DNA from: Candidatus Melainabacteria bacterium
Lineage (GTDB): Bacteria > Cyanobacteriota > Vampirovibrionia > Obscuribacterales > Obscuribacteraceae
Length of the DNA: 64,000 nucleotides
Direction of reading: 5' to 3'
Assembly (NCBI GenBank): GCA_003963305.1
Contig: RXJR01000001.1
Location: 248,001-312,000 of the forward strand
Shown: one piece after another, positions 1 through 64,000 of the stretch
How the letters are laid out: each line of letters opens with the position of its first letter
Numbering within the stretch: the first letter of the stretch is position 1
Program-made: the position numbers and the translations under genes
The notes under the pieces: generated by a model
What the model was told of the DNA's origin: nothing
The model's database searches: none
What the model saw: only the letters and a program-made list of their open reading frames with translations

Positions 1-1
1 C

Positions 2-763
2 GTTTTGATGCAGGATGAGCTGCAATCACGAGAACAACTCGGCAAAGGTAACTTCACTACTCGCGTCACTTTCGACCAGAAGGCTCTAACAGACTTCATA
101 TCGAATGAAGACAACCTGTACGCAAGCCAGAAGACCATCCAGGTGCCGATTCCAGAGAAGAAAGGAACGCTCTCGATCTCTAAAGACGGTCCGGGCAGAC
201 TCTACTACAATGCCCTGGTCACATATTTCCGCAATCTGAAAGCCGGCGATCAAAGTGTTGAGAAAGGCTTGCCACAGGGACTGAAGATAACACGCAAGTT
301 TTATCGCCTGGTACCTGGCGCCACCACAAGTGATGGCTCAGTTCACTTCCACACAGCGGAGATCACCGACGGCAAAATCAAAGCCGGCGAAACGGTGATG
401 ATGAAGACCTTCGTCGAATCACCAGTCTCCCTGCCATACATCATGGTACAGGCGGCTCTGCCGAGCGGTGCTGAGGTCGTAGAAGCAGGGGGCGACCAGG
501 AGAGCAATACTGATACTTCAGCAGGCGACAAACCAGGCATCGACGGTGACTGGGGCTCTGCCTGGTGGACGCATCAAGACATTCTCGATGACCGCATCGT
601 CTATTTCGGAACACGTCTGCCGCAGGGCAAGTCCGAGTTCCACACGATGATAAGGCTTGAACTGCCTGGCAACATTCAGGTCAACCCGGTCAGCCTGGAG
701 GGCATGTACACGAATGCTGTGCGTGCATATTCAGGACTCGATTCACTCCACATCAACGACTGA
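2..763 (+). CDS. Bacterial alpha-2-macroglobulin, C-terminal part (partial)
   Basis: The reading frame is open from the left edge, so the gene begins before the window and only about 254 C-terminal residues are visible. They fit the receptor-binding-like end of bacterial alpha-2-macroglobulins: a beta-rich segment with 'KGLPQGLKITRKFY', then 'HQDILDDRIVYFGTRLPQG', and a terminal 'PGNIQVNPVSLEGMY' block, which is the usual order in this family. These periplasmic, membrane-anchored proteins are thought to trap foreign proteases. The bait region and any thioester lie outside the window. The next gene follows 19 bases downstream on the same strand, so the genes may be co-transcribed. The family call is fairly secure; the subclass is not. 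Confidence 0.75.
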   Translation, partial: VLMQDELQSREQLGKGNFTTRVTFDQKALTDFISNEDNLYASQKTIQVPIPEKKGTLSISKDGPGRLYYNALVTYFRNLKAGDQSVEKGLPQGLKITRKFYRLVPGATTSDGSVHFHTAEITDGKIKAGETVMMKTFVESPVSLPYIMVQAALPSGAEVVEAGGDQESNTDTSAGDKPGIDGDWGSAWWTHQDILDDRIVYFGTRLPQGKSEFHTMIRLELPGNIQVNPVSLEGMYTNAVRAYSGLDSLHIND

Positions 764-782
764 GCAAACCACGGTGGCGCCG

Positions 783-1466
783 ATGAACATTCAAGCTATC
801 AAATCAGACTGGCAGTCATATGCGATAGTCTTTGTGCTGCTCATCGGCGCCGCCATTACTTATTGGTTGACGAGACCGTTTGCAGATGTCGTAGCCAGCA
901 AAACGGTGGCTATCGGTGAATTGAGCAAAGCCCAGAGAATGAACATAAGTCTTGCCGCCAAATACCTGGACGGCGCCACCATCAAGCCGGGCGAGACTTT
1001 CTCATTCAACCGCCTGATCGGGCCCCGCACTGAGCGCCGTGGCTACGTAGGCGCCCCGTCATACGTCGGACCCGATACTCCTTCAACCACAGGCGGTGGC
1101 ATCTGCTTGCTCTCTTCATGCATCTATCAGCTTGCCCTGGAGTCCGGCATGGCGATTGATAAACGGACGCCTCATCTGCGCACAATAAGAACAGTTGCCC
1201 CGGGTTTGGATGCTACAGTCTGGTATGGACAATCGGATTTGACGTTTGTGAATAAAACAAACTCACCGATTCAGTTCCACGCTTTCCCTGATGGTTCAGA
1301 TTTGAAAGTACAATTATTAGGAACCAGATCGGACATTCATGTATGCACCCTCCGCACCTATCAACAAAAAAACGACCGGGACCATGTGCGCGTCAGGGTG
1401 GTTCGCTCAGGACTGGGGCACGACCAGGTGATCTCAGATGACCTTTACGGGGTACCTCAAACCTAG
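783..1466 (+). CDS. VanW-domain membrane protein
   Basis: This 227-residue protein has one N-terminal membrane segment (about residues 11-30), then a VanW domain. The domain shows the family signature 'TFSFNRLIGPRTERRGY', a glycine-rich 'GGGIC' (about 104-108) and the later 'GLDATVWYGQSDLTFVN'. VanW proteins are cell-envelope proteins named from vancomycin-resistance clusters; their activity is not established. I chose the ATG at 783 because it starts directly before the membrane segment. The same frame extends upstream to 657, but that stretch overlaps the previous gene. The 3' end overlaps the amine oxidase start by 29 bases, suggesting coupled translation. Confidence 0.75.
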   Translation: MNIQAIKSDWQSYAIVFVLLIGAAITYWLTRPFADVVASKTVAIGELSKAQRMNISLAAKYLDGATIKPGETFSFNRLIGPRTERRGYVGAPSYVGPDTPSTTGGGICLLSSCIYQLALESGMAIDKRTPHLRTIRTVAPGLDATVWYGQSDLTFVNKTNSPIQFHAFPDGSDLKVQLLGTRSDIHVCTLRTYQQKNDRDHVRVRVVRSGLGHDQVISDDLYGVPQT

Positions 1467-3579
1467 TAGCGCATTTGCCAGCCGCTTCCAGTCAAGCAGC
1501 GCAGTACTTTACTGCTTAATCTCATTACTTACATCCGGTTGTAATCCAGCTCCAGACACGGGCAAAATTGCTCCAGACACAGGCCAGACCACTGCAGACG
1601 GTAGCAAGACTGCGCCAGACACAGGCAAGACCGCTGTAGAAACCGGTCAGACTGCTGCAACTGGTGGCGCAAGCGTTTCCAAAACGGCTGCCCATCCGCT
1701 TGATCCGCTGACCGCAGCCGAAATCGAAGCATCCACGCAAATTCTGAAGAAGTCCGGCAAAATCACTGACGCCAGCCGCTTCGCATCAATATCGCTTCTG
1801 GAACCAGAGAAATCGAGCATCCTCAACTTTAAGCCCGGCGACCCAAATCCAAGAAAATCCTTCTCAGTAATTTATGAGGCTGCCGGCAATAAAACCTTCG
1901 AAGCGATTGTAGATCTGACAAATAAAGCTCTGGTCTCGTACAAGCAAGCTGCAGGTCAGGCGCTCGTACCGGAAGACGTTACCACTGTTCGCAAAGTCGT
2001 TTATGAAGACAAAACCTGGCAAGCTGCCATGAGCAAACGCGGCATCCAGAATTTCGCGGACGTTTACGTATCCGTCTGGGCATCAGCTTATCTACCCGAG
2101 ACAGCGACGGATAGAAACCGCATGTTGAAAGCAATCTTCTTTTATCGAGGACCTTCAGACAACGCCTTTTTCCGTCCCATTGAGGGTGTCGTGGCAGACG
2201 TAGACGTGACGAAGAAGAAGATTGTCAAACTCTCCGACTCAGGTGTTGTTCCTATCGCCCCAGTCAAAAAAGCGATCATTCCGCCATCTTTCTCAAATCG
2301 AATAAAAATTCAGGCTCAGACTAAAACGGCAGCTGCCGGTAATCAGTCCACAGATATCGCAGATCTGGAGATCAATGGACAGGAAGTCCACTGGAAAAAC
2401 TGGCGTTTCCGCTTTGCAGTAGAACCCAGAGAAGGGCTGGTACTATATACGGTTTCATACGACGACCATGGGAAGATGCGTTCGGTTCTCTATCGGGGCT
2501 CGGTATCGGAGCTATGTGTACCGTACGCTGACCCCACAGCCGGATGGTCGTTCCGCGACGCCTTCGATGCCGGACAATACGGTCTCGGCAACAGTATTTC
2601 AGCACTCGAACCTCTGGCTGATGCACCCGCGAACGCAAAGTTCTTTGATGCAGTAATAGCCGACCAACTTGGAGCCCCGGTTGTACGTCCAAACTCTGTT
2701 GCAATCTATGAAAAGGATGGGGGCATCTTGTGGCGGCACTTCGATCGCCCCAACAATCGCCAGCTTTCGGTGCGCGGCAAAGACCTTGTACTCTCATACA
2801 TTACGACTCTGAGCAACTACGACTATTGTTTCAACTGGATATTCCATGAAGATGGCTCTCTGGACATGGAAACCGGAATGACAGGAGTTATGCTGGCAAA
2901 GGGAGTGGCTAACGCCATATCAAGCTCCGACCTTCATGCTCACGCTGTCGAGAAAACCATAGAGGCAGTGCATCACCAGCACTTTTTCTGTTTTCGCCTG
3001 GACATGGATGTGGACGGAGCAGCCAACAACAGCCTGATCGAAACGAATGGAATTTCAATCTCAGACAAATCAAAGAATCCATACGGTAACGCTTTCTGCA
3101 TAACAGAACAGCGATTAACTCGCGAAAAAGATGCGGCACGGCTGATCAATCTTGATACAACTCGGCGTTGGAAAGTCGTAAACGACATCAAAAGAAATGA
3201 ACTTGGTCAAAACACTGGTTACATGCTGATACCAGGGGAGAACTCGATTCCTTATTCTCAGGAAACATCATTTGTGCGCCGAAAAGCGGGCTTTATCAAC
3301 TCGCACGTGTGGGCTACTGCCTACGACCCTGCACAGATGTACGCTGCCGGAGCTTACCCATTCGACTCAGATGGCTCTAAGGGGCTCTCTGACTGGGTAA
3401 AGGCGAACCGTTCTATTGAAGGGAAAGACATTGTACTCTGGTACAACCTGGGCATCACTCACATGCCGCGCCCTGAGGAGTGGCCGATAATGCCCGTACA
3501 CAGGGGTGGATTTAAACTTGCCCCAAATTGTTTTTTTGCAAAAAATCCTGCCCTGGATTTTGTGGACGATCAGCCATAA
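1438..3579 (+). CDS. Copper amine oxidase, lipoprotein-like
   Basis: Copper amine oxidases oxidise primary amines to aldehydes, hydrogen peroxide and ammonia, using copper and a topaquinone made from a tyrosine. The hallmarks are all visible. The cofactor motif 'TLSNYDY' places the precursor at Tyr461. Copper ligands are the HxH at about 513/515 in 'HQHFFCFRLDMDVDG' and His675 in 'THMPRPEEWPIMP'. The catalytic-base region is 'DAFDAGQYGLG'. The N-terminus ends in 'LISLLTSGC', a plausible lipobox, so the enzyme is probably anchored outside the inner membrane. A short repeated linker (APDTGK/APDTGQ) precedes the catalytic part. At 713 residues it is of usual length. The first 29 bases overlap the VanW gene. 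Confidence 0.9.
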   Translation: MTFTGYLKPSSAFASRFQSSSAVLYCLISLLTSGCNPAPDTGKIAPDTGQTTADGSKTAPDTGKTAVETGQTAATGGASVSKTAAHPLDPLTAAEIEASTQILKKSGKITDASRFASISLLEPEKSSILNFKPGDPNPRKSFSVIYEAAGNKTFEAIVDLTNKALVSYKQAAGQALVPEDVTTVRKVVYEDKTWQAAMSKRGIQNFADVYVSVWASAYLPETATDRNRMLKAIFFYRGPSDNAFFRPIEGVVADVDVTKKKIVKLSDSGVVPIAPVKKAIIPPSFSNRIKIQAQTKTAAAGNQSTDIADLEINGQEVHWKNWRFRFAVEPREGLVLYTVSYDDHGKMRSVLYRGSVSELCVPYADPTAGWSFRDAFDAGQYGLGNSISALEPLADAPANAKFFDAVIADQLGAPVVRPNSVAIYEKDGGILWRHFDRPNNRQLSVRGKDLVLSYITTLSNYDYCFNWIFHEDGSLDMETGMTGVMLAKGVANAISSSDLHAHAVEKTIEAVHHQHFFCFRLDMDVDGAANNSLIETNGISISDKSKNPYGNAFCITEQRLTREKDAARLINLDTTRRWKVVNDIKRNELGQNTGYMLIPGENSIPYSQETSFVRRKAGFINSHVWATAYDPAQMYAAGAYPFDSDGSKGLSDWVKANRSIEGKDIVLWYNLGITHMPRPEEWPIMPVHRGGFKLAPNCFFAKNPALDFVDDQP
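1549..1672 (+). repeat. In-gene degenerate repeat encoding (A/V)xDTG(K/Q) linker
   Basis: About five imperfect units built around 'ccagacac(a/g)ggc' encode APDTGK, APDTGQ, ADGSK, APDTGK and VETGQ in the amine oxidase just after its lipobox. It is a low-complexity spacer between the membrane anchor and the enzyme, probably grown by slippage. Confidence 0.7.
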
Positions 3580-3659
3580 GCCTCTAACAGCGCTCTTCTC
3601 GAAGCGCTACAAATGCCGCATGACACTTAAGTACGACAGGAAAGCCGCGCCAGGTGCGG

Positions 3660-3688
3660 TTGACAGGAAAAACTATCGGGTTATAGGA
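3660..3688 (+). promoter_or_regulatory. Candidate sigma-70 promoter for the TadG-like gene
   Basis: A perfect -35 TTGACA (3660-3665) is followed after 16 bases by TATAGG (3682-3687), inside the AT-rich 'tataggataagat'. It lies about 50 bases before the ATG at 3740. Intergenic position and hexamer match support it; no transcription evidence is available. Confidence 0.4.
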
Positions 3689-3739
3689 TAAGATTAACTG
3701 CGCTTAACTTATTAGCGTTGAAATGGCGGGCCCCCCCAT

Positions 3740-5968
3740 ATGACAAAAAAGAATCTCCTCGAGAAATATTTGCACGCCCGTCCGGGCAAGCGGATTGCAC
3801 GCAAGGAAGAAGGCAACACCCTTGTTTTGATTGCCGCGATCACTATGGGCTTGATAGTCGCGCTGATTTTCTTCTGCCTGAATTACACGAGACTGCTCGG
3901 AAGTAACGCAGAACAGAAGAAAGCCATCGACGCCGCAGCATTGGCGGCTGCCGCCGACATGAGCAGCATTGTCATAGACACCCCAGAGATGGGCTATGTA
4001 TCACTGTCTGACCAGGCGCCGGTAGGCAAGGTGACCAAAGCCGGCGATCAATACTTCCTGCCGATTCGCGGCATCAACACAATCATCGGCACAGCCAGGT
4101 TAGATGCCATTATCGCTGACAAAATGCCAAATACTTCGGTGATGTCGGTTTTGGCACAAAACGATCTGGCCGCCGCAAAATCTGTAATCACTCAGTTAAC
4201 TACTGTGTTGCAGAAGTCCCTGACTGCAAGTGGTTCTCCTCTAGCAAAAGATAGGGACGGCAACCCTGTCAATGTTTATGCAGATGCGCAGAACGCATAC
4301 ACTGCAAACCTCATCCGCATGACAGGCTCCTCGTCTTACGTGCCGAACTCGATGCAATTGACTCTCGGGTCTCTGGACATACCAAGTGACACAAACATTC
4401 CTATACCGCAGCCAACCAACATCGCCTCGATCCCTGCAAATCTAGTGCAGGGAAACAATTACAAGGCGTTTGTGAATATTCCCTATAAAGGAGTGAATTA
4501 CGTTTTTGGTGGCATAGGCGACACAGCTCGACTCGTCGATCTCGGACACTTTGTCGCCAGCAATCCAAATGTTGCCTATCAAGTGCCGACCATTGTGAAG
4601 GCCGAATGCGATCAAATCATCAAGACGTCATCTTCTCCGAACGGAGCTAAATTTCATACTGCTTCGTGCGCACAGGCAAGCAGCACGTTCGACCCTAAAC
4701 CAGCGCCAGGAGCCATTGCGATCGAATTTCCCGATGGTCAGGTGCCTGAATTTCAGAAACCAGGCGACCTGTTAACGAAGCTTCCGTCGGTCGCTGCAAC
4801 GGTACAGACCTCGAGCGGCGGCGATTACCCCGTTACCGCCTCAGGGATGAGCAGCACCCCCGACCCGTGGCCGCCGAACGTCAACAGTCACAGCATTCGC
4901 GATGCATGGGAAGTAACACTATATGACTGGGTGAGACGAGCCGGAACGAAAGCAAATATCACTGCCGTTTTGAATATGCAAACCAGTGCTTTTGGTCCGC
5001 CACCTCCTGACGTGGATTGGTACGCGGAATTATCGAACACTCCTCCTCTGACAAACATCACAAGCACCTTCTCACCAGCCGGTAAACTGAAAGTACCAAT
5101 GGGCACTATGCACGCGTACAAGTGGGATCCAAACGGCATGGTGCAATATAAGCAGACAACGACGGTTGCCTATCCTTATGAGGTAGTAAGCGAAAATCAA
5201 CTGTATGCCGAAGTCGCCGGTATCGATAACGGTGCCTTCACAAGTACAGTGCCAACACTCGATTTCAAAGAAATCAAAGTACCTATGCCTTCCGGGATCA
5301 AAGGGAAGAAGGGAGCGGTGTCAGGGTCGATTCACGCGGAAGTGACGTTCCTTCCCTACTTTGACATGTATGTGCGAGATCAATGCAGAGTGAACGGGCT
5401 GCAGAAAGGTGGCAAACATGGCGGCGAGCCTCTAAACGACGCGCTTGTAGCGTTCGACTTGAACTCAAATGCAAGAAGTGAAATCGCAGCAAACATTGTC
5501 CGAGGCGGTCTCGACTATGGAGCCAGCGGCAGCGGAGCAGGAGGGTACGACTCGGGATTTGTCTCCCCTACACCGCCACCTCCCAACGGAGTAGGAAACG
5601 GGCAGGGATCGCCGCCTATCCTCTCGGCGCAGTCCGACTTCGGAGACAACCCTACGGCGCGAGCGAAAAACTTTTCATATCCCCCTCCGTACGTGCAATA
5701 TGAATTAGGACAGTCCGCAGGCGAAGTTCGTAAGTCATATCAGAAGACAGCGTTGACGGGTAGCATACGATTCAGAAGGCAGGTACAAATCTCAGGCAAT
5801 ATGTCTCTGGCAGTCGGTGGACCGACCTCAAGCGAACCAACTGATATAGGCTATCTGGCAGGTCGTCGCGGTATCAATGGCGGTATCGTCTACACCGTCA
5901 ATGACCCTGCTGATCCTCTCAAGATCTTCCCGGATCTCGACATCGCGGATGACTTCAAAGAAAAATAG
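3740..5968 (+). CDS. Large TadG-like pseudopilin-type protein (copy 1)
   Basis: Residues 25-70 form the classic Tad/Flp pilus-assembly N-terminus: a basic stretch, then 'EEGNTLVLIAAITMGLIVA', then 'LGSNAEQKKAIDAAALAAA'. This tethers TadE/TadG proteins in the inner membrane with the rest outside. The following ~670 residues match no enzyme I recognise; they include Pro/Gly-rich stretches near 600-650. A paralogue lies at 8315-10516, alike almost end to end (for example 'GYVSLSDQAP', 'NVYADAQNAYT', 'LTGSIRFRRQ'). An in-frame stop at 3719 and no earlier ATG fix the start, but there is no Shine-Dalgarno match; a run of seven C precedes it. Function beyond surface or pilus association is unknown. 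Confidence 0.75.
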   Translation: MTKKNLLEKYLHARPGKRIARKEEGNTLVLIAAITMGLIVALIFFCLNYTRLLGSNAEQKKAIDAAALAAAADMSSIVIDTPEMGYVSLSDQAPVGKVTKAGDQYFLPIRGINTIIGTARLDAIIADKMPNTSVMSVLAQNDLAAAKSVITQLTTVLQKSLTASGSPLAKDRDGNPVNVYADAQNAYTANLIRMTGSSSYVPNSMQLTLGSLDIPSDTNIPIPQPTNIASIPANLVQGNNYKAFVNIPYKGVNYVFGGIGDTARLVDLGHFVASNPNVAYQVPTIVKAECDQIIKTSSSPNGAKFHTASCAQASSTFDPKPAPGAIAIEFPDGQVPEFQKPGDLLTKLPSVAATVQTSSGGDYPVTASGMSSTPDPWPPNVNSHSIRDAWEVTLYDWVRRAGTKANITAVLNMQTSAFGPPPPDVDWYAELSNTPPLTNITSTFSPAGKLKVPMGTMHAYKWDPNGMVQYKQTTTVAYPYEVVSENQLYAEVAGIDNGAFTSTVPTLDFKEIKVPMPSGIKGKKGAVSGSIHAEVTFLPYFDMYVRDQCRVNGLQKGGKHGGEPLNDALVAFDLNSNARSEIAANIVRGGLDYGASGSGAGGYDSGFVSPTPPPPNGVGNGQGSPPILSAQSDFGDNPTARAKNFSYPPPYVQYELGQSAGEVRKSYQKTALTGSIRFRRQVQISGNMSLAVGGPTSSEPTDIGYLAGRRGINGGIVYTVNDPADPLKIFPDLDIADDFKEK

Positions 5969-6002
5969 CGGATAGCCCAACAACTTGCCGCCAAGCGAAC
6001 CA

Positions 6003-7400
6003 TCAGTGCGTCCACGAGGCGCGAGATTCTTTGAGAGGAAGAATCCACTTAGCCGGCCATAAACTGACTGGGGTCGACGCGAGATCAGCCGTACGATCGA
6101 TCAGATCTTGGGCTGGTCTTCCATTTAATGACACCAACGACTGAACTCTAACAATTGGTCTGAACCCCAGATCACCTTGCAGCCCCGCTGCCACTGCATG
6201 AGCATATTGGAGCATCATATCCGGTATCACTCGCATGTTTTGCACTTGCAATGGCGTCATGGAGTATTCCGGCTCTATGACACCATTCATCCCCGTTTCC
6301 GGATTGACAAAAATCATTTTGAATCCTTTGCAACTTTTGTCTCTCAGCATCATTCGCCAGGCAAAACGCTGTCCCTGCTCTGTCCAGCTAGTATCACCGG
6401 GGTATAAAAATCTTCGCAACGGCACGAGAACTTGAACGGCTATGTAAAGGTAAACAAAGCAGATCAAGAGCGGCTGAGTTTTTTTCAGCTTAACAGAGGG
6501 AGAAACCGCAGGGCAGGAAATCTTGCAACGCTGAGCGAATTTAAGCGGCCAGTCTTCACGAGCGAATATGCCGAGTGTAGCAATCATGAAGAAAGGAAAA
6601 ATATCAATGCTGAAAAGTGAAGAGTTCAATAGATGAAAGACGCACAAAACTACCGCCGCTGGCAAAAAGGTAGGCTGCCACCACAATAAGAATCCTGCCG
6701 TCAAGTCAATTACGATGCCACCGTATGTGACTAGAGGTACAAACCACGGTTGAAGAAACAGACTCGATACAATCGGACCCAGAACCGGACCTACAAGTGG
6801 ATGGGCAGCGCGATCAGTAATCCACGCTGATTGCGGATAACCTTGCAGCCAATCCACATTGAGCTTGGCAAGACCACTATAGAAATACACAATCAGAAAT
6901 TGAAATCTAAATAGATCGACCTGCCACCTCGGCACGATCGGTGCTAACTTGAGCCGGTGAGCATCGATGGAAAACAATCGGTGCGCATCGACTAAACTAA
7001 AAAGCAAACTGAGCAAACAAATTAAATAGGTATGGTTCTGATAGATGGATTTCTCACACAAAAAAATCCACGAATAAGAGAAAAAAAGCAATATGCACGC
7101 AGCTCTGTAATAAAAGCCAATGCCTACCATGAAGGCTAGAATCGCGATAGCCCAAAGATGCATATACAGTCCAACGCCGTGCAATGGCACCACCCCTGGA
7201 AAGAAGGTGAAGTGAAAGTTCGATGAAAGAATATCGACCCATCCCTCGCGAAAGTACTCGATCACAAGAGCAATCATTGAAATAGAAAAGCAAATTCGAA
7301 AAACGGCCAGTGATGCAACACTTACAGGCGCTTCCAAATAGGCAGAAAATTTGAAAGCAGGGCTTTTCAACTGTGAGTCAGCGGTGTTATCCTCAGCCAT
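6003..7400 (-). CDS. HTTM / vitamin K-dependent gamma-carboxylase-like membrane protein
   Basis: This 465-residue polytopic protein belongs to the horizontally transferred transmembrane (HTTM) family related to vitamin K-dependent gamma-carboxylase. Visible signatures are 'QNHTYLICLLSLL' (about 121-133) and 'YSGLAKLNVDWLQGYP' (about 174-189). Lys179 aligns with the lysine acting as catalytic base in the human enzyme. Whether bacterial HTTM proteins carboxylate glutamate is mostly unknown; some are linked to lipid or oxidised-metabolite chemistry. The gene is convergent with TadG-like copy 1 and divergent from the HExxH lipoprotein gene, whose start lies 23 bases away. About eight membrane segments are predictable by eye. 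Confidence 0.8.
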   Translation of the reverse strand: MAEDNTADSQLKSPAFKFSAYLEAPVSVASLAVFRICFSISMIALVIEYFREGWVDILSSNFHFTFFPGVVPLHGVGLYMHLWAIAILAFMVGIGFYYRAACILLFFSYSWIFLCEKSIYQNHTYLICLLSLLFSLVDAHRLFSIDAHRLKLAPIVPRWQVDLFRFQFLIVYFYSGLAKLNVDWLQGYPQSAWITDRAAHPLVGPVLGPIVSSLFLQPWFVPLVTYGGIVIDLTAGFLLWWQPTFLPAAVVLCVFHLLNSSLFSIDIFPFFMIATLGIFAREDWPLKFAQRCKISCPAVSPSVKLKKTQPLLICFVYLYIAVQVLVPLRRFLYPGDTSWTEQGQRFAWRMMLRDKSCKGFKMIFVNPETGMNGVIEPEYSMTPLQVQNMRVIPDMMLQYAHAVAAGLQGDLGFRPIVRVQSLVSLNGRPAQDLIDRTADLASTPVSLWPAKWILPLKESRASWTH

Positions 7401-7423
7401 AACCTAAGAATAGCAGTTAAGAC

Positions 7424-8128
7424 ATGACGTCATCAAAGAAACTACAATCTGTTGCTGCACTGCTCGCCAGCTGTTGCTTGTCTGGTTGCATTCAAAACAA
7501 TGTCAAATTAAGCTCACCGCATTCAACACCACTGGGGGACAGTCCAAACCAGTCAGCGAAAAGTCCCGAGAAAGCCGTACAAGTAATGCAGAAGCCACTA
7601 TATCTGCAGCAAGGAGCTTTCGTCGAAAGACAAAACATTCACTCATCCAGGGGATTGACCGAATGGTATTTTCATTGCTATCCGCATTTTGACTATGATG
7701 TGACAACCAATCCACTCAAACCAAATCAAATCTCATTGAGGATCAAGAAAGTGACTCTGACTATTTCTTGCCCGGTTACGGTGCGAATCGGCAAACAAGA
7801 AAAGTCGACCATAGACCACGAAAATGGTCACGTTCAAATCGTTAAAGACATTTATCAGAATGCAGGATCTGCTGCAAAAGAAGCATGCTTGAGAGTTATT
7901 GGTTCTCAGTTTGATGGGACCGGAACTGACAGGAACGAAGCCACTGCAGATGCAATCGATCAAGCATCAAGAGCGGTGTGCAAATATTACACAGGAAAAA
8001 CTGTTGCCGTCGTTAATGCGATATCGGCGAACTATGACGAAATAACTCAGCATGGAAACAAAAAAATTCCTATTCCTGAGGCTATAAAACTGGCAACGGA
8101 GAAATACAGAAACAAAGACGGTAACTAG
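7424..8128 (+). CDS. Lipoprotein with HExxH motif (DUF922-like putative metalloprotease)
   Basis: The N-terminus has a signal sequence and lipobox ending 'CCLSGC', making Cys22 the likely lipidated residue. Downstream, 'HENGH' (132-136) fits the zinc-peptidase HExxH pattern, and the surrounding 'IDHENGHVQIVKDIY' resembles DUF922, a family of putative secreted metalloproteases. A possible third ligand such as Glu172 in 'NEATADA' cannot be proved by eye. Its likely place is the periplasm or outer membrane. It sits between the HTTM gene and TadG-like copy 2. A zinc-dependent peptidase is the best guess; a catalytically dead structural protein is the alternative. Confidence 0.6.
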   Translation: MTSSKKLQSVAALLASCCLSGCIQNNVKLSSPHSTPLGDSPNQSAKSPEKAVQVMQKPLYLQQGAFVERQNIHSSRGLTEWYFHCYPHFDYDVTTNPLKPNQISLRIKKVTLTISCPVTVRIGKQEKSTIDHENGHVQIVKDIYQNAGSAAKEACLRVIGSQFDGTGTDRNEATADAIDQASRAVCKYYTGKTVAVVNAISANYDEITQHGNKKIPIPEAIKLATEKYRNKDGN

Positions 8129-8314
8129 TCGGAGATCCGCACTATTAGACCGTTCCCAGAAGAGCATAAGCGCAGTCAAGCACGCTACACCGTATACCAC
8201 CGGCACGTTAAAATGTGGTGACAGCGCGATTAGCCCACACGTAGACGTGGAACATCTCCAGAAGATACCCTGACACACGGCATCAAATTTTACGCGCATC
8301 ACCTTGAGGTGTTT

Positions 8315-10516
8315 ATGCCAACGGCAAAATCGATAAGTTTCAAAATGCAATCAGATCGTTCGCAGAAGGGAGCAACACTTGTTCTCATCGCGGCAGTAAC
8401 TCTGGGAGTCGTTGTATCTTTGATTTGGTTTTGTCTAAACTACGCGCGCTTACTGGGAAGCAACTCGGAACAAAAGAAAGCCATCGAATCTGCAGCTCTT
8501 GCGGCGGCGGCCGATGTCAGTGCCATAGTATTGCCGACTGCAGAGTTCGGCTATGTCTCGCTTTCTGACCAGGCTCCGATCGGCAAGGCAACTGTAGCCG
8601 GAGATCAGTACTACCTCCCCGTGAGAGGCGTCAACACTCTCATCGGAACGGCTCGAGTGGACGCACTCATCGCATCTGAGCTCTACAAAATAGACTCTTC
8701 ACCTGTGTGGATGGAGCTCGTCCAACTAGACATGGACAACACCAAAAGCGTGATCAAGCAATTGACGGATGTAGTCACAGCATCGCTGACTCAAAGCGGT
8801 TCGCCGCTCGCTTTAGACCGCGACAGCAATCCGATCAACGTCTACACTGACGCCGAAACAGCATACACGCAGAATTCGATTCGTATGTCCGGCTCTTCAA
8901 ATTACGTCCCGAAGTCGCTGGTTTTGACACTGGGCGAGTTGTCCACTCCATCTGACACGAACATACCGGTTCCTCAACCATCGGGAACCTACCCGGTCAA
9001 CCCGAGTTTGCAACAAAACGGCAATTATAAATCGTACGTCAATATTCCAGTTGCAACGCCAACAGGCAATATGGATTTTGTCTTCGGCGGAATCGGAGCA
9101 ACAAGCCGACTGGTCGACGAAAAGGTTTTCGTGACAAGCGCTCCGTCTCTGCCCTACCATGTACCAACGATCGTCAAGGCCGAAGCAGACCAGATCATCA
9201 AGACTTCTCAGACTCCGAACGGCGCAACTTTTCACAGCGCAGCTTGTGCGCAACCGTCCAGTGTCTTCGACGTTCGTCCAGCACCAGGCGCAGTAGCGAT
9301 AGAGTTCCCGGACGGGCCGCTGCCCACTCTGGTGCAACCCGCGTCACTTCTCACCAGCGACTACCTCAACAAGGGTACTGATTGCGACGTCCTCTCATCG
9401 GTAGGAGACTACCCCAAGGATGCCGGGTCAATGCTCGACGATTCTTGCCCAAGTTGCCCCACTACCGTCACCGACAACAAAATTGCCGATGTCTGGAGAA
9501 TAACCCTTTATGACTGGTTCAGGAGGGGTGGTGTAAGAGCCAACATCAGCGACATCGTCAACGCACAGAAGACTGCTTTTAACGCTCCACCGGTAGCCAA
9601 CGTCGATTGGATCACAGAACTCAGCACCACTCCGCTGAAAAATACAAATCTCTCAGCCCCTCCAGTTTCCGGACCACAAATCCCATTTGGCATTATGCAC
9701 ATCTACAAGTTCGACAGTAATGGCAATGTCGTCTACAAGAGCCAACCTGTCGCGCCATATCCGTACGAAGTGGTAGGAGATCGACAACTTTATGCGGAAA
9801 AGTTGGGCAAAGATGCCGGACCGCCTGCAACTTCAGATTTCATCATGCCGGCGGCTCAACTACCAACTCTAACTTTCACCAATGTTGTGTTACCTGATAT
9901 TGGCAATGGTGGCGGCGGAAAGGGTCCTGGCAAACCTGATGATAAAAAAGACAAAGGTGGTCCGGGTATCCCAGGTGGCAACATCATATTCACACAGGCG
10001 ATTGATGTCTATGTTCGAGATCAGTGTCGAAACCTGGAAGCAGGGACTGGCAGCGCTCCAAAGCATGGTGGCGAACCACTGAATGACACACTCATGGCAA
10101 TGAACGCGTTAGACTCACACAAGTCAATCGCTATGAACCGCCGTTCGAATGACTACGGTTCTGGCGGAGTGGGCGCGAAGGGACCACCTCCCGGTCCAAA
10201 AGGTGGCGGAGCCAACCCGTTGCTGGGAGCGCAAAGCGACTTTGGCGACAACATTGCTCCAGCAGAACCAACCCTCACCTTCTCTCAAGCGGCTTCTCCA
10301 TCCAAGCGCCCCACGTATGAAACAACAGGGCTGACCGGAAGCATTCGTTTCAGAAGGCAAATACAAGTCACAGGGTCTGTGCTTGACGTTTTGACCGGTA
10401 TTTTGGGTAGCAAAACCGACATTGGATACGTCGGAGCCAAATTTGCCGGTATCAAAACCTATTACACTCCAGTGAGCGACACAGTCACGGTAGTTGACGA
10501 CCTGCTCGACAAGTAA
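8315..10516 (+). CDS. Large TadG-like pseudopilin-type protein (copy 2)
   Basis: Paralogue of the protein at 3740-5968. It has the same TadG-type N-terminus ('KGATLVLIAAVTLGVVVSL' then 'LGSNSEQKKAIESAALAAA'), the same 'GYVSLSDQAPIGK', and the same C-terminal 'LTGSIRFRRQIQV'. It is predicted to be anchored by one N-terminal membrane helix with a ~690-residue external part. It carries a Gly/Lys/Asp-rich insert ('GGGGKGPGKPDDKKDKGG') around residue 535 that is absent from copy 1. The frame opens at a GTG (8309), but the ATG at 8315 has AGGTG five bases upstream and is the better start. The two copies probably arose by duplication and may form a heteromeric surface assembly. Confidence 0.75.
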   Translation: MPTAKSISFKMQSDRSQKGATLVLIAAVTLGVVVSLIWFCLNYARLLGSNSEQKKAIESAALAAAADVSAIVLPTAEFGYVSLSDQAPIGKATVAGDQYYLPVRGVNTLIGTARVDALIASELYKIDSSPVWMELVQLDMDNTKSVIKQLTDVVTASLTQSGSPLALDRDSNPINVYTDAETAYTQNSIRMSGSSNYVPKSLVLTLGELSTPSDTNIPVPQPSGTYPVNPSLQQNGNYKSYVNIPVATPTGNMDFVFGGIGATSRLVDEKVFVTSAPSLPYHVPTIVKAEADQIIKTSQTPNGATFHSAACAQPSSVFDVRPAPGAVAIEFPDGPLPTLVQPASLLTSDYLNKGTDCDVLSSVGDYPKDAGSMLDDSCPSCPTTVTDNKIADVWRITLYDWFRRGGVRANISDIVNAQKTAFNAPPVANVDWITELSTTPLKNTNLSAPPVSGPQIPFGIMHIYKFDSNGNVVYKSQPVAPYPYEVVGDRQLYAEKLGKDAGPPATSDFIMPAAQLPTLTFTNVVLPDIGNGGGGKGPGKPDDKKDKGGPGIPGGNIIFTQAIDVYVRDQCRNLEAGTGSAPKHGGEPLNDTLMAMNALDSHKSIAMNRRSNDYGSGGVGAKGPPPGPKGGGANPLLGAQSDFGDNIAPAEPTLTFSQAASPSKRPTYETTGLTGSIRFRRQIQVTGSVLDVLTGILGSKTDIGYVGAKFAGIKTYYTPVSDTVTVVDDLLDK

Positions 10517-10526
10517 CCCATGGAGC

Positions 10527-10543
10527 GCGCCCGTCCCGGGCGC
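10527..10543. terminator. GC-rich hairpin between convergent genes
   Basis: GCGCCCG-TCC-CGGGCGC is a perfect 7-bp stem with a 3-base loop in the 36-base gap between two convergent genes. It has no T-run, so an ordinary intrinsic terminator is not certain. A second hairpin, CGCTAG-n6-CTAGCG (10551-10568), overlaps the neighbouring stop codon. A near-identical motif recurs at 33340. Confidence 0.45.
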
Positions 10544-10552
10544 ACTCACCCG

Positions 10553-11992
10553 CTAGCTTTCACTAGCGGTTACAGCTGGCTGCGGCTGCGACGGTTTAGG
10601 CTTGTTGAAAATAAAGTGGTTGACGATACCAAGAACAATAACCAGAGCCGCAAGACCGCCGATAGCAATGAGTCGGTCGTGAGCGGTCGAAGCCTCACCC
10701 AACTCAAGCAGTTCATGCGAAAGAAGCGCGCTCGCAGCCATAGCCCCTGGAATCAAGATCAAATTCTCGTGCCCATCAACAAGGCGTTGATAGAATGCGG
10801 GCGCCATCGCACACATCAGAATACCCGCAACGGTGGCTGCGATGAGCATGCCCGATGTCGGTTCAGGATGCACGAAGTAGTTTGATCCAATCGGCAAAGC
10901 TACTGCTGAAGCCAGCAGTAAAACGGTCAAACCGCGCTTCTCTTTTGTATCTCTAATAAAGATACTGAGCACGACGACAAGCAAGAAACCGGCATAAAGA
11001 GCTGCGCTTGTGTAGCTGTGCGTGAGGTTGACACCAGTGACGTTGGGATTGTACTGAGCAACAAATGTTTGAACCAGGGCCTTGACTGCCCAAAATATGC
11101 CAGCCACGTAAGCAGTACCAGATTTGGTGGCAACCAACATCGTACCCGCCAACACCAGCACACCCAGCATGCCGAAGAGTCGGCTGGCGACCAGTGTGAA
11201 AATTCCGATATAAATCAGCTGCTTGAGACCTTTTACTGTTGCATCTTCTTCTTTATCATCCGTGGTCTGCAAGAGATACGCAAAGATAAAACCGGCACCA
11301 GCAATTGCAGCGATCTTTGTCATCGTGGCGGCATCAATCACTTTGGTGATTATGCATAAGACATAAAGTCCACCTGTGACGGAAAGTATGATTCGTTTCA
11401 AATACGCCTTATCGCCTTTTGCAAACAGTGGTCTCTGCAGCCAACGCAAACACATCGATACAGCAATCGTGCCCAGCACTATAGACTCTTGTATGACATT
11501 ACTGACAGTGCTGCCGCCGACGTTCGCCCAGTAGACAGTCACCAACCAGGTCAAGCTGGGCAGGAGATCTTCCAGCGTAGATTTTTCCGGTTGCAACAGA
11601 TTGTCCGAAACTTTCCACACGAAAAGACCGGCAATCATCGCAGCTATCGCAGGCTCCGACGATGCAGGCAGCGCCATGCACGCACCGACGAACATAGCCA
11701 ACATCAATATCGATCGCTCGAAAGGCAAAAAGTTCAATCGGGAAAGTAAAAATGGAACCAACATGGCAGGAGCGAAATAGAGTGCCATAGAAGCTATAGT
11801 CAGCGCGCCGAGGTGAGCCAGGCCAAACAGTGCCAGAAACGGAACTAGAACAAATGCTGCCACCTTTAAAGACGGAGCGAGCGTTTTGGCTGACAACTCA
11901 GTCCACTCTTTTCCACGCAGAAAAAACCAGAAGAACACAACGGCAGCGGTACCAAAAAATAGGATCAGTGTGTTGGTCGACAACGTAGCCAT
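10553..11992 (-). CDS. Polytopic membrane protein of unknown function
   Basis: A 479-residue, strongly hydrophobic protein with about a dozen candidate membrane helices, small charged loops ('TTDDKEEDATVKGLK' near the middle) and a Pro/Gln-rich cytoplasmic-looking tail 'NKPKPSQPQPAVTASES'. I do not recognise a family motif. Transporter-like topology is all that can be said. The ATG at 11992 has GAGG about six bases upstream. Its 3' end is convergent with TadG-like copy 2 and its 5' end is divergent from the secreted protein at 12055. Confidence 0.6.
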   Translation of the reverse strand: MATLSTNTLILFFGTAAVVFFWFFLRGKEWTELSAKTLAPSLKVAAFVLVPFLALFGLAHLGALTIASMALYFAPAMLVPFLLSRLNFLPFERSILMLAMFVGACMALPASSEPAIAAMIAGLFVWKVSDNLLQPEKSTLEDLLPSLTWLVTVYWANVGGSTVSNVIQESIVLGTIAVSMCLRWLQRPLFAKGDKAYLKRIILSVTGGLYVLCIITKVIDAATMTKIAAIAGAGFIFAYLLQTTDDKEEDATVKGLKQLIYIGIFTLVASRLFGMLGVLVLAGTMLVATKSGTAYVAGIFWAVKALVQTFVAQYNPNVTGVNLTHSYTSAALYAGFLLVVVLSIFIRDTKEKRGLTVLLLASAVALPIGSNYFVHPEPTSGMLIAATVAGILMCAMAPAFYQRLVDGHENLILIPGAMAASALLSHELLELGEASTAHDRLIAIGGLAALVIVLGIVNHFIFNKPKPSQPQPAVTASES

Positions 11993-12054
11993 GTGATCCT
12001 CACCTCGTATGGATGTAGCGTGTTAGACTGAGACTGTATTTCAAGAGGCTGGCT

Positions 12055-12960
12055 ATGAGATTCGCCTACCCGTTGCTCTTTATTCTACTTGCAATTATCT
12101 CTGCCAGTACGTGGATTTCGTCTCTTGTATTCGCTGATCCGAAGGACGAAGCGATCACATTTTTAACAGATATCAAATCTGGCAAACTTGCGAGAACAGT
12201 CAAGCACTTTGGCGGAAACGCTTGCCGCTGCCCAGCTAAAGGCGGTTGGGGCTCATACTTGATCTATCAGTCAGGTCAAGAGCCGAATCTTGCATTCATG
12301 ACCGGACATGATTTCGAGATCGGAAAACCAACATCGACAAAAATGGAAAACACAAAGTCCTATTTGGTTCCGTGGGAACGACCTGAAGATTCTGCAGTAG
12401 ACGTGCCGATCTCATTCGATGAGAAACGCTACGCACCGGTATTTCTGCCGCTTCCAATGGCTTACGGAAAAACGATGACGGAAGAAGAATTCGACAAGTT
12501 TTTACAAGATCCTGACAAGGATTCCTGGAAGGGTTTTACCCTCAGATTTCGACCCAGCATCAAACCAGGCAGCATCGCACCACCGACAGAGCCGCTTCCA
12601 CCCGAGGCTGCTACAGAATTTGAAGCATTGCAGAAGAATGGTGCGAAGAAAAACGACGAAGAGAAATTACCACCCAAAGAATCTACAGACGATGCAATCA
12701 AAGAAGCGTTGGGCTCTGAAGCAACCGAGTATCTTCATCCCAAAGAGGCCGGTGCGGTTGTTCGCAGCGACGGAACGACGATTCCATGGCAAGAGATAGA
12801 AGCAAAACTTCCGCGACTGAAAAATTCTATCCTGCGATTACACGTGGTCAGGCGTGGACAGATAAAAGACTGGACGATTTATCACTTCGGGCTGATGGAC
12901 CCAGTTCTCGTCGAAGGTGCAAAGGAAATTCATTTCACGCACGACCGGCGTCCATCCTGA
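12055..12960 (+). CDS. Secreted hypothetical protein
   Basis: The first ~27 residues are a signal peptide or signal anchor ('MRFAYPLLFILLAIISAS', then 'SLVFADPKDE'). The mature part has a 'CRCPAKGGWGSYL' segment, an acidic and Lys-rich middle ('KKNDEEKLPPKESTDD'), and a C-terminal 'ILRLHVVRRGQIKDWTIYHFG' block. I do not recognise the family. AGAGG lies eight bases before the ATG. The stop is four bases from that of the convergent gene at 12965. Confidence 0.6.
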   Translation: MRFAYPLLFILLAIISASTWISSLVFADPKDEAITFLTDIKSGKLARTVKHFGGNACRCPAKGGWGSYLIYQSGQEPNLAFMTGHDFEIGKPTSTKMENTKSYLVPWERPEDSAVDVPISFDEKRYAPVFLPLPMAYGKTMTEEEFDKFLQDPDKDSWKGFTLRFRPSIKPGSIAPPTEPLPPEAATEFEALQKNGAKKNDEEKLPPKESTDDAIKEALGSEATEYLHPKEAGAVVRSDGTTIPWQEIEAKLPRLKNSILRLHVVRRGQIKDWTIYHFGLMDPVLVEGAKEIHFTHDRRPS

Positions 12961-12964
12961 ATTC

Positions 12965-13306
12965 TCACGCTGATATCTCTTTCTCGGCTCGACTTACCGC
13001 ATCAGGCTCAGCCAAAATGCCAACGCGATTGTACGCCTTCCAGGTTTCGTCCCACTGCAAAACAACGTAGCTGGTCTTGGAATATTTGGTGGACAGACGT
13101 GTAATCTGTGCCCTTCCTTTTGGAACAAGAACATACGCATCTAACTGCGCGCACGACTGGCAGAACGCTTCCGTGTCGTCTTCAATGTTATTGAGTTTGA
13201 CAACATCGCCTCGCGTCAGCTTCTTGTCGCAGTTATGGCAACGCGAGGCACGCGTTAAAACGTAAACGGCATTTCGTTTCTTCGTGGTACTACCGGCTTC
13301 CGTCAC
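12965..13306 (-). CDS. Small zinc-ribbon protein
   Basis: A 113-residue protein with two CxxC pairs (C23/C26 in 'CHNC', C49/C52 in 'CQSC') that would bind one zinc, then a basic 'RLSTKYSKTSYVVLQWD' part. The N-terminal half resembles small bacterial zinc-finger domains that touch nucleic acid, but this is inference. The start is a GTG directly abutting the TAA stop of the upstream SGNH-like gene, which points to translational coupling. Confidence 0.6.
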   Translation of the reverse strand: MTEAGSTTKKRNAVYVLTRASRCHNCDKKLTRGDVVKLNNIEDDTEAFCQSCAQLDAYVLVPKGRAQITRLSTKYSKTSYVVLQWDETWKAYNRVGILAEPDAVSRAEKEISA

Positions 13307-14539
13307 TTAACGAACCAACTCATCTCTACCGGCAATCGAAGCATGACCGTCCGGAGCGGTCAGAGCCGCGCGCAAACCATAATCCTGGGCAATCTTCATA
13401 TCAACGGCATCGAGAAACTTTTTACCGCCGTTTCCGTTCATGTGCGCGGTATCCCTGAAGTCACTGATGACGAATCTGGCTGGGTCATTCAAATTCAAAA
13501 ACTTACAGTTGTTTTCTGCCACCAGCTTTTCAGTGACAGACATGTACTTGTCGTACATTCCAGGCGGCATCACTGACATGTTTGCCGGCATCAGAGGCAT
13601 ATTAACGACGAGCACTTCGATGTTCCTATCACGCAAGAGCTTGAGCAGCCTTGATAAAAATTGCGACTCAGCACGAAACAACTCACTCTTGTCACCACGA
13701 AATCTCGAACGATACTCGTTTGTATTATCCTCATAAAGCGAGAGTTTATGAGGCTCCATCACAAATTCGCCTTCCTCGGCAATGGCTTTCAGCTTGGCGG
13801 CGAGCGTCTTGTTGCGTTCGGCGTCTGTGACCGGATTAAGAGCTACTTGAGGACTCTGTATTGGGGAAAGGAATTTCTGACTGGTCTCCTCAGCAATGGC
13901 TTGCATTTGCAAGCGCTTACCCCAGAGCACGAAATATCGTCCCCACAGGTAGTCTGCGCGCTGCCATACTTGCGGCATAGCGATATCGACGATATCCGCT
14001 ACGTCCATAAACTGACTGAAATATCGGTATGGATGACTGGTGGCGGGGTATTGAACATGGTGCTCGATGAAATCGCGCAAGGTAATACCAAGCACTACAA
14101 CTTTGGGCTTGCGCTCACCGTCAAGCAGATACCGAGCCACCATGTAATCGTCGGAGATCATTCCGCCCGGCAGCCCCAGATTGACGCACGAGAATTTCTT
14201 CGGACCGATCAAGCCTGAGAGCTGGTCTTGCATATAGATGCTGTGGTCGTGATGCACACAGTCGAAAGTCTTGTTCAGATAATCTGCATCGAGCATCGGC
14301 GTAGGTATCATAACCAGCGAAGATCCCAACAGCACCACATCTGGTGCCGACGGCGCCTTCAGGTAGGATTGCGTGCGCCACCACTCCCACGAGTGCGGCG
14401 ACGGCAGACGAGTCGGGTCCACTTTTCCGAATGGATTGGCAATTACCAGAGTCAGATCGACACACAAAAAAAGTATTGCCGCCCAGAAAAATTTCGAGCG
14501 CCATATCGTCTGCAGTTGTATTGCTTGCTCTGTGTTCAT
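13307..14539 (-). CDS. SGNH/GDSL hydrolase-like membrane-anchored protein
   Basis: One N-terminal membrane segment (about 15-33) leads into an extracytoplasmic domain with SGNH-type landmarks: 'VVLLGSSLVM' (candidate nucleophile Ser74) and, near the C-terminus, 'DTAHMNGNGGKKFLDAV', which fits the Asp-x-x-His block. Such proteins de-esterify or acylate cell-wall or exported polymers (compare AlgX/DltD-like proteins); the substrate here is unknown. The frame could start at a TTG at 14554, but the ATG at 14539 places the membrane segment normally. The stop abuts the GTG of the zinc-ribbon gene, so the two genes form a small operon. Confidence 0.65.
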   Translation of the reverse strand: MNTEQAIQLQTIWRSKFFWAAILFLCVDLTLVIANPFGKVDPTRLPSPHSWEWWRTQSYLKAPSAPDVVLLGSSLVMIPTPMLDADYLNKTFDCVHHDHSIYMQDQLSGLIGPKKFSCVNLGLPGGMISDDYMVARYLLDGERKPKVVVLGITLRDFIEHHVQYPATSHPYRYFSQFMDVADIVDIAMPQVWQRADYLWGRYFVLWGKRLQMQAIAEETSQKFLSPIQSPQVALNPVTDAERNKTLAAKLKAIAEEGEFVMEPHKLSLYEDNTNEYRSRFRGDKSELFRAESQFLSRLLKLLRDRNIEVLVVNMPLMPANMSVMPPGMYDKYMSVTEKLVAENNCKFLNLNDPARFVISDFRDTAHMNGNGGKKFLDAVDMKIAQDYGLRAALTAPDGHASIAGRDELVR

Positions 14540-14715
14540 TTCGCCACATGCCAAGAGAGAACATCTTACGTTAAATTCGGACTCTGACGAGCCCAGACGC
14601 CGGGCGTAGAGATAAACTATTTAAAAGAACGTCTGGCGCACCGCCAGCGTCGAACCCGGCATCATATGAATTTCCTCCAATCTTCACGCTCTATGACGTA
14701 TCCAGGAACCTACTG

Positions 14716-15795
14716 ATGTTTCTGTTTTACGTCGCGTCAACCATTCCTTATCTCGCCATCGTGCTGACCACGCTGGGTTTGATCTTCTATTTCTTGAGGA
14801 AGAAACGCGAACAAGCCGCTTTGTACAACGTAGCCTGCCTGATCTATGGAGCGATTGCCGTTGCTGCTGCGTTCCTGCTGCGCGGAGACGGCTTCGATTT
14901 CATCCGCCTGCTGTCAATCGGCGCGTTCCCCTGCGGTTTTCTGCTGTTTGCCATGTTCACCGCTCTGGCGCTACCCAAGCTGAAACTGCTGGCCGGCTAC
15001 TTTGTCTTCATGTGCATCGTAATTGCCGGCATCGGAATCGATGCGTTTTTCATCGAGCCTCATTCATTACAAATGGACCATGTGCAAATCGAATCAGCAA
15101 AACTGAAGCAACCAATGCGAATTGCTGTCGTGACCGATTTACAGACAGACCATGTTTCAGATTACGAGAAATCGGCTCTCGAGAAAGTGCTCGCCGAAAA
15201 ACCTGACGTCATTGTTTTTCCTGGTGACTATGTTCAATCAAACGGCAGTCGAGGTCCGGTAGTTTGGGAACGGCAGAAGGTGTTGCTCAATCAACTTTTC
15301 AAAGACGTCAAACTGTCTGCACCTAAAGGTGTGTTCGCAGTGGGAGGCAATTGCGAAGACGAGAATTGGCCGAAGATTTTTTCGGGTCTGCCTGTCACCT
15401 GTTTTCCCGAGAGCGCAACGATTGATTGCGGCGATTTTGTCGTGACAGGCTTGACGCTCGAAGACTCGTTCAACCAGAAGTATCCGTTCAAACACAGCGA
15501 CAAATTTCACATCGTCGTCGGTCACGGTCCAGACTATGCGCTCTCAAGCACAGATGCGGATCTTCTGACAGCAGGGCACACACACGGCGGACAGGTCGTT
15601 ATCCCGGGTTACGGTCCACCCATGACTTTGTGCCATGCACCAAGAGAGTGGGCTCAAGGCTGCGTGAAAGAAATTCATCCCGGCACGACACTGATCCTCT
15701 CACGAGGAGTAGGAATGGAACGTCACTTCGCACCGCGCATGCGCTTTCTGTGCAAGCCGCAAATAATAATCGCCGACATCGTCCCCAGGAAATAA
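14716..15795 (+). CDS. Membrane metallophosphoesterase with altered metal ligands
   Basis: About four N-terminal membrane segments (residues 5-115) precede a calcineurin-type metallophosphoesterase domain. The blocks are in order: 'VVTDLQTDH' (Asp141), 'VFPGDYV' (Asp171), 'VGGNCEDE' (Asn212), 'VVGHGPDY' (His270) and 'AGHTHGGQV' (His288/His290). Relatives of the YkuE/LpxG type act on membrane phospholipids or lipid A precursors. Two usual histidines differ: the DxH block has Gln143 and the GNH[D/E] block has Cys213. The enzyme may use other ligands or be weakly active. It lies alone, followed by a long gap before the aromatic-CoA operon. Confidence 0.75.
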   Translation: MFLFYVASTIPYLAIVLTTLGLIFYFLRKKREQAALYNVACLIYGAIAVAAAFLLRGDGFDFIRLLSIGAFPCGFLLFAMFTALALPKLKLLAGYFVFMCIVIAGIGIDAFFIEPHSLQMDHVQIESAKLKQPMRIAVVTDLQTDHVSDYEKSALEKVLAEKPDVIVFPGDYVQSNGSRGPVVWERQKVLLNQLFKDVKLSAPKGVFAVGGNCEDENWPKIFSGLPVTCFPESATIDCGDFVVTGLTLEDSFNQKYPFKHSDKFHIVVGHGPDYALSSTDADLLTAGHTHGGQVVIPGYGPPMTLCHAPREWAQGCVKEIHPGTTLILSRGVGMERHFAPRMRFLCKPQIIIADIVPRK

Positions 15796-15855
15796 TCCGT
15801 ATTTTCTGGCGCCTCTTTTGTGTTCAATCTTCCAATTTATCTTGGGGAAAAGTGT

Positions 15856-15910
15856 CTTGATTTCGAGGCATGCCGAAAGCTCGACTTCAAGGTATTTACC
15901 TTGATTTCGA
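15856..15910 (+). promoter_or_regulatory. Near-palindrome and repeated half-site upstream of the aromatic-CoA operon
   Basis: A 30-base interrupted palindrome occupies 15881-15910: outer TCGA ends, inner arms TCAAGGTA and TACCTTGA with a 2-base centre, 12 of 15 pairs matching. Its right half, CTTGATTTCGA, occurs again as a direct copy at 15856-15866, 44 bases upstream. This looks like an operator for a dimeric repressor. A T-rich stretch just after it means it could instead act as a terminator for the phosphoesterase gene. Confidence 0.45.
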
Positions 15911-15935
15911 AGGATTTTTCTTCTCACAAATTCTC

Positions 15936-15964
15936 TTTATTTGGGGTACTCCTCGTGATATATT
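15936..15964 (+). promoter_or_regulatory. Weak candidate promoter for the aromatic-CoA operon
   Basis: TATATT at 15959-15964 is a good -10; the -35 at 17-base spacing is only TTTATT. It lies 25 bases downstream of the palindrome and 118 bases before the first start codon, a position consistent with repression from the palindrome. Confidence 0.3.
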
Positions 15965-16082
15965 GAATTCATCAACTTTTCTATTTCTTTTACGTCAGTG
16001 AGTTCACTCGCGTACGAGTCCAACTAAAAGTAGCGACAGACAATCAGCAAGAACAGAGGCGCAGCCTCATAAGGAGACGACC

Positions 16083-16829
16083 ATGCTTGTGATGGATGAA
16101 AAGGCCAAACATGAAGCGATGATGAAGAAGATCGAGGCTGGAGAGAAGCTCGAGTCTCCTGATGAGATCACTGCTGAATATAAGGAACACCTTCTCACTC
16201 TTATGATTGCTCAAGCCGACTCCGAATTGGCGGGAGCCTATGGATACATTCCGTGGATCGAAGGCGCTCCGACGGTCGCTGAAAAGTTGGCGATGGCCAA
16301 CATCGTTAAAGACGAAGTGCGTCACGGCAAAGCCATGTACGACCTTCTCGATCGGCTTGGTGTCGACGTTTACAAGCTCATTAATGAAGATAAGATGAAA
16401 CATCGCATGCAGGTCTTCTACGAACCCATCGAGACATGGGCTGACCTCGTCATGTTCAACTTCCTCATGGACAGAGCCGCAGGCCACCAGCTCAAAGACG
16501 CTATCGAATGCAGCTGGGGTCCCTGGTCGCGCACGATGATCCAGATCGAAAAAGAAGAATGGATGCACGTCAAACACGGCGAAACCTGGGTTAGAAAGCT
16601 TGCTGCCGACCCGGCCACAAAAGCCGATGTACAGCGCGCGCTCGATTTCTGGTTCCCCAAAGTCAATAAAGTCTTTGGCAAAGCCGACACCGAAAGCAAT
16701 AAGGAATATCAGAAGTTCAAGCTCAAACAACGCGACAATCACGACGTCCGCGTCTCCTGGTACGAAGAGATGACGCCTCTTCTGAAGAGTTATGGATTAG
16801 TTGTTCCAGCAATCACTGTTGTCGAGTGA
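16083..16829 (+). CDS. PaaA/BoxB-like di-iron oxygenase subunit
   Basis: Residues 30-220 match the phenylacetic acid catabolic (PaaA/PaaC) family, ferritin-fold proteins that epoxidise aromatic CoA thioesters. Candidate di-iron ligands are Glu48 ('QADSELAG'), Glu78 and His81 ('VKDEVRHG'), Asp130, and Glu159 with His162 ('EKEEWMHVKHG'). The pattern resembles the catalytic PaaA subunit more than the structural PaaC. At 248 residues it is shorter than typical PaaA (around 310). AGGAG lies seven bases before the ATG. It heads an operon with a PaaK-type ligase and crotonases, but no PaaB, PaaC, PaaD or PaaE partners are present nearby, so the electron donor and substrate are open questions. Confidence 0.75.
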   Translation: MLVMDEKAKHEAMMKKIEAGEKLESPDEITAEYKEHLLTLMIAQADSELAGAYGYIPWIEGAPTVAEKLAMANIVKDEVRHGKAMYDLLDRLGVDVYKLINEDKMKHRMQVFYEPIETWADLVMFNFLMDRAAGHQLKDAIECSWGPWSRTMIQIEKEEWMHVKHGETWVRKLAADPATKADVQRALDFWFPKVNKVFGKADTESNKEYQKFKLKQRDNHDVRVSWYEEMTPLLKSYGLVVPAITVVE

Positions 16830-16912
16830 TATAAAAGAGCAGTCCACGCGGTATTATGGTGGCTTCGTTCCCACTGTAAAAAACGTCTGTGCCAATACAG
16901 TCAGAAGTGTTC

Positions 16913-18235
16913 ATGTGGAATAGTCAGATTGAGAGTCTGGCCAGAGCCGACCTCGAGCAGTTGCAACTACAGCGACTGATTCAGACGGCTCATCGCACTT
17001 ACGAACGCGTGCCCTTTTACAAAAAAGGTTTCGATGAGGCCGGCATACGACCAGATTCAATCAAGTCGCTTGCCGACCTCAAACATCTGCCTTTTACGCG
17101 CAAAACCGACCTGCGCGAGAATTATCCGTTCGGGCTATTTTCAGAACCTCTAAGCGGCGTCAACCGGCTGCACTGCTCATCGGGCACTAAAGGCAAGCCG
17201 ACAGTCGTTGGCTATACAAAAGCCGACATCGAGAATTGGGCAGAGGTTGTAGCTCGCTCGCTTGCTGCTGCCGGCGCCCGCCCGGGCGATATCATTCACA
17301 ACAGCTATGGATACGGACTTTTCACCGGTGGACTCGGAGTGCACTATGGCGCCGAGAAATTGGGGGCGACTGTTGTCCCCGCATCTGGTGGCAGAACCCA
17401 ACAGCAGATTTTGCTGCTGCAAGATTTCAAAGCAAGAATTCTGTGCTCGACACCTTCCTACGCTCTCAATATAGCCTACACGCTGCAGGAGCTTAACATC
17501 GAACGAGATTCCATCAACCTTGATATTGGAATCTTCGGCGCCGAACCGTGGACCGAAGAGTTCAGAACTCAGATTGAAGGTCTGCTAAAAATTCGAGCTC
17601 TCGATATTTATGGACTGAGTGAAGTTATGGGTCCGGGAGTATCAATGGAGTGCCTGCAGGGCAGAAGTGGATTGCACATCTGGGAAGACCATTTCTTGCC
17701 GGAGATTATCGATCCCCAAACAGGCGAACAACTGCCTTACGGCGCGGAAGGTGAACTCGTCTTCACCTCGCTGACCAAAGAAGCAATTCCAGTGATTCGT
17801 TATCGCACAGGCGATATCTCGAAACTGAACATCGAGCGCTGTGCTTGCGGACGCACAATGGTGCGAATGGCTCGCGTCAAAGCCCGTCTTGACGACATGC
17901 TGATCATTCGCGGCGTTAATCTCTATCCATCCGAAATTGAGAAAGTACTGATGCAGATAGACGAGCTGGCACCACACTATCAGCTCGTTCTCGAACGCAA
18001 AAAGGCACTGGACACGCTGGAAGTGCAGGTGGAAATTACTGAGCACTTGTTGCAGCGTTTCGGCAAGTTCGAAGATGGTCAGGTTGAACTTTCCTCGCTC
18101 ACTGAAAAAATTCAAGCATTACTGAAAGACGGAATGGGTCTGACAGCAGATGTCACCCTTCTGAAACCGAAGTCGATTGCGCGCAGCGAGGGCAAAGCCG
18201 TTCGCGTTATCGACCGAAGAAAAGAGAATAACTAG
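16913..18235 (+). CDS. paaK: Phenylacetate-CoA ligase-type enzyme
   Basis: This adenylate-forming ligase attaches CoA to an aromatic acid, classically phenylacetate. It carries the phosphate-binding motif '[16 protein letters not shown]' (about 88-102), '[17 protein letters not shown]' (substrate/adenine region), '[10 protein letters not shown]' and the late '[18 protein letters not shown]' hinge. The 440-residue length matches PaaK (about 437). The frame is open from a GTG at 16889, but the ATG at 16913 gives the usual N-terminus. It follows the PaaA-like gene by 83 bases and nearly touches the thioesterase gene. The family is certain; substrate could be phenylacetate, benzoate or a related acid. 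Confidence 0.85.
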
Positions 18236-18267
18236 CCAGAGTGGCTTACCGGAAAAGGAGAGTCGGG

Positions 18268-18717
18268 ATGAAGGCGGGATTGGAAATCGGGCAGTCTGCG
18301 GAGATAGATATTCTAGTCACCAAAGACATGCGCACTGAATTCGTCGGCGAAACAGTGCACGATTTGTACTCGACCTCCGACCTCGTCAACCATATCGAAT
18401 GGGCTGCACGTAAATGCCTGATGCCCTTTCTAGAAACCACGGAAGAAAGCATGGTTTCTCACGTAGACATATCGCACCTGACCCTGACCGTTACGGGCAT
18501 GAATGTGCGCGTCAAGGCGACAGTGAGCGAAATCAGAGACAAAAAAATCGTTTGCGACGTAGAAGCTTTCAACACGCGCGGCAAAATTGCCCGCGGCACA
18601 GTAACGCAATCAATAATTGAACGAACCTGGCTCGAAAACAAAATGAAAGAGCTTTCGCTCATCAATCAGCTCGCGCTGAACTTTCAGGTAGCAGCTGCAG
18701 AACAATCCAAACGATAG
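18268..18717 (+). CDS. Hotdog-fold thioesterase, FlK-like
   Basis: A 149-residue protein with the layout of FlK-type acyl-CoA thioesterases: an N-terminal helix region 'TSDLVNHIEWAARKCL', a central 'VDISHLTLTVTGMNVRVKA' strand-turn with candidate catalytic His70, and 'VEAFNTRGKIARGTVTQSII' at the end of the fold. It probably hydrolyses an aromatic or short acyl-CoA, releasing trapped CoA in this pathway, as PaaI/PaaY do for classical phenylacetate degradation. A GTG at 18241 extends the frame, but AGGAG nine bases before the ATG at 18268 supports that start. It lies 32 bases after the paaK stop and ten before the EthD-like gene. Confidence 0.65.
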   Translation: MKAGLEIGQSAEIDILVTKDMRTEFVGETVHDLYSTSDLVNHIEWAARKCLMPFLETTEESMVSHVDISHLTLTVTGMNVRVKATVSEIRDKKIVCDVEAFNTRGKIARGTVTQSIIERTWLENKMKELSLINQLALNFQVAAAEQSKR

Positions 18718-18727
18718 AGGAAAAAAA

Positions 18728-19051
18728 ATGGTCAAGCTCGTTGCACTATATAAGAAACCCGCGAACGTACAGGACTTCGACGACCAGTATTTCAATACTC
18801 ACTTGCCGCTAGCCAACAAGATGCCGGGCTTGAAGAAAGTCGAAGTTGCACGCATAACAGGCAGCCCGGCAGGCGAATCAGAATATCACCTCATGGCAGA
18901 ACTCTACTTTGACAGCAAAGAAGACATGCAAGCTGCAATGTCGTCGCCCGAAGGACGTGCTTCAACGAAAAACCTGATGAGTTTCGCCAAGGACGTTGCA
19001 TACTTTATGTTTGCGGACATCGAAAAGATACCCGCCGGCGCCAACACTTAA
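18728..19051 (+). CDS. EthD-family small protein
   Basis: A 107-residue alpha-beta protein of the EthD family (dimeric ferredoxin-like fold): 'LVALYKKPANVQDFDDQYF' is the typical first strand and helix, and 'HLPLANKMPGLKKVEV' carries the family histidine and PG turn. EthD-like proteins accompany many ring-oxidation and ether-degradation genes; their roles range from unknown helper to monooxygenase or decarboxylase. A purine-rich aggaaaaaaa precedes the ATG. Its place between the thioesterase and the crotonases suggests a pathway role. Confidence 0.75.
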   Translation: MVKLVALYKKPANVQDFDDQYFNTHLPLANKMPGLKKVEVARITGSPAGESEYHLMAELYFDSKEDMQAAMSSPEGRASTKNLMSFAKDVAYFMFADIEKIPAGANT

Positions 19052-19092
19052 ATAATTCGCTTCTTCTAAACGAGCAAACAAGGAGCCTGAAT

Positions 19093-20043
19093 ATGGCGCA
19101 ATCGCCTTCGATCGAAACTTCCATCACAGGCGCAGCGCCTGAATCATTTGGGTTTCGCCGAATCATCTACGCAAAGAACGGTTTCGTATCCACAATTACG
19201 ATCAACCGCCCCGACGTACTCAACTGCTTCGACTACACCACCTTGAAAGAGCTGGCGACAGCCTTTCTTGATTCCAGCGTCGATGACAAGATTGCCGTGA
19301 TCGTCATTACAGGCACTGGCGACAAAGCATTCTGCACTGGAGCCGACCTGAAAGAGCAGGATGAGCACATTCTCAAGAAGCCGAATGATTATTACAAGTG
19401 GATGTACGCGTTCATCGAAATGCACGATCGCTTGCGCAATATCGGAAAGCCTACAATCGCCAGATTGAACGGCATGGTAGTAGGCGGCGGTAACGAGCTC
19501 AACATGGCTTGCGACCTGGCTGTAGCTGCAGACCATGTCACCATCAAACAAGTCGGAGCAGCCAGAGGCAGTGTCGCAGCCGGTGGCGCCACACAGTGGT
19601 TGCCACTGATTATCGGTGACCGCCGGGCTCGCGAAATGCTCCTCTTGTGCGAAAACATCGACGCTTACACAGCGCTTGATTGGGGACTGGTCAACCAGGT
19701 GGTTCCATACTCGATGCTCGACGAAGCGGTGAATAAGTTAGCCGAAAAATTGTATGACAAGCTGCCTGAATGCACTCGCTATACCAAACAGCAGCTCAAT
19801 TTCTGGCGCGATTTCTCATGGTCGATGACTATTGGACACGCGCGCGATTGGCTGTCACTACATGCAGGCGCGCCGGAAACTGCAGACGGCTTGAGAGCGT
19901 TCCGCAAAAAAACAGAAATGGATTACGCCGCGATTCGGGCACGAGCATCCCAACCGGCAGAAGGTGCAAAATGCAAATCTTGCAATTCGCACTTACCTGC
20001 AGGATTTAAATTCTGCGGCGCATGCGGAGAAAAAATAGAGTAA
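19093..20043 (+). CDS. Crotonase-family enzyme with C-terminal zinc ribbon
   Basis: Residues 20-270 form an enoyl-CoA hydratase/isomerase domain: 'INRPDVLNCFDY', the oxyanion-hole block 'FCTGADLKEQ', 'GMVVGGGNELNMACDLAVAA' and 'RGSVAAGGATQWLPLIIG'. The usual Glu in the 'PE..LG' block is not evident, so ring hydrolysis (BadI- or Oah-like) is as possible as simple hydration. The C-terminus adds 'CKSC...CGACGEKIE', a four-cysteine zinc ribbon that crotonases normally lack. It may mediate protein contacts, as the DUF35-type zinc ribbons of acyl-CoA enzymes do. AAGGAG sits eight bases before the ATG. Confidence 0.75.
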   Translation: MAQSPSIETSITGAAPESFGFRRIIYAKNGFVSTITINRPDVLNCFDYTTLKELATAFLDSSVDDKIAVIVITGTGDKAFCTGADLKEQDEHILKKPNDYYKWMYAFIEMHDRLRNIGKPTIARLNGMVVGGGNELNMACDLAVAADHVTIKQVGAARGSVAAGGATQWLPLIIGDRRAREMLLLCENIDAYTALDWGLVNQVVPYSMLDEAVNKLAEKLYDKLPECTRYTKQQLNFWRDFSWSMTIGHARDWLSLHAGAPETADGLRAFRKKTEMDYAAIRARASQPAEGAKCKSCNSHLPAGFKFCGACGEKIE

Positions 20044-20091
20044 AGATTTTGGACGGAAGACCGCCGAACCAGTACACACAAGGAGATGGAG

Positions 20092-20874
20092 ATGATGACT
20101 TTGACCTATCAGAACATAACCACAGCGGTTGAAGATCAAATCGGGATCGTTACTTTGAATCGACCCAAAGTGCTGAACGCCCTCAACCATGAATTGATGG
20201 GCGAGTTAGTCAAAGCCCTCGAAGCTTTCGACCGTGACGACGCCGTTCGCGTTATCGTTCTCACCGGTGGGGAGCGCGCCTTTGCTGCCGGCGCCGACAT
20301 CAAAGAGATGTCGGAAGAAACCACAGTCAGCATCATGGACAAAGATCAGTTCTCGACCTGGGATCGCATCAAACTGATCAGAAAGCCTATAATTGCCGCC
20401 GTAAGCGGCTACGCTCTGGGTGGAGGTTGCGAGCTCGTCATGAACTGCGACATCATCGTCGCCTCCGAAACAGCACAATTCGGACAACCTGAAATCAATC
20501 TTGGTGTCATACCTGGTGCCGGTGGAACTCAGCGCTTAACGCGCATCGTCGGCAAGTACAAAGCCATGGAACTTATCCTCACCGGTCGTCCATTCACAGC
20601 CAATGAAGCCTTGCAGCTGGGATTGGTGAACAAAGTCGCCCCAGTGGAACTGTTCCTCGAAGAAGCAAAGACAATGGCTAAAGAGATCGCAAAGAAATCA
20701 CCAATTGCGGTGAAGCTGGCTAAAGAGGCAATCATGAAGACGTTCGAAACCACCTTGAATGAAGGGCTGCAGTTCGAACGCAAAAACTTCTACATGCTGT
20801 TCTCATCGGAAGATCAGAAGGAAGGAATGAAAGCATTTATGGAAAAACGACAAGCGTCATTCAAGGGACGTTAG
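20092..20874 (+). CDS. paaF: Enoyl-CoA hydratase, PaaF-like
   Basis: A canonical 260-residue crotonase that hydrates trans-enoyl-CoA. The oxyanion block is 'FAAGADIKEM'. The two catalytic glutamates are in 'FGQPEINLGVIPGAGGTQ' and 'GKYKAMELILTG', both aligning with the rat enzyme. The upstream AGGAG (20081-20085) is directly against the first ATG at 20086, so the ATG at 20092 is more likely. It lies 48 bases after the zinc-ribbon crotonase and 42 before the PaaG-like gene. In this context it should act in the beta-oxidation-like lower part of an aromatic-CoA pathway. Confidence 0.8.
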   Translation: MMTLTYQNITTAVEDQIGIVTLNRPKVLNALNHELMGELVKALEAFDRDDAVRVIVLTGGERAFAAGADIKEMSEETTVSIMDKDQFSTWDRIKLIRKPIIAAVSGYALGGGCELVMNCDIIVASETAQFGQPEINLGVIPGAGGTQRLTRIVGKYKAMELILTGRPFTANEALQLGLVNKVAPVELFLEEAKTMAKEIAKKSPIAVKLAKEAIMKTFETTLNEGLQFERKNFYMLFSSEDQKEGMKAFMEKRQASFKGR

Positions 20875-20916
20875 ATCATCTTTGTGAAACCGCCAGAAGT
20901 AATCAGGAGCAAAACA

Positions 20917-21714
20917 ATGGCTGAAGAAAATATTCTGCTGATCGAAAAGAAGAATGGTGTCGGAATCATCACTCTCAATCGACCAGACAAATTGAACGCA
21001 TTTAACGACGAGTTGACCTTCTCTGTGCAAGACGCACTGAAGGAAATGGAGAAAGACGCCACGGTGCGGGCAATCGTAATCACCGGTGCAGGACGAGGAT
21101 TCTGCTCTGGACAAGACCTGCAAAGCCGTAGCATCAGCCAGGACATGGGTCAGCGACCATCACTGGGTGATTCCATCCGTCGCCGTTACAATCCAATCAT
21201 TTTGAAACTGCGAAAAATCGAGAAACCAGTAATCGCCGCCGTCAATGGTGTCGCCGCTGGTGCAGGCGCTAGCCTGGCATTTGCCTGCGACTTACGCATC
21301 GCGGCAGAAAATACAGTATTTATTCAGTCGTTCACGAAAGTCGGTCTCGTTCCAGACTCTGGTTCCACTTTCATGTTGCCTCGTTTGATTGGCGTAACCA
21401 GAGCCTTCGAACTAATGCTTTCAGCCGATAAACTCGATGCAGCTGAAGCGCTGCGCCTGGGTCTCGTAAACAAAGTAGTTCCTGCAGACAATTTGATGAC
21501 AGAAGCAATTGCACTTGCAGAAAAGATTGCCGCCGGTCCCTCAAAGGCATTCGGTCTGACTAAGCGCGCAGTAAATCGTGCCATCTTTTCGGATCTTGAA
21601 GAACTGCTCGAATACGAAGCCAGCTTGCAAGAAATTGCAGGACGCAGCGACGACTTCGCTGAAGGCGTCAAAGCTTTCGTCGAGAAGCGCACGCCTGCCT
21701 ATACTGGCAAATAA
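20917..21714 (+). CDS. paaG: Enoyl-CoA isomerase/hydratase, PaaG-like
   Basis: PaaG isomerises ring-1,2-epoxyphenylacetyl-CoA to the oxepin and later shifts a double bond. The protein (265 residues) shows the PaaG-type 'FCSGQDLQSR', 'AGAGASLAFACDLRIAA' and the family-specific 'TKVGLVPDSGSTFMLPRLIG', in which an aspartate replaces a glutamate of the hydratases. 'AGGAG' sits seven bases before the ATG at 20917; the GTG at 20884 has no such signal. It is the last gene before a strong terminator. Its presence argues that the operon handles an epoxide/oxepin intermediate, in line with the PaaA-like protein. Confidence 0.8.
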   Translation: MAEENILLIEKKNGVGIITLNRPDKLNAFNDELTFSVQDALKEMEKDATVRAIVITGAGRGFCSGQDLQSRSISQDMGQRPSLGDSIRRRYNPIILKLRKIEKPVIAAVNGVAAGAGASLAFACDLRIAAENTVFIQSFTKVGLVPDSGSTFMLPRLIGVTRAFELMLSADKLDAAEALRLGLVNKVVPADNLMTEAIALAEKIAAGPSKAFGLTKRAVNRAIFSDLEELLEYEASLQEIAGRSDDFAEGVKAFVEKRTPAYTGK

Positions 21715-21732
21715 GCGCCCGTGATTCAAGCA

Positions 21733-21768
21733 AAAGAGGGGATGAGTTTTCACATCATCCCCTCTTTT
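21733..21768 (+). terminator. Intrinsic terminator of the aromatic-CoA operon
   Basis: AAAGAGGGGATGA pairs perfectly with TCATCCCCTCTTT over a 9-base loop and ends in a T-run, 18 bases after the PaaG-like stop. A textbook rho-independent terminator that sets the operon's end. Confidence 0.85.
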
Positions 21769-21825
21769 CAATGATCATCATAAGATTGGCGCGGAACAAT
21801 TCTCACACAATACGTCATTGAAACC

Positions 21826-22506
21826 ATGAGCTTAAGTCTTACAACCAAAGCCATCCTGGGTGCTCTGACCACACCACTGTTCCTTGGCGTGCCTGTATTC
21901 CTTGCGGCGGGCACCCTGAATTTCTGGCAAGGCTGGGCATTCGTGACTGTATTCTGGGTGGCAACCGCTTTGCACACCGCGGATTTGATCAAAAACGATC
22001 CGGAACTGCTGAGAAGACGAATGAAAGCAGGTCCCCGAGCAGAGAAGCGCAGCGCCCAGAAACTGATCATGGTTCTTTTCGTAGGGTTTTTTGTCTTGCT
22101 CCCAATCGTTGGCGGTCTTGATCATCGCACAGGCTGGTCGCATATGCCGGTGTGGCTTGTAATTCTTGGAGACCTCCTGATTGCGCTGAGCTATTTACTC
22201 TTCCACTTTGTCTTCAGGCAAAACCGATTCGCTGCCGCGACTATTCAAGTCGAGCAAGATCAGAAAGTTGTATCAACCGGACTTTATGGAATCGTTCGCC
22301 ACCCCATGTATTGCGGCGCCGTAACTTTATTAGTTGGAATGGCGCTGGCGCTGGCTTCCTATCCGGCTCTCGTGCTGGCCATTCTCGGTCTTCCGTCATT
22401 GCACTGGCGCATAGAGGACGAAGAGAAGTGTTTGATAGAAGAGCTTCCCGGCTACGATGAGTACCGAAAACAAGTACGCTGGCGGCTTATCCCGGGCTTG
22501 TACTGA
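21826..22506 (+). CDS. ICMT-family membrane methyltransferase-like protein
   Basis: A 226-residue protein with five or so membrane helices and the C-terminal signature 'GLYGIVRHPMYCGAVTLL' followed by 'RIEDEEKCLIEELPGYDEY', characteristic of isoprenylcysteine carboxyl methyltransferase and phospholipid methyltransferase relatives. These bind S-adenosylmethionine in the membrane. Bacteria have no prenylated CaaX proteins, so the substrate is probably a lipid or small molecule. It lies alone after the operon terminator and is convergent with the kinase gene at 22562. Confidence 0.75.
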   Translation: MSLSLTTKAILGALTTPLFLGVPVFLAAGTLNFWQGWAFVTVFWVATALHTADLIKNDPELLRRRMKAGPRAEKRSAQKLIMVLFVGFFVLLPIVGGLDHRTGWSHMPVWLVILGDLLIALSYLLFHFVFRQNRFAAATIQVEQDQKVVSTGLYGIVRHPMYCGAVTLLVGMALALASYPALVLAILGLPSLHWRIEDEEKCLIEELPGYDEYRKQVRWRLIPGLY

Positions 22507-22561
22507 CCTGCCCGATGCAACATATCGCCACAGTGAACGCTGTCAAACTTTGCCCTGGCGT

Positions 22562-23986
22562 TCAGGCAGTCGTTGCGGATTGCATTCGTCGCAGTACAGG
22601 CAGCAGTTGGGCGGCGGACTGATATCGATCTCTCACTTCCATAGCCGTGCAGGACGTGACTATCTCAGCTACATCATCCGAGACTTCTGCATTCAAAGTT
22701 TTCGGGTTGGAGGTGGAAAGAGCTTCAGGCTCCTTACCCGTCAAACAGTAGTACATTGTGCAGCCGAGAGCGTAGATATCGCTCTGCACAACGGCTTTGC
22801 CGCGAAATTGCTCGGGGGCTATAAAGGACTGTTTGCCGACGAAAGTACCTGTCGCTTTACTTAAAAATTCATTCGATGCACCAAAATCGATGACCACAAG
22901 CGTGCCATCTTCTCGAAGAACAAGATTATCAGGGCTGAAATCACGATGCAGGATTGGTGGCTCTTGCTCGTGCAAATACTTCAGTATAGTCGCTGCCTGC
23001 ACCGCCCATTCCAGCACTGTGGCTTCTTTCTGAGCGCCGTGTTGCTTGACGAATTGTCGCAGGTCCTGACCGTTGACATACTCCAACATCAGATAATTCC
23101 GACCTGACTCTCCGAAACTATCCAGCACTGAAACTACACCCGGATGAACCAACTTCATCAGAAACTTGGCCTCACGTTCAAACAGTTCTTTTGCCTTTTC
23201 GCTCACCTGCGTAGCTCCATCTTCAGGCAAGACAGCCTCTTTCAGAACGACCAGCTTAGAATCATCCAGCTGACACAAATAGACTGCAGCGAGCCCGCCC
23301 AGTGAAAGCTGCCGAACGACTTTCAGACTACCGTTCCGCAATACCTGCCCGGGAGCAAGCGGCATAAATGTGGTAGAGGAAAAGCGCCTGCGCAGCTCGT
23401 CTTCCCACATAGCGGTGTAGCTGAGGCTGCCCTCCTGAACTGTTTGAGTTTTAAATGTGTCTTGCAACAACTGCAAACTTGGATCGCGCTCACAATCAAC
23501 GCCCCACATTTCTATCGCCAGCAACATCTGTTCGATCTCCCCAGGCTTCATGTTTCCCAGATCGAGCTTGAGAGGACGCCCACTGGCAAAATAGAAAACC
23601 AACTTCTTACCGGCGAGATCCGTTGAATCATTAGTCACAACATCGATTTTTCTAATGGCTGACCAGGGAACATACCTGTTACCCGGTCGTAAAAGAATGG
23701 GGAAGCGAATGCCGTTCTTATCCAGCAACAAACTATTGTTCGATAAAACTCGCATCGAAAGAAGGCAACAAACTGCAAGCGCGATGTAGGAGAGAGGAAC
23801 TCCCAGCCAATTTATCATCGATGCATCCAACACATGCTGAATTAAAGCCGTAACGAGAGCAATCACACCAACGATGCCGATGAATGGTGCAACGATACCC
23901 CAGATAGGAAATGTCAACCGCAAAGCCGTCGATGCGGTCTTGATCACAGGTGATTCATAGCTTGTTGTTACAGTTAACTCGGCCAT
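22562..23986 (-). CDS. Membrane Ser/Thr protein kinase (second of tandem pair)
   Basis: The N-terminal ~85 residues contain two membrane segments and a PH-like 'LDKNGIRFPILLRPGNRYVPWSA' part. The kinase domain follows from about residue 215: Gly-rich loop 'LSLGGLAAVYLC', lysine in 'VVLKEA', catalytic loop 'HRDFSPDN', 'VIDFGAS', 'FIAPEQFRGKA' and 'SDIYALGCTMYYCLTGKEP'. The catalytic-loop lysine of HRDxKxxN is Ser here. Catalytic Asp and DFG are intact, so it could be active. Its ATG overlaps the stop of the upstream kinase by one base (TGATG), a sign of coupled translation. Substrates are unknown. Confidence 0.85.
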   Translation of the reverse strand: MAELTVTTSYESPVIKTASTALRLTFPIWGIVAPFIGIVGVIALVTALIQHVLDASMINWLGVPLSYIALAVCCLLSMRVLSNNSLLLDKNGIRFPILLRPGNRYVPWSAIRKIDVVTNDSTDLAGKKLVFYFASGRPLKLDLGNMKPGEIEQMLLAIEMWGVDCERDPSLQLLQDTFKTQTVQEGSLSYTAMWEDELRRRFSSTTFMPLAPGQVLRNGSLKVVRQLSLGGLAAVYLCQLDDSKLVVLKEAVLPEDGATQVSEKAKELFEREAKFLMKLVHPGVVSVLDSFGESGRNYLMLEYVNGQDLRQFVKQHGAQKEATVLEWAVQAATILKYLHEQEPPILHRDFSPDNLVLREDGTLVVIDFGASNEFLSKATGTFVGKQSFIAPEQFRGKAVVQSDIYALGCTMYYCLTGKEPEALSTSNPKTLNAEVSDDVAEIVTSCTAMEVRDRYQSAAQLLPVLRRMQSATTA

Positions 23987-26235
23987 CAGGCATCTACCTT
24001 CAATGCTTCTTTCTCGACTATTTTTATCGTATGCACTGTTTCATCATCACTGTTCACAGGTCCAGTATCACTGTTCGTAGCTCCGATATCGCTACTGTTA
24101 GCCGGCCCAGAATCGTCACCGCTGACTGTTGCATCATCACTGCTCGCCGGTCCGGCAACATCACTACCAGATTGTGCCGCTGACTCCACAGGCGCCTTAC
24201 CGAACGGCACCGAAAGCGCACTGACAATCTCATCCACGCTCTTATACCGGACGCCGCAATCAGCAGCGGTGCATCCCTGAATGACACTATCCATGGTTTC
24301 ACTAACAGCAGGCTGTGTCTCGCGTACTCGCGACTGCGTAATCGGCTCAGGGTCCTGCCCCGTCAACATATAGAACAGAGTTGCACCCATGGCGTAGATA
24401 TCACTTTGCGCAGTTGGTTTACCTCTAAATTGCTCAGCAGGCATGTATGCCTGTTTACCAACAACCAAGCCGGTTCCTTCTTCGTCATTCTGGGCAACGT
24501 TAAAGTCGATTAGCTTAAGCGTTCCGTCTTTCTGCAGAATCAAATTGTCAGGCGTGAAGTCTCGATGAATAATACCTTTGCTATGCAAATAATCGAGCAC
24601 AGTACACATTTGAGCGGCGAGCTCTTTGACCTGGTCTTCAGGCATGGCACCGCGATCTTCGATGATCTGTCGCAACGATTTGCCGTCCACCCATTCGAGA
24701 ACGAGATAACCCCGATGATCTTCTACAAAGTAGTCTAACAATTTGACGATGTGATTACTTTCCAGATCGCGCAGTATTCGAGCCTCTTGCTCGAAACGCT
24801 CAAGCGCCTGTTTACGAATTTCCGCCTCGACAAATACTGGAATAATCGTTTCTTTGAGCACCACAGGCGCTGTGGAATGCTGAGTGTCGCCCACGTGATG
24901 TGTGCAGAGGTAAGCCGCGCCCTGGCCTCCAACACCGATTCTACGTTGCACCTCAAACTGCCCGTTATGTAAAACTCGACCGGCCGAAAGCGGTTCCAAA
25001 CTCTGACGCTCAGGTGGCGCCGCCAGAGATTGCAACCACAATTCCGTGTAGCTGTGCGCCTGCCGGGGCATCAGCGTCTCCATCAGAGCTGTATCCACAG
25101 CACAATGTGGTGCCCATCGTTCCAGGGCACGGCTGAATCGCGATCTATCTTCCGGTGTCAAGGCAGCCAACTCCAGATCCAACTTATTCTTTGAGGCACC
25201 ACGCAGCTGAATAAGCCAGTGGTCAGGACCCGCAGAAATAGTCGGTTTAACAAGCGAAGCAGCAGAAATATTTTTCCAGCTAGCGGCACTGACCGGCAAA
25301 TTGAATCTTCCCAACTTTAAGTTGAGCTGCGCTCCAGATGCGTCCATAACCAGACGATTAGGCTTCAGCAACAATTTCATCAACTGATAAAAAATAGGCG
25401 TCAGACAAACAAGCAAAACTAGCGCTACAGCAGGATTTGACACCATCGTCCAAAGGCTCGATATGCCATCACCGATATTTTTTCCGATCGCCGATTCCAT
25501 TGCCACAATCGTGTTAATCAGTTGCTCCTGAAACATAATTGTCGATTCCGGCGAGTAGCTGCCCAGAGGCACGGAGTAAACTCCTTTCACCATCGCCAAC
25601 CACAACGGTGTGGCAACCACAAAGGTCAGCGCCGGTCCGAGGCGAGACCAACTCTCTGCAGTCTCCATGAAAACCTTCTGTATATCCTTTAAAACGCGCC
25701 GAGAATAATATTTGATCTCAGTCCGATCGGCTTCTTCAAGAGCAGCTTTCCGCGCCAATTTCTTGCTTTTGCACAGCGTCGTAATTACAGGATCAATAGT
25801 GCAGTGCGGCACCCGATTTTCGATCAGATTGAGAAGCTTTTCAAAATCGTCATAGTGCAACCGGTTTAAATTGAGAGACAATTTGTTGCCGGCGCCGAAG
25901 TAGAGCAAAAGGGACGCAGGCGTAATACCATTCTGCGAATAAATCAGTCCGACAGAACGCAACTCAGCAAGTTTGTATTTGGAAAGACCGAGATGTATAT
26001 AAGTGTCATCGATTCGAATTTTGCGACGTAAAAGGTCATCTATAAAGTAAATCAACCCGACAACCAGAATGACCGGATAGCCCAGCTGGAAAGCGAAGTT
26101 GCCCAGCCGGGAGAGAATCCAACCGGCCAGCGGAATCAGTAAGTAAAACCAAAACGGCAAAAGGAACAACGCTTTGGCCCACAAAGCGGTGGCACTCCAG
26201 CGGTCGCCGTAAAGGATGATTTTATCGTTTGCCAA
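23986..26235 (-). CDS. Large membrane Ser/Thr protein kinase (first of tandem pair)
   Basis: This 749-residue protein has membrane segments near the N-terminus and around 200-300, PH-like segments between them, and a kinase domain from about 430: 'IGVGGQGAAYLC', 'VVLKETIIPV', 'HRDFTPDNLIL', 'KLIDFNVAQND', 'YMPAEQFRGKP', 'SDIYAMGATLFYMLTG'. DFG is changed to DFN and the catalytic-loop lysine to Thr, so activity is uncertain. After the kinase lies a ~60-residue Ser/Asp/Gly-rich tail ('SGDDSGPANSSDIGATNSD') that could be phosphorylated. It is a clear paralogue of the next gene and overlaps it by one base. Confidence 0.85.
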   Translation of the reverse strand: MANDKIILYGDRWSATALWAKALFLLPFWFYLLIPLAGWILSRLGNFAFQLGYPVILVVGLIYFIDDLLRRKIRIDDTYIHLGLSKYKLAELRSVGLIYSQNGITPASLLLYFGAGNKLSLNLNRLHYDDFEKLLNLIENRVPHCTIDPVITTLCKSKKLARKAALEEADRTEIKYYSRRVLKDIQKVFMETAESWSRLGPALTFVVATPLWLAMVKGVYSVPLGSYSPESTIMFQEQLINTIVAMESAIGKNIGDGISSLWTMVSNPAVALVLLVCLTPIFYQLMKLLLKPNRLVMDASGAQLNLKLGRFNLPVSAASWKNISAASLVKPTISAGPDHWLIQLRGASKNKLDLELAALTPEDRSRFSRALERWAPHCAVDTALMETLMPRQAHSYTELWLQSLAAPPERQSLEPLSAGRVLHNGQFEVQRRIGVGGQGAAYLCTHHVGDTQHSTAPVVLKETIIPVFVEAEIRKQALERFEQEARILRDLESNHIVKLLDYFVEDHRGYLVLEWVDGKSLRQIIEDRGAMPEDQVKELAAQMCTVLDYLHSKGIIHRDFTPDNLILQKDGTLKLIDFNVAQNDEEGTGLVVGKQAYMPAEQFRGKPTAQSDIYAMGATLFYMLTGQDPEPITQSRVRETQPAVSETMDSVIQGCTAADCGVRYKSVDEIVSALSVPFGKAPVESAAQSGSDVAGPASSDDATVSGDDSGPANSSDIGATNSDTGPVNSDDETVHTIKIVEKEALKVDA

Positions 26236-26300
26236 ACTATAACCCGGCCTCTGTCATTACTCTTTTGCCCGGATTTTTTGTTCAGAAAGCGGGACAAATA

Positions 26301-27341
26301 TTAGAATCCAGGGTCTTTGTCGTTTATTGAAGGATCTTCTTTTGGCATCTCGCCGCCGTTAGTCTGCATGTCCTGCTGCTTGCGCATGAGCGGTGACGGC
26401 TTCACCTGATACGGCGCTTCGGCTGGAGCCACCATCTGCTCAAGCATTTCAACACGCTGCTTGGCTTTTGCGACCTTGATTTGATCGGTGGAATAGCGTG
26501 AGAACTCCTTATATTCCTTGATTGCTGATGAGATGTGCCGCTCGGCGTCAAACATCATGCCCAGCTGCAGATGAATGTCCGGCTCCGCCATGTTCAAGCT
26601 CAGCCCTTTATGCCAATTCTGAAGTGCGCCCTGATGATCGCCCTTAGCCAACAGGCAGATGCCCAGATCAAGGTAAAGATGTGGATAATTCATGCCTTTG
26701 AGCACTTTTTCGCTCTTGATCATGTCGCCAAACTGAGCGATTGCGCCAACCCAGTTCTTCTGCTTCATCATCAACTCAGCGTAAGCCATCCACGCATCTG
26801 TAAATGTCCAGGGTTTGTCGCCCAGCGCATATTCATACTGCAACTGAGCCTGCCAGGGACTGCCTTTAGCCTCGAAGACCCGGCCATAAAGGTAGTGTCC
26901 CCGCAAATTCTCCTCTGTATGGCTATCGGCATTCATCGCTTCCGAGCACTCAGCTTCAGCCTCATCAAGCCGTTTGTTGCGCAGATAGATTTCCGCAAGA
27001 AGAATGTGCGTTCTGAAAGCAGCTCCGGTGCTCTGCTCGATTGCCTTCTTTGCTGCTTCAATAGCCTTCAAGTCCTGATTTTTAGCCATGTAAGAAACGG
27101 CTAAATAATGGTATGAGTCAGGCGCATAATTATTTCTGGCAAAGTAGATCGACTGCAAGAAAGCGTCTATTGCTCCATCCCAGTCGCCTTTTTTGATGTA
27201 CTCGAGCCCCAGGTCGTGGTTTTTGACCATGGGGTCTTCTGTGTTGGGCGCCTTCACTTTAGCGCTGCACGGGAGATGCACCGCTGCGGCGACAGTGAGT
27301 GACAAACTGAGCGAAATTAATGCGCTGGTAAGTTTTTTCAA
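26301..27341 (-). CDS. Secreted TPR-repeat protein
   Basis: A signal peptide ('MKKLTSALISLSLSLTVAAA') ends near residue 27. Six or so tetratricopeptide repeats follow, for example 'GLEYIKKGDWDGAIDAFLQS', 'HILLAEIYLRNKRLDEAEAE' and 'LGICLLAKGDHQGALQNWHK'. TPRs form a helical scaffold for protein contacts. The C-terminal ~40 residues are polar and Pro-rich, likely disordered. It is transcribed in the same direction as the kinases 65 bases away and might be their periplasmic partner, but this rests only on position. Confidence 0.75.
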   Translation of the reverse strand: MKKLTSALISLSLSLTVAAAVHLPCSAKVKAPNTEDPMVKNHDLGLEYIKKGDWDGAIDAFLQSIYFARNNYAPDSYHYLAVSYMAKNQDLKAIEAAKKAIEQSTGAAFRTHILLAEIYLRNKRLDEAEAECSEAMNADSHTEENLRGHYLYGRVFEAKGSPWQAQLQYEYALGDKPWTFTDAWMAYAELMMKQKNWVGAIAQFGDMIKSEKVLKGMNYPHLYLDLGICLLAKGDHQGALQNWHKGLSLNMAEPDIHLQLGMMFDAERHISSAIKEYKEFSRYSTDQIKVAKAKQRVEMLEQMVAPAEAPYQVKPSPLMRKQQDMQTNGGEMPKEDPSINDKDPGF

Positions 27342-27402
27342 ACCCTATGCTCTATTGACCGACTATGCTCTTCTAATACACAAACCTGGAGACTCGGAAG
27401 GC

Positions 27403-29472
<2,070 letters not shown>

Positions 29473-29473
29473 T

Positions 29474-29555
29474 TAGTTGCATCCTTGTGGAGGGTCCACT
29501 GCGTGCGAACTGCTCAATCCAATGCGGGTCTCAGGGCCTGCTGCATGCCAATTGC
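29474..29555. repeat. Imperfect tandem repeat between thiolase and ligA
   Basis: The gap contains two imperfect copies of a unit ending '(c/g)aa(c/t)tgct(c/t)aatccaat', about 45 bases apart. No hairpin or promoter is clear. Function unknown. Confidence 0.4.
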
Positions 29556-30764
29556 TTAATCCAATCCTTCGCGCGAAAGAATTACGCAATCGCCCTGAGC
29601 AGTGCCGGAGCAAATCGCTGCGGCACCGAATTTAGCACCACGTCTCTTCATCTCCTTTGCAAGAGTGAGCAGAATACGAGCACCACTTGCACCGATCGGA
29701 TGACCGAGCGCAATAGCGCCACCATTGACGTTGACCTTCTCTGGATCTACGCCGAGCATCTGAATTGATTTGAGCGCTACAGAAGCAAATGCTTCGTTGA
29801 TTTCAATCAATTCGAGCTGATCGACAGTCATTCCAGCTTTCTTCAGAGCCTTCTCCATTGCCAGAGCAGGAACGGTGGCAAGATATGGAACATCCTGACC
29901 AATCGATGCATGGGCGACGATTTTGGCCAGCGGTTTGACATTCATCTCTTTTGCTTTAGAAGGGCTCATCAGAAGCAAAACAGCAGCACCATCATTGACG
30001 CCAGGAGCATTACCGGCGGTGATAGATCCTTCTTTGACAAAAACAGGTTTCAAGTTCTTCAAGGCATCAATGGTGGTATCAGCACGAGGTGCCTCATCTT
30101 TATCAATTGCTTTGGTTTGACCTTTGCCTTGAGGCACTTCTATCGGAAGAATTTCTTCAGCAAACTTGCCTGACTCTTGCGCCTTGATAGCCCGCAGGTG
30201 ACTTCTCAGTGCCCACTGGTCCTGATCTCCTCGTGAGATTTTGAACTCTTGAGCTACGTTCGAGCCATGCACAGCCATGTGCACGTTGGCGACCGGGCAC
30301 TCTAGACCGTCTTGCAACATGGCGTCTTTGAAGTCAACATGCCCCATGCGCTTGCCGAAGCGAGCCGCATTGGCATCTACAAGATAGGGAGCCTGACTCA
30401 TCGATTCCATTCCGCCTGCGACGATGATGTCGCCCTCGCCGGAACGAATGCGCATGTCGCCGATGGTGACGGCGCGCATACCCGACGCGCAGACTTTGTT
30501 GACTGTTGTAGATTCACACGTGACCGGCAAGCCAGCTTTCAACAGAGCTTGACGAGAAGGAATCTGCCCGCAACCGGCTTGCACAACCTGACCCAGTATC
30601 ACCTCATCAACCCGCTCTCCAGGCACTTTGTACTTTTCAAGCAAAGCTTTAATCAACGGTGCCGCCAGGTCTGGAGCAGCCACGGCTTTGAAATTGCCGC
30701 CCATTTTTCCGAACGGTGACCGCAGCCCATCGACGATAACGGTTTGGGAATCCTTATCAACCAT
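29556..30764 (-). CDS. Acetyl-CoA acetyltransferase (thiolase)
   Basis: Thiolases condense or cleave beta-ketoacyl-CoA. The 402-residue protein has the N-terminal 'TVIVDGLRSPFGKMGG', nucleophile Cys92 in 'VNKVCASGMRAV', the histidine block 'GGAIALGHPIGASGAR' (about 343-358) and the second catalytic cysteine in 'AAICSGTAQGDC' (near 384). The frame extends to 30830, but the ATG at 30764 has GGAG ten bases upstream and gives the family's usual N-terminus. A biosynthetic or degradative role cannot be separated; it could complete the aromatic-CoA operon's lower pathway, although it is 8 kb away. Confidence 0.9.
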   Translation of the reverse strand: MVDKDSQTVIVDGLRSPFGKMGGNFKAVAAPDLAAPLIKALLEKYKVPGERVDEVILGQVVQAGCGQIPSRQALLKAGLPVTCESTTVNKVCASGMRAVTIGDMRIRSGEGDIIVAGGMESMSQAPYLVDANAARFGKRMGHVDFKDAMLQDGLECPVANVHMAVHGSNVAQEFKISRGDQDQWALRSHLRAIKAQESGKFAEEILPIEVPQGKGQTKAIDKDEAPRADTTIDALKNLKPVFVKEGSITAGNAPGVNDGAAVLLLMSPSKAKEMNVKPLAKIVAHASIGQDVPYLATVPALAMEKALKKAGMTVDQLELIEINEAFASVALKSIQMLGVDPEKVNVNGGAIALGHPIGASGARILLTLAKEMKRRGAKFGAAAICSGTAQGDCVILSREGLD

Positions 30765-30975
30765 CTCTTGAAACTCCTTGTCTTCCAAACGCACCAAACA
30801 ATGCGCCTGTGCCGGTTCATACAGGTTCATACTAACGCCGAAAACGCCAAAATCACGCGGTCATCACCATTTATTCGCCTTTGCGAATTTCCAAGTACTG
30901 CTTTTCTTCACTCCGATGGCAGGAGTTATCAGACGTCTCGAACAGTGCGGATTTTCAGTCATTAAAGGGAACAGT

Positions 30976-31005
30976 ATGATTAGGCAACTCCTGGTATTGG
31001 GTTAA
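30976..31005 (+). CDS. Possible nine-codon leader peptide
   Basis: ATG at 30976, with AAAGGGA seven bases upstream, opens a nine-codon frame (MIRQLLVLG) whose TAA shares one base with the ATG of the RDD gene. This layout can couple translation of the RDD gene to the leader. There is no run of a single amino acid that would suggest attenuation. Short frames occur by chance. Confidence 0.3.
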   Translation: MIRQLLVLG

Positions 31006-31727
31006 TGACTAAATCTTTTGGCACTCCCGGGCGAAAGCCCAGCCGACCAGTGAATCGGGGCTCGAAGCCCGACCGCACAACTGTGCCCGGAAACGGGCAA
31101 GACCCTGACCAGCTGCCCCAAACGAACGCACCGCAGGCGAACCTGCCATCCTGGGCTAATCGCAGCGCCCCGCCTCCGCGCCAGCAGGCAAGCGATGAAG
31201 AGGGCGAGTACATCGAAGCAAAGAAACCGGACGCCAATAAGCGTATAGTGGCGCTTCTTTTCGACTTTGCGGCAGCCTATCTGGTGGGCGTCATCGTCGC
31301 CATGATTCCCTTCGTGAACCGATTCGTGCCGTTGCAAATAGTGCTGGTCGCAGTTTTGCTCGGTCGAGACTTCCTCTTCGGGGGGCGTGGCATCGGCAAA
31401 AATCTCATGGGGCTGCGCGTCGTCGATGCACAGACCGGCGAGCCGCCAACCATACTGCAATCTGTACTTCGCAACATCATCCTCATGGCGCCCTTTGTGG
31501 TTCTACAGACCGTGCCGCTCCTGCTCAAGTTCAGCCCTTTCACCTGGTTTAATGAAGCGGTGATGAGTCTCATTAACATAGTCGGCATGATTTATGTTGC
31601 TATCGTGTTACCGCTTGAAAGCTACCGCGCATACAGTAGAGAAGACGGTTTGCGAATAGGTGACGAGCTTGCGGGCACAACCATTGTTGATTCCACTATG
31701 GACTTTAGCAACCCGTTTAACCGCTGA
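31005..31727 (+). CDS. RDD-family membrane protein
   Basis: The first ~75 residues are Pro/Gln-rich and disordered. An RDD domain follows: 'KRIVALLFDFAAAYLVG' (the Arg and Asp of the family), a second helix 'LQIVLVAVLLGRDFLFGG', the 'GIGKNLMGLRVVDAQTGEPP' loop, and two more helices. RDD proteins are small membrane proteins; some are Na+/H+ or Li+/H+ antiporters, most are uncharacterised. The start overlaps a possible leader peptide's stop. It is divergent from the thiolase and precedes the SDR-like gene. Confidence 0.8.
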   Translation: MTKSFGTPGRKPSRPVNRGSKPDRTTVPGNGQDPDQLPQTNAPQANLPSWANRSAPPPRQQASDEEGEYIEAKKPDANKRIVALLFDFAAAYLVGVIVAMIPFVNRFVPLQIVLVAVLLGRDFLFGGRGIGKNLMGLRVVDAQTGEPPTILQSVLRNIILMAPFVVLQTVPLLLKFSPFTWFNEAVMSLINIVGMIYVAIVLPLESYRAYSREDGLRIGDELAGTTIVDSTMDFSNPFNR

Positions 31728-31757
31728 AGTTGCTAACATTATCCAGGTCGAAGTACT

Positions 31758-31830
31758 CTGGATTCAGAGCCCAGGGAAACAACCCTGGATTCAGATTCCA
31801 AGGAACCAGCTCCCAGGGACGCAACCTGTC
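31758..31830. repeat. Short tandem repeat upstream of the SDR-like gene
   Basis: Units of about 27 bases, 'ctggattcagagccca(g)gga', occur at 31758 and 31785, with a third partial 'cccagggacgcaacc' after. It fills most of the gap before the ATG at 31848, so the leader of the next gene is made of repeat DNA. Confidence 0.55.
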
Positions 31831-31847
31831 TCGCTGAGAATATCGCT

Positions 31848-33332
31848 ATGACGCAAAAAGTCGCATATCTATGGGGACCAATCTCCAGCTTCTCCGGTCC
31901 ACTTGCCGCCTGGCTCGTGACAAAAGGCTGGCACGTGCGGGTAGCCACCAAGTCGTCGCTCAATTTGCTGAGCCTGTCGCCCCTCGACTTGCATTCTTCG
32001 GCGCTGGCGCTGCTCGAACAAGCGATGGGCGGTCGTGAAAGATTTAGGACATTCAAAGACCGCTTACGGTTGGTCGACGAAGCCGAAGCACTGAAAGGCA
32101 CCAAATATGATGCCGTCATTTTCTGCGGATTGCCACCAAACTTCGATGAAGCGCGAGCGCCGCGAGCACCATGGGCGGCGGCACGACTGCCCGCCATTTC
32201 CAAAGCCTTGAAGGGTGTGCCTATATTCATCGTCTCTTCCATCTGGGCTGGTATTCAGCAAGACCGTGTCGTTCCGGAAGAATTTGAATTCGAGCGCCGC
32301 AAAGCACCAACGCACTGGGAGAGTCTCTGCCAGCATTACGAAGACAAGCTGCTGGATGGATTGTCGTCGCTGGAAGCGCCCTGGTATCTCGTGCGCATTC
32401 CGATGATTTCTGGTGCCTCCGAAACAGGTGAATCACTGAACTTCAGCGGACCCAATGCACTCTTCAAAGAGCTCGCGCAGGCGGCACAGAACCGCTCGGG
32501 AACCAACTTACGTCTGTCATACAATCCTGACTCGACGATGTGGTTCTTACCCGTCGACGAAGCCGTCTACATGTTCTGGCGGTACCTCGAAGACGAATTG
32601 CGCCCGCGCATCTGCAACATGGTATCAACGCAGGCTACTCTGAACCGAGAGTGGATGCACTATTTGAGCAGCGCGCTGAAACTGAACGAGATTACCCCCA
32701 GCGAACATGACTCGCTAAATCTGCCCAGCATTATGCGAAAAATGTTGCTTGATGACGTGCAAATCAAAACGCGCAACTTGTTTGAAGTAGCCGGACGATA
32801 TCACCTTCCGCCACTGCGGTTGAACGAAGACTACTTCCAGAAGGTCCTGGCGCGTGGCATCGAAAGTCGATGGGGCGGACCGAACGTCTCGAAAGGAAAG
32901 CAATCGATTGGTTTACCTGACCGATTGACCCAATATTATTTCGAAGAGTTTGTCCCATCCAAATTCAAAGAAGACGACAATCTCAAGAAGGCGCTCACGC
33001 CGGGCAGCAGTGTTGGTTTCTTACTCAAAGGCGCAAATGGTCTTGGTTGGGTGGTCACATCCCAAAGTGGCAGCGGTCATGTCGAGAAATTCGACCCGGC
33101 CGGCCCACGACCGGAAATATGTTTTCACTTCAGCGGTCGCACCATGACGCTGTTGATCCAGAGCAAACTGCCGTTGCATCGCGCCGTCTTGCTTCGCGAA
33201 GTGCAGGTGGAAGGACCACTTTTGCAAGCACTGAAGGTGACTAAAATCATCGAGCAGTTCTTGAAAGATCATCCGATTGATTCGAACGAATTGAGCACGC
33301 TGGCTACTGAGCAGACGGTTAGTAGTCACTAG
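31848..33332 (+). CDS. SDR-like nucleotide-binding protein with SCP2-like C-terminus
   Basis: Residues 1-280 look like an extended short-chain dehydrogenase/epimerase: a Rossmann start 'KVAYLWGPISSFSGPLAAWL' with an atypical glycine motif, 'DAVIFCGLPPNF', 'PIFIVSSIWAG' and 'APWYLVRIPMISG'. A spacer leads to a C-terminal ~95 residues ('GSSVGFLLKGANGLGWVVT', 'LREVQVEGPLLQALKVTKI') that recall sterol-carrier-protein-2 folds. Neither half is a strong match, so the pairing and any lipid or polyketide role are tentative. No catalytic YxxxK is clear. It is downstream of the RDD gene and followed by repeat DNA. Confidence 0.5.
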   Translation: MTQKVAYLWGPISSFSGPLAAWLVTKGWHVRVATKSSLNLLSLSPLDLHSSALALLEQAMGGRERFRTFKDRLRLVDEAEALKGTKYDAVIFCGLPPNFDEARAPRAPWAAARLPAISKALKGVPIFIVSSIWAGIQQDRVVPEEFEFERRKAPTHWESLCQHYEDKLLDGLSSLEAPWYLVRIPMISGASETGESLNFSGPNALFKELAQAAQNRSGTNLRLSYNPDSTMWFLPVDEAVYMFWRYLEDELRPRICNMVSTQATLNREWMHYLSSALKLNEITPSEHDSLNLPSIMRKMLLDDVQIKTRNLFEVAGRYHLPPLRLNEDYFQKVLARGIESRWGGPNVSKGKQSIGLPDRLTQYYFEEFVPSKFKEDDNLKKALTPGSSVGFLLKGANGLGWVVTSQSGSGHVEKFDPAGPRPEICFHFSGRTMTLLIQSKLPLHRAVLLREVQVEGPLLQALKVTKIIEQFLKDHPIDSNELSTLATEQTVSSH

Positions 33333-33477
33333 GTGCGGTGCGCCCGGGGACGGGCGCGTTCCTTGGCACCCGGGACAGGTGCGCTCCATGGCGGGCGCTT
33401 TCCTTGGCACGGGACAGGTGCGCTCCATGGCGGGCGTGGTTGTGACTAGCGCGGTTGTGACTGGCGCGGTTACGTTG
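33333..33477. repeat. GC-rich tandem repeats between convergent genes
   Basis: Three layers are visible. First, GCGCCCG-GGGA-CGGGCGC (33340-33357) is a 7-bp hairpin almost identical to that at 10527. Second, a ~41-base unit 'ttccttggcac..gggacaggtgcgctccatggcggg' occurs twice (33359-33397, 33400-33436). Third, a 15-base unit GCG(T/C)GGTTGTGACT(A/G) occurs at 33434 and 33449, with a partial third copy at 33464. The block lies between the converging SDR-like and ribH genes and may help separate their transcription. Confidence 0.75.
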
Positions 33478-33996
33478 TTATTTGGCGGTCGCTTGTTTTA
33501 GTTCGGTCTGCGTTTTTATGGCAGCTAGCAAGTTGACCATTTCAATTGCGGCAATCGCGGCATCGTTCCCTTTGTTGCCAGCTTTGGTACCGGCTCTCTC
33601 GATGGCTTGCTCAATCGTGTCAGTAGTGAGTACGCCGTAGATCGTCGGCACGTTCGTTTCGCTGCTCACAGCGGCAATGCCGGCGGCATTGTTACCCGAG
33701 ACATAATCGAAGTGTGCTGTCGCACCACGGATGACTGCACCCAGACAGATGACGGCGTCGAATCTGCCGCTCTGTGCAGCCGTCTTTGCGACGAGAGGAA
33801 TTTCGAAGGCACCAGGGCACCACATGATTTCAATAGAGCGATCCTCCGCTCCGTGCTGACGCAAAGTGCCGAGAGCACCTTCAAGCAAACGCGAGGTGAT
33901 GAAATCATTGAATCGGCTGACGACGATTCCGAAGCGGAGTCCAGTGGCTATCAATCTTCCTTCGATTACCTTTGGACCGGAGCTATTTTCTGACAT
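33478..33996 (-). CDS. ribH: 6,7-dimethyl-8-ribityllumazine synthase
   Basis: RibH condenses the ribityl pyrimidine with dihydroxybutanone phosphate in riboflavin synthesis. The 172-residue protein has '[13 protein letters not shown]' near the start, '[19 protein letters not shown]', and the active-site '[16 protein letters not shown]' with the conserved histidine. A longer polar tail ('[14 protein letters not shown]'-like) follows the normal end. It is the last gene of the ribE-ribBA-ribH set, 82 bases after ribBA. Confidence 0.95.
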
Positions 33997-34078
33997 GACA
34001 CATCCTCTCTAGTGTTGTTCGATTTCAGTTGATTTCGTGCAGTTGAATTTCGTTATTTCGTGGCGTAGTTTCTAAATT

Positions 34079-35377
34079 TTATGACTTGACTTGTTGAGAA
34101 GCTTCGAGGTCTTCCAGCCAGTGCCCCATCTTCTCTTTCTTCGTGAGCAGGTAGTTCAAGTTATGGCTATTGCAGGCAGGCGGCATGGTGACTCGATCGG
34201 TGACGACCAGACCATATCCTTCCAGTCCAATAATTTTGCGCGGATTATTCGTGATGATTCGCACTGAAGTCAGACCCAAATCGCAAAGTATTTGAGCACC
34301 AACTCCGTAGTCGCGAAGGTCCGGCTTGAATCCAAGCATCTCATTGGCTTGCACAGTGTCCTTGCCTGTATCCTGCAGTGCATAAGCTTTGATCTTATTC
34401 AGAAGCCCTATGCCGCGTCCTTCCTGACGCAAATAGACCAGAACTCCAGCATCTTCTTTCGCAATCATCGCCATAGCAGCTTCAAGCTGCGGTCCACAAT
34501 CGCAACGCAAGCTGGCGAACACATCACCCGTCAAACACTCGCTGTGCACGCGAATCAAAACGTTTTCTTTGCCTTCTAAATCGCCTTTGACGAAAGCAAC
34601 GTGGTCGATTTGATCGATGGTGTTTCGATAAGCATACAACTTGAAATCGCCATAGGCTGATGGGAAATCAGCGACAGCTTCACGCACCACGAAACGCTCA
34701 CGAGTCAGCCTGTACGCAATTAACTGTGCAATGTTGATGAATTTCAGATTGTGCTTTTTAGCGAATTTATCAAGCTCAGGAACACGAGCCATGGTGCCGT
34801 CTGAGTTGAGAATTTCGCAAATCACACCAGCCGGTGTCAAACCTGCCAATCGAGCCAGGTCAACCGCAGCTTCCGTATGACCGGCACGCTGCAGCACGCC
34901 GCCAGGCTTGGCAATCAAAGGAGAAATATGACCGGGCCGGCGCAAATCGTCCGGCTTACAATTTGGATCTGCAACCACACGAACAGTGGTGGCACGATCG
35001 TAAGTGCTGATTCCAGTCGTAACACCGAATCTGGTATCAGCATCCACGGTAATGGTGAAGGCAGTATTCTGCGACTCGGTGTTGTTTTCCACCATCATCG
35101 GGAGCTGAAGCTTCTCAGCTTTCTCCGGAGTGATAGCGAGGCACACCCATCCACGCGCCTCAGTGACCATGAAATTGATCATCTCGGGCGTGACCAGTTC
35201 AGCGGCGCCGATCAGGTCGCCTTCATTCTCCCGCCCCTCATCGTCTGCCACGACAACAAATCGTCCAGCTCGAATCTCTTCGATAGCCTCTTCGACTGTA
35301 CAGAAAATTCTCTCGAAATCAGCTTCGCTGTGCTTGCCGTTGCCATTTTTGCCGCTTGGCACTTTCTTATCTTCCAT
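34079..35377 (-). CDS. ribBA: Bifunctional DHBP synthase / GTP cyclohydrolase II
   Basis: RibBA makes both riboflavin precursors. The N-terminal half (about 25-225) is DHBP synthase with '[19 protein letters not shown]' and '[20 protein letters not shown]'. The C-terminal half (about 235-430) is GTP cyclohydrolase II with zinc cysteines in '[18 protein letters not shown]', then '[18 protein letters not shown]' and '[15 protein letters not shown]'. Both active sites look complete. It lies 74 bases after ribE on the same strand. Confidence 0.96.
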
Positions 35378-35451
35378 ACCATTCTGCGCTAGGTGTCGAC
35401 GCGTATAGTCTATCTTTGCTAGCTCAAGAACGGCGTTTTTACCGGACTTTG

Positions 35452-36108
35452 TTAAGGTTTTTGAGCACCGGCGGCAAAAGGAAGCTTTTCCGGGTCGAGA
35501 CCGAGACTCGGAGCCAGCCAGCGCGCGACATAGCGAGCAACGATGTCTGTTTCGATATTGACCTGACTGCCCACAGTTAACTGCCCGAAGGTTGTAACGG
35601 TCAGTGTGTGGGGGATCAGCGCCACGCGAAATACAAACTTTTCTTTACTATCTTGTGGGAAATCCACTACCGTGAGCGACACGCCATTAATCGCCACAGA
35701 ACCTTTTTCGACAAAGAACGGCGCCAGTTCAGGCTCAAGTTCAAATGACAGGACGGAAGAGAAGCCTTCTTTTTCAATTTTGACGATGGTCGCGACGGCA
35801 TCGACGTGCCCGCTGACCAGGTGACCGCCCAATCGGTCAGAGAATTTGAGAGCGCGTTCGAGATTGACCGGGCTTCCTTCGGTCATAGAACCGAGGTTCG
35901 TGCGGCGCAAAGTCTCCCAGACAGCCTCAACTGCGAACGATTCCTGGTCAAAGTCAACGACGGTCAGACAGGTTCCGTTGCAGCTGACAGAGTCACCCAG
36001 CTTGACGTCGCGCGTCACTTCAGGCGCCAGAATCTGCAAACGACGACCGTCCGCGCTATCTGTCACCTTCACAACTTTGCCGACTTCTTCAATAATTCCT
36101 GAAAACAA
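35452..36108 (-). CDS. ribE: Riboflavin synthase, alpha chain
   Basis: This 218-residue protein has two lumazine-binding barrels: the first starts 'MFSGIIEEVGKV' with 'GDSVSCNGTCLTVVDF', the second starts 'LGGHLVSGHVDAVA' with 'GSVAINGVSLTVVDF'. It dismutates two lumazines to riboflavin. It heads the riboflavin set; ribD is not in the window. No FMN riboswitch is recognisable in the 220 bases upstream. Confidence 0.95.
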   Translation of the reverse strand: MFSGIIEEVGKVVKVTDSADGRRLQILAPEVTRDVKLGDSVSCNGTCLTVVDFDQESFAVEAVWETLRRTNLGSMTEGSPVNLERALKFSDRLGGHLVSGHVDAVATIVKIEKEGFSSVLSFELEPELAPFFVEKGSVAINGVSLTVVDFPQDSKEKFVFRVALIPHTLTVTTFGQLTVGSQVNIETDIVARYVARWLAPSLGLDPEKLPFAAGAQKP

Positions 36109-36332
36109 TTAGCAGCCCACCCTAACGAGGAACGACCTATCGACAGTGCGTTCTCTGCGACCGCCAAATCAACGGTCAGCGCCACGCAGCCCTAGTCTAA
36201 ACCCTTTCGCCTATTTTTTTCCGATACGCGAACCCAAAGATTGCAATTGGTTCACTCAAGCTTGCGAGAATCGAACAGCGATAGCACCACATACGACACC
36301 GCGACAGATTGCCGACGCAGTTAAACAGTCAG

Positions 36333-37952
36333 CTATTCAAGAGTCGACTTTTCGATCATCTCAATATTGCGTGCCACTTCCGACAAGCTCATTGGGCTCG
36401 TGTCGTCGGCAGCCAATCGGAAAGCCCGAGGCTTGCGCGCACCGCCCTCTGATTGCGGCTCGGACGAGCGAGCGAAATCTCGCCAGTTTGAATGTCCGGC
36501 GATGTGCTCGACATCAATATCTTTGCCAGCGGCCGGCAAGGTCTCAACGAAACCGTCAAGGTTAGTTACTTTCCACGGACCAGGTGAGCGGTAGCTAAAA
36601 CTCTTTCCGTCAGCGCCGACGGCTTCCCAGGTGCGATCCGCGTTGAAAGTAACAGTCTGACCGGGAACAGCAGGGTCTTCATAGACCCACTGTTTAGCGA
36701 TGGGAGTTTGATCCGCGTGCATTTGAGTGACTTCCTTTACCGCTAAGTCTTTTCCACCGACATTCATTGTTACCGGCTTGCTGAAAGAGAGATAGTTGAA
36801 TTCATTTCGCGCAAGCGACGAACCATCGGGGTAATTGATTTCCCACGGTCCTTTTGTGTTACGGTCGTAGACTTTTCCGTCAGCAGTTTTGATCTGCCAG
36901 TCCATAGATGGAGCGGCGCCCTCATGCGCCTTAGCGGGTCTTGTATAGACCGTTTCGTCGCCCTTATTTGGAATATCCTTGTATGTCCATTGCTGAGCGC
37001 CATCTTCCAACGTTTTCGCTTCCGGTTTATAGGAAGGCTTCGGCGGTAATTCCGGTTTGACCGGCGCGGCATCGGGTTTAACTTCGACGTCAGGTTTCGG
37101 CGCAGCAGCTTCTGCCTTTATTTCCGCCGGACGCAGCTTGCCGCCGAGCAGAGCATTGCCTACAGCCCAACCCAGACCCGTATTGGCGCTGTCCGGCGCG
37201 CTCAGAGGTTTACCGTTCAAAAGGTTGTCTGTCGTGTAATAAACGCTACCTCCCAGATAACCTGCGGCAGCGTTGCCGGCCATGTTCTCCGCAGTCAAGG
37301 ACGGAAAGCGGGACGTCACAACCTCACTGACTCGCTTCGCATCACGACCAATCGATTCAGCGGCAGTGCGACCGAAGTCATTGACCCAGGTTGGTGTATA
37401 AGCAGAGAGCCTGCTTGCAGCATCACCGGTGTAGCGGTCAACAGTCTTGGCTATGGCGCCTTCGGGGACACGTCCCAGAAAGCGTGCAGAACCATCGAGC
37501 GCCATAAAGCCCGCGCCCTCAGCCAACCCATGAGCGAATCTGTTGCCTACACCTTCGCCTTGCTGAGTCGGATTAAGTGCAAACCCGTCCGCAAAGCCAG
37601 TTGCGCCCGACGTCGTCAAACTGCGCGTCAAACTTCCCTCAGCCATCAACGACTTTGCCTGCGTCGCTTCACCTAGTGCGCCCACTCCTTTGCCGACATA
37701 ACGAGATAAAAGGACGAGGTCGGCTAGTGTTCCGGCTGCGTAACCGGCAACCTGCGCCCCCTTCATTACCCCCGTCAATTCCCTCTCTGGAGTCATGTGC
37801 ACATCAGCGCCTGCCAGCTGAGCCACGCCTACAAAAGGTCTTACGACCCCGGCTTTCCAGGCAGATGAGGCGAACTCGCCGATCACATCTGAGACACCTG
37901 CGGAACTTTTGGCTTCAATTGGTTGGGCAGTTACAGCTTCTAGTTTTGACAT
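36333..37952 (-). CDS. Hypothetical protein with duplicated C-terminal W-x-Y motif
   Basis: The first ~260 residues are Ala/Gly-rich with amphipathic stretches ('QVAGYAAGTLADLVLLSRYV') of the kind seen in effector-like or phage-like proteins. A Pro/Lys linker (about 290-330) follows. The C-terminal part holds two related ~60-residue units: 'QQWTYKDI...GPWEINYPDGSS' and 'KQWVYEDP...GPWKVTNLDGF'. I do not recognise the family. AGGAGAGCTC directly before the ATG at 37952 decides the start over the longer frame to 37991. It is divergent from the LysM gene. Confidence 0.6.
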   Translation of the reverse strand: MSKLEAVTAQPIEAKSSAGVSDVIGEFASSAWKAGVVRPFVGVAQLAGADVHMTPERELTGVMKGAQVAGYAAGTLADLVLLSRYVGKGVGALGEATQAKSLMAEGSLTRSLTTSGATGFADGFALNPTQQGEGVGNRFAHGLAEGAGFMALDGSARFLGRVPEGAIAKTVDRYTGDAASRLSAYTPTWVNDFGRTAAESIGRDAKRVSEVVTSRFPSLTAENMAGNAAAGYLGGSVYYTTDNLLNGKPLSAPDSANTGLGWAVGNALLGGKLRPAEIKAEAAAPKPDVEVKPDAAPVKPELPPKPSYKPEAKTLEDGAQQWTYKDIPNKGDETVYTRPAKAHEGAAPSMDWQIKTADGKVYDRNTKGPWEINYPDGSSLARNEFNYLSFSKPVTMNVGGKDLAVKEVTQMHADQTPIAKQWVYEDPAVPGQTVTFNADRTWEAVGADGKSFSYRSPGPWKVTNLDGFVETLPAAGKDIDVEHIAGHSNWRDFARSSEPQSEGGARKPRAFRLAADDTSPMSLSEVARNIEMIEKSTLE

Positions 37953-38245
37953 GAGCTCTCCTGGGACTTCTGGAGGGAATGTCAAGACCATATCTATTCA
38001 ACGTTACGAAAACGCTACCGGACCCTTCCAAAGTTCCTATCTATTGAAATGTCCGGAAAATTTCACAACGGTGCCACACTGTTTATGTAATCTTCTAAAT
38101 ACCCTCACAAAAGTTCAAAAGTCCGCGCGCGTGGGAATATCCCCATATGCAAAGATAGAGAAACGAGCTTAACTTAGGGTGCCCCGTTGAATGATGTTGC
38201 ATAGCCCCCGCAACCTACAACCGAGTAGCAAAAGAGAGAAAGAAT

Positions 38246-39589
38246 ATGTCCGACAACGAACGAGACACCCGCGGACCTCAGCGCAGAAGCGATGCGGACC
38301 TATATAACTGGAGTGGCGATTGTAATGGTAATGGCACAAACGGCCCCCGTCCCGGCGGGCAAGATCTCTACAAGTTCGATGGCTCAGGCAGGCAAAACGG
38401 CAACGACAATACGGCCGGCGGCGATGATAACGTCCCAGCCAATTGGCATCCAGACTACAGCCTTTCCTCGAAAAGCGCCCAGGAATGGTTTCAACAATCC
38501 CAGGCCCTGCGTAAACAAAAACTGGATCTCGACGAAAACGGGGATCATGTAGTTCAGCACGGCGACTCGCTGTGGACTATTGCGCAACGTGAACTGCACG
38601 ATCACGGAAAGCAGGGCACCGACCAGGAAATCAAAGCGGAAATTCAGCGCATCGCCAAGCTGAACGAAAGCATGTATCCAAGTTTGATGACCAAGCCGGA
38701 CTTTATCCGAGACGGCTGGAAATTGCACATCGAGCCAGGTGGAAGACAGCAGCAAAATCCCGGCGACAGAGATGACCGTTGCTTGCCGCAAAATTCCGAA
38801 GGCAACGAAGTGACGCCGCCCGGCTACCGCTCAAAACCGCGCGTCATCGTCAACAATGTCTATACAGATAACGCATACTTCAACCAGGGTCCCGGCTGCC
38901 AGCAAGAGCGACCAGATCGCTGCCTGCCCAACCGCGGCGACGATGTCTATCGATACAGCGGCGACCAACGTGGACCAATGGGCGGAAACGATCTCTACGC
39001 ATACAGCGGCGATCGTCAGCAACAGAATCCCGGTCGCAACGGCGATCTCTATGCCTATAGTGGTGATGGAGGTCAGCGCCCGCGCTATAACGACACGCCA
39101 TACAACGGCACAGGAAATGATGGCACTTCCTTCTACCCCGGTGCAGGAAGCGCTCAGGATCAGCTCTGGCAAAGACCTGATCGGGGCGGCGCAGCGATCA
39201 TCAACAATGTGTACGCAGAAAACGCTTACTTCGATCAGCGCAGTGGTTGTTACGACCCGACCCCCGGCTGCCGCATAATGCAGCGAACGCCGTATCAGTC
39301 TGGTGAGGATAACTATTACAATTGCAATCGCGGAAGAGGACGGGGAAGAGTCGTTCAAGTCAACGATAACGGTGATGGAAACTACGACCAGTATCCGACC
39401 GATCAACCGCAGTATCCGACCGGAGACGGCAGCACCAACTATTACACGTACAGAGGCGGATCCAACCCGACCGGCGACTACTATTCAGACGCCAGAAGTC
39501 AGCAAGGAGTCAGCATCGACACACGCTACTCGACTTACCGCAACCCAGCCGGAGCTGACGACGGTACAGACGACCAGTACGCGTATTAG
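38246..39589 (+). CDS. LysM-domain protein with Tyr/Gly repeats
   Basis: Residues 101-165 form a LysM-like peptidoglycan-binding module ('HVVQHGDSLWTIAQREL' to 'DGWKLHI'). Around it the protein is Asn/Gly/Asp/Tyr-rich with motifs repeated many times: 'DLY(A/N)(Y/W)SGD' about five times, and 'NNVY(T/A)(D/E)NAYF(N/D)Q..GC' twice. There is no signal peptide by eye, so localisation is unclear. A tail of Tyr/Gly-rich short units resembles surface or spore-coat-type proteins. AGAGAGAAAGA precedes the ATG and a terminator follows at 39632. Confidence 0.65.
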   Translation: MSDNERDTRGPQRRSDADLYNWSGDCNGNGTNGPRPGGQDLYKFDGSGRQNGNDNTAGGDDNVPANWHPDYSLSSKSAQEWFQQSQALRKQKLDLDENGDHVVQHGDSLWTIAQRELHDHGKQGTDQEIKAEIQRIAKLNESMYPSLMTKPDFIRDGWKLHIEPGGRQQQNPGDRDDRCLPQNSEGNEVTPPGYRSKPRVIVNNVYTDNAYFNQGPGCQQERPDRCLPNRGDDVYRYSGDQRGPMGGNDLYAYSGDRQQQNPGRNGDLYAYSGDGGQRPRYNDTPYNGTGNDGTSFYPGAGSAQDQLWQRPDRGGAAIINNVYAENAYFDQRSGCYDPTPGCRIMQRTPYQSGEDNYYNCNRGRGRGRVVQVNDNGDGNYDQYPTDQPQYPTGDGSTNYYTYRGGSNPTGDYYSDARSQQGVSIDTRYSTYRNPAGADDGTDDQYAY

Positions 39590-39631
39590 AAATAGCAGCC
39601 TGGACTCGCCAGGACGCACTGCAGAAATTCC

Positions 39632-39659
39632 AAAGCCGGCTTGTTGAGCCGGCTTTTTG
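39632..39659 (+). terminator. Intrinsic terminator after the LysM gene
   Basis: AAAGCCGGCT-TTGTTG-style loop-AGCCGGCTTTTT: a 10-bp stem followed by a T-run, 42 bases after the LysM stop codon. It separates this gene from the Tad-like set downstream. Confidence 0.85.
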
Positions 39660-39783
39660 CTATCTCTGGAACTCAATACTCAAATTTGACACAACTTTTT
39701 CCGTCGCGATTTACAACGCCTGCAGTACATTCGGCGTGTAAGTTGCCCCTTGAAAGTTGGCGCGGGGAAGGAGTTTCGAAAGG

Positions 39784-40341
39784 ATGTCTCGATTTCGTTT
39801 ATCGATGGGCACAAGTTTTGTGATCTTAGCTGCCGTCGCTTGCCCCTCGCGTGCAATAGCTCAAGGTGCACAGACCGCAGCGTTGCCTAACGCGCAATTA
39901 GCACTGGCACAACCGCGAGTGGATGGAATGCAACAAATGCGCTCGGAAGCATCGCTTCTGATCAGCAGTGGACAGTATGCAGCCGCTGCAGAAGTCTACA
40001 AACGACTGCTACAGGTCGGCTCGAACGAAGCTTCAGATCGTTACTGGCTGGGAGAATCGCTCTATCATCTCTCCAATTTTCAACAAGCCGCAATTGCCTT
40101 CGAGCAAGCGATTCAACTGAATCCGAAGTTTCCTCAAGCTTTTGTACGATTGAGCGAAACTTACATCGCCTTGCATCAAAAACAGAAAGCCGCTCAAACC
40201 TGCACGAATGGTCTGAACGTTGTCACTGACCCTTACATGAAAGAACAGCTATCGAATCTGCTGAAAGTCGCTGCATATGAAGAAGGAAGGCCGGGACGCA
40301 CCCAGCAATCTCATTCCGTCCGTATGCCCGCGGAGAGCTGA
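39784..40341 (+). CDS. Secreted TPR protein, first gene of Tad-like set
   Basis: A signal peptide ('MSRFRLSMGTSFVILAAVA') leads to two or three TPRs ('LISSGQYAAAAEVYKRLLQ', 'LGESLYHLSNFQQAAIAFEQ', 'FVRLSETYIALHQKQKAAQT'). In Tad loci, TPR lipoproteins such as TadD assist pilus assembly; this protein may play that part but lacks a lipobox. A TTG at 39757 extends the frame; the ATG at 39784 fits the signal peptide better. It ends one base before the TadE-like ATG, indicating one transcript. Confidence 0.7.
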   Translation: MSRFRLSMGTSFVILAAVACPSRAIAQGAQTAALPNAQLALAQPRVDGMQQMRSEASLLISSGQYAAAAEVYKRLLQVGSNEASDRYWLGESLYHLSNFQQAAIAFEQAIQLNPKFPQAFVRLSETYIALHQKQKAAQTCTNGLNVVTDPYMKEQLSNLLKVAAYEEGRPGRTQQSHSVRMPAES

Positions 40342-40342
40342 C

Positions 40343-40879
40343 ATGGCAAGAACCAATACGCAATCGAGATCGAACCGCGGAAGCTTCATTGTTGAAGGAC
40401 CTTTCGCACTGTTTTTGTTTCTATTCTTCTTCGTTTTTCCATTCATGGATTTAGCGACCATAACTCTGCGCACCACATTCCTTTACGCGGCGACTCACAA
40501 TGCCGCATGGGAAGCCGCAAGAGCGCACACATATCAAAACAGCCTAGACGGAATGCCATCAGCAGTTCAACTCGCAGATTACGCGAGCAAGAGAGTGGTT
40601 GGATCATTCACCGGCGTCAAAATCAATTCCATCAAAACAAGCATCATTACGACGGAGCTGAAAACGCTGAACCAGTCGAGGCAGTCATCAGCGCTCTCGA
40701 AACCGGCGGATTCATCCCTCAACAGTTATCAAATCGAAGTCGCCATCAATGGATCGGTCGATCCGCTGATCCTCTACAACGGCAGCGACCTGGCCAACAT
40801 ACCTGGACTAACTCAGCCTATGTCACTGACTTTTACAGACCGTCAATATTGCGAAAACCCACAAGGACTGAATAAATAG
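40343..40879 (+). CDS. TadE-like pseudopilin protein (a)
   Basis: A 178-residue protein with the TadE-type start 'RGSFIVEGPFALFLFLFFFVFP' (Glu five residues into the hydrophobic run, as in pilins cleaved by a prepilin peptidase) then 'ATHNAAWEAARA'. The rest is external. GGAGA eight bases before the ATG at 40343 supports the start. Its neighbours are a TPR gene and a vWA-TadG gene. Confidence 0.75.
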   Translation: MARTNTQSRSNRGSFIVEGPFALFLFLFFFVFPFMDLATITLRTTFLYAATHNAAWEAARAHTYQNSLDGMPSAVQLADYASKRVVGSFTGVKINSIKTSIITTELKTLNQSRQSSALSKPADSSLNSYQIEVAINGSVDPLILYNGSDLANIPGLTQPMSLTFTDRQYCENPQGLNK

Positions 40880-40942
40880 CATCGCCATCGCCAATGGTGC
40901 ACACAATACCCCGCCGACCAATTCTGAGAATCAGCAGCCCAC

Positions 40943-42724
40943 ATGAAATACAACATCACCCACGTGACGATGCGCTCCAGTTTCCGCAAAAGACAAGGAC
41001 AATCGATGATTGCGCTGGTCATGCTGGCGGGGCTGGTTCTAATTCCTATGCTCGGCATATTCACATTCGAAGTGGGTCGATTACACCTGGCCAAACAACA
41101 ACTACAAAATGCATCGGATGCCGCAGCGCTTGCCGCCGTCGCCACGCTGGCGAGTGGAGACAACTTGAATCCTCAAGCTGCACATATCGACGCCATGCAA
41201 ACAGCGCTGGGAATTTTCAAAAAGAATTTCGTTCTCGGTACCGCTCTGACTAATACAGATATCGTCAGCAGCAAAGATCTGGTGCCCAACAACGGAAGCG
41301 CAAACATCTTTTTCGAATTCGTCAATCCACTAACCGGCAAGGTCGAACCGTTGACCAGCCCCAATGCAAAAATCGTGCGCGTATACAGCAATTTCAGCAC
41401 GTTTACAGCATTCGGCAAATATCTGGGTATCAAAGATCTGAACGTCAACGCCCTGGCAAAAGGAGCCGTTCCACAGCTAGACATTGTCTTCTGCTTCGAC
41501 GTGTCAGGCTCAATGGATGACCAGACGCCGGTCACCTTTATCAAACGAAAATGGGACGTGAACCAAAACAAAATAGTCTACACTGTCGCCACCGCAAGCA
41601 GTGGCAGTGCTCAAGGCAAAATCTTCGATATTCTTCAACCCGGTTCAGGAGGCACAAGCCTGAACGCGGCGGAACCTCAACTTCTGGATCAAGCATTCAA
41701 CATGCAATTCACCGAGAATCTTGCACGCGAAGCCGGCGTTCCAGGGCTGCGCTCTCTGAACGGATACCCCGATCAGGGCAAGCCTCCAGGCAACTGCCCA
41801 CCCGGAACCGCGCCAACCTGGGATGGCTATAACAACGCATTCACCGACCTCGTCGTCAACATTGACGGCAACCAGAGCTTTTCAGGATTCACATACAACG
41901 GCTATCGTTTTCCCGATCGCGCCACTTTAGTTGAGGCAGCGCGCGGCAACTTAGAGAACCAGACTGTTTTTATGCAGAGTAAAGCCTACACCGCCGTAAC
42001 CGTCAGCCCACAAGCAGGCTATCAAAATGCATATCAACAAGCAGCGGCAGCACGACTGCAACCGATGAAGGATGCAAAAGATGCCTCAACGATGTTCACA
42101 GATATAATCAACACCGATACCGATTGCCACTTCGGCTTTGTTGCCTTCGACGGCGAAATCGGTACAGATGCGAACTCGATGGAATCATGGTACAGCATCG
42201 ACCAGAACACGCCTTACGGACCGGCAAAACCGTTCGCACTTCCAATGGTGCCTGTCGACCCCGCCCCGGGCAATACAAATTACAACACCGTCAATAACGC
42301 AATCAAGTCTTGCGTTGCGCTGGGTTCGACCAACATCGGCGCAGCAGTCGACAAAGCTGTTCACGAGCTACAAATGCACGCGAGACCTGGCAGCGTGAAA
42401 GCGATCGTTCTCTTCACCGATGGTCAACCAACAAACCCAGGGGGACCGCTCGACTCCAACCCACTCACAAATGCTAGAAAAGCAGCAATTGAAGCGAGAG
42501 ATGCCGGCATTCCTGTTTACACTATCGGATTGGCGCAGAACCCAGCGATCATCGCTGCTGAAACGGCAATTCTGAACGACACAAACAACGACCCTGCCAG
42601 CGGTGGCATGGCAGCCATCGCCGGACATGGAGGAACATTCAACCTGGTTACGAACAGCAGTCAGCTGCGCAAGACCTTCGAAAAGATTGCGCGTCACCTG
42701 GTTGAGCTTGTCGCATCAGGCTGA
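40943..42724 (+). CDS. TadG-like protein with von Willebrand A domain
   Basis: The N-terminus is TadG-type ('KRQGQSMIALVMLAGLVLIP', then 'HLAKQQLQNASDAAALAAVA'). From about residue 180 a vWA domain begins with 'IVFCFDVSGSMDD'; Asp186, Ser188 and Ser190 form the DxSxS metal-ion-dependent adhesion site, and 'GSTNIGAA' and 'VLFTDGQPTNPGGP' supply later MIDAS residues. A ~200-residue insert splits the domain after its first strand. Such proteins are thought to be adhesins or pilus-tip proteins. It sits between two TadE-like genes. Confidence 0.85.
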   Translation: MKYNITHVTMRSSFRKRQGQSMIALVMLAGLVLIPMLGIFTFEVGRLHLAKQQLQNASDAAALAAVATLASGDNLNPQAAHIDAMQTALGIFKKNFVLGTALTNTDIVSSKDLVPNNGSANIFFEFVNPLTGKVEPLTSPNAKIVRVYSNFSTFTAFGKYLGIKDLNVNALAKGAVPQLDIVFCFDVSGSMDDQTPVTFIKRKWDVNQNKIVYTVATASSGSAQGKIFDILQPGSGGTSLNAAEPQLLDQAFNMQFTENLAREAGVPGLRSLNGYPDQGKPPGNCPPGTAPTWDGYNNAFTDLVVNIDGNQSFSGFTYNGYRFPDRATLVEAARGNLENQTVFMQSKAYTAVTVSPQAGYQNAYQQAAAARLQPMKDAKDASTMFTDIINTDTDCHFGFVAFDGEIGTDANSMESWYSIDQNTPYGPAKPFALPMVPVDPAPGNTNYNTVNNAIKSCVALGSTNIGAAVDKAVHELQMHARPGSVKAIVLFTDGQPTNPGGPLDSNPLTNARKAAIEARDAGIPVYTIGLAQNPAIIAAETAILNDTNNDPASGGMAAIAGHGGTFNLVTNSSQLRKTFEKIARHLVELVASG

Positions 42725-42771
42725 ACGGGCTCAATTCTCCCGAAACGCACTACTCAGTCAGGAAATCACTC

Positions 42772-43299
42772 ATGCGAAAACATTCGCCACTCACCGCATC
42801 AAGAACGAAGAGCACAAAGCGCATTGAACTCTCGGGCACTAAACAAGCCATAAGTCCACGAGTGCGCAGTCAACGAGCGAGCATTCTGATCGAATTGTCG
42901 TGCTCGTGTTTCATGATGCTTGTATTCACAATCCTTACCGCTGACATAGGTGTGCTGATTTATGGTGCTGAATTCAACGATCGCGCCTGTCGAGACGCTG
43001 CCAGAGCCGCAGCGCAGGGGCAAGACGCGACACAGAGTACTCAATTGATAAGAGCGATTCTGAAGGCGCACCAGGGTGACGGCAACTACATCAAAGTTCC
43101 AACACTACAAAACCTGATCTACAACGATTACGGCGGCAACCCGCCAGCCCAGGAAGCGCCATACGTCACGGTCACCACTTCAACAACAGCACGAGCTCCA
43201 TTTGCTCCTCTTGTATTTTTCGAAGGACCGGTCTTCCTAAAAAATGGCTCGTTCACTTTTACGCAGACTTACACATTCCCGATCGTGAGAACGAAGTAG
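42772..43299 (+). CDS. TadE-like pseudopilin protein (b)
   Basis: After a basic 35-residue leader comes a TadE-type segment 'RASILIELSCSCFMMLVFTI', then 'EFNDRACRDAARAAAQGQD', the usual order. The glutamate six residues into the hydrophobic stretch is consistent with prepilin-peptidase processing. The external ~110 residues are unknown. It closes the Tad-like set and is followed two bases later by a perfect 17-bp inverted repeat. Confidence 0.75.
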   Translation: MRKHSPLTASRTKSTKRIELSGTKQAISPRVRSQRASILIELSCSCFMMLVFTILTADIGVLIYGAEFNDRACRDAARAAAQGQDATQSTQLIRAILKAHQGDGNYIKVPTLQNLIYNDYGGNPPAQEAPYVTVTTSTTARAPFAPLVFFEGPVFLKNGSFTFTQTYTFPIVRTK

Positions 43300-43300
43300 A

Positions 43301-43336
43301 TGAAAAAGCATGACTGAGGTCAGTCATGCTTTTTCA
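43301..43336. terminator. Bidirectional terminator, 17-bp stem
   Basis: Left arm 43301-43317 and right arm 43320-43336 are perfectly complementary around a 2-base centre, with A-run and T-run at the ends. It lies between the Tad-like set (+) and a convergent secreted-protein gene (-), so it can stop both transcripts. Confidence 0.85.
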
Positions 43337-43362
43337 GACTTAATAGCGATACGGTTCAATAC

Positions 43363-43995
43363 CTAGTTGCTGTTGAAGCGAAAGTCAGAATTTGTTTTGA
43401 ACGCGAAATCGCTGTTTTCTAATATTCCATTTTGACCTACGACAACAGGATAGAACATGTAGATTGCACCTCCAGAGCCGTTATAACGCACTGAGGCCAG
43501 TCTGAGCGCAGTCTGGTTGACGTTGAAAGACGGCGAAAAATCAGTTGGAAGCAAATCGACTTGATAGACATTGTAATTGTTGAATGTTGCGTAGGGACTG
43601 GAAACGACATTTGCGATGCGTGTGAAACCATCCGCCGTCTGTATAACGACGCTCAGCCCCGGATCCGCAGCTGGCCCCAGCCCTGGTACGTCATAATAAA
43701 TTTGAAACTCTTGAAATCCACCGAGATCTGGAAGAACACCTGCCTCAACAGTCGGAAGATTGACTCCACAAGCCACACGTCCTTTCAGAGAATTGATCAG
43801 GTATGTGTGATAGTTGAAGCCGGCGCCGTATGCAGGGTCGCTCGGCAGGTAAGTGCTCGTGCCTTTGAAACTGCCACCCAGGGCAACACCGCTCACGACA
43901 TTCGATGCCGCCTGTGCACCACCCGCGGTGCCAACGATGCAGCCCACGGCTGTTAGTGTACCAAGTAAAGTCGAAACAATTTTTCTGAGTTGCAT
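43363..43995 (-). CDS. Secreted hypothetical protein, paralogue A
   Basis: A cleavable signal peptide ends near 'AGGAQAAS' (about residue 30). The ~180-residue mature domain is rich in Tyr, Asn and Gly and looks beta-structured: 'FQIYYDVPGLGP', 'VVIQTADGFTRIANV', 'SFNVNQTALRLASVRYNGSG', 'MFYPVVVGQNG'. It is clearly homologous to the next gene. I do not recognise a named family. AGGAG eight bases before the ATG at 43995 decides the start. Confidence 0.65.
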   Translation of the reverse strand: MQLRKIVSTLLGTLTAVGCIVGTAGGAQAASNVVSGVALGGSFKGTSTYLPSDPAYGAGFNYHTYLINSLKGRVACGVNLPTVEAGVLPDLGGFQEFQIYYDVPGLGPAADPGLSVVIQTADGFTRIANVVSSPYATFNNYNVYQVDLLPTDFSPSFNVNQTALRLASVRYNGSGGAIYMFYPVVVGQNGILENSDFAFKTNSDFRFNSN

Positions 43996-44166
43996 TGTTG
44001 GCTCCTGCATTTGCTGACAACTGGGTTTCCCGTAGCAGTCTTTAGCTGAGAACTATATCACGTTCATACCTGACCAAACAGCCACGTCGCTGGAAATCAT
44101 TCAAATAGATATCTCATAGTCGACATCACCAGGATATCCAGCACAGCTGCTTTCACAAGTTACCGG

Positions 44167-44793
44167 TTACTGATTATTGAAACGAGCATCGGGGTTCGTT
44201 TTGAAGGAAAACTCGTTGTATAGACTTCCATTGTCACCAATTACAACTGGATAGAACATATAGAGGGGTCCAGCTGAACCGTTGTACCTGACCGATTCAG
44301 TTTTAAGAACGGTTTGATGAGCATTGAATGAGGGTGAAAAGGCTGTGGTCGGCATGAACAGGTAATACACGTTGTAGTTATTACTATTTTGAAAGAACGT
44401 CGAAGCCGGATTAGTAGCAATACGACTGAATCCGTCATCCGTTTGGATTACAACAGAAAAGCCTGAATTCACTGGAGCACCGTTGTTTGGTACTTCGTAA
44501 TATATGTAACTAAAGCTGAAATAGCCAAGGTTAGTTACGTCACCACTATAAAGAGTCGGAATGTTAACACCGGCGCCATATTTGCCCAAATTCAGACAGT
44601 TAATTAGATAGGAATTGTATGTGTTCAAGGCTGGTTCTTTCGAAACAAAAACGCTGCTCCCTTTAGTGCTGGGACCAGGTATCGCGACACCACTGACTTG
44701 CTGTGATGCATATGCACCGTTAGTAGTGCCACCGATGAATGCCATTGCTGCTAATGTGCTGAAGACAGCGGAAACGACCTTTCTAAATTGCAT
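44167..44793 (-). CDS. Secreted hypothetical protein, paralogue B
   Basis: Paralogue of the protein at 43363, sharing 'MQ(F/L)RK(V/I)VS', 'VVIQT(A/D)DGF(T/S)RIA', 'SVRYNGS(A/G)G', 'MFYPVV(I/V)G(D/Q)NG' and 'FKTN(P/S)D(A/F)RFN'. A signal peptide ends at about residue 29 ('GAYASQ'). GAGGTG precedes the ATG at 44793; a longer frame to 44898 has no signal. Tandem duplication of an exported beta-rich domain is the simplest reading. Function unknown. Confidence 0.65.
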   Translation of the reverse strand: MQFRKVVSAVFSTLAAMAFIGGTTNGAYASQQVSGVAIPGPSTKGSSVFVSKEPALNTYNSYLINCLNLGKYGAGVNIPTLYSGDVTNLGYFSFSYIYYEVPNNGAPVNSGFSVVIQTDDGFSRIATNPASTFFQNSNNYNVYYLFMPTTAFSPSFNAHQTVLKTESVRYNGSAGPLYMFYPVVIGDNGSLYNEFSFKTNPDARFNNQ

Positions 44794-44913
44794 CGCAAAC
44801 ACCTCAAGTACTTTGCTATAGTGCACGGTTTTGCGCGCCGTGTCGCACCCAATATACCACGGGCTCAATCGCTCAAACACCGCCGAAAGGTGGACCATTG
44901 AAGCTCTTCAATT

Positions 44914-44955
44914 TGCTCATCCTGAAGGAGTAAACAGACTGCTTCAGGATGAGCA
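44914..44955. promoter_or_regulatory. 14-bp perfect inverted repeat
   Basis: TGCTCATCCTGAAG and CTTCAGGATGAGCA flank a 14-base centre. It lies 121 bases upstream of the secreted-paralogue B start and 132 bases downstream of the T4SS operon's last stop (both minus strand). There is no T-run, so an operator or a rho-independent-like stop are both only possible. Confidence 0.4.
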
Positions 44956-45086
44956 CCTGAAGGTTACTACCAGCTTAAACTCATCAACTCGTGGTGACTC
45001 GATGAACAATTAACCTTGGGAAGTCATATCGTTCCAAACCAGATTGTCGGATATAGAGATCTCACTAAGCTGGACAGGACGAACTG

Positions 45087-45695
45087 CTATTGAGGATTAT
45101 CACCCTTGCTTGACAGGTCTTCAAACCCAGCCACAAGAGCCATCGGTCTGCCGTCAGGGCCCATTACAGGTTGACCATTTTTGTCGCTCTTGTTACCGAT
45201 CAGATAGCGAAATTTGAAATTGACGGGACCGCTCGGTCCACTCTCTTCAGCCGAATGAATTGCCACCACTCCGCGCACATCCATCGGAATCAATCCTTTG
45301 GCATTAGGCTCGCTGGTGTTCACCTCGTCAATGCGGATTGCAGACAGTTGACGGGAGTCTGTCAAACTCTTAGCCTGGGCCGCCAGTTCATCCTGCGTAG
45401 CAGCCAACATGCCGTTTTTGGAGAGCACTTGCACTACAGGAGGTGCAAGCTCCTTTTCGATGAGAGCAAGCGTCGACTCTTTATAGCTGATGTAATTAGT
45501 ATCAAGTAAATGCTGGGTAACTGTGCGCGCAAAATTTTCGTAGTTAACTCGCTGATCTTTGGTGATAGTTTTGCCTGGGTTCGGGCGCGTAACAATCAGA
45601 AGAGCATTAAGGAGCACGCTGAAAATCAAAAGGACATGCACGCCGTACTGACGCACTAATTGATCGACGCTCGATTTTCTTACTCGCCAGTACAT
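45087..45695 (-). CDS. VirB8-like inner-membrane protein
   Basis: One N-terminal membrane helix ('VHVLLIFSVLLNALLIV', about 19-35) is followed by a ~165-residue periplasmic domain with alternating helices and strands of the kind seen in VirB8/TraE (NTF2-like) assembly factors. The sequence match is weak, and the call rests mostly on topology and on position next to VirB4-, VirB3- and VirB6-like genes. Its ATG directly follows the TAG of the preceding small gene. It is the last gene of the operon. Confidence 0.45.
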   Translation of the reverse strand: MYWRVRKSSVDQLVRQYGVHVLLIFSVLLNALLIVTRPNPGKTITKDQRVNYENFARTVTQHLLDTNYISYKESTLALIEKELAPPVVQVLSKNGMLAATQDELAAQAKSLTDSRQLSAIRIDEVNTSEPNAKGLIPMDVRGVVAIHSAEESGPSGPVNFKFRYLIGNKSDKNGQPVMGPDGRPMALVAGFEDLSSKGDNPQ

Positions 45696-46052
45696 CTACT
45701 GCAGCTCCACTTTACCCAGCACCCAATCATTATTGGTCTTATAGAAAGTCAATAGCGCACCACATTCGGTTTCACTATGTTGAGGCTGTTCACCCGACCA
45801 ATCCAGCGTTTGTATGCCGGTGACTTTTACTACTGCATCGGACTCTGTTTTCTTCACAACATCTGCTTTCGTCATCTTCGCGCGTGAATGCAGTTTCAGC
45901 CCCGGCCAGTCCCAGGTATAAATTTCCGCTCCCCAGGCTTGCGCCAGCCCCTGCAAGCGCATACGGCTCACTGACTGCAACGATACGAATACAATAATGA
46001 GTAATGCACAGAAACCGACGAACCATTTATTTGGGCGGAAGAGTTTTTCCAT
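45696..46052 (-). CDS. Small membrane-anchored protein of the T4SS-like operon
   Basis: A 118-residue protein with one N-terminal helix ('WFVGFCALLIIVFVSL') and a short external domain ending 'ALLTFYKTNNDWVLGKVEL', which resembles an NTF2-type strand pair. It abuts the VirB8-like gene with no gap, so the two products probably act together. No family name can be given. Confidence 0.55.
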   Translation of the reverse strand: MEKLFRPNKWFVGFCALLIIVFVSLQSVSRMRLQGLAQAWGAEIYTWDWPGLKLHSRAKMTKADVVKKTESDAVVKVTGIQTLDWSGEQPQHSETECGALLTFYKTNNDWVLGKVELQ

Positions 46053-46134
46053 TTCTACTCACACCCATCGGTCTCTACAAGCTTACTTTTAAAAGAAAGC
46101 AATTCCATAGGATAAACACTAGTCTTTTCTAGGA

Positions 46135-48933
46135 TCAGGATTCATGCTGCACGCCTAAATAATACACGGCTTGACGGCACGCGTCAGTTTCCGTCAGCTT
46201 CGGATTTTTCAGCTGCACTTCTTTGATCATGCCTTCGCGTTTCGGAATATCGTTGATAGGCTCGGAAGTACAGATCCAGTAGTCCATAGGGCTCGGCACC
46301 AATCGAATCGTACCGTGCACCGCGCCAACGATAAGCAGACATTGGCTGTCTCGGCGCTTCTCTTCGTCTTTGGAGAAGTTCTCAATCGAGACGACTTCTG
46401 CATCGGTCAATCGCAGCGTTTCCTTAAGCAGCTTCAAGTCACTGGGATCTTGCCGCAATATCAGTTTCATATGCGAGTTCTTCACGACCGAATCAGCTTG
46501 CTCAGACTGCCTGAAGAAGTCCTTCAACTGCTGCGTAATGGAGACGAGCATCATACCGTAGTGTCGGGCTCTTCGTGAAAGGTCATCGAGCAGCCTGGCT
46601 CCGGCTTTGAATCGCATCAGTGTTGCGGCTTCGTCTATGATGGCGGCGAAACGCATATTGAACGCCTTGCAATGAGCGGCTCGGCGCCGGATGAATTCTG
46701 CCAGAATAAATACGGCAATACGCTCCAGACGCGGCTCGTTCACTTCTCTTGTGTCGAACACGAGCAAAAGTTTTTCAGCGTCGATGTTGGTATGACCGTC
46801 TACAAGACCACCGAAGGCACCAGTTTTGGTGTACAACGATAGTCCACGAGCGAACATCTGCAAGCGGTCGCGCTGAAGCGGATCGACCTCATCGGCAGCC
46901 GCTTGAGCAGTCACTCTCGCCAGGTCTGACATAATCGGCACAGTGCCGCGGAAGTGTGCGTCCATGTACGCAACGCGTATCAATCCATCAAGAAGAGACT
47001 TCTCTTCTACGTTCAATTCCTCGCGACCTTCAGGCGCGAGCATCAAGTCTAGCAGCGACAAGAGCGAGCTTATCTTATCGGCAGAAGGTTCGCCTGCACG
47101 GCGCTTCTCGCCATCAGGCCCGTACTCCATTTGATCGTCGGCGCTCAAGTCGAACGGATTGATCATGTTTCCAGAGTTGGGACCAAGGTCGATGTAGTCA
47201 CTCAATTCACTACCGAGAATTTTGGTGATGAATCGATATGCACCTTTTTTGTCGACGGTTTTATCAATCAATACAAAGCGCGTGCCAAGCGGCAGCAGAC
47301 GCAAGATCAGCATGGAAACAGCGAAAGATTTACCGGCACCGGTAGTTCCTACAACGAACATGTTGTTCGCGTCTTTACCCGCGCCTCTGAAAAACGGATT
47401 GAGGAGCACAGGTTCTCGCGAGGCGATAGCGAAGCCAAACGGCACACCGTCTGGAGTTCCGCAACTGGCAGTGAAGAACGGCCAGAACGTTCCAACGATT
47501 GGTGACATGACACGATGAACGATGGCAAGTTTGTCCACACCCGAGGCGAGTGTAGATTGCCAGGCATCAAGCTGGAGAAGCTGTGCGCGGTCGAGAATAG
47601 CACCGCGGTTTTTGAAAACGCGCCGAATTTCGTCTGTGTTCTGAGCAAGACGTTCAGGGCTTTCTGCGCTGGTCGTGATGTACATGCTTATGTCGAAAGC
47701 TTTGTTCGAGCTGCGCAAAAACTCTTGAATAGCTGATGCTGCGCGTCTTGTCGATTCCAGACCTTCAAGGTCGGGAGTAGCAAGTTGTGTACTGGTGACA
47801 ACGCCGAGTCGATAGTTCATCTTCAGAGAGTTGCGGACTTTATCTTGATCGCATGTATGAATGAACATCGACAACGTGTACTCAACGCTGAGCGTGAGCA
47901 AGTCTACAAGCCATCCCATCCACGTTTCGTGAGGAGGCTGTTGCATGTATTGAGTGCCGATGAATCGTCCGTCCAGCCAGAGATGCTCATCAGCGACCTT
48001 CATGGCAGAACCGGCCAGACATGATGCTTCAGAGACACCGGCTCGGCTCGGCGGCGCCTCAGGCTCGCGTTGCGAGAGGCTTGGATTCAAATCTGAATAA
48101 AGCAAATTGCGCACTTCGCGTCGCGACAGAGTCACTGGTCGCAAGTTGGAGGCGCGCAACTGTTCCAAACATGTTTTAGTCAATCGATTGAGAGTCTCGA
48201 GATATTCCTCGTGTTTTTGAATCGATCGTCTGCCGTGCCACGGCTTTCCTGAAGAAGTTTTGCAATCAGGCGGTTGATAACTGACCACCACATAGAAGTC
48301 GCGCTGTGGAACGAAGTGAACGTCTTGTACGCGCCTGAACCACTTGTCGGTGTAGTCCGCGTACCATTTCAAGTAATCGTTCTCTGTCTTGATCAAAATC
48401 TGGTATCGCGACAGATATTCATCGACAGGCAGGTTTCGGGCTTTGATAATGACTTGAATGTCCGAATCGCAAGAATTGGCAAAGTGAGCGAAGTTACGCG
48501 CCATCATTTCGCGGTCGGCTTCATCGAACAGCAAAGCGTTTATGCCCTTGCAGATGATGTACCGGCGCATACTGCCGTCTGCCAGCACGACGAGACCTTC
48601 ATCTTGATCGTCGCCGGGAATCGAGTGCACGAAGCAGACATCTTGCCAACTCGTCTCGCCCCGCTTGTCTTTGGGCGGCTCTCCCCCTTCATCGTCAGCG
48701 CCGCCGCCACCACCGCCTGTGGTGCCGAAGGGCAAAAGCTCTCTTACCATTGGGGGCAAAGAGTTGTAGAAGCCGCCGATTACATTGTTCAGTGAAGGTT
48801 CAGGAGTAAGCGGAATTGTCCGTCCGCCGTCACCGTTTCCGTTTCCATTACCACCGGATGGCTTCGATTTACCTTTAGATGGGCGCGACGGAGCAGCTCT
48901 TCTGTTTGCTCTTGGTCGTGCTCCCTCTGCCAT
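46135..48933 (-). CDS. virB4: VirB4/TraC-family T4SS ATPase
   Basis: The VirB4 ATPase powers assembly and transport in type IV secretion. The 932-residue protein has Walker A 'FVVGTTGAGKSFAVSML' at about 524-540, Walker B 'FAAIIDEAATLM' at about 762, and the following 'SRRARHYGMMLVSITQQLKD' characteristic of VirB4 and related HerA-type ATPases. The N-terminal domain carries 'GLVVLADGSMRRYIICKGI'. Its N-terminus is Arg/Pro/Gly-rich and disordered. Two 14-base direct repeats lie just upstream. The length and motif order argue for an intact enzyme. Confidence 0.9.
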   Translation of the reverse strand: MAEGARPRANRRAAPSRPSKGKSKPSGGNGNGNGDGGRTIPLTPEPSLNNVIGGFYNSLPPMVRELLPFGTTGGGGGGADDEGGEPPKDKRGETSWQDVCFVHSIPGDDQDEGLVVLADGSMRRYIICKGINALLFDEADREMMARNFAHFANSCDSDIQVIIKARNLPVDEYLSRYQILIKTENDYLKWYADYTDKWFRRVQDVHFVPQRDFYVVVSYQPPDCKTSSGKPWHGRRSIQKHEEYLETLNRLTKTCLEQLRASNLRPVTLSRREVRNLLYSDLNPSLSQREPEAPPSRAGVSEASCLAGSAMKVADEHLWLDGRFIGTQYMQQPPHETWMGWLVDLLTLSVEYTLSMFIHTCDQDKVRNSLKMNYRLGVVTSTQLATPDLEGLESTRRAASAIQEFLRSSNKAFDISMYITTSAESPERLAQNTDEIRRVFKNRGAILDRAQLLQLDAWQSTLASGVDKLAIVHRVMSPIVGTFWPFFTASCGTPDGVPFGFAIASREPVLLNPFFRGAGKDANNMFVVGTTGAGKSFAVSMLILRLLPLGTRFVLIDKTVDKKGAYRFITKILGSELSDYIDLGPNSGNMINPFDLSADDQMEYGPDGEKRRAGEPSADKISSLLSLLDLMLAPEGREELNVEEKSLLDGLIRVAYMDAHFRGTVPIMSDLARVTAQAAADEVDPLQRDRLQMFARGLSLYTKTGAFGGLVDGHTNIDAEKLLLVFDTREVNEPRLERIAVFILAEFIRRRAAHCKAFNMRFAAIIDEAATLMRFKAGARLLDDLSRRARHYGMMLVSITQQLKDFFRQSEQADSVVKNSHMKLILRQDPSDLKLLKETLRLTDAEVVSIENFSKDEEKRRDSQCLLIVGAVHGTIRLVPSPMDYWICTSEPINDIPKREGMIKEVQLKNPKLTETDACRQAVYYLGVQHES

Positions 48934-48955
48934 TGTTTGATACCCGATGCGAAAA

Positions 48956-48989
48956 CTTGCGTGTTCTTAAATTGTCTTGCGTGTTCTTA
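48956..48989. promoter_or_regulatory. Two 14-bp direct repeats, 20-bp spacing, before virB4
   Basis: CTTGCGTGTTCTTA occurs at 48956-48969 and 48976-48989, a 20-base period, 23-56 bases upstream of the VirB4-like start codon. Identical sites two helical turns apart suggest binding by a tandem regulator or an RNA-level element. The 128-base gap is the longest inside the operon. Confidence 0.5.
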
Positions 48990-49061
48990 GAATAGCCTAT
49001 CCGAAGCGCCAGTTAAGCGATACTGGCATTTTGGCAGTTGAATTCTCGTTTTATCAGCCAT

Positions 49062-49454
49062 TTAGCGAGGGGCGGCTTGATCCTGAGCTTCAACGTAGTA
49101 CTGCTCGGTCTTCCTCTTACTTTCAATTATATTGGGATCTGGGTAAAGCGGTGCAGGTTCGGGCTTTGGCACAAAAAGGTTGGGCACGAGACCGAGTCGA
49201 TACATGACCATGTTCTTCCACCACAGCCAGGGCTTCACCTCTGACATTTTGCCCAGAACGATGGATGCTCCGACCACTGCGACGAAAACAAATACACCGG
49301 CAGGCACATTGTTAAACTTCCAGTCCTTGGGCATGTTGCTGGCTAAAAGCAGCCCGCTGATGATGGCAATGACGTGCATGATCAACTGAATCGGCGTAAA
49401 GTCGAAAATTTTGAGCGGCTTATTGAGAATAATGACCTTGTGAACTTGCGACAT
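49062..49454 (-). CDS. VirB3/PrgI-like membrane protein
   Basis: A 130-residue protein with two membrane helices ('QLIMHVIAIISGLLLASNM' and 'VPAGVFVFVAVVGASIVLG') and a basic linker before a Pro-rich tail. Size and two-helix topology directly before a VirB4 gene are typical of VirB3 and PrgI proteins, which help hold VirB4 at the membrane. The N-terminal 'HKVIILNKPLKIFDFTPIQ' resembles PrgI-type starts. The ATG is four bases after the DUF2225 stop. Confidence 0.6.
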   Translation of the reverse strand: MSQVHKVIILNKPLKIFDFTPIQLIMHVIAIISGLLLASNMPKDWKFNNVPAGVFVFVAVVGASIVLGKMSEVKPWLWWKNMVMYRLGLVPNLFVPKPEPAPLYPDPNIIESKRKTEQYYVEAQDQAAPR

Positions 49455-49458
49455 TTAT

Positions 49459-50088
49459 CTAATTACCTTCATTCTCGAACCTTATCGACTCGAGGCTGGA
49501 TGCCTCTGCCAGCCGCATGAGCTTTCTGGCCATATAGGCATATTTCGCGGAAAGTCGAGGAATAGCCTGCCTGAAGTGCATTTTGCTCGCCTCGAAATCG
49601 CCGGAGCGCCGGAGTAACTCACCTACTAGATATTCTATTTCCATACGCTGGTCGACGGGACACGAAACGTCGAAAAGAGACTTTTTGAAGGAATCAGCCG
49701 AGAGCCTCCGATACTCCCGAGCCTGAGGATAAGCGCGATTGTCGTCGGCACACCAGGCGGCATGCAAATAGAGCAACCCGACGTTGTAGAAGTCTCTGCC
49801 GCTTCTCTCCGCAGCCAGTGCGGCAGCACGAAACTGCAAGTGAGGCGTGGAGTTTGGCTGTTGCAGCGTCACTACTTCCTGGGTCGGCTCGAATCGTGCC
49901 GTCCAATCAGCTCGGCCACAGCTCGGGCAGGTGCAAACAGTGTACGGTTCATACTGTTCAGCCCGGCCTTCGAAGTCTTGCCTTAGTTCGCTGTTGCGTC
50001 GACCCGTGTCGATGGTGACAACGAGCTGGCGGGAGTTGAATTTAACCCCACAGCTTGGGCATTTGACTGCGATGTCTGCTAAGTGCAT
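49459..50088 (-). CDS. DUF2225-type zinc-ribbon and TPR-like protein
   Basis: The N-terminus carries two CPxC pairs (C10/C13 and C54/C57) that would bind zinc, and the ~140 residues after it are helical ('FYNVGLLYLHAAWCADD', 'YLVGELLRRSGDFEASK'), matching DUF2225, a widespread bacterial family of unknown role. The frame opens at a GTG (50112), which lies inside a hairpin, so the ATG at 50088 is preferred. Being in the same operon and four bases from the VirB3-like gene, it may be a cytoplasmic helper of the secretion system. Confidence 0.7.
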   Translation of the reverse strand: MHLADIAVKCPSCGVKFNSRQLVVTIDTGRRNSELRQDFEGRAEQYEPYTVCTCPSCGRADWTARFEPTQEVVTLQQPNSTPHLQFRAAALAAERSGRDFYNVGLLYLHAAWCADDNRAYPQAREYRRLSADSFKKSLFDVSCPVDQRMEIEYLVGELLRRSGDFEASKMHFRQAIPRLSAKYAYMARKLMRLAEASSLESIRFENEGN

Positions 50089-50103
50089 TCTTTCTTCGTC
50101 AGC

Positions 50104-50124
50104 CCCGCTCACCGGGTGAGCGGG
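50104..50124. promoter_or_regulatory. 9-bp hairpin at the DUF2225 start
   Basis: CCCGCTCAC-CGG-GTGAGCGGG is a perfect 9-bp stem with a 3-base loop, 16 bases upstream of the ATG at 50088 and covering an alternative GTG start. It could tune translation or mark an RNA processing point between the giant VirB6-like gene and the rest of the operon. Confidence 0.45.
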
Positions 50125-50143
50125 TCAAGCGCGAATTTTCCTT

Positions 50144-50155
50144 GTCCACGTGGAC
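50144..50155. promoter_or_regulatory. 12-bp perfect palindrome GTCCACGTGGAC
   Basis: The palindrome lies in the 136-base gap between the VirB6-like gene at 50225 and the DUF2225 start. It contains a CACGTG core. A dimeric regulator site is possible, but a single copy has limited weight. Confidence 0.3.
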
Positions 50156-50224
50156 GATGATACGGATTTAGCTGAATTATGCAACCAGGTTAACCCTAGT
50201 CGTATTCATCAAGACTGTCAGGCT

Positions 50225-53200
50225 CTAGGCTTCTCCTTCGTTATTTTGTCCTTCTTGATATTCGGCCCATGACTCTTTCAGCAGTTCCTGCTGGCGTTTC
50301 CGCTTTTCATCATCAGTGACATACCCACCCTGCTTGGCATTCATATCAAGGGCGCCTTTCCTGATTACTGGTCCTTCAGGCGGGTGCTCCTGCGGATGCT
50401 GACCCTGTTGCGGTGGTTTTGGCACAGGCTTACCGCCACCGGCACCAGGCTGAGGTTGCTGCTGACGAGGTCGCATCGCCGGTACGGGCACGAAAGCGTT
50501 TAAACCGCCTGATGGCTTAGGCTGGCCACCGCCTGGCTGAGCAGGACGGCTGTAGTAGTCAGCTGATGACGTCGGATGATTCGCCGTCTCGGCGTGACCC
50601 TGGTAGCCCCAATCTTGCGGTTGAGCACGAGCGTGCTCGATCGGCTCCGGCTCGTGATGATGCGTATGCGGCGTCTCGTGGTGCACGACCGCGTCGCTGG
50701 GCAGGGCCGCGTTGGCAAGGAACTGATTCTCGACCGAACCGTATGACTGCCCATAACTGGTCGGGCTTTCGACACGGGTCTCGAATCCACCGCCGCCGCT
50801 CGAGCCGCCACCAGAGCCGCCGCCCGATTGGTCGAAGGCAACGTTCTGATATTGCTGCTGCTGCGGATACTGCGGATACTGCGGCTCTTGCTGATATGCA
50901 GTTTGCTGCTGCGCATTCAGCTGTTGCTGGCCGTAGTAGTCTTGCTGCTGCTGCTGAATAGCTTGTTGCTGCGCGAGTTGCTGTTGTTGAGCATAGTCTT
51001 GCTGCTGCTGAATCAGTTGCTGCTGTTGCTGCTGCGCAAAATTCTGCTGATCTTGCTGCTGTTGTTGAGCGGCATATTGAGCGTACTGTTGCTGAATCTG
51101 CGCTTGTTGAGCGTATTGGCTCTGATCGGCGAACTGTCGCTGATCGTATTGTTGTTGCTGCTGCGCTTGTTGCTGCGCGGCAGAAGTATCAACACGATAT
51201 TCATTGCCGCCACCTCCACCCTGAGCCGGAGCCCATGTGTGAGAAGTGCTGTCGTAGCTGTAAGCGACTGGCTGACCGTAGCTTCCTGCACCAGCCCATG
51301 TCTGAGCAGAAGTGTCGTAGTAGACACTACCATTGGTGCCTGAGGCGAAGTAAGTGCCACCACCATCACCCGACGTTCCCGGCGAGTAATAGACTGGTGC
51401 CTGATTGCCCGCAGAAGCATAAGTGCCCGTGGATGTATCGTACACTACCGCACCGTTAGTGCCGGCGGCACTCCATCCCTGACCACCACCTTGTGTCTCG
51501 CCGTAGACGAGCGGTTGTGTGGTGCCTGATGCTTCGAACCGGTGGTTCTGTTGATCGTAGGCAACAGTGTAGTTCGAGTTGGCAGCATACCACTGGTCAC
51601 CGGTGGCGGTGACACTCTGTCCGCCAGCCTGGAACGACTGAGAAGCAGCGTTGTACTGAATCTGATTGTCGTAAGAGGAGTACGTGCCGGTCTGCGAGTT
51701 ATATTGTAGAGCTGCGCTTGAACCAGTAGCCTCCAGCTGTTGGCTCTGAGGATTGTAGACGACTTGATTGCTCGTGTCGTTGGCATACCACGTACCGTTG
51801 GAGTACGAGACTGCCGCACCACCGGCTGGTCCGCTACCAGCAACTTCAAACGAGTTTTTGGCGTTGTCGTAGTAGACCTGTCCACCGGCAGCGACATACG
51901 TGCCGCCACCGTAATCACTGGTGGCGCTGTACGAGACTGGCGCACCGTAGTTGGAACCAGCCATATACAGATTGTTGTCAGCCGTGTTGAGCACAACGGA
52001 ACCGTTCGAGCCGGCGCCGTACCACTGACCATCTGTACCTGTTTGCACAGGCGCACCGGTAGTGGTGCTAACGAAGCTGTTCTGATCCTGGTTATAACGA
52101 ATGGCGCTGTCATTTTGAGCAGTATATGTATTACCGTCATAATTCAGAGCCACACCCTGCGGTGTGATGAATCCGCCGGCGTTCTGGTCGTATACGACAT
52201 TGCCACCGCTGTTGGATGTATACCAGGATTGACTACCGTTATCGTAAGTAACAGGTACTGATCCATTAGCGCTCGGAGCGACCCAATCGCCGTTGGCACC
52301 CATAGTGATGCCGTTTGGCACACCCTGAGCGTTCGTGGCTTGCCACTGATGCGTTTCGGCATTGTACATGGCCATCGGCGTACCTGATGTCGAGCTCAAG
52401 GCGTAGACATCACTGCTTGGTGTAAACCCGTTAGCGAAGCCTCCCTGAGCGTTGATCATGCCGGCGCCGAGCGGGTTGCCGCTTGCGTCGACCAGATTCA
52501 TATTGGCCAGGTTGGTACCGGTTGTATTAGCCAGCCCATCGAAACCGTTGGTCGGCAACAGCTGCATTGAGCCGTCTGCGATCATCTGAGCAAACGAATT
52601 GTTCATCGGTTGACCGGTAGTCGGATCATATGTAATGCCGGGGCTCATCGTCGGGTCGGAACCTGGCAAACCATTCAGCGCCATGCTGTTCAGGTTGGTC
52701 AGATTCGTATTCGAGAAGTCGATCGGTGCACCGGTCAGGTTGTTGGTCAGAGTACCGTCAGGACTGAAACCAAGTGCCGGCATGCCGTCTGGTCCCAGCT
52801 GGCCCGAGGCGAACTGTTGCACAGCGCTCATGTCAGCAGCGGATAGACCTGATGATCCCTGGGCGTACATCTGTTGAGCATCCATCGCCAGCGCACCGAG
52901 CGCGCGCGAAGTCTGCGGGTCGAGCCCGTTTATACCCTGAGCACCTTGCTGGGCAAGTTGCGCCAGAGCTCTCGGGTCGCCGTGCTGAAGCGCGTTCATC
53001 GCACCAGCCAACTCACGATGAGCGGCACTATTTGGATCGTTCATACCGTTCTGCAAGTTATGCAAGGCATTCGGGTTGACCTGCAGATGACCGTTATTCA
53101 TGTGCAAGCCGAGTGAATTGGCGCCCTGGCTCAGTGCATTAGCACTGAAATCACCACCACCTGGATGCCCGGCACCAAGGCCGGCATTGCTTGTCGATGC

Positions 53201-55144
53201 GAAAGTGAACGGAGATGAGCCGCCCGCGAATGAAGCAGGCAATATGCCGCCGTCATTTCCATGACCGCCTGGCAAACCGCCCGTCGGACTGCCCGCTGGA
53301 CCGCTGATGCCTGGAGGCAGCCCTGCTTCCTGACCGACACCGAGGGCACCGGAGCCCGGCATGCCTCCGTGGTTGGCAGTGAGCGCGGTATTACCAGTGC
53401 TGAGGCTACTGGCCAGCGGCATTCCGCCGTGGTCTCCAGTCAGGCCTGGTATGCCCGAGGCGTTCCCCATGACACCAGAATGTGCATTCTGAGCCGAGGC
53501 TGTGCGCAAGGCAGAGTTCAGACCAGCGGCGCCAGCAGGATGAGCACCAGCTGTCGTTCCGCCCGGATGCGCTCCGGCTGCTGTCGCACCGGCATTGGCA
53601 CCCGGAGCACCAGCCGTGCCACCATGACCACCGGCACCGCCTGCAGCGGCAGCTCCGCCTTGCATGGCTTGCTGAACGGCGTTGGAGACGCCGCTGGCAC
53701 CTCCCTGACAGACCAGAGAAGTGAAGTCGAACGCATACTTGACGCAAACGTTTGCCAGGAAGTTCAAGGCAGACATGATTACAGTACCGGAGTCACCGAC
53801 ACCGCGGAAGCATGCCATCAGAAGCACGGTCGTATTCCAGAACAAGCTCCAGAAACAGAGTGTCACAACACCCTCAATCCAGCTTGGCAGAGCGCCTCTT
53901 AGACGCTGCATCGGCCAGACCCAGAGAGCCGCGGCGATCGGTCCCATGCACCACAAGTAATAGAGGAACGCCATCTGAAATGCGCACATAACGTTCCAGG
54001 TGCCAGTCAAACCGGCATTGGCACCGTTCATCATCAAACGCGTAATTTTCTTGGCGTCGCGCACTCGTTCGTCAGGAGTTCTAGTTCTGTCGATTTTGGC
54101 GCAAGGGTCGTATTGACGTAAGTTCAAGGTCAGAGCTTCATAAGGATCCCAGGCAGTGTTGCCCTGTCCGTTAGGCGGATTTTCACCGGCGATAACGGCG
54201 TTATCGTTTCTATCGGATGGGTTGACCGGGAAAGCTCTCTTCTGAGCGCACTGAGCATCTTCATACATATCTGATCCGAAAATGCGCTTGTACTCATCGG
54301 CAATCGTAAACGTGATCGAGTTGGATACGTCGATACCGTAGTTGATGACGAGGAAAGTAGCGGGAATCAAGAAGATGGCGATGATGGACCGCAAGATACC
54401 CTCGAAAGGATTGGTATCACCCAATACTGGCGAGCCCTGCGAAACGATTGCCTTGACTTGAGCGAGAACTGCGCCTGGCAGCAAGAGCAGAATTGCCATC
54501 GGAATGAACAACTGATCGCGAATTTTCTGCCAGCGGTTACCGGCTTCGGCCGTGAAGTTGGTCAAATACTTCTTAGTAAAGTCGATAGCGCTTTGAGCCT
54601 GGTTGACTGATGCCGAAGCAGCACTGTTTGCAGCCGAGGTAGCCTGCATACCTGCTGTAGCGGTGCTTGCCCACATGATCTTTTCTGGGTCGAAAGCTTG
54701 CTCCAGCATTCTGTTCTGGTTGTAACGCTGAATTACCTGAAACTGTGTGTCTGAAACCGGGTAACCAAACGTTTTGAACATGTCGTCGTTGACCATTTCG
54801 TCACGCTTTGTCGGCACTTGCGACGTGGCAGTCGGAATGGATATGGGCCAGCTAAACACAGGACCAGACTTACTGTGAATGACGTTACCCGGACCCATAG
54901 ATTTCTTATCTTGAATCTTGTCGTGACCGCCCATTTCAGTCGGTCCACCTTCACGGGCGGCGGGGAATCTCTGGAAGTACATTTCACGCTGGTAAGCTGC
55001 GTAACCGGGGTTGACGTCGAGGTCACCTGTAGTGTTGCCGGCCGCTGGCGCAGCACTTGCGCTCAGCCCGGGCACCGCATATGCCACCATCAACAGCGCA
55101 AGGACTCTTAAAATCAGAGTAGCGGCCGTTCTTTTGACGTTCAT
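50225..55144 (-). CDS. Giant VirB6-like polytopic protein with repeat and poly-Gln tail
   Basis: A signal-like N-terminus precedes a region shared with the neighbouring paralogue ('SDTQFQVIQRYNQNRMLEQ', 'FDPEKIMWAST'). A VirB6/TrbL-like membrane domain follows (about 190-480): 'FIPMAILLLLPGAVLAQVK', 'GILRSIIAIFLIPATFLVI' and later helices ending in 'LMACFRGVGDSGTVIMSAL'. The rest (~1,100 residues) is a Gly/Asn-rich linker, then many ~22-residue Tyr units of the form VxY(D/N)xxxxx(F/Y)xAxG, then a poly-Gln stretch and a Pro-rich end. VirB6 forms part of the inner-membrane channel. At about 1,640 residues it is several times the usual length. AGGAAAG before the ATG at 55144 sets the start. Confidence 0.7.
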   Translation of the reverse strand: MNVKRTAATLILRVLALLMVAYAVPGLSASAAPAAGNTTGDLDVNPGYAAYQREMYFQRFPAAREGGPTEMGGHDKIQDKKSMGPGNVIHSKSGPVFSWPISIPTATSQVPTKRDEMVNDDMFKTFGYPVSDTQFQVIQRYNQNRMLEQAFDPEKIMWASTATAGMQATSAANSAASASVNQAQSAIDFTKKYLTNFTAEAGNRWQKIRDQLFIPMAILLLLPGAVLAQVKAIVSQGSPVLGDTNPFEGILRSIIAIFLIPATFLVINYGIDVSNSITFTIADEYKRIFGSDMYEDAQCAQKRAFPVNPSDRNDNAVIAGENPPNGQGNTAWDPYEALTLNLRQYDPCAKIDRTRTPDERVRDAKKITRLMMNGANAGLTGTWNVMCAFQMAFLYYLWCMGPIAAALWVWPMQRLRGALPSWIEGVVTLCFWSLFWNTTVLLMACFRGVGDSGTVIMSALNFLANVCVKYAFDFTSLVCQGGASGVSNAVQQAMQGGAAAAGGAGGHGGTAGAPGANAGATAAGAHPGGTTAGAHPAGAAGLNSALRTASAQNAHSGVMGNASGIPGLTGDHGGMPLASSLSTGNTALTANHGGMPGSGALGVGQEAGLPPGISGPAGSPTGGLPGGHGNDGGILPASFAGGSSPFTFASTSNAGLGAGHPGGGDFSANALSQGANSLGLHMNNGHLQVNPNALHNLQNGMNDPNSAAHRELAGAMNALQHGDPRALAQLAQQGAQGINGLDPQTSRALGALAMDAQQMYAQGSSGLSAADMSAVQQFASGQLGPDGMPALGFSPDGTLTNNLTGAPIDFSNTNLTNLNSMALNGLPGSDPTMSPGITYDPTTGQPMNNSFAQMIADGSMQLLPTNGFDGLANTTGTNLANMNLVDASGNPLGAGMINAQGGFANGFTPSSDVYALSSTSGTPMAMYNAETHQWQATNAQGVPNGITMGANGDWVAPSANGSVPVTYDNGSQSWYTSNSGGNVVYDQNAGGFITPQGVALNYDGNTYTAQNDSAIRYNQDQNSFVSTTTGAPVQTGTDGQWYGAGSNGSVVLNTADNNLYMAGSNYGAPVSYSATSDYGGGTYVAAGGQVYYDNAKNSFEVAGSGPAGGAAVSYSNGTWYANDTSNQVVYNPQSQQLEATGSSAALQYNSQTGTYSSYDNQIQYNAASQSFQAGGQSVTATGDQWYAANSNYTVAYDQQNHRFEASGTTQPLVYGETQGGGQGWSAAGTNGAVVYDTSTGTYASAGNQAPVYYSPGTSGDGGGTYFASGTNGSVYYDTSAQTWAGAGSYGQPVAYSYDSTSHTWAPAQGGGGGNEYRVDTSAAQQQAQQQQQYDQRQFADQSQYAQQAQIQQQYAQYAAQQQQQDQQNFAQQQQQQLIQQQQDYAQQQQLAQQQAIQQQQQDYYGQQQLNAQQQTAYQQEPQYPQYPQQQQYQNVAFDQSGGGSGGGSSGGGGFETRVESPTSYGQSYGSVENQFLANAALPSDAVVHHETPHTHHHEPEPIEHARAQPQDWGYQGHAETANHPTSSADYYSRPAQPGGGQPKPSGGLNAFVPVPAMRPRQQQPQPGAGGGKPVPKPPQQGQHPQEHPPEGPVIRKGALDMNAKQGGYVTDDEKRKRQQELLKESWAEYQEGQNNEGEA
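50840..52380 (-). repeat. In-gene Tyr/Gly unit array and poly-Gln tract
   Basis: From about 52380 down to 51190 the VirB6-like gene encodes repeated ~22-residue units with Tyr-Asp/Asn and Ala-x-Gly landmarks; from about 51180 down to 50840 it encodes runs of Gln broken by Ala and Tyr. At DNA level the second part is a CTG/TTG-rich slippage-prone tract. Confidence 0.75.
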
Positions 55145-55181
55145 ACAATCTTTCCTCATCTCTGGCATCTCGGGGCGAATG

Positions 55182-58007
55182 TTAAGCGTAGGCTGTGGGT
55201 GGAGGGGTCTGGTCATTGTTCCCCTGTGGAGGAGGGGTATCGATCGGCGGACTACTGCTAGTTCTTCCGCCTGAGTTCGAGTTGCCCGTGTTGCTGGCTG
55301 CCGCCAACGTCGCCACCTGTATCGAAGAATCGCCAGAGCCACCACCACTAGTGCCACCACCAGTGCCGCCGCTCTGTTCTTGCAAGCCGCCTGCGTCTTG
55401 CGCACCGCTTATCGGTGGGCTAGACATAGCAACCATATTGGCGGAGCCACCGCCATCGTTTCCGCCTCCAGTGTTACCATCGCTGGTAAGAGGTGCTTCT
55501 ACGCCGAGGCTCGCCATCGTGCTCTGTGCTTCAGGCATGGCGTTCTGTACGTCGCCAGTCGAAGCATTAGTATTCACTGCCATGGTCGCACCGTTGGAAG
55601 GTGTAAGAGGAGTCGACTCGGCCATGGGTGTGACCGGAATCGTCGGGTTTTCACTTTGTGCAAGTGCAAGATTTGCATTGTTGCCGGCCGCTGACTCGCT
55701 TGTCGGCGGCTGACTTGTTGTAGGTTGACTTTCCGTACTGACTGGCGCATTCGCAGCCGGAGCAGCGGCAGCGAAGTTGGCGCTTGGCGGCGGCGTCACG
55801 TTTGCATTTGCCATATTGGCATTGCCGGTGCCCGGACTGGTGCCGCCCGAGTTAGTCATACCGGCCATAGAGCCGGTGCCCTGATACAAGCCGGAACCAG
55901 TACCGCTCGGACCGTTAGAAGCAATGGCAAATTGTTGGGCCACTTGCTGCATCGGTTGCAGAGCCTGATTAATCTGACCCTGCATCGCCTGCACTTGTTG
56001 AGCAGGCATGCCACCGGCTTGAGCGGCGGAGCCCATGGCGCCAGACGCTCCCTTCATCATCTGTTGACCGGCAGCGTTAGCGGTCTCAAATGCTGCGGCA
56101 GGGTCGAAACTCCATGGATTGAATGGAACCCACATCATCAAACCGAGCAAGCAGGTAAACACGGCCACTTCCCATTGCAGGTTGCTGGCGCCACCCGAAT
56201 CCTGGATATAAAGGATGCGCTGAGTCATGATCGCCAGCAGAACCATCCAGTAGAATCGCCAGAGCGACACGACGATGACGGCGTTAACCCAGTTGGAAAA
56301 AACGTCTGTGAACAACTTCTGCGATGACTGCGCTTGAATGCGAGGCCAGGCGAAGAAAGCTGCGGCTAACGGTCCAAGCAGATAGAGATAGCATACGAAG
56401 ACGAGCTGATACGCCCCCAACACTATGACTGCCGACGAGAAGAGATACGTAGCCATATTGAACGCCGCTTCCATTGCGGAACTCAACCATGACTGGTTCT
56501 CGTAGATTGTTTGCTGCTCCGGAGTATCGCTACCCAGACCCTCCCCTGATGCACCAAGGAAACTGGCGAGAGAGTTGAACCCGCTCTGCAGAAAACCACC
56601 CACGATCGGTATGCTGCCGAGGAATCCGCTGATGCTGCCCAGGAAACCGCCGCCTTGAGCGGCGCCTCCGTTCTGCCCGTTGGCACCGTTATTTCTGGCA
56701 GCCCCCGTGGCATTGATAGTGTTGTTGTTCTTATCGATGGGAGTGTTGTAAGTGAGTTCTCTCGACCAGTCGAAGATCAGTTGCAAATCAACCCAGTCTT
56801 TGACGCTATAGGCCATCGAGTTGCCCACGTCAATCGAATAACTGACTATAAGCTGAGTAGCCGGAATCAAAAACACAGCGATTACAGATCGCAAAATGCC
56901 TTCAAATGGGCTCGATTGGTCTTCGGCATTGAGCCTGAAACCCTGGACGATCTGACTCTTAACCTGAGTCATAACTGCGCCCGGCAGCAAAAAGAGAATA
57001 GCAAGAGGCACGAAAACGAACTTGTACATCTGCTGAACCATCCAGACAGCCTGTGGCACTGTCTTGTACGGATTGTCAGCGGCAGTAGGCACACCCGACT
57101 GCTCGTTAGCGATGTTGATCAGGGCTCCGACAGGTGCACCACCGGCGCCACCAGCGCCGCCTCCGGCACCGTTACCGCCGCCGCCGTCAGCCTGCACGAT
57201 ACGCGCAGTGGCTTGTTTGAAAGCAGCTTCAGAAGAGCCGGCCAGAACGTTAGCCAGTGAAGCCGTTTGCAACTGACCCTGAATGGTAGAGGCCCAGTAG
57301 AAGCGTTCCGGGTCGAAAGCAAGCTCCAGCATACGCTGGTTATTTTCGCGATCGATCATCTGAAACTGAGTATCAGAGCAAGGCAATCCGAATGTAGTAA
57401 GACAATTTTGGAAAAGCTCGAGGTCGCGCATGGTCTTTGGTTGATCCATGGCTTCCAGTTTTGGCTGCTCATATTGTATGAGCGAATCGCCCTGACTCGC
57501 ATACTGCGGTTGGTGCAGCGGATCGGCGCCAGGCAGGTAGTGACCGGGCTGACCGAAAGGCTTGACCATGATGTCGTAAGCCAGTACTTTGACCGCATCT
57601 TTCTCTGTGGTCAACTTTGACTTTTTGATATTTGCTTCTGTGCCGCCTGCAGAATTGCCCGTGCCTGCTCCTGCCGTTGCGGCTCCTGTAGTCTGGTTGC
57701 GACCTGCCCCGGCTGTACGGCCGTTGCCATCGCCGGTATCACCATTGCTCTGACCGTTGAGAATCTTCTCGAGCGTGTCGCGATTCCAGGCTTCCTGCAT
57801 GAAAGGAAAACGCTTTCCATAGCTGACGCGAATGTTGTAGGCAGTGTTCGGATTGACGTCATCAATCTGCCCCTGGGCGTTAGTAACAAGGTCATTAGGA
57901 GCGGCAAAGCCTGCGGTCGCTGTTCCCATCATGAGAGCCACAGCCGGCAAAATCCCCCCGAGGGCTTTTTTGAAGTCCAGGCTCTTAGTAAGTGTGGGTG
58001 TGTTCAT
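55182..58007 (-). CDS. VirB6-like polytopic protein, paralogue of the downstream giant
   Basis: A 941-residue protein with a signal sequence ('AVALMMGTATAGFAAPND'), then the block shared with the next gene: 'SDTQFQMIDRENNQRMLEL' and 'FDPERFYWASTIQGQLQTA'. Membrane helices include 'FVPLAILFLLPGAVMTQVK', 'GILRSVIAVFLIPATQLIV' and 'MEVAVFTCLLGLMMWVPFN'-like segments, as in VirB6/TrbL. The last ~270 residues are Ala/Gly/Pro/Ser/Thr-rich and disordered. The two paralogues lie 37 bases apart. A duplicated, diverged channel subunit is the simplest reading. Confidence 0.7.
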   Translation of the reverse strand: MNTPTLTKSLDFKKALGGILPAVALMMGTATAGFAAPNDLVTNAQGQIDDVNPNTAYNIRVSYGKRFPFMQEAWNRDTLEKILNGQSNGDTGDGNGRTAGAGRNQTTGAATAGAGTGNSAGGTEANIKKSKLTTEKDAVKVLAYDIMVKPFGQPGHYLPGADPLHQPQYASQGDSLIQYEQPKLEAMDQPKTMRDLELFQNCLTTFGLPCSDTQFQMIDRENNQRMLELAFDPERFYWASTIQGQLQTASLANVLAGSSEAAFKQATARIVQADGGGGNGAGGGAGGAGGAPVGALINIANEQSGVPTAADNPYKTVPQAVWMVQQMYKFVFVPLAILFLLPGAVMTQVKSQIVQGFRLNAEDQSSPFEGILRSVIAVFLIPATQLIVSYSIDVGNSMAYSVKDWVDLQLIFDWSRELTYNTPIDKNNNTINATGAARNNGANGQNGGAAQGGGFLGSISGFLGSIPIVGGFLQSGFNSLASFLGASGEGLGSDTPEQQTIYENQSWLSSAMEAAFNMATYLFSSAVIVLGAYQLVFVCYLYLLGPLAAAFFAWPRIQAQSSQKLFTDVFSNWVNAVIVVSLWRFYWMVLLAIMTQRILYIQDSGGASNLQWEVAVFTCLLGLMMWVPFNPWSFDPAAAFETANAAGQQMMKGASGAMGSAAQAGGMPAQQVQAMQGQINQALQPMQQVAQQFAIASNGPSGTGSGLYQGTGSMAGMTNSGGTSPGTGNANMANANVTPPPSANFAAAAPAANAPVSTESQPTTSQPPTSESAAGNNANLALAQSENPTIPVTPMAESTPLTPSNGATMAVNTNASTGDVQNAMPEAQSTMASLGVEAPLTSDGNTGGGNDGGGSANMVAMSSPPISGAQDAGGLQEQSGGTGGGTSGGGSGDSSIQVATLAAASNTGNSNSGGRTSSSPPIDTPPPQGNNDQTPPPTAYA

Positions 58008-58043
58008 TATATTTCTACCTGAAATGGGTATGCATCGCGCTTT

Positions 58044-59921
58044 TTACTGTTTTCGACTCATTTGTATCGTCTTGCCGCCCTCTGAGAGACTGACTGCCAA
58101 TCTATCGTTCCAGGGGCGTCCAAAAATCGTGATCGTTCCTTTCACTTCAGAATTAGGCTGCACCATTGTCTGGTCGAAGTCAGCTCTTACGGCTGCTTCT
58201 GAAAGTTTGTGGTTGCCTTCAGAGATGGAGATCACATCGGGGCTAAAGCTGAAGCTATTAGCACTGCCGTTTCTAATGCTCACGGTCAAAATCGACTTAC
58301 GAGCAGTGACGTTAACGTTTTTGAGTTCGAAGCTAATTCCGTTTGGAGCCAGGGGCACGGGCTCACTAGAAGCGGTGCTTTCAGATGCTTCAGGAGCGGG
58401 AGACAGGTCGGCTGTCTTCTCTCTTGAGGCACTGGAGTCTTTCTTTCCTTTTTTCTTTGTCTCTTTCTCCTTTTTTGTGTCAGCCGGTGCAGAAGCCACT
58501 TTGGTTTCCGTCAGCGCTGGTGAGGCTTTCTTCTTTTCGTTGCCGCCGCCACCACCGAAGTGGAACAAGCCGAACATGCCGCCACCTGAATTTCCAGATT
58601 TGGAATCTGAAGAATCACCACCTGATGATGCCAGGGCATCATTGGTAGGCGTCACGCCCGAGACCTTGCTGATAATGAACTTGGCGGCTTGCGGTCCTGC
58701 AATCATCGACAACTCAGTTTGGGCAGACTTCATATCGTCTTTGGCCGAGTCAACATCAGATTGAGCCTGAGATTGATCGGCTGCGGCGCGCTGTCGCTCT
58801 GAGTCAGAGCTGGCCACTTCCGCTTCTTGTTTCCTGGCAGCTACGGTCTGTTGGGCAAGGGCATATTTGTTGTAGCTGTAAAGATAACGATAGTAAGCTT
58901 GAACAAGGTCTGATTGTACTTTTCGAACAGGTTGCAGAATGCGTTTGTCGAGCGAGTTATTTTTGAAAACTGCATCGACCTGTCTTTGCGAAATCGAGAA
59001 GCTGCCTCTCGTCGCTTCGCCGGGCAGACCGATGTCTACCTGACCGAGCTGCGAGGCGAATTTCTCGTCTTTCATCAAAAGTGACATGGCGTTGCTCTTC
59101 AGAACACCGTTCCATAGAGCTTTCAAATCATCACGCTGCTTGTATGCGGAGCGAGCCTCCATACCAGTCGGAGTTATGGGCACGAAGTTGGCGCGCCTCT
59201 TCTCCTGGACGCTACCGCCCTCATCATCATCGGCAGACGAACGAGGTCCTGTGGCAAATGGACTGCCTGAAGGTCTGGCCAGCGCCACCTGAGGAGCGGG
59301 CGGAACCATGGCCTGCATGTTTTGCATCGGGTAAGGAATCGCATATGGATTCATATATGGATTCGCATACATAGCAGCTGGGTCCATCGGCATGCCGGCC
59401 GGCATTCCGATATTTGCTTGCGTCGACAATGTCACTGCCGGTGGTGGCGGCACGAGCCCACCGCCGACACCGCCTCCTGGCGGTGGTCCTGGAACACTGG
59501 TGCCTCCATAGGTCATGGCAGAAGGCGCACTGCTTGAAGATCCGCCGGTCGGCACAGGTATAGGAGAAGCACCTGACTGATTGGCGGGAGTAAATATAGG
59601 ACCGTTCGAGTTGGCGACTTCTTCAGCTGGTGGCGCGATTGGATCCATCGACACCTTGGGCAACACTCTGCCCATGCCGTCTGCACTGACCTGATTGTCA
59701 GCTCTCTGAGCGGCAGCCTCGAGGGCCTTCTGTTTTTCGAGTCGCGCTTGCTCTTCCAGTCGCATGCGTTCAACCACAGCCGGGTCGGTTTTCGGTCTCA
59801 AGCTGCCGAGAATACCAGCTCCTGGTTGCGAAACAGTTGCAGCCGAATTTCCTCCTCCGCCCTGCTGCGCACAGCCGGCCAGAAAAATTGATGAAATCAG
59901 CAGTAACTCTTTTAAGCGCAA
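58044..59921 (-). CDS. Pro/Gly-rich lipoprotein of the T4SS-like operon
   Basis: The N-terminus 'LLLISSIFLAGCAQQ' has a lipobox with likely lipidated Cys17. A Pro/Gly-rich region (about 110-235) includes 'MNPYAIPYPMQNMQAM' repeats. A charged helical region follows ('LAQQTVAARKQEAEVASSD', coiled-coil-like), then a Lys/Gly stretch, and the C-terminal ~95 residues form a beta-sandwich-like domain ('ISFELKNVNVTARKSILTV', 'VKGTITIFGRPWNDRL'). It may act as the outer-membrane-side lipoprotein of the machine, a role VirB7/VirB9 fill elsewhere, but the sequence shows no clear homology. The start is a TTG with AAAGG six bases upstream. Confidence 0.55.
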   Translation of the reverse strand: MRLKELLLISSIFLAGCAQQGGGGNSAATVSQPGAGILGSLRPKTDPAVVERMRLEEQARLEKQKALEAAAQRADNQVSADGMGRVLPKVSMDPIAPPAEEVANSNGPIFTPANQSGASPIPVPTGGSSSSAPSAMTYGGTSVPGPPPGGGVGGGLVPPPPAVTLSTQANIGMPAGMPMDPAAMYANPYMNPYAIPYPMQNMQAMVPPAPQVALARPSGSPFATGPRSSADDDEGGSVQEKRRANFVPITPTGMEARSAYKQRDDLKALWNGVLKSNAMSLLMKDEKFASQLGQVDIGLPGEATRGSFSISQRQVDAVFKNNSLDKRILQPVRKVQSDLVQAYYRYLYSYNKYALAQQTVAARKQEAEVASSDSERQRAAADQSQAQSDVDSAKDDMKSAQTELSMIAGPQAAKFIISKVSGVTPTNDALASSGGDSSDSKSGNSGGGMFGLFHFGGGGGNEKKKASPALTETKVASAPADTKKEKETKKKGKKDSSASREKTADLSPAPEASESTASSEPVPLAPNGISFELKNVNVTARKSILTVSIRNGSANSFSFSPDVISISEGNHKLSEAAVRADFDQTMVQPNSEVKGTITIFGRPWNDRLAVSLSEGGKTIQMSRKQ

Positions 59922-59939
59922 GCGAACCTTTCCCTCACA

Positions 59940-60617
59940 TTATTTCCGCAGAAGCGAACCGCGAACCATTGACTCCGTTCGACTGGCACTGCCACCGTAT
60001 CCGGCACCAGAACCGTTTCCGTATCCGCCGCTGTAAGTAGCAGCAGCCGGGCCGTTGTAATTTCCGTTAGACCTGCCGGTCGAAGGCGCCATGCCATGTG
60101 GAGCACCGGCACCGGCTCCTGACGCTTTGTTCTGATTGAGCATTTTGCCGTTCAAGCCGTTGGTGCTGAAACCAGATGGCAGCATACCTTTCGGCCCCAT
60201 ACCGCGAGCCGGAATGTTAGTGCCGCCGAATCCAGACTTCGGCAGAGCCCCCATCGGCTCACTCGGAGTTCTGTATCCCTGGTTGCCGCCCAGAGGCATG
60301 CCACCAGCCGGAATTGTGCTTCCGGGACCACCGGCTAGAGCTCCGGCTCCGTTGCCACCATATCCACCACCAGAACCAACCGGTCCTGGAGGCAGCTGGA
60401 TCTGTTGAGGCATCACAGGTGCTTCACGGAAGTCGCGAATAATCGGTCTGTCGTCGATGATTTGAATTTCTCTGGGAGCCACATGCCAGGTCGATTTTTC
60501 AGTTGCATTCTTTGACACTGTGCCCTGCGCCCAGGCCGGAGCAACCGCACTCAAAGCGCCAACGCAGCTGAAACTCAGCACCGCTAGACTGTAAATTTTG
60601 AATCTGGAAACTGTCAT
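59940..60617 (-). CDS. Gly/Pro-rich secreted protein (a)
   Basis: A signal peptide (about residues 1-31, ending 'APAWAQ') precedes a ~195-residue Gly/Pro/Asn-rich mature part with 'GGGYGGNGAGALAGG' and 'GYGNGSGAGYGGSASR' segments. A short 'IQIIDDRPIIRDFREAPVM' near the start is the only ordered-looking part. AAGGAG seven bases before the ATG at 60617 decides the start. It may be an exported substrate or a surface fibre component of the machine encoded downstream. No family recognised. Confidence 0.55.
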   Translation of the reverse strand: MTVSRFKIYSLAVLSFSCVGALSAVAPAWAQGTVSKNATEKSTWHVAPREIQIIDDRPIIRDFREAPVMPQQIQLPPGPVGSGGGYGGNGAGALAGGPGSTIPAGGMPLGGNQGYRTPSEPMGALPKSGFGGTNIPARGMGPKGMLPSGFSTNGLNGKMLNQNKASGAGAGAPHGMAPSTGRSNGNYNGPAAATYSGGYGNGSGAGYGGSASRTESMVRGSLLRK

Positions 60618-60655
60618 ACTAAACTCCTTGCCTTTGCCCATGCGCCATTTGCCAT

Positions 60656-61534
60656 TTAAAAATTGATACCGGCATAACTGCCGGCTGAATTTATCGGTCT
60701 GAGAATCGCCCGCTTGACGCTTCTACCTAACCTTTTACCCACTGTGTTGTTCTGACCTGGTCTCTGGTAGGCGAAATCGTCTTCCGGCAGTGAAAGATCT
60801 TGAGTGGTCGCCTGGTTTACAACAACCGGTTGCGGCGCTTCAGGAGCCGCATTCACATCTGCTTTAGGGTTGAGACGAGGCTCTTTACCCATCGCCCGGA
60901 GTTGTCGCTCTGCGTCTGTGGGAGCGGCTCCGCCCATGCCTGGAGCACCGCCGGAAGAGTAATAATCGGAGTTCGGTGGAGCTGGGGTGTTGGCTTTGTA
61001 ATAGCCATGACTGGCGCTCTGACCAAAGCTGCCCGGGTCGTAGTGATTGTAGTGCTGGTGGCTTCCTTGATATGAAGGAGCCGATCCGCCGCCGCCAGAC
61101 ATGCCTGGAGCTGATGCACCTCCATAAGATTGACCACCGCCACCGGCTCCTCGCCAGCCGCCGCCGCCAGTCGCTCCACCAGCCCAGCTGCTCTGAACAG
61201 GCAGGTCGAGCCGCTCAGGAAGCGGAGGAAAACCAGCTGGAGGAACAGGTTCGTCAGCTGCAATCGGGTCTAGAGAAACATCAGGCTTGAACGGGCGTGG
61301 TGTTGGTGTCCAGCCTACATAGCCGCCACCACCACCTGTCTGAACTGGAGCTGACATCTGAGGTGGAAGCGCATGTCGTGAAGCCTGAGCTTGTGAACCG
61401 TACTGATTATCGCCAGGTTGATGCACCCACTTGCCCATGTTCGTCGGGGGAAGTTGAGTGTATGCAGGGGGCATTACTGCTCCTGCCAAAAAGATTAGAG
61501 TTGCTGCCACGAGCGGCGCACGCTGTACTTTCAC
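60656..61534 (-). CDS. Gly/Pro/Tyr-rich secreted protein (b), first gene of the T4SS-like operon
   Basis: A signal peptide ('RAPLVAATLIFLAGAVM') is followed by Gly/Ser/Tyr-rich sequence ('GGGWRGAGGGGQSYGG', 'HYNHYDPGSFGQSASHGYY') and a basic C-terminus 'VGKRLGRSVKRAILRPI'. The GTG at 61534 has GGAGGG six bases upstream and is preferred over the GTG at 61573. It is the promoter-proximal gene, next to the candidate promoter at 61715-61742. Function unknown; an exported component or substrate is likely. Confidence 0.55.
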   Translation of the reverse strand: MKVQRAPLVAATLIFLAGAVMPPAYTQLPPTNMGKWVHQPGDNQYGSQAQASRHALPPQMSAPVQTGGGGGYVGWTPTPRPFKPDVSLDPIAADEPVPPAGFPPLPERLDLPVQSSWAGGATGGGGWRGAGGGGQSYGGASAPGMSGGGGSAPSYQGSHQHYNHYDPGSFGQSASHGYYKANTPAPPNSDYYSSGGAPGMGGAAPTDAERQLRAMGKEPRLNPKADVNAAPEAPQPVVVNQATTQDLSLPEDDFAYQRPGQNNTVGKRLGRSVKRAILRPINSAGSYAGINF

Positions 61535-61573
61535 AAATATCCCTCCAGAGGATACTTTGGGAGTCGCGAGCAC

Positions 61574-61625
61574 TAAGCCTCAATAAATGTCTAGTAAGTG
61601 GATAACGCCAAAGGTGCGAGGCTTA
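61574..61625. promoter_or_regulatory. 8-bp inverted repeat in the leader of the T4SS-like operon
   Basis: TAAGCCTC (61574-61581) and GAGGCTTA (61618-61625) are perfectly complementary over a 36-base centre. The pair lies just upstream of the first start codon and downstream of the candidate promoter, so it would fall in the 5' untranslated RNA. Confidence 0.35.
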
Positions 61626-61945
61626 TATGATCAAGATTCAGTCTAACAAGTTTTGGTAATTTTAATCTCCGAAAAATGGGCGTGCAATATCAATTCAGCT
61701 GGCGAAGTGACTAATTTTTAATGATTCTAAGCGCCTTGTCAATATGCATATAACGATTCTTAGCTTAATTTGTTGTGCAGAATACATTTCATCTTAAAGA
61801 GGCGCCTCAAAACGAGGCGCAGCAAAATTTTCCGTGCATAAAATTGCAAGATCAGTAGAATGAAGTTGTAAAGGATTTACTAATTGATAGACTGCGCGTC
61901 CTTTAGCCATCGCAGTCACGTCGTCTAAATAACCAGAAAGAACAA
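61626..61945. other. Divergent intergenic region
   Basis: The 411-base gap 61535-61945 between the T4SS-like operon and the TPR gene holds no convincing ORF. Besides the promoter and inverted repeat listed separately, it has a hairpin GCGCCTC-AAAAC-GAGGCGC (61802-61820) and GTAAA-gga-TTTAC near 61869-61881, upstream of the + strand gene. A + strand promoter could not be assigned. Confidence 0.5.
61715..61764 (-). promoter_or_regulatory. Candidate promoter and repeated site for the T4SS-like operon
   Basis: On the minus strand TTGACA (61737-61742) is followed after 16 bases by TAAAAA (61715-61720). A 10-base site GATTCT(A/T)AGC lies in the spacer (61723-61732) and again upstream (61755-61764), 32 bases apart. 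This arrangement fits a regulated sigma-70 promoter. The 5' leader would be about 170 bases. Confidence 0.45.
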
Positions 61946-63802
61946 ATGACTTTTTACCATAATGCCAAATTAGCTGTGGCGCTCTCGCTCGGGCTCGTCA
62001 TCATCTGTCAGAGTTACTGTGATGCTGCCGCCCGACGGGTTCGAGCCGGCACCGGAGGTGGTGGTGGCGGCGTCTCCCTAGTCACACCCAACCCGACTAA
62101 TCCGCTCGAGCACAACAACAGGGGCGTCGAGCTCGGCTCCAAAGGCATGTGGGACGGAGCAGTGCACGAGCACGAAGAGGCGTTGCGCGGTGATCCTTAC
62201 AATCTCACTTTTCGTCAAAATCTTTCTGCGGCTTACCAGCGCTACGGACAGTCACTTCTTGCGGCTCATAAATACGCAGAAGCGGCGCAAAAACTAAGAA
62301 CGTCAATATATGTAGACCCTGAAAACAGATCGTCTGACGAGCTCTTGAGTTCTGCGATCAAGGGCATGGGAAAAAATCCGGACGACGCAAATGTGCGCCA
62401 GCACCTGGCTGACGACTTCGACATCAACGGCGATTATGTGCAGGCCATTGCTGAGTATCGCCACTATGTGCGCATGAAAGACAGCGGCGCAGCCCACTTT
62501 GCCCTCGGACGCGTGCTGGTCAAACAGGGCAGCGCTGTACCTGCAAAATTAGTAGAAGGCTACATCGAGATGCGCACTGCGGTAACAAAACCGTGGGAGC
62601 CAGGCGAAAAGAATGAACTTTCAAAGTGTCACGCGCAACTTGGCGACGTCTTGAAGGAGCTTGCTTTCACCGCCCGTGATGACGGGCGCACACAAGTGGC
62701 ACTGAAACGAATGCTCAACGCCGGGCTGGAATACCGCCGGGCCGTAACGCTGAACCCGCTCAACTCGGACGCTATTCGTGGTCTGATCGAAGTGTCTCGC
62801 GAAGCTGTTCAAGTCAATCCTTCTTTCGACAACCATCTCATGCTCGGTGGCGCTTACCAGCTGGTGCCTGATTTTGAACACGCCAAGCGCGAATACATTG
62901 AGTGTTTCAAAATCGGCAAACAGAACCCGGCTCTCGCCCAGGCGCGCCGAAGCTTCCATCTGGCAGTGGTTTCAAGCAGTCAGGCGTCACCGACGATGGT
63001 AGCCGAAAGTATGCAGAAGATCGAAGACCAACTGCGCACGAACCCGGGAGATGCAGAGCTGCTCTACATTTACGGCAGAGGCAAAGAGACACTGGGTGAT
63101 TTTAACGGAGCCATAGCTGCATATCAGAGAGCGGCACAGATAAATCCAAACGTGCATCCACAGCTGCAACCGCGACTGACGGCATTGATGGGCGGTGGAC
63201 CGTCGAAAGGAGGCACAGCCATCGCCGGTGGAGCACCTGGCGCTCAAAAAGGTGCCGGCGGTGCACCAGGCAATGCCGGCGCACCAGGCGTTCCTGGCGC
63301 AAACGGAGTTGCAGGCGCTCCGGCAACTCCAGCCACCCCACCCAAGCCTGCGGTCAATTACTCCGAGGGCGAAAGCAAGTTAGCAGCTAATGACACCGAC
63401 GGCGCCATCAAATTCTTCGAAGGAATCATCGACAAGACTCCAACAGATGGGCATGCCTGGCTGCTTCTGGGATTATCTCAACAAAAGAAAGGTGATCTCG
63501 ACTCGGCTTCGGTTAGTTTCCGTCAGGCCTCTTACTCGAAAGAACCCGGTGCTCAAGCCGCTCTAGACCAGGTCAACCGCAGCAGAACGGAACCGGCGTT
63601 GAAAGAATACAGCACACAGTTAGCCGCCAAAAATTACGTCGCCGCTGCGTCTGCGCTCAGGGATGCTATCGATGTCGCCCCTAACAGTGCAGACCTTCAT
63701 CGCAAACTGGCGGACCTGCTGAAGCTGCAAGGCGACACAAAAGAGGCAGACAAGGAAACGGCAAAAGCTGATGCAATTGAAAAAGGAGGCAAGGCACCCT
63801 AG
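61946..63802 (+). CDS. Secreted TPR protein with collagen-like linker
   Basis: An N-terminal signal sequence ('LAVALSLGLVIICQSYCDA') precedes TPRs from about 55 ('NNRGVELGSKGMWDGAVHE', 'LAAAYQRYG'-like and later 'IYGRGKETLGDFNGAIAAYQ'). Near 425-465 there is a Gly-x-y linker ('GAPGNAGAPGVPGANG'), followed by another TPR block ('LLLGLSQQKKGDLDSASVS', 'LRDAIDVAPNSADLHRKLA'). It may be a periplasmic scaffold for the adjoining operon; no direct evidence. It is followed by another secreted TPR-like gene without a gap. Confidence 0.7.
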   Translation: MTFYHNAKLAVALSLGLVIICQSYCDAAARRVRAGTGGGGGGVSLVTPNPTNPLEHNNRGVELGSKGMWDGAVHEHEEALRGDPYNLTFRQNLSAAYQRYGQSLLAAHKYAEAAQKLRTSIYVDPENRSSDELLSSAIKGMGKNPDDANVRQHLADDFDINGDYVQAIAEYRHYVRMKDSGAAHFALGRVLVKQGSAVPAKLVEGYIEMRTAVTKPWEPGEKNELSKCHAQLGDVLKELAFTARDDGRTQVALKRMLNAGLEYRRAVTLNPLNSDAIRGLIEVSREAVQVNPSFDNHLMLGGAYQLVPDFEHAKREYIECFKIGKQNPALAQARRSFHLAVVSSSQASPTMVAESMQKIEDQLRTNPGDAELLYIYGRGKETLGDFNGAIAAYQRAAQINPNVHPQLQPRLTALMGGGPSKGGTAIAGGAPGAQKGAGGAPGNAGAPGVPGANGVAGAPATPATPPKPAVNYSEGESKLAANDTDGAIKFFEGIIDKTPTDGHAWLLLGLSQQKKGDLDSASVSFRQASYSKEPGAQAALDQVNRSRTEPALKEYSTQLAAKNYVAAASALRDAIDVAPNSADLHRKLADLLKLQGDTKEADKETAKADAIEKGGKAP

Positions 63803-64000
63803 TTGAACGCGAGTCCTTTCAACAGTTTCAGAGCTTCTGTAGCTAAGACGTCAGTGTTAAACCTGTCTTGTCGTCTTCTATTGGGTGCGTCTTTGCTGTG
63901 CGGATGGTCTTACAGCGCGGCACTTCCCGCACTTTCCCAGTCGATTGCCGAAGCCGACGAGTACTTGATCAAAAATCGATTTAAAGAAGCTGAAGATGCA
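63803..64000 (+). CDS. Start of a secreted protein (partial, runs off the window)
   Basis: The frame opens directly after the TPR gene stop and stays open to the right edge (66 codons). Its start would be TTG at 63803, with AGGAGG 13 bases upstream, or a later GTG at 63854. The visible part holds a signal sequence ('LLLGASLLCGWSYSAALPAL') and 'ADEYLIKNRFKEAEDA', the start of a TPR-like helix pair. It is likely co-transcribed with the preceding gene. Confidence 0.5.
   Translation, partial: MNASPFNSFRASVAKTSVLNLSCRLLLGASLLCGWSYSAALPALSQSIAEADEYLIKNRFKEAEDA

Follow-up and report, generated by a model that had tools for sequence, protein, structure and literature searches.

A conserved type IV secretion-like operon and dispersed VirB6-type gene pairs in Obscuribacterales

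An inner-membrane engine of VirB3, VirB4, VirB6 and VirB8 type

The window, by which we mean the whole analysed stretch of 64,000 nucleotides, lies on contig C1 of a draft genome of 7.48 Mb and 95% completeness. Its close database matches are MAGs of Obscuribacterales, an order of Cyanobacteriota that do not photosynthesise; Candidatus Obscuribacter phosphatis is among them, and the few matching MAGs under other labels are probably misnamed. The host is a diderm of this order: Omp85 is present in the genome, and a diderm envelope and LPS genes have been described for the class (PMC4040986). The locus consists of ten consecutive genes on the minus strand (45087-61534), here called g1 to g10. 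An initial annotation had recognised this run of ten and had listed a clear VirB4 ATPase, VirB3/PrgI-like and VirB8-like proteins, two VirB6-like paralogues, a lipoprotein, a DUF2225 protein and two Gly-rich exported proteins; all ten are real open reading frames, and the comparisons described below bear out each of these calls. Sequence and structure comparison together show an inner-membrane engine of VirB3, VirB4, VirB6 and VirB8 type.

By sequence comparison, g8 (46135..48933, minus strand) can be assigned firmly as the VirB4 ATPase. It matches NCBIfam VirB4 models (CD1110-type at 6.9e-59 and TraC-F at 4.6e-49, all under the models' equivalog cut-offs), the Pfam family P-loop_TraG (8.6e-14) and the solved VirB4-like structure 4ag5 in the PDB (2e-14), and its Walker A motif, GTTGAGKS, is invariant across 15 orthologues. 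Directly 5' of the VirB4 gene in intact loci is g7 (49062..49454, minus strand), a protein with two trans-membrane segments that is predicted with good confidence to be VirB3; 13 of 30 orthologues match Pfam PrgI (best 5.3e-4), our own g7 not being among the 13. Between g7 and the VirB6-type genes lies g6 (49459..50112, minus strand), a cytoplasmic zinc-ribbon/TPR protein of the DUF2225 family (Pfam, 3.2e-11).

The last gene, g10 (45087..45695, minus strand), was modelled with AlphaFold from 40 sequences (pLDDT 87.6). The model contains one trans-membrane helix, an alpha region and four strands. Its top Foldseek matches are pKM101 TraE and Brucella VirB8, with E values of 5e-4 to 7e-4 (TraE/VirB8 5.4e-4), and the first 25 VIA-align ranks all belong to the VirB8 family (Z from 14.4 down to 11.0), unrelated NTF2 folds following from 10.4. 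The model thus points firmly to VirB8 with an NTF2-like periplasmic domain. A PDB sequence search with g10 returned chance matches only, for example to ubiquitin chains, and profile alignment of g10, g7 and g3 with F-type TraE, TraL, TraK and TraB gave nothing significant, probably owing to too few sequences (three each). The small single-TM protein g9 (45696..46052, minus strand), which has a short conserved domain, is kept between the VirB4 and VirB8 genes in more than 40 loci; judged by eye, it is possibly a second, shortened NTF2-like subunit and is a candidate for that role.

Two paralogous membrane proteins are encoded by g4 (55182..58007, minus strand) and g5 (50225..55144, minus strand). 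Hydropathy gives five trans-membrane segments for each, with a loop of 123-137 amino acids (137 in g4) separating the second segment from the third. A long C-terminal tail follows in g4; g5 carries a signal and its five segments within the first 500 amino acids and then a low-complexity tail of about 1,100. VirB6 of Agrobacterium has a comparable topology. A five-TM model of VirB6 has also been published (PMC2653234). The first 500 residues of g5 were modelled with AlphaFold from 13 sequences, at low confidence (pLDDT 59). With this model, Foldseek ranks R388 VirB6 chains first and second (E 0.11 and 0.15). The three best VIA-align matches are all R388 VirB6 (Z 8.3, 8.1 and 8.0; next 6.5) and span 205-214 residues, about 80% of VirB6; since helical bundles can reach such Z values by chance, the VirB6 call rests on topology, context and structural ranking jointly. 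On this combined basis g4 and g5 are, with good confidence, VirB6-type proteins, and the reading survived the structure search that had been named as able to overturn it. A Pfam TrbL match is absent from both.

The remaining three products are predicted to be exported. The Gly-rich proteins g1 (60656..61534, minus strand; conserved C-terminus) and g2 (59940..60641, minus strand) carry Sec signals, and their orthologues, 33-50% and 30-58% identical respectively, occupy equivalent positions in relatives; a family search with g1 gave zero matches, and g2 falls in no family. The lipoprotein g3 (58044..59921, minus strand) has an LAGC lipobox, an OEP-like coiled-coil region and a C-terminal, Ig-like DUF4352 domain. 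The family matches among its orthologues are weak (DUF4352 in 13 of 15, best 6.9e-5; OEP in 10 of 15, best 3.9e-4, with 0.0025 for g3 itself), and a sequence search of the PDB found nothing convincing. Our guess is that g3 may be an outer-membrane or periplasmic part, and we treat it as a candidate.

Classical outer-membrane core components were not recovered. VirB9 (CagX) has no match in 39 of 40 genomes, including our own, the single exception being a separate cluster, and no VirB11 is found in the locus. However, a secreted protein with a TrbI (VirB10-like) domain is encoded 2.4 kb past the right end of the window, within a conserved divergent operon. It has a signal sequence and, read by eye, no further trans-membrane segment; all 11 orthologues show the TrbI match, at scores under the Pfam cut-off (best 2.5e-5). 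Weak TrbI matches occur across the class, in most genomes, so that a TrbI match by itself is no proof of VirB10 and we speak of a VirB10-like domain. The initial annotation had pictured a machine of VirB3, VirB4, VirB6 and VirB8 only in a diderm host. The lack of a classical outer core and the presence of Omp85 agree with that picture, whereas the VirB10-like domain protein next door qualifies it.

Chromosomal conservation and a sister system

In order to establish how the locus is distributed, we compared it across related genomes. VirB4 of this kind (A-type, the machine of the window being called system A) is present in 38 of 39 Obscuribacterales genomes sampled, our own included, in 0 of 21 genomes from other families of the class and, at E 1e-60, in none of 385 further Cyanobacteriota. 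The gene-order comparison proposed in the initial annotation found that nine other genomes, from different genera, have all ten genes in unchanged order, and the operon is therefore more than a chance arrangement; among relatives, two are without g6, two without g4-g6 and one without g9-g10. Downstream, the riboflavin genes ribE, ribBA and ribH follow in most relatives, with other genes intervening in our own genus. Upstream lies a divergent operon of the form TPR-TPR-TM-TM-TrbI-domain-ubiX, kept in eleven relatives examined, whose first TPR gene (61946..63802, plus strand) is in the window and which runs past it; its small TM genes are left uncalled by the gene caller in some relatives. Values of dN/dS are 0.026 for VirB4 and 0.038 for VirB8, rough figures given that synonymous sites are near saturation, and suggest strong purifying selection on both.

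The same data bear on whether this could be an ordinary conjugative element or its remnant. The kinship of its VirB4 family and the MOBP relaxases found elsewhere in the genome would fit such an origin. However, the position is fixed and inheritance is vertical throughout the order, and neither relaxase nor integrase is found in the locus. No VirD4 is recognised in the operon or in its 20 kb flanks, and a close plasmid relative is absent (plasmid VirB4s are only about 22-24% identical to g8, and no relatives of g5 were found on plasmids). We consider this explanation very improbable. The relaxase search covered the MOBP family, whose matches in our genome lie only on contigs C26 and C9. The earlier statement that VirB9, VirB10, VirB11, VirD4 and a relaxase are missing thus holds inside the window, with the TrbI-domain protein just outside it, and the suggestion of a non-conjugative machine is upheld at the locus. 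Carriage by a mobile element is contradicted by the fixed synteny and the order-wide distribution. Prophage or viral carriage was likewise rejected, the viral contigs of IMG/VR containing no relative of VirB4 or g5.

A second, paralogous system is encoded on contig C15. This system B comprises a VirB4 (31% identical to that of A), a DUF2225 protein (2.3e-7) whose gene adjoins VirB3/VirB4 here as well, VirB3-like and VirB8-like proteins, a large VirB6-like protein, exported proteins, a Replic_Relax protein and a VirD4 (T4SS-DNA_transf, 2.2e-16). The set is mostly syntenic in nine other genomes, and its VirD4 occurs in 35. Systems A and B are collinear for exported proteins, VirB6, DUF2225, VirB3, VirB4 and VirB8; B differs in having VirD4 and Replic_Relax, a single VirB6 and no recognised g3-type lipoprotein. 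Profile alignment pairs g4 with VirB6-B (96.5%, E 7.9e-10), g7 with VirB3-B (74%, 2.8e-5) and g10 with VirB8-B (65%), and there is no comparable cross-pairing. Additionally, in a VirB4 tree with five references (FATA, F and a Myxococcus plasmid), A and B group together as sisters, with F and FATA outside the pair (support of 86). From these sequence comparisons, the two systems seem to descend from a common ancestral system.

The original picture of a machine without VirD4 was accordingly incomplete at the level of the genome. It is conceivable that the two systems share parts, with VirD4 of system B feeding substrates to the engine of system A. The presence of the B-type VirD4 in 35 genomes of the order and the collinear paralogy of the two systems, of which the A locus is without VirD4, speak for sharing. 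Yet system B owns VirB3, VirB4, VirB6 and VirB8 and has no need of A, and we regard sharing as rather unlikely.

VirB6-type pairs across the genome

A search of the genome with the g5 core found exactly 14 places, seven g5-type and seven g4-type genes lying side by side. One pair belongs to the operon on contig C1; the other six, on contigs C3, C9, C11, C20, C22 and C24, are orphans, near which no T4SS genes were recognised. The tandem VirB6 genes reported initially are thus real, but the report was incomplete: the pair is one of seven in the genome, which could not be seen from the window alone. Across the order, the number of g5-type copies in a genome, counted among strong matches, ranges from one to eight.

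The g4 and g5 types co-duplicate as pairs. Their distance matrices over 34 pairs correlate at r 0.81, which none of 2,000 shuffles equalled and which partly reflects common species history; within our own genome alone, where species history cannot contribute, r is 0.88 (exact p 0.0018). In the tree, the g5 proteins of the orphan pairs fall into a single clade (support of 100), and the orphan type therefore originated once and multiplied later. The clade is ancient, having diverged from the operon type long ago. Two orphan pairs have a relative in one further genome (G001), with dN/dS of 0.018 and 0.064 for the g5 core and more diverged tails. The orphan membrane cores have invariant residues in common with the operon pair.

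Judged from the number of trans-membrane segments, the long tails would be cytoplasmic if they are not exported in the way described for Anaplasma (PMC7648143). Inspection by eye revealed no toxin-like C-termini on g5 tails. Several of these tails terminate in a common helical repeat-like stretch. Of the 68 OmpR regulators in the genome, two lie directly beside orphan pairs (on C20 and C9), a post hoc observation that is suggestive. A leaderless LysM protein encoded in the window (38246-39589) was considered as a linked substrate and rejected: it has only four matches in the genome, one of them near an orphan pair, and hence shows no association.

The orphan pairs might have left the T4SS altogether and now be independent membrane or surface proteins, with no exchange of modules. 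The absence of machine genes beside them, the ancient split from the operon type and the widely differing tails would agree with independence. Against it, the cores retain the invariant residues of the operon pair under strong constraint, the pairing has been maintained, and two genomes carry orphan pairs only. In these two (G007 and G034), whose operon is otherwise complete, g3 is followed by g7, the operon g4-g5 pair being gone while VirB4 and VirB8 are intact; one of them has no g6 either, the other has a degraded or divergent copy, and the pairs that were found are of orphan type. These two draft genomes are the best evidence, of an indirect kind, that orphan pairs are able to serve the machine, and we judge full independence unlikely.

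A proposed machine and its relation to known systems

The reading we prefer, with a probability of about 0.68, is a domesticated T4SS that is chromosomally fixed, vertically inherited and non-conjugative, and whose VirB6 modules can be exchanged. VirB4 would power either assembly or transport by way of a channel of VirB6 and VirB8, and g4 and g5, because they are paired and duplicated together, may act as one functional unit. Each of the six orphan pairs would be a VirB6 module able to take the place of the operon pair on this one engine, fitting it with other stalk or channel subunits and other long tails, probably as conditions change. The outer membrane may be crossed without VirB9, perhaps through the g3 lipoprotein and the neighbouring TrbI-domain protein, and the exported product is probably protein. 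Ptl-like systems dispense with a coupling ATPase; here such an ATPase may be likewise unneeded or lent by system B. More tentatively, at somewhat less than even odds, we propose a general layout in which one conserved engine of a diderm draws on one to eight interchangeable VirB6 pairs encoded apart from each other, every pair lending it another channel and another long tail, and in which the outer membrane is crossed with a non-VirB9 outer element.

A DNA uptake (competence) system resembling ComB of Helicobacter, which is without VirD4 and VirB11, is a further candidate. The VirB4/6/8 core, the lack of VirD4 at the locus and its conserved chromosomal position would suit such a role. However, ComB has VirB7, VirB9 and VirB10 (PMC12857230) and VirB9 is absent here, which leaves competence an improbable explanation.

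The domesticated machine that we favor resembles several known systems in part. The initial annotation had likened it to the minimal T4SS of Gram-positive bacteria, and the likeness holds: MPF-FATA systems (CD1110-type VirB4, PrgI and the VirB8-like PrgL/TraH) share the minimal VirB3/4/6/8 set and the lack of VirB7, VirB9 and VirB11, and the best VirB4 model of g8 is CD1110-type, yet the small tree puts g8 outside FATA. Our system also differs in being non-mobile and in a diderm, with a locus lacking relaxase and VirD4, an operon lacking a VirB1 lysozyme and plasmid VirB4s only about 22% identical. The T4SSs of Patescibacteria (PMC12102498), which occur throughout that phylum and mostly have no relaxase, share with ours the chromosomal location and a VirB4/VirB3(PrgI)/VirB6 core near Gram-positive MPF-FATA; they belong to another phylum with another envelope, in most of them VirB8 escapes detection and an expansion of orphan VirB6 pairs has not been described, whereas our diderm host has a clear VirB8.

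In Rickettsiales (rvhB6a-e; Anaplasma virB6-1 to -4), too, a single vertically inherited machine is served by multiple extended VirB6 proteins whose flanking or repeat regions vary and whose long tails can be surface-exposed (PMC2653234, PMC7648143). The copies there number four or five and are mostly arrayed with virB3-virB4, and VirB8-VirB11 and VirD4 are present, in contrast to the 14 proteins in seven pairs, six of them orphan, and the missing VirB9 found here. The T4SS of Vampirovibrio chlorellavorus (PMC4451040), proposed to act in predation, comes from the same class but is T-type, partly plasmid-borne with relaxases, and has a different VirB4 class.

We found no published description of orphan VirB6 pairs or of a T4SS in Obscuribacterales, in a search that left most subscription journals outside, nor any prior description of a fixed, stripped-down T4SS with extra VirB6 pairs elsewhere in many genomes. 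A whole order of environmental bacteria thus gains a cell-contact or export machine that goes unmentioned in the literature found. According to a 2025 review (PMC12857230), the VirB7/9/10 outer-membrane core is present in all T4SSs that function in Gram-negative species, and the role of extended VirB6 proteins is unknown. A diderm order that keeps a T4SS without VirB9 throughout provides a test of whether the outer core is obligatory. The orphan pairs, together with the genomes that have no operon pair, make VirB6 variation testable, as a choice of what is exported or of the target to which the machine docks.

A second T4SS in the genome

The genome carries a second T4SS, system B, on contig C15 (G000:C15; regions L033:4092-18387 and L034:7296-15984), which is collinear with the operon of the window (system A), encodes VirD4 and a Replic_Relax protein, and is apparently chromosomal. 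Like system A, it is distributed order-wide. A lone membrane-anchored protein encoded 20 kb to the left of the window (L036:103-822, corresponding to G000:C1:228103-228822) resembles, by eye, the VirB8-like protein of system B.

Classical VirB9, VirB10 and MOBP relaxase genes are arranged as two clusters in one relative (G004:C1:51418-156782); these clusters are probably integrated or plasmid conjugative elements.

Surroundings and variants of the operon

Two paralogous exported proteins (215 and 243 aa) adjoin the operon (window 43363-44898), and a Pfam search of the second returned no match. Genes identified by eye as Tad-type pilus genes (TadE-like and von Willebrand TadG-like; window 40277-43299) separate the T4SS from riboflavin genes in this genus.

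In the order's other family (G036, L050:3238-12661), the operon holds two tandem g5-type VirB6 genes, and no g6 (DUF2225) gene was recognized. Additional A-type VirB4 genes, 59-65% identical, occur in three genomes (L046:13699-16335 on G025:C276; G034:C99; G030:C391); T4SS genes were absent around the extra VirB4 in the one region examined.

Orphan VirB6-type pairs

Six VirB6-type pairs are encoded outside the operon in G000 (C3:194172-196627, C9:386926-388844, C11:163028-164880, C20:88731-90689, C22:180745-183070 and C24:138385-141397), the two genes on C24 being divergent rather than tandem. OmpR-type response regulators directly adjoin two orphan pairs (L139:5618-6298 and L140:13324-14070), an adjacency noted post hoc in a genome with 68 such regulators in total, and sensor kinases are encoded close to other orphan pairs.
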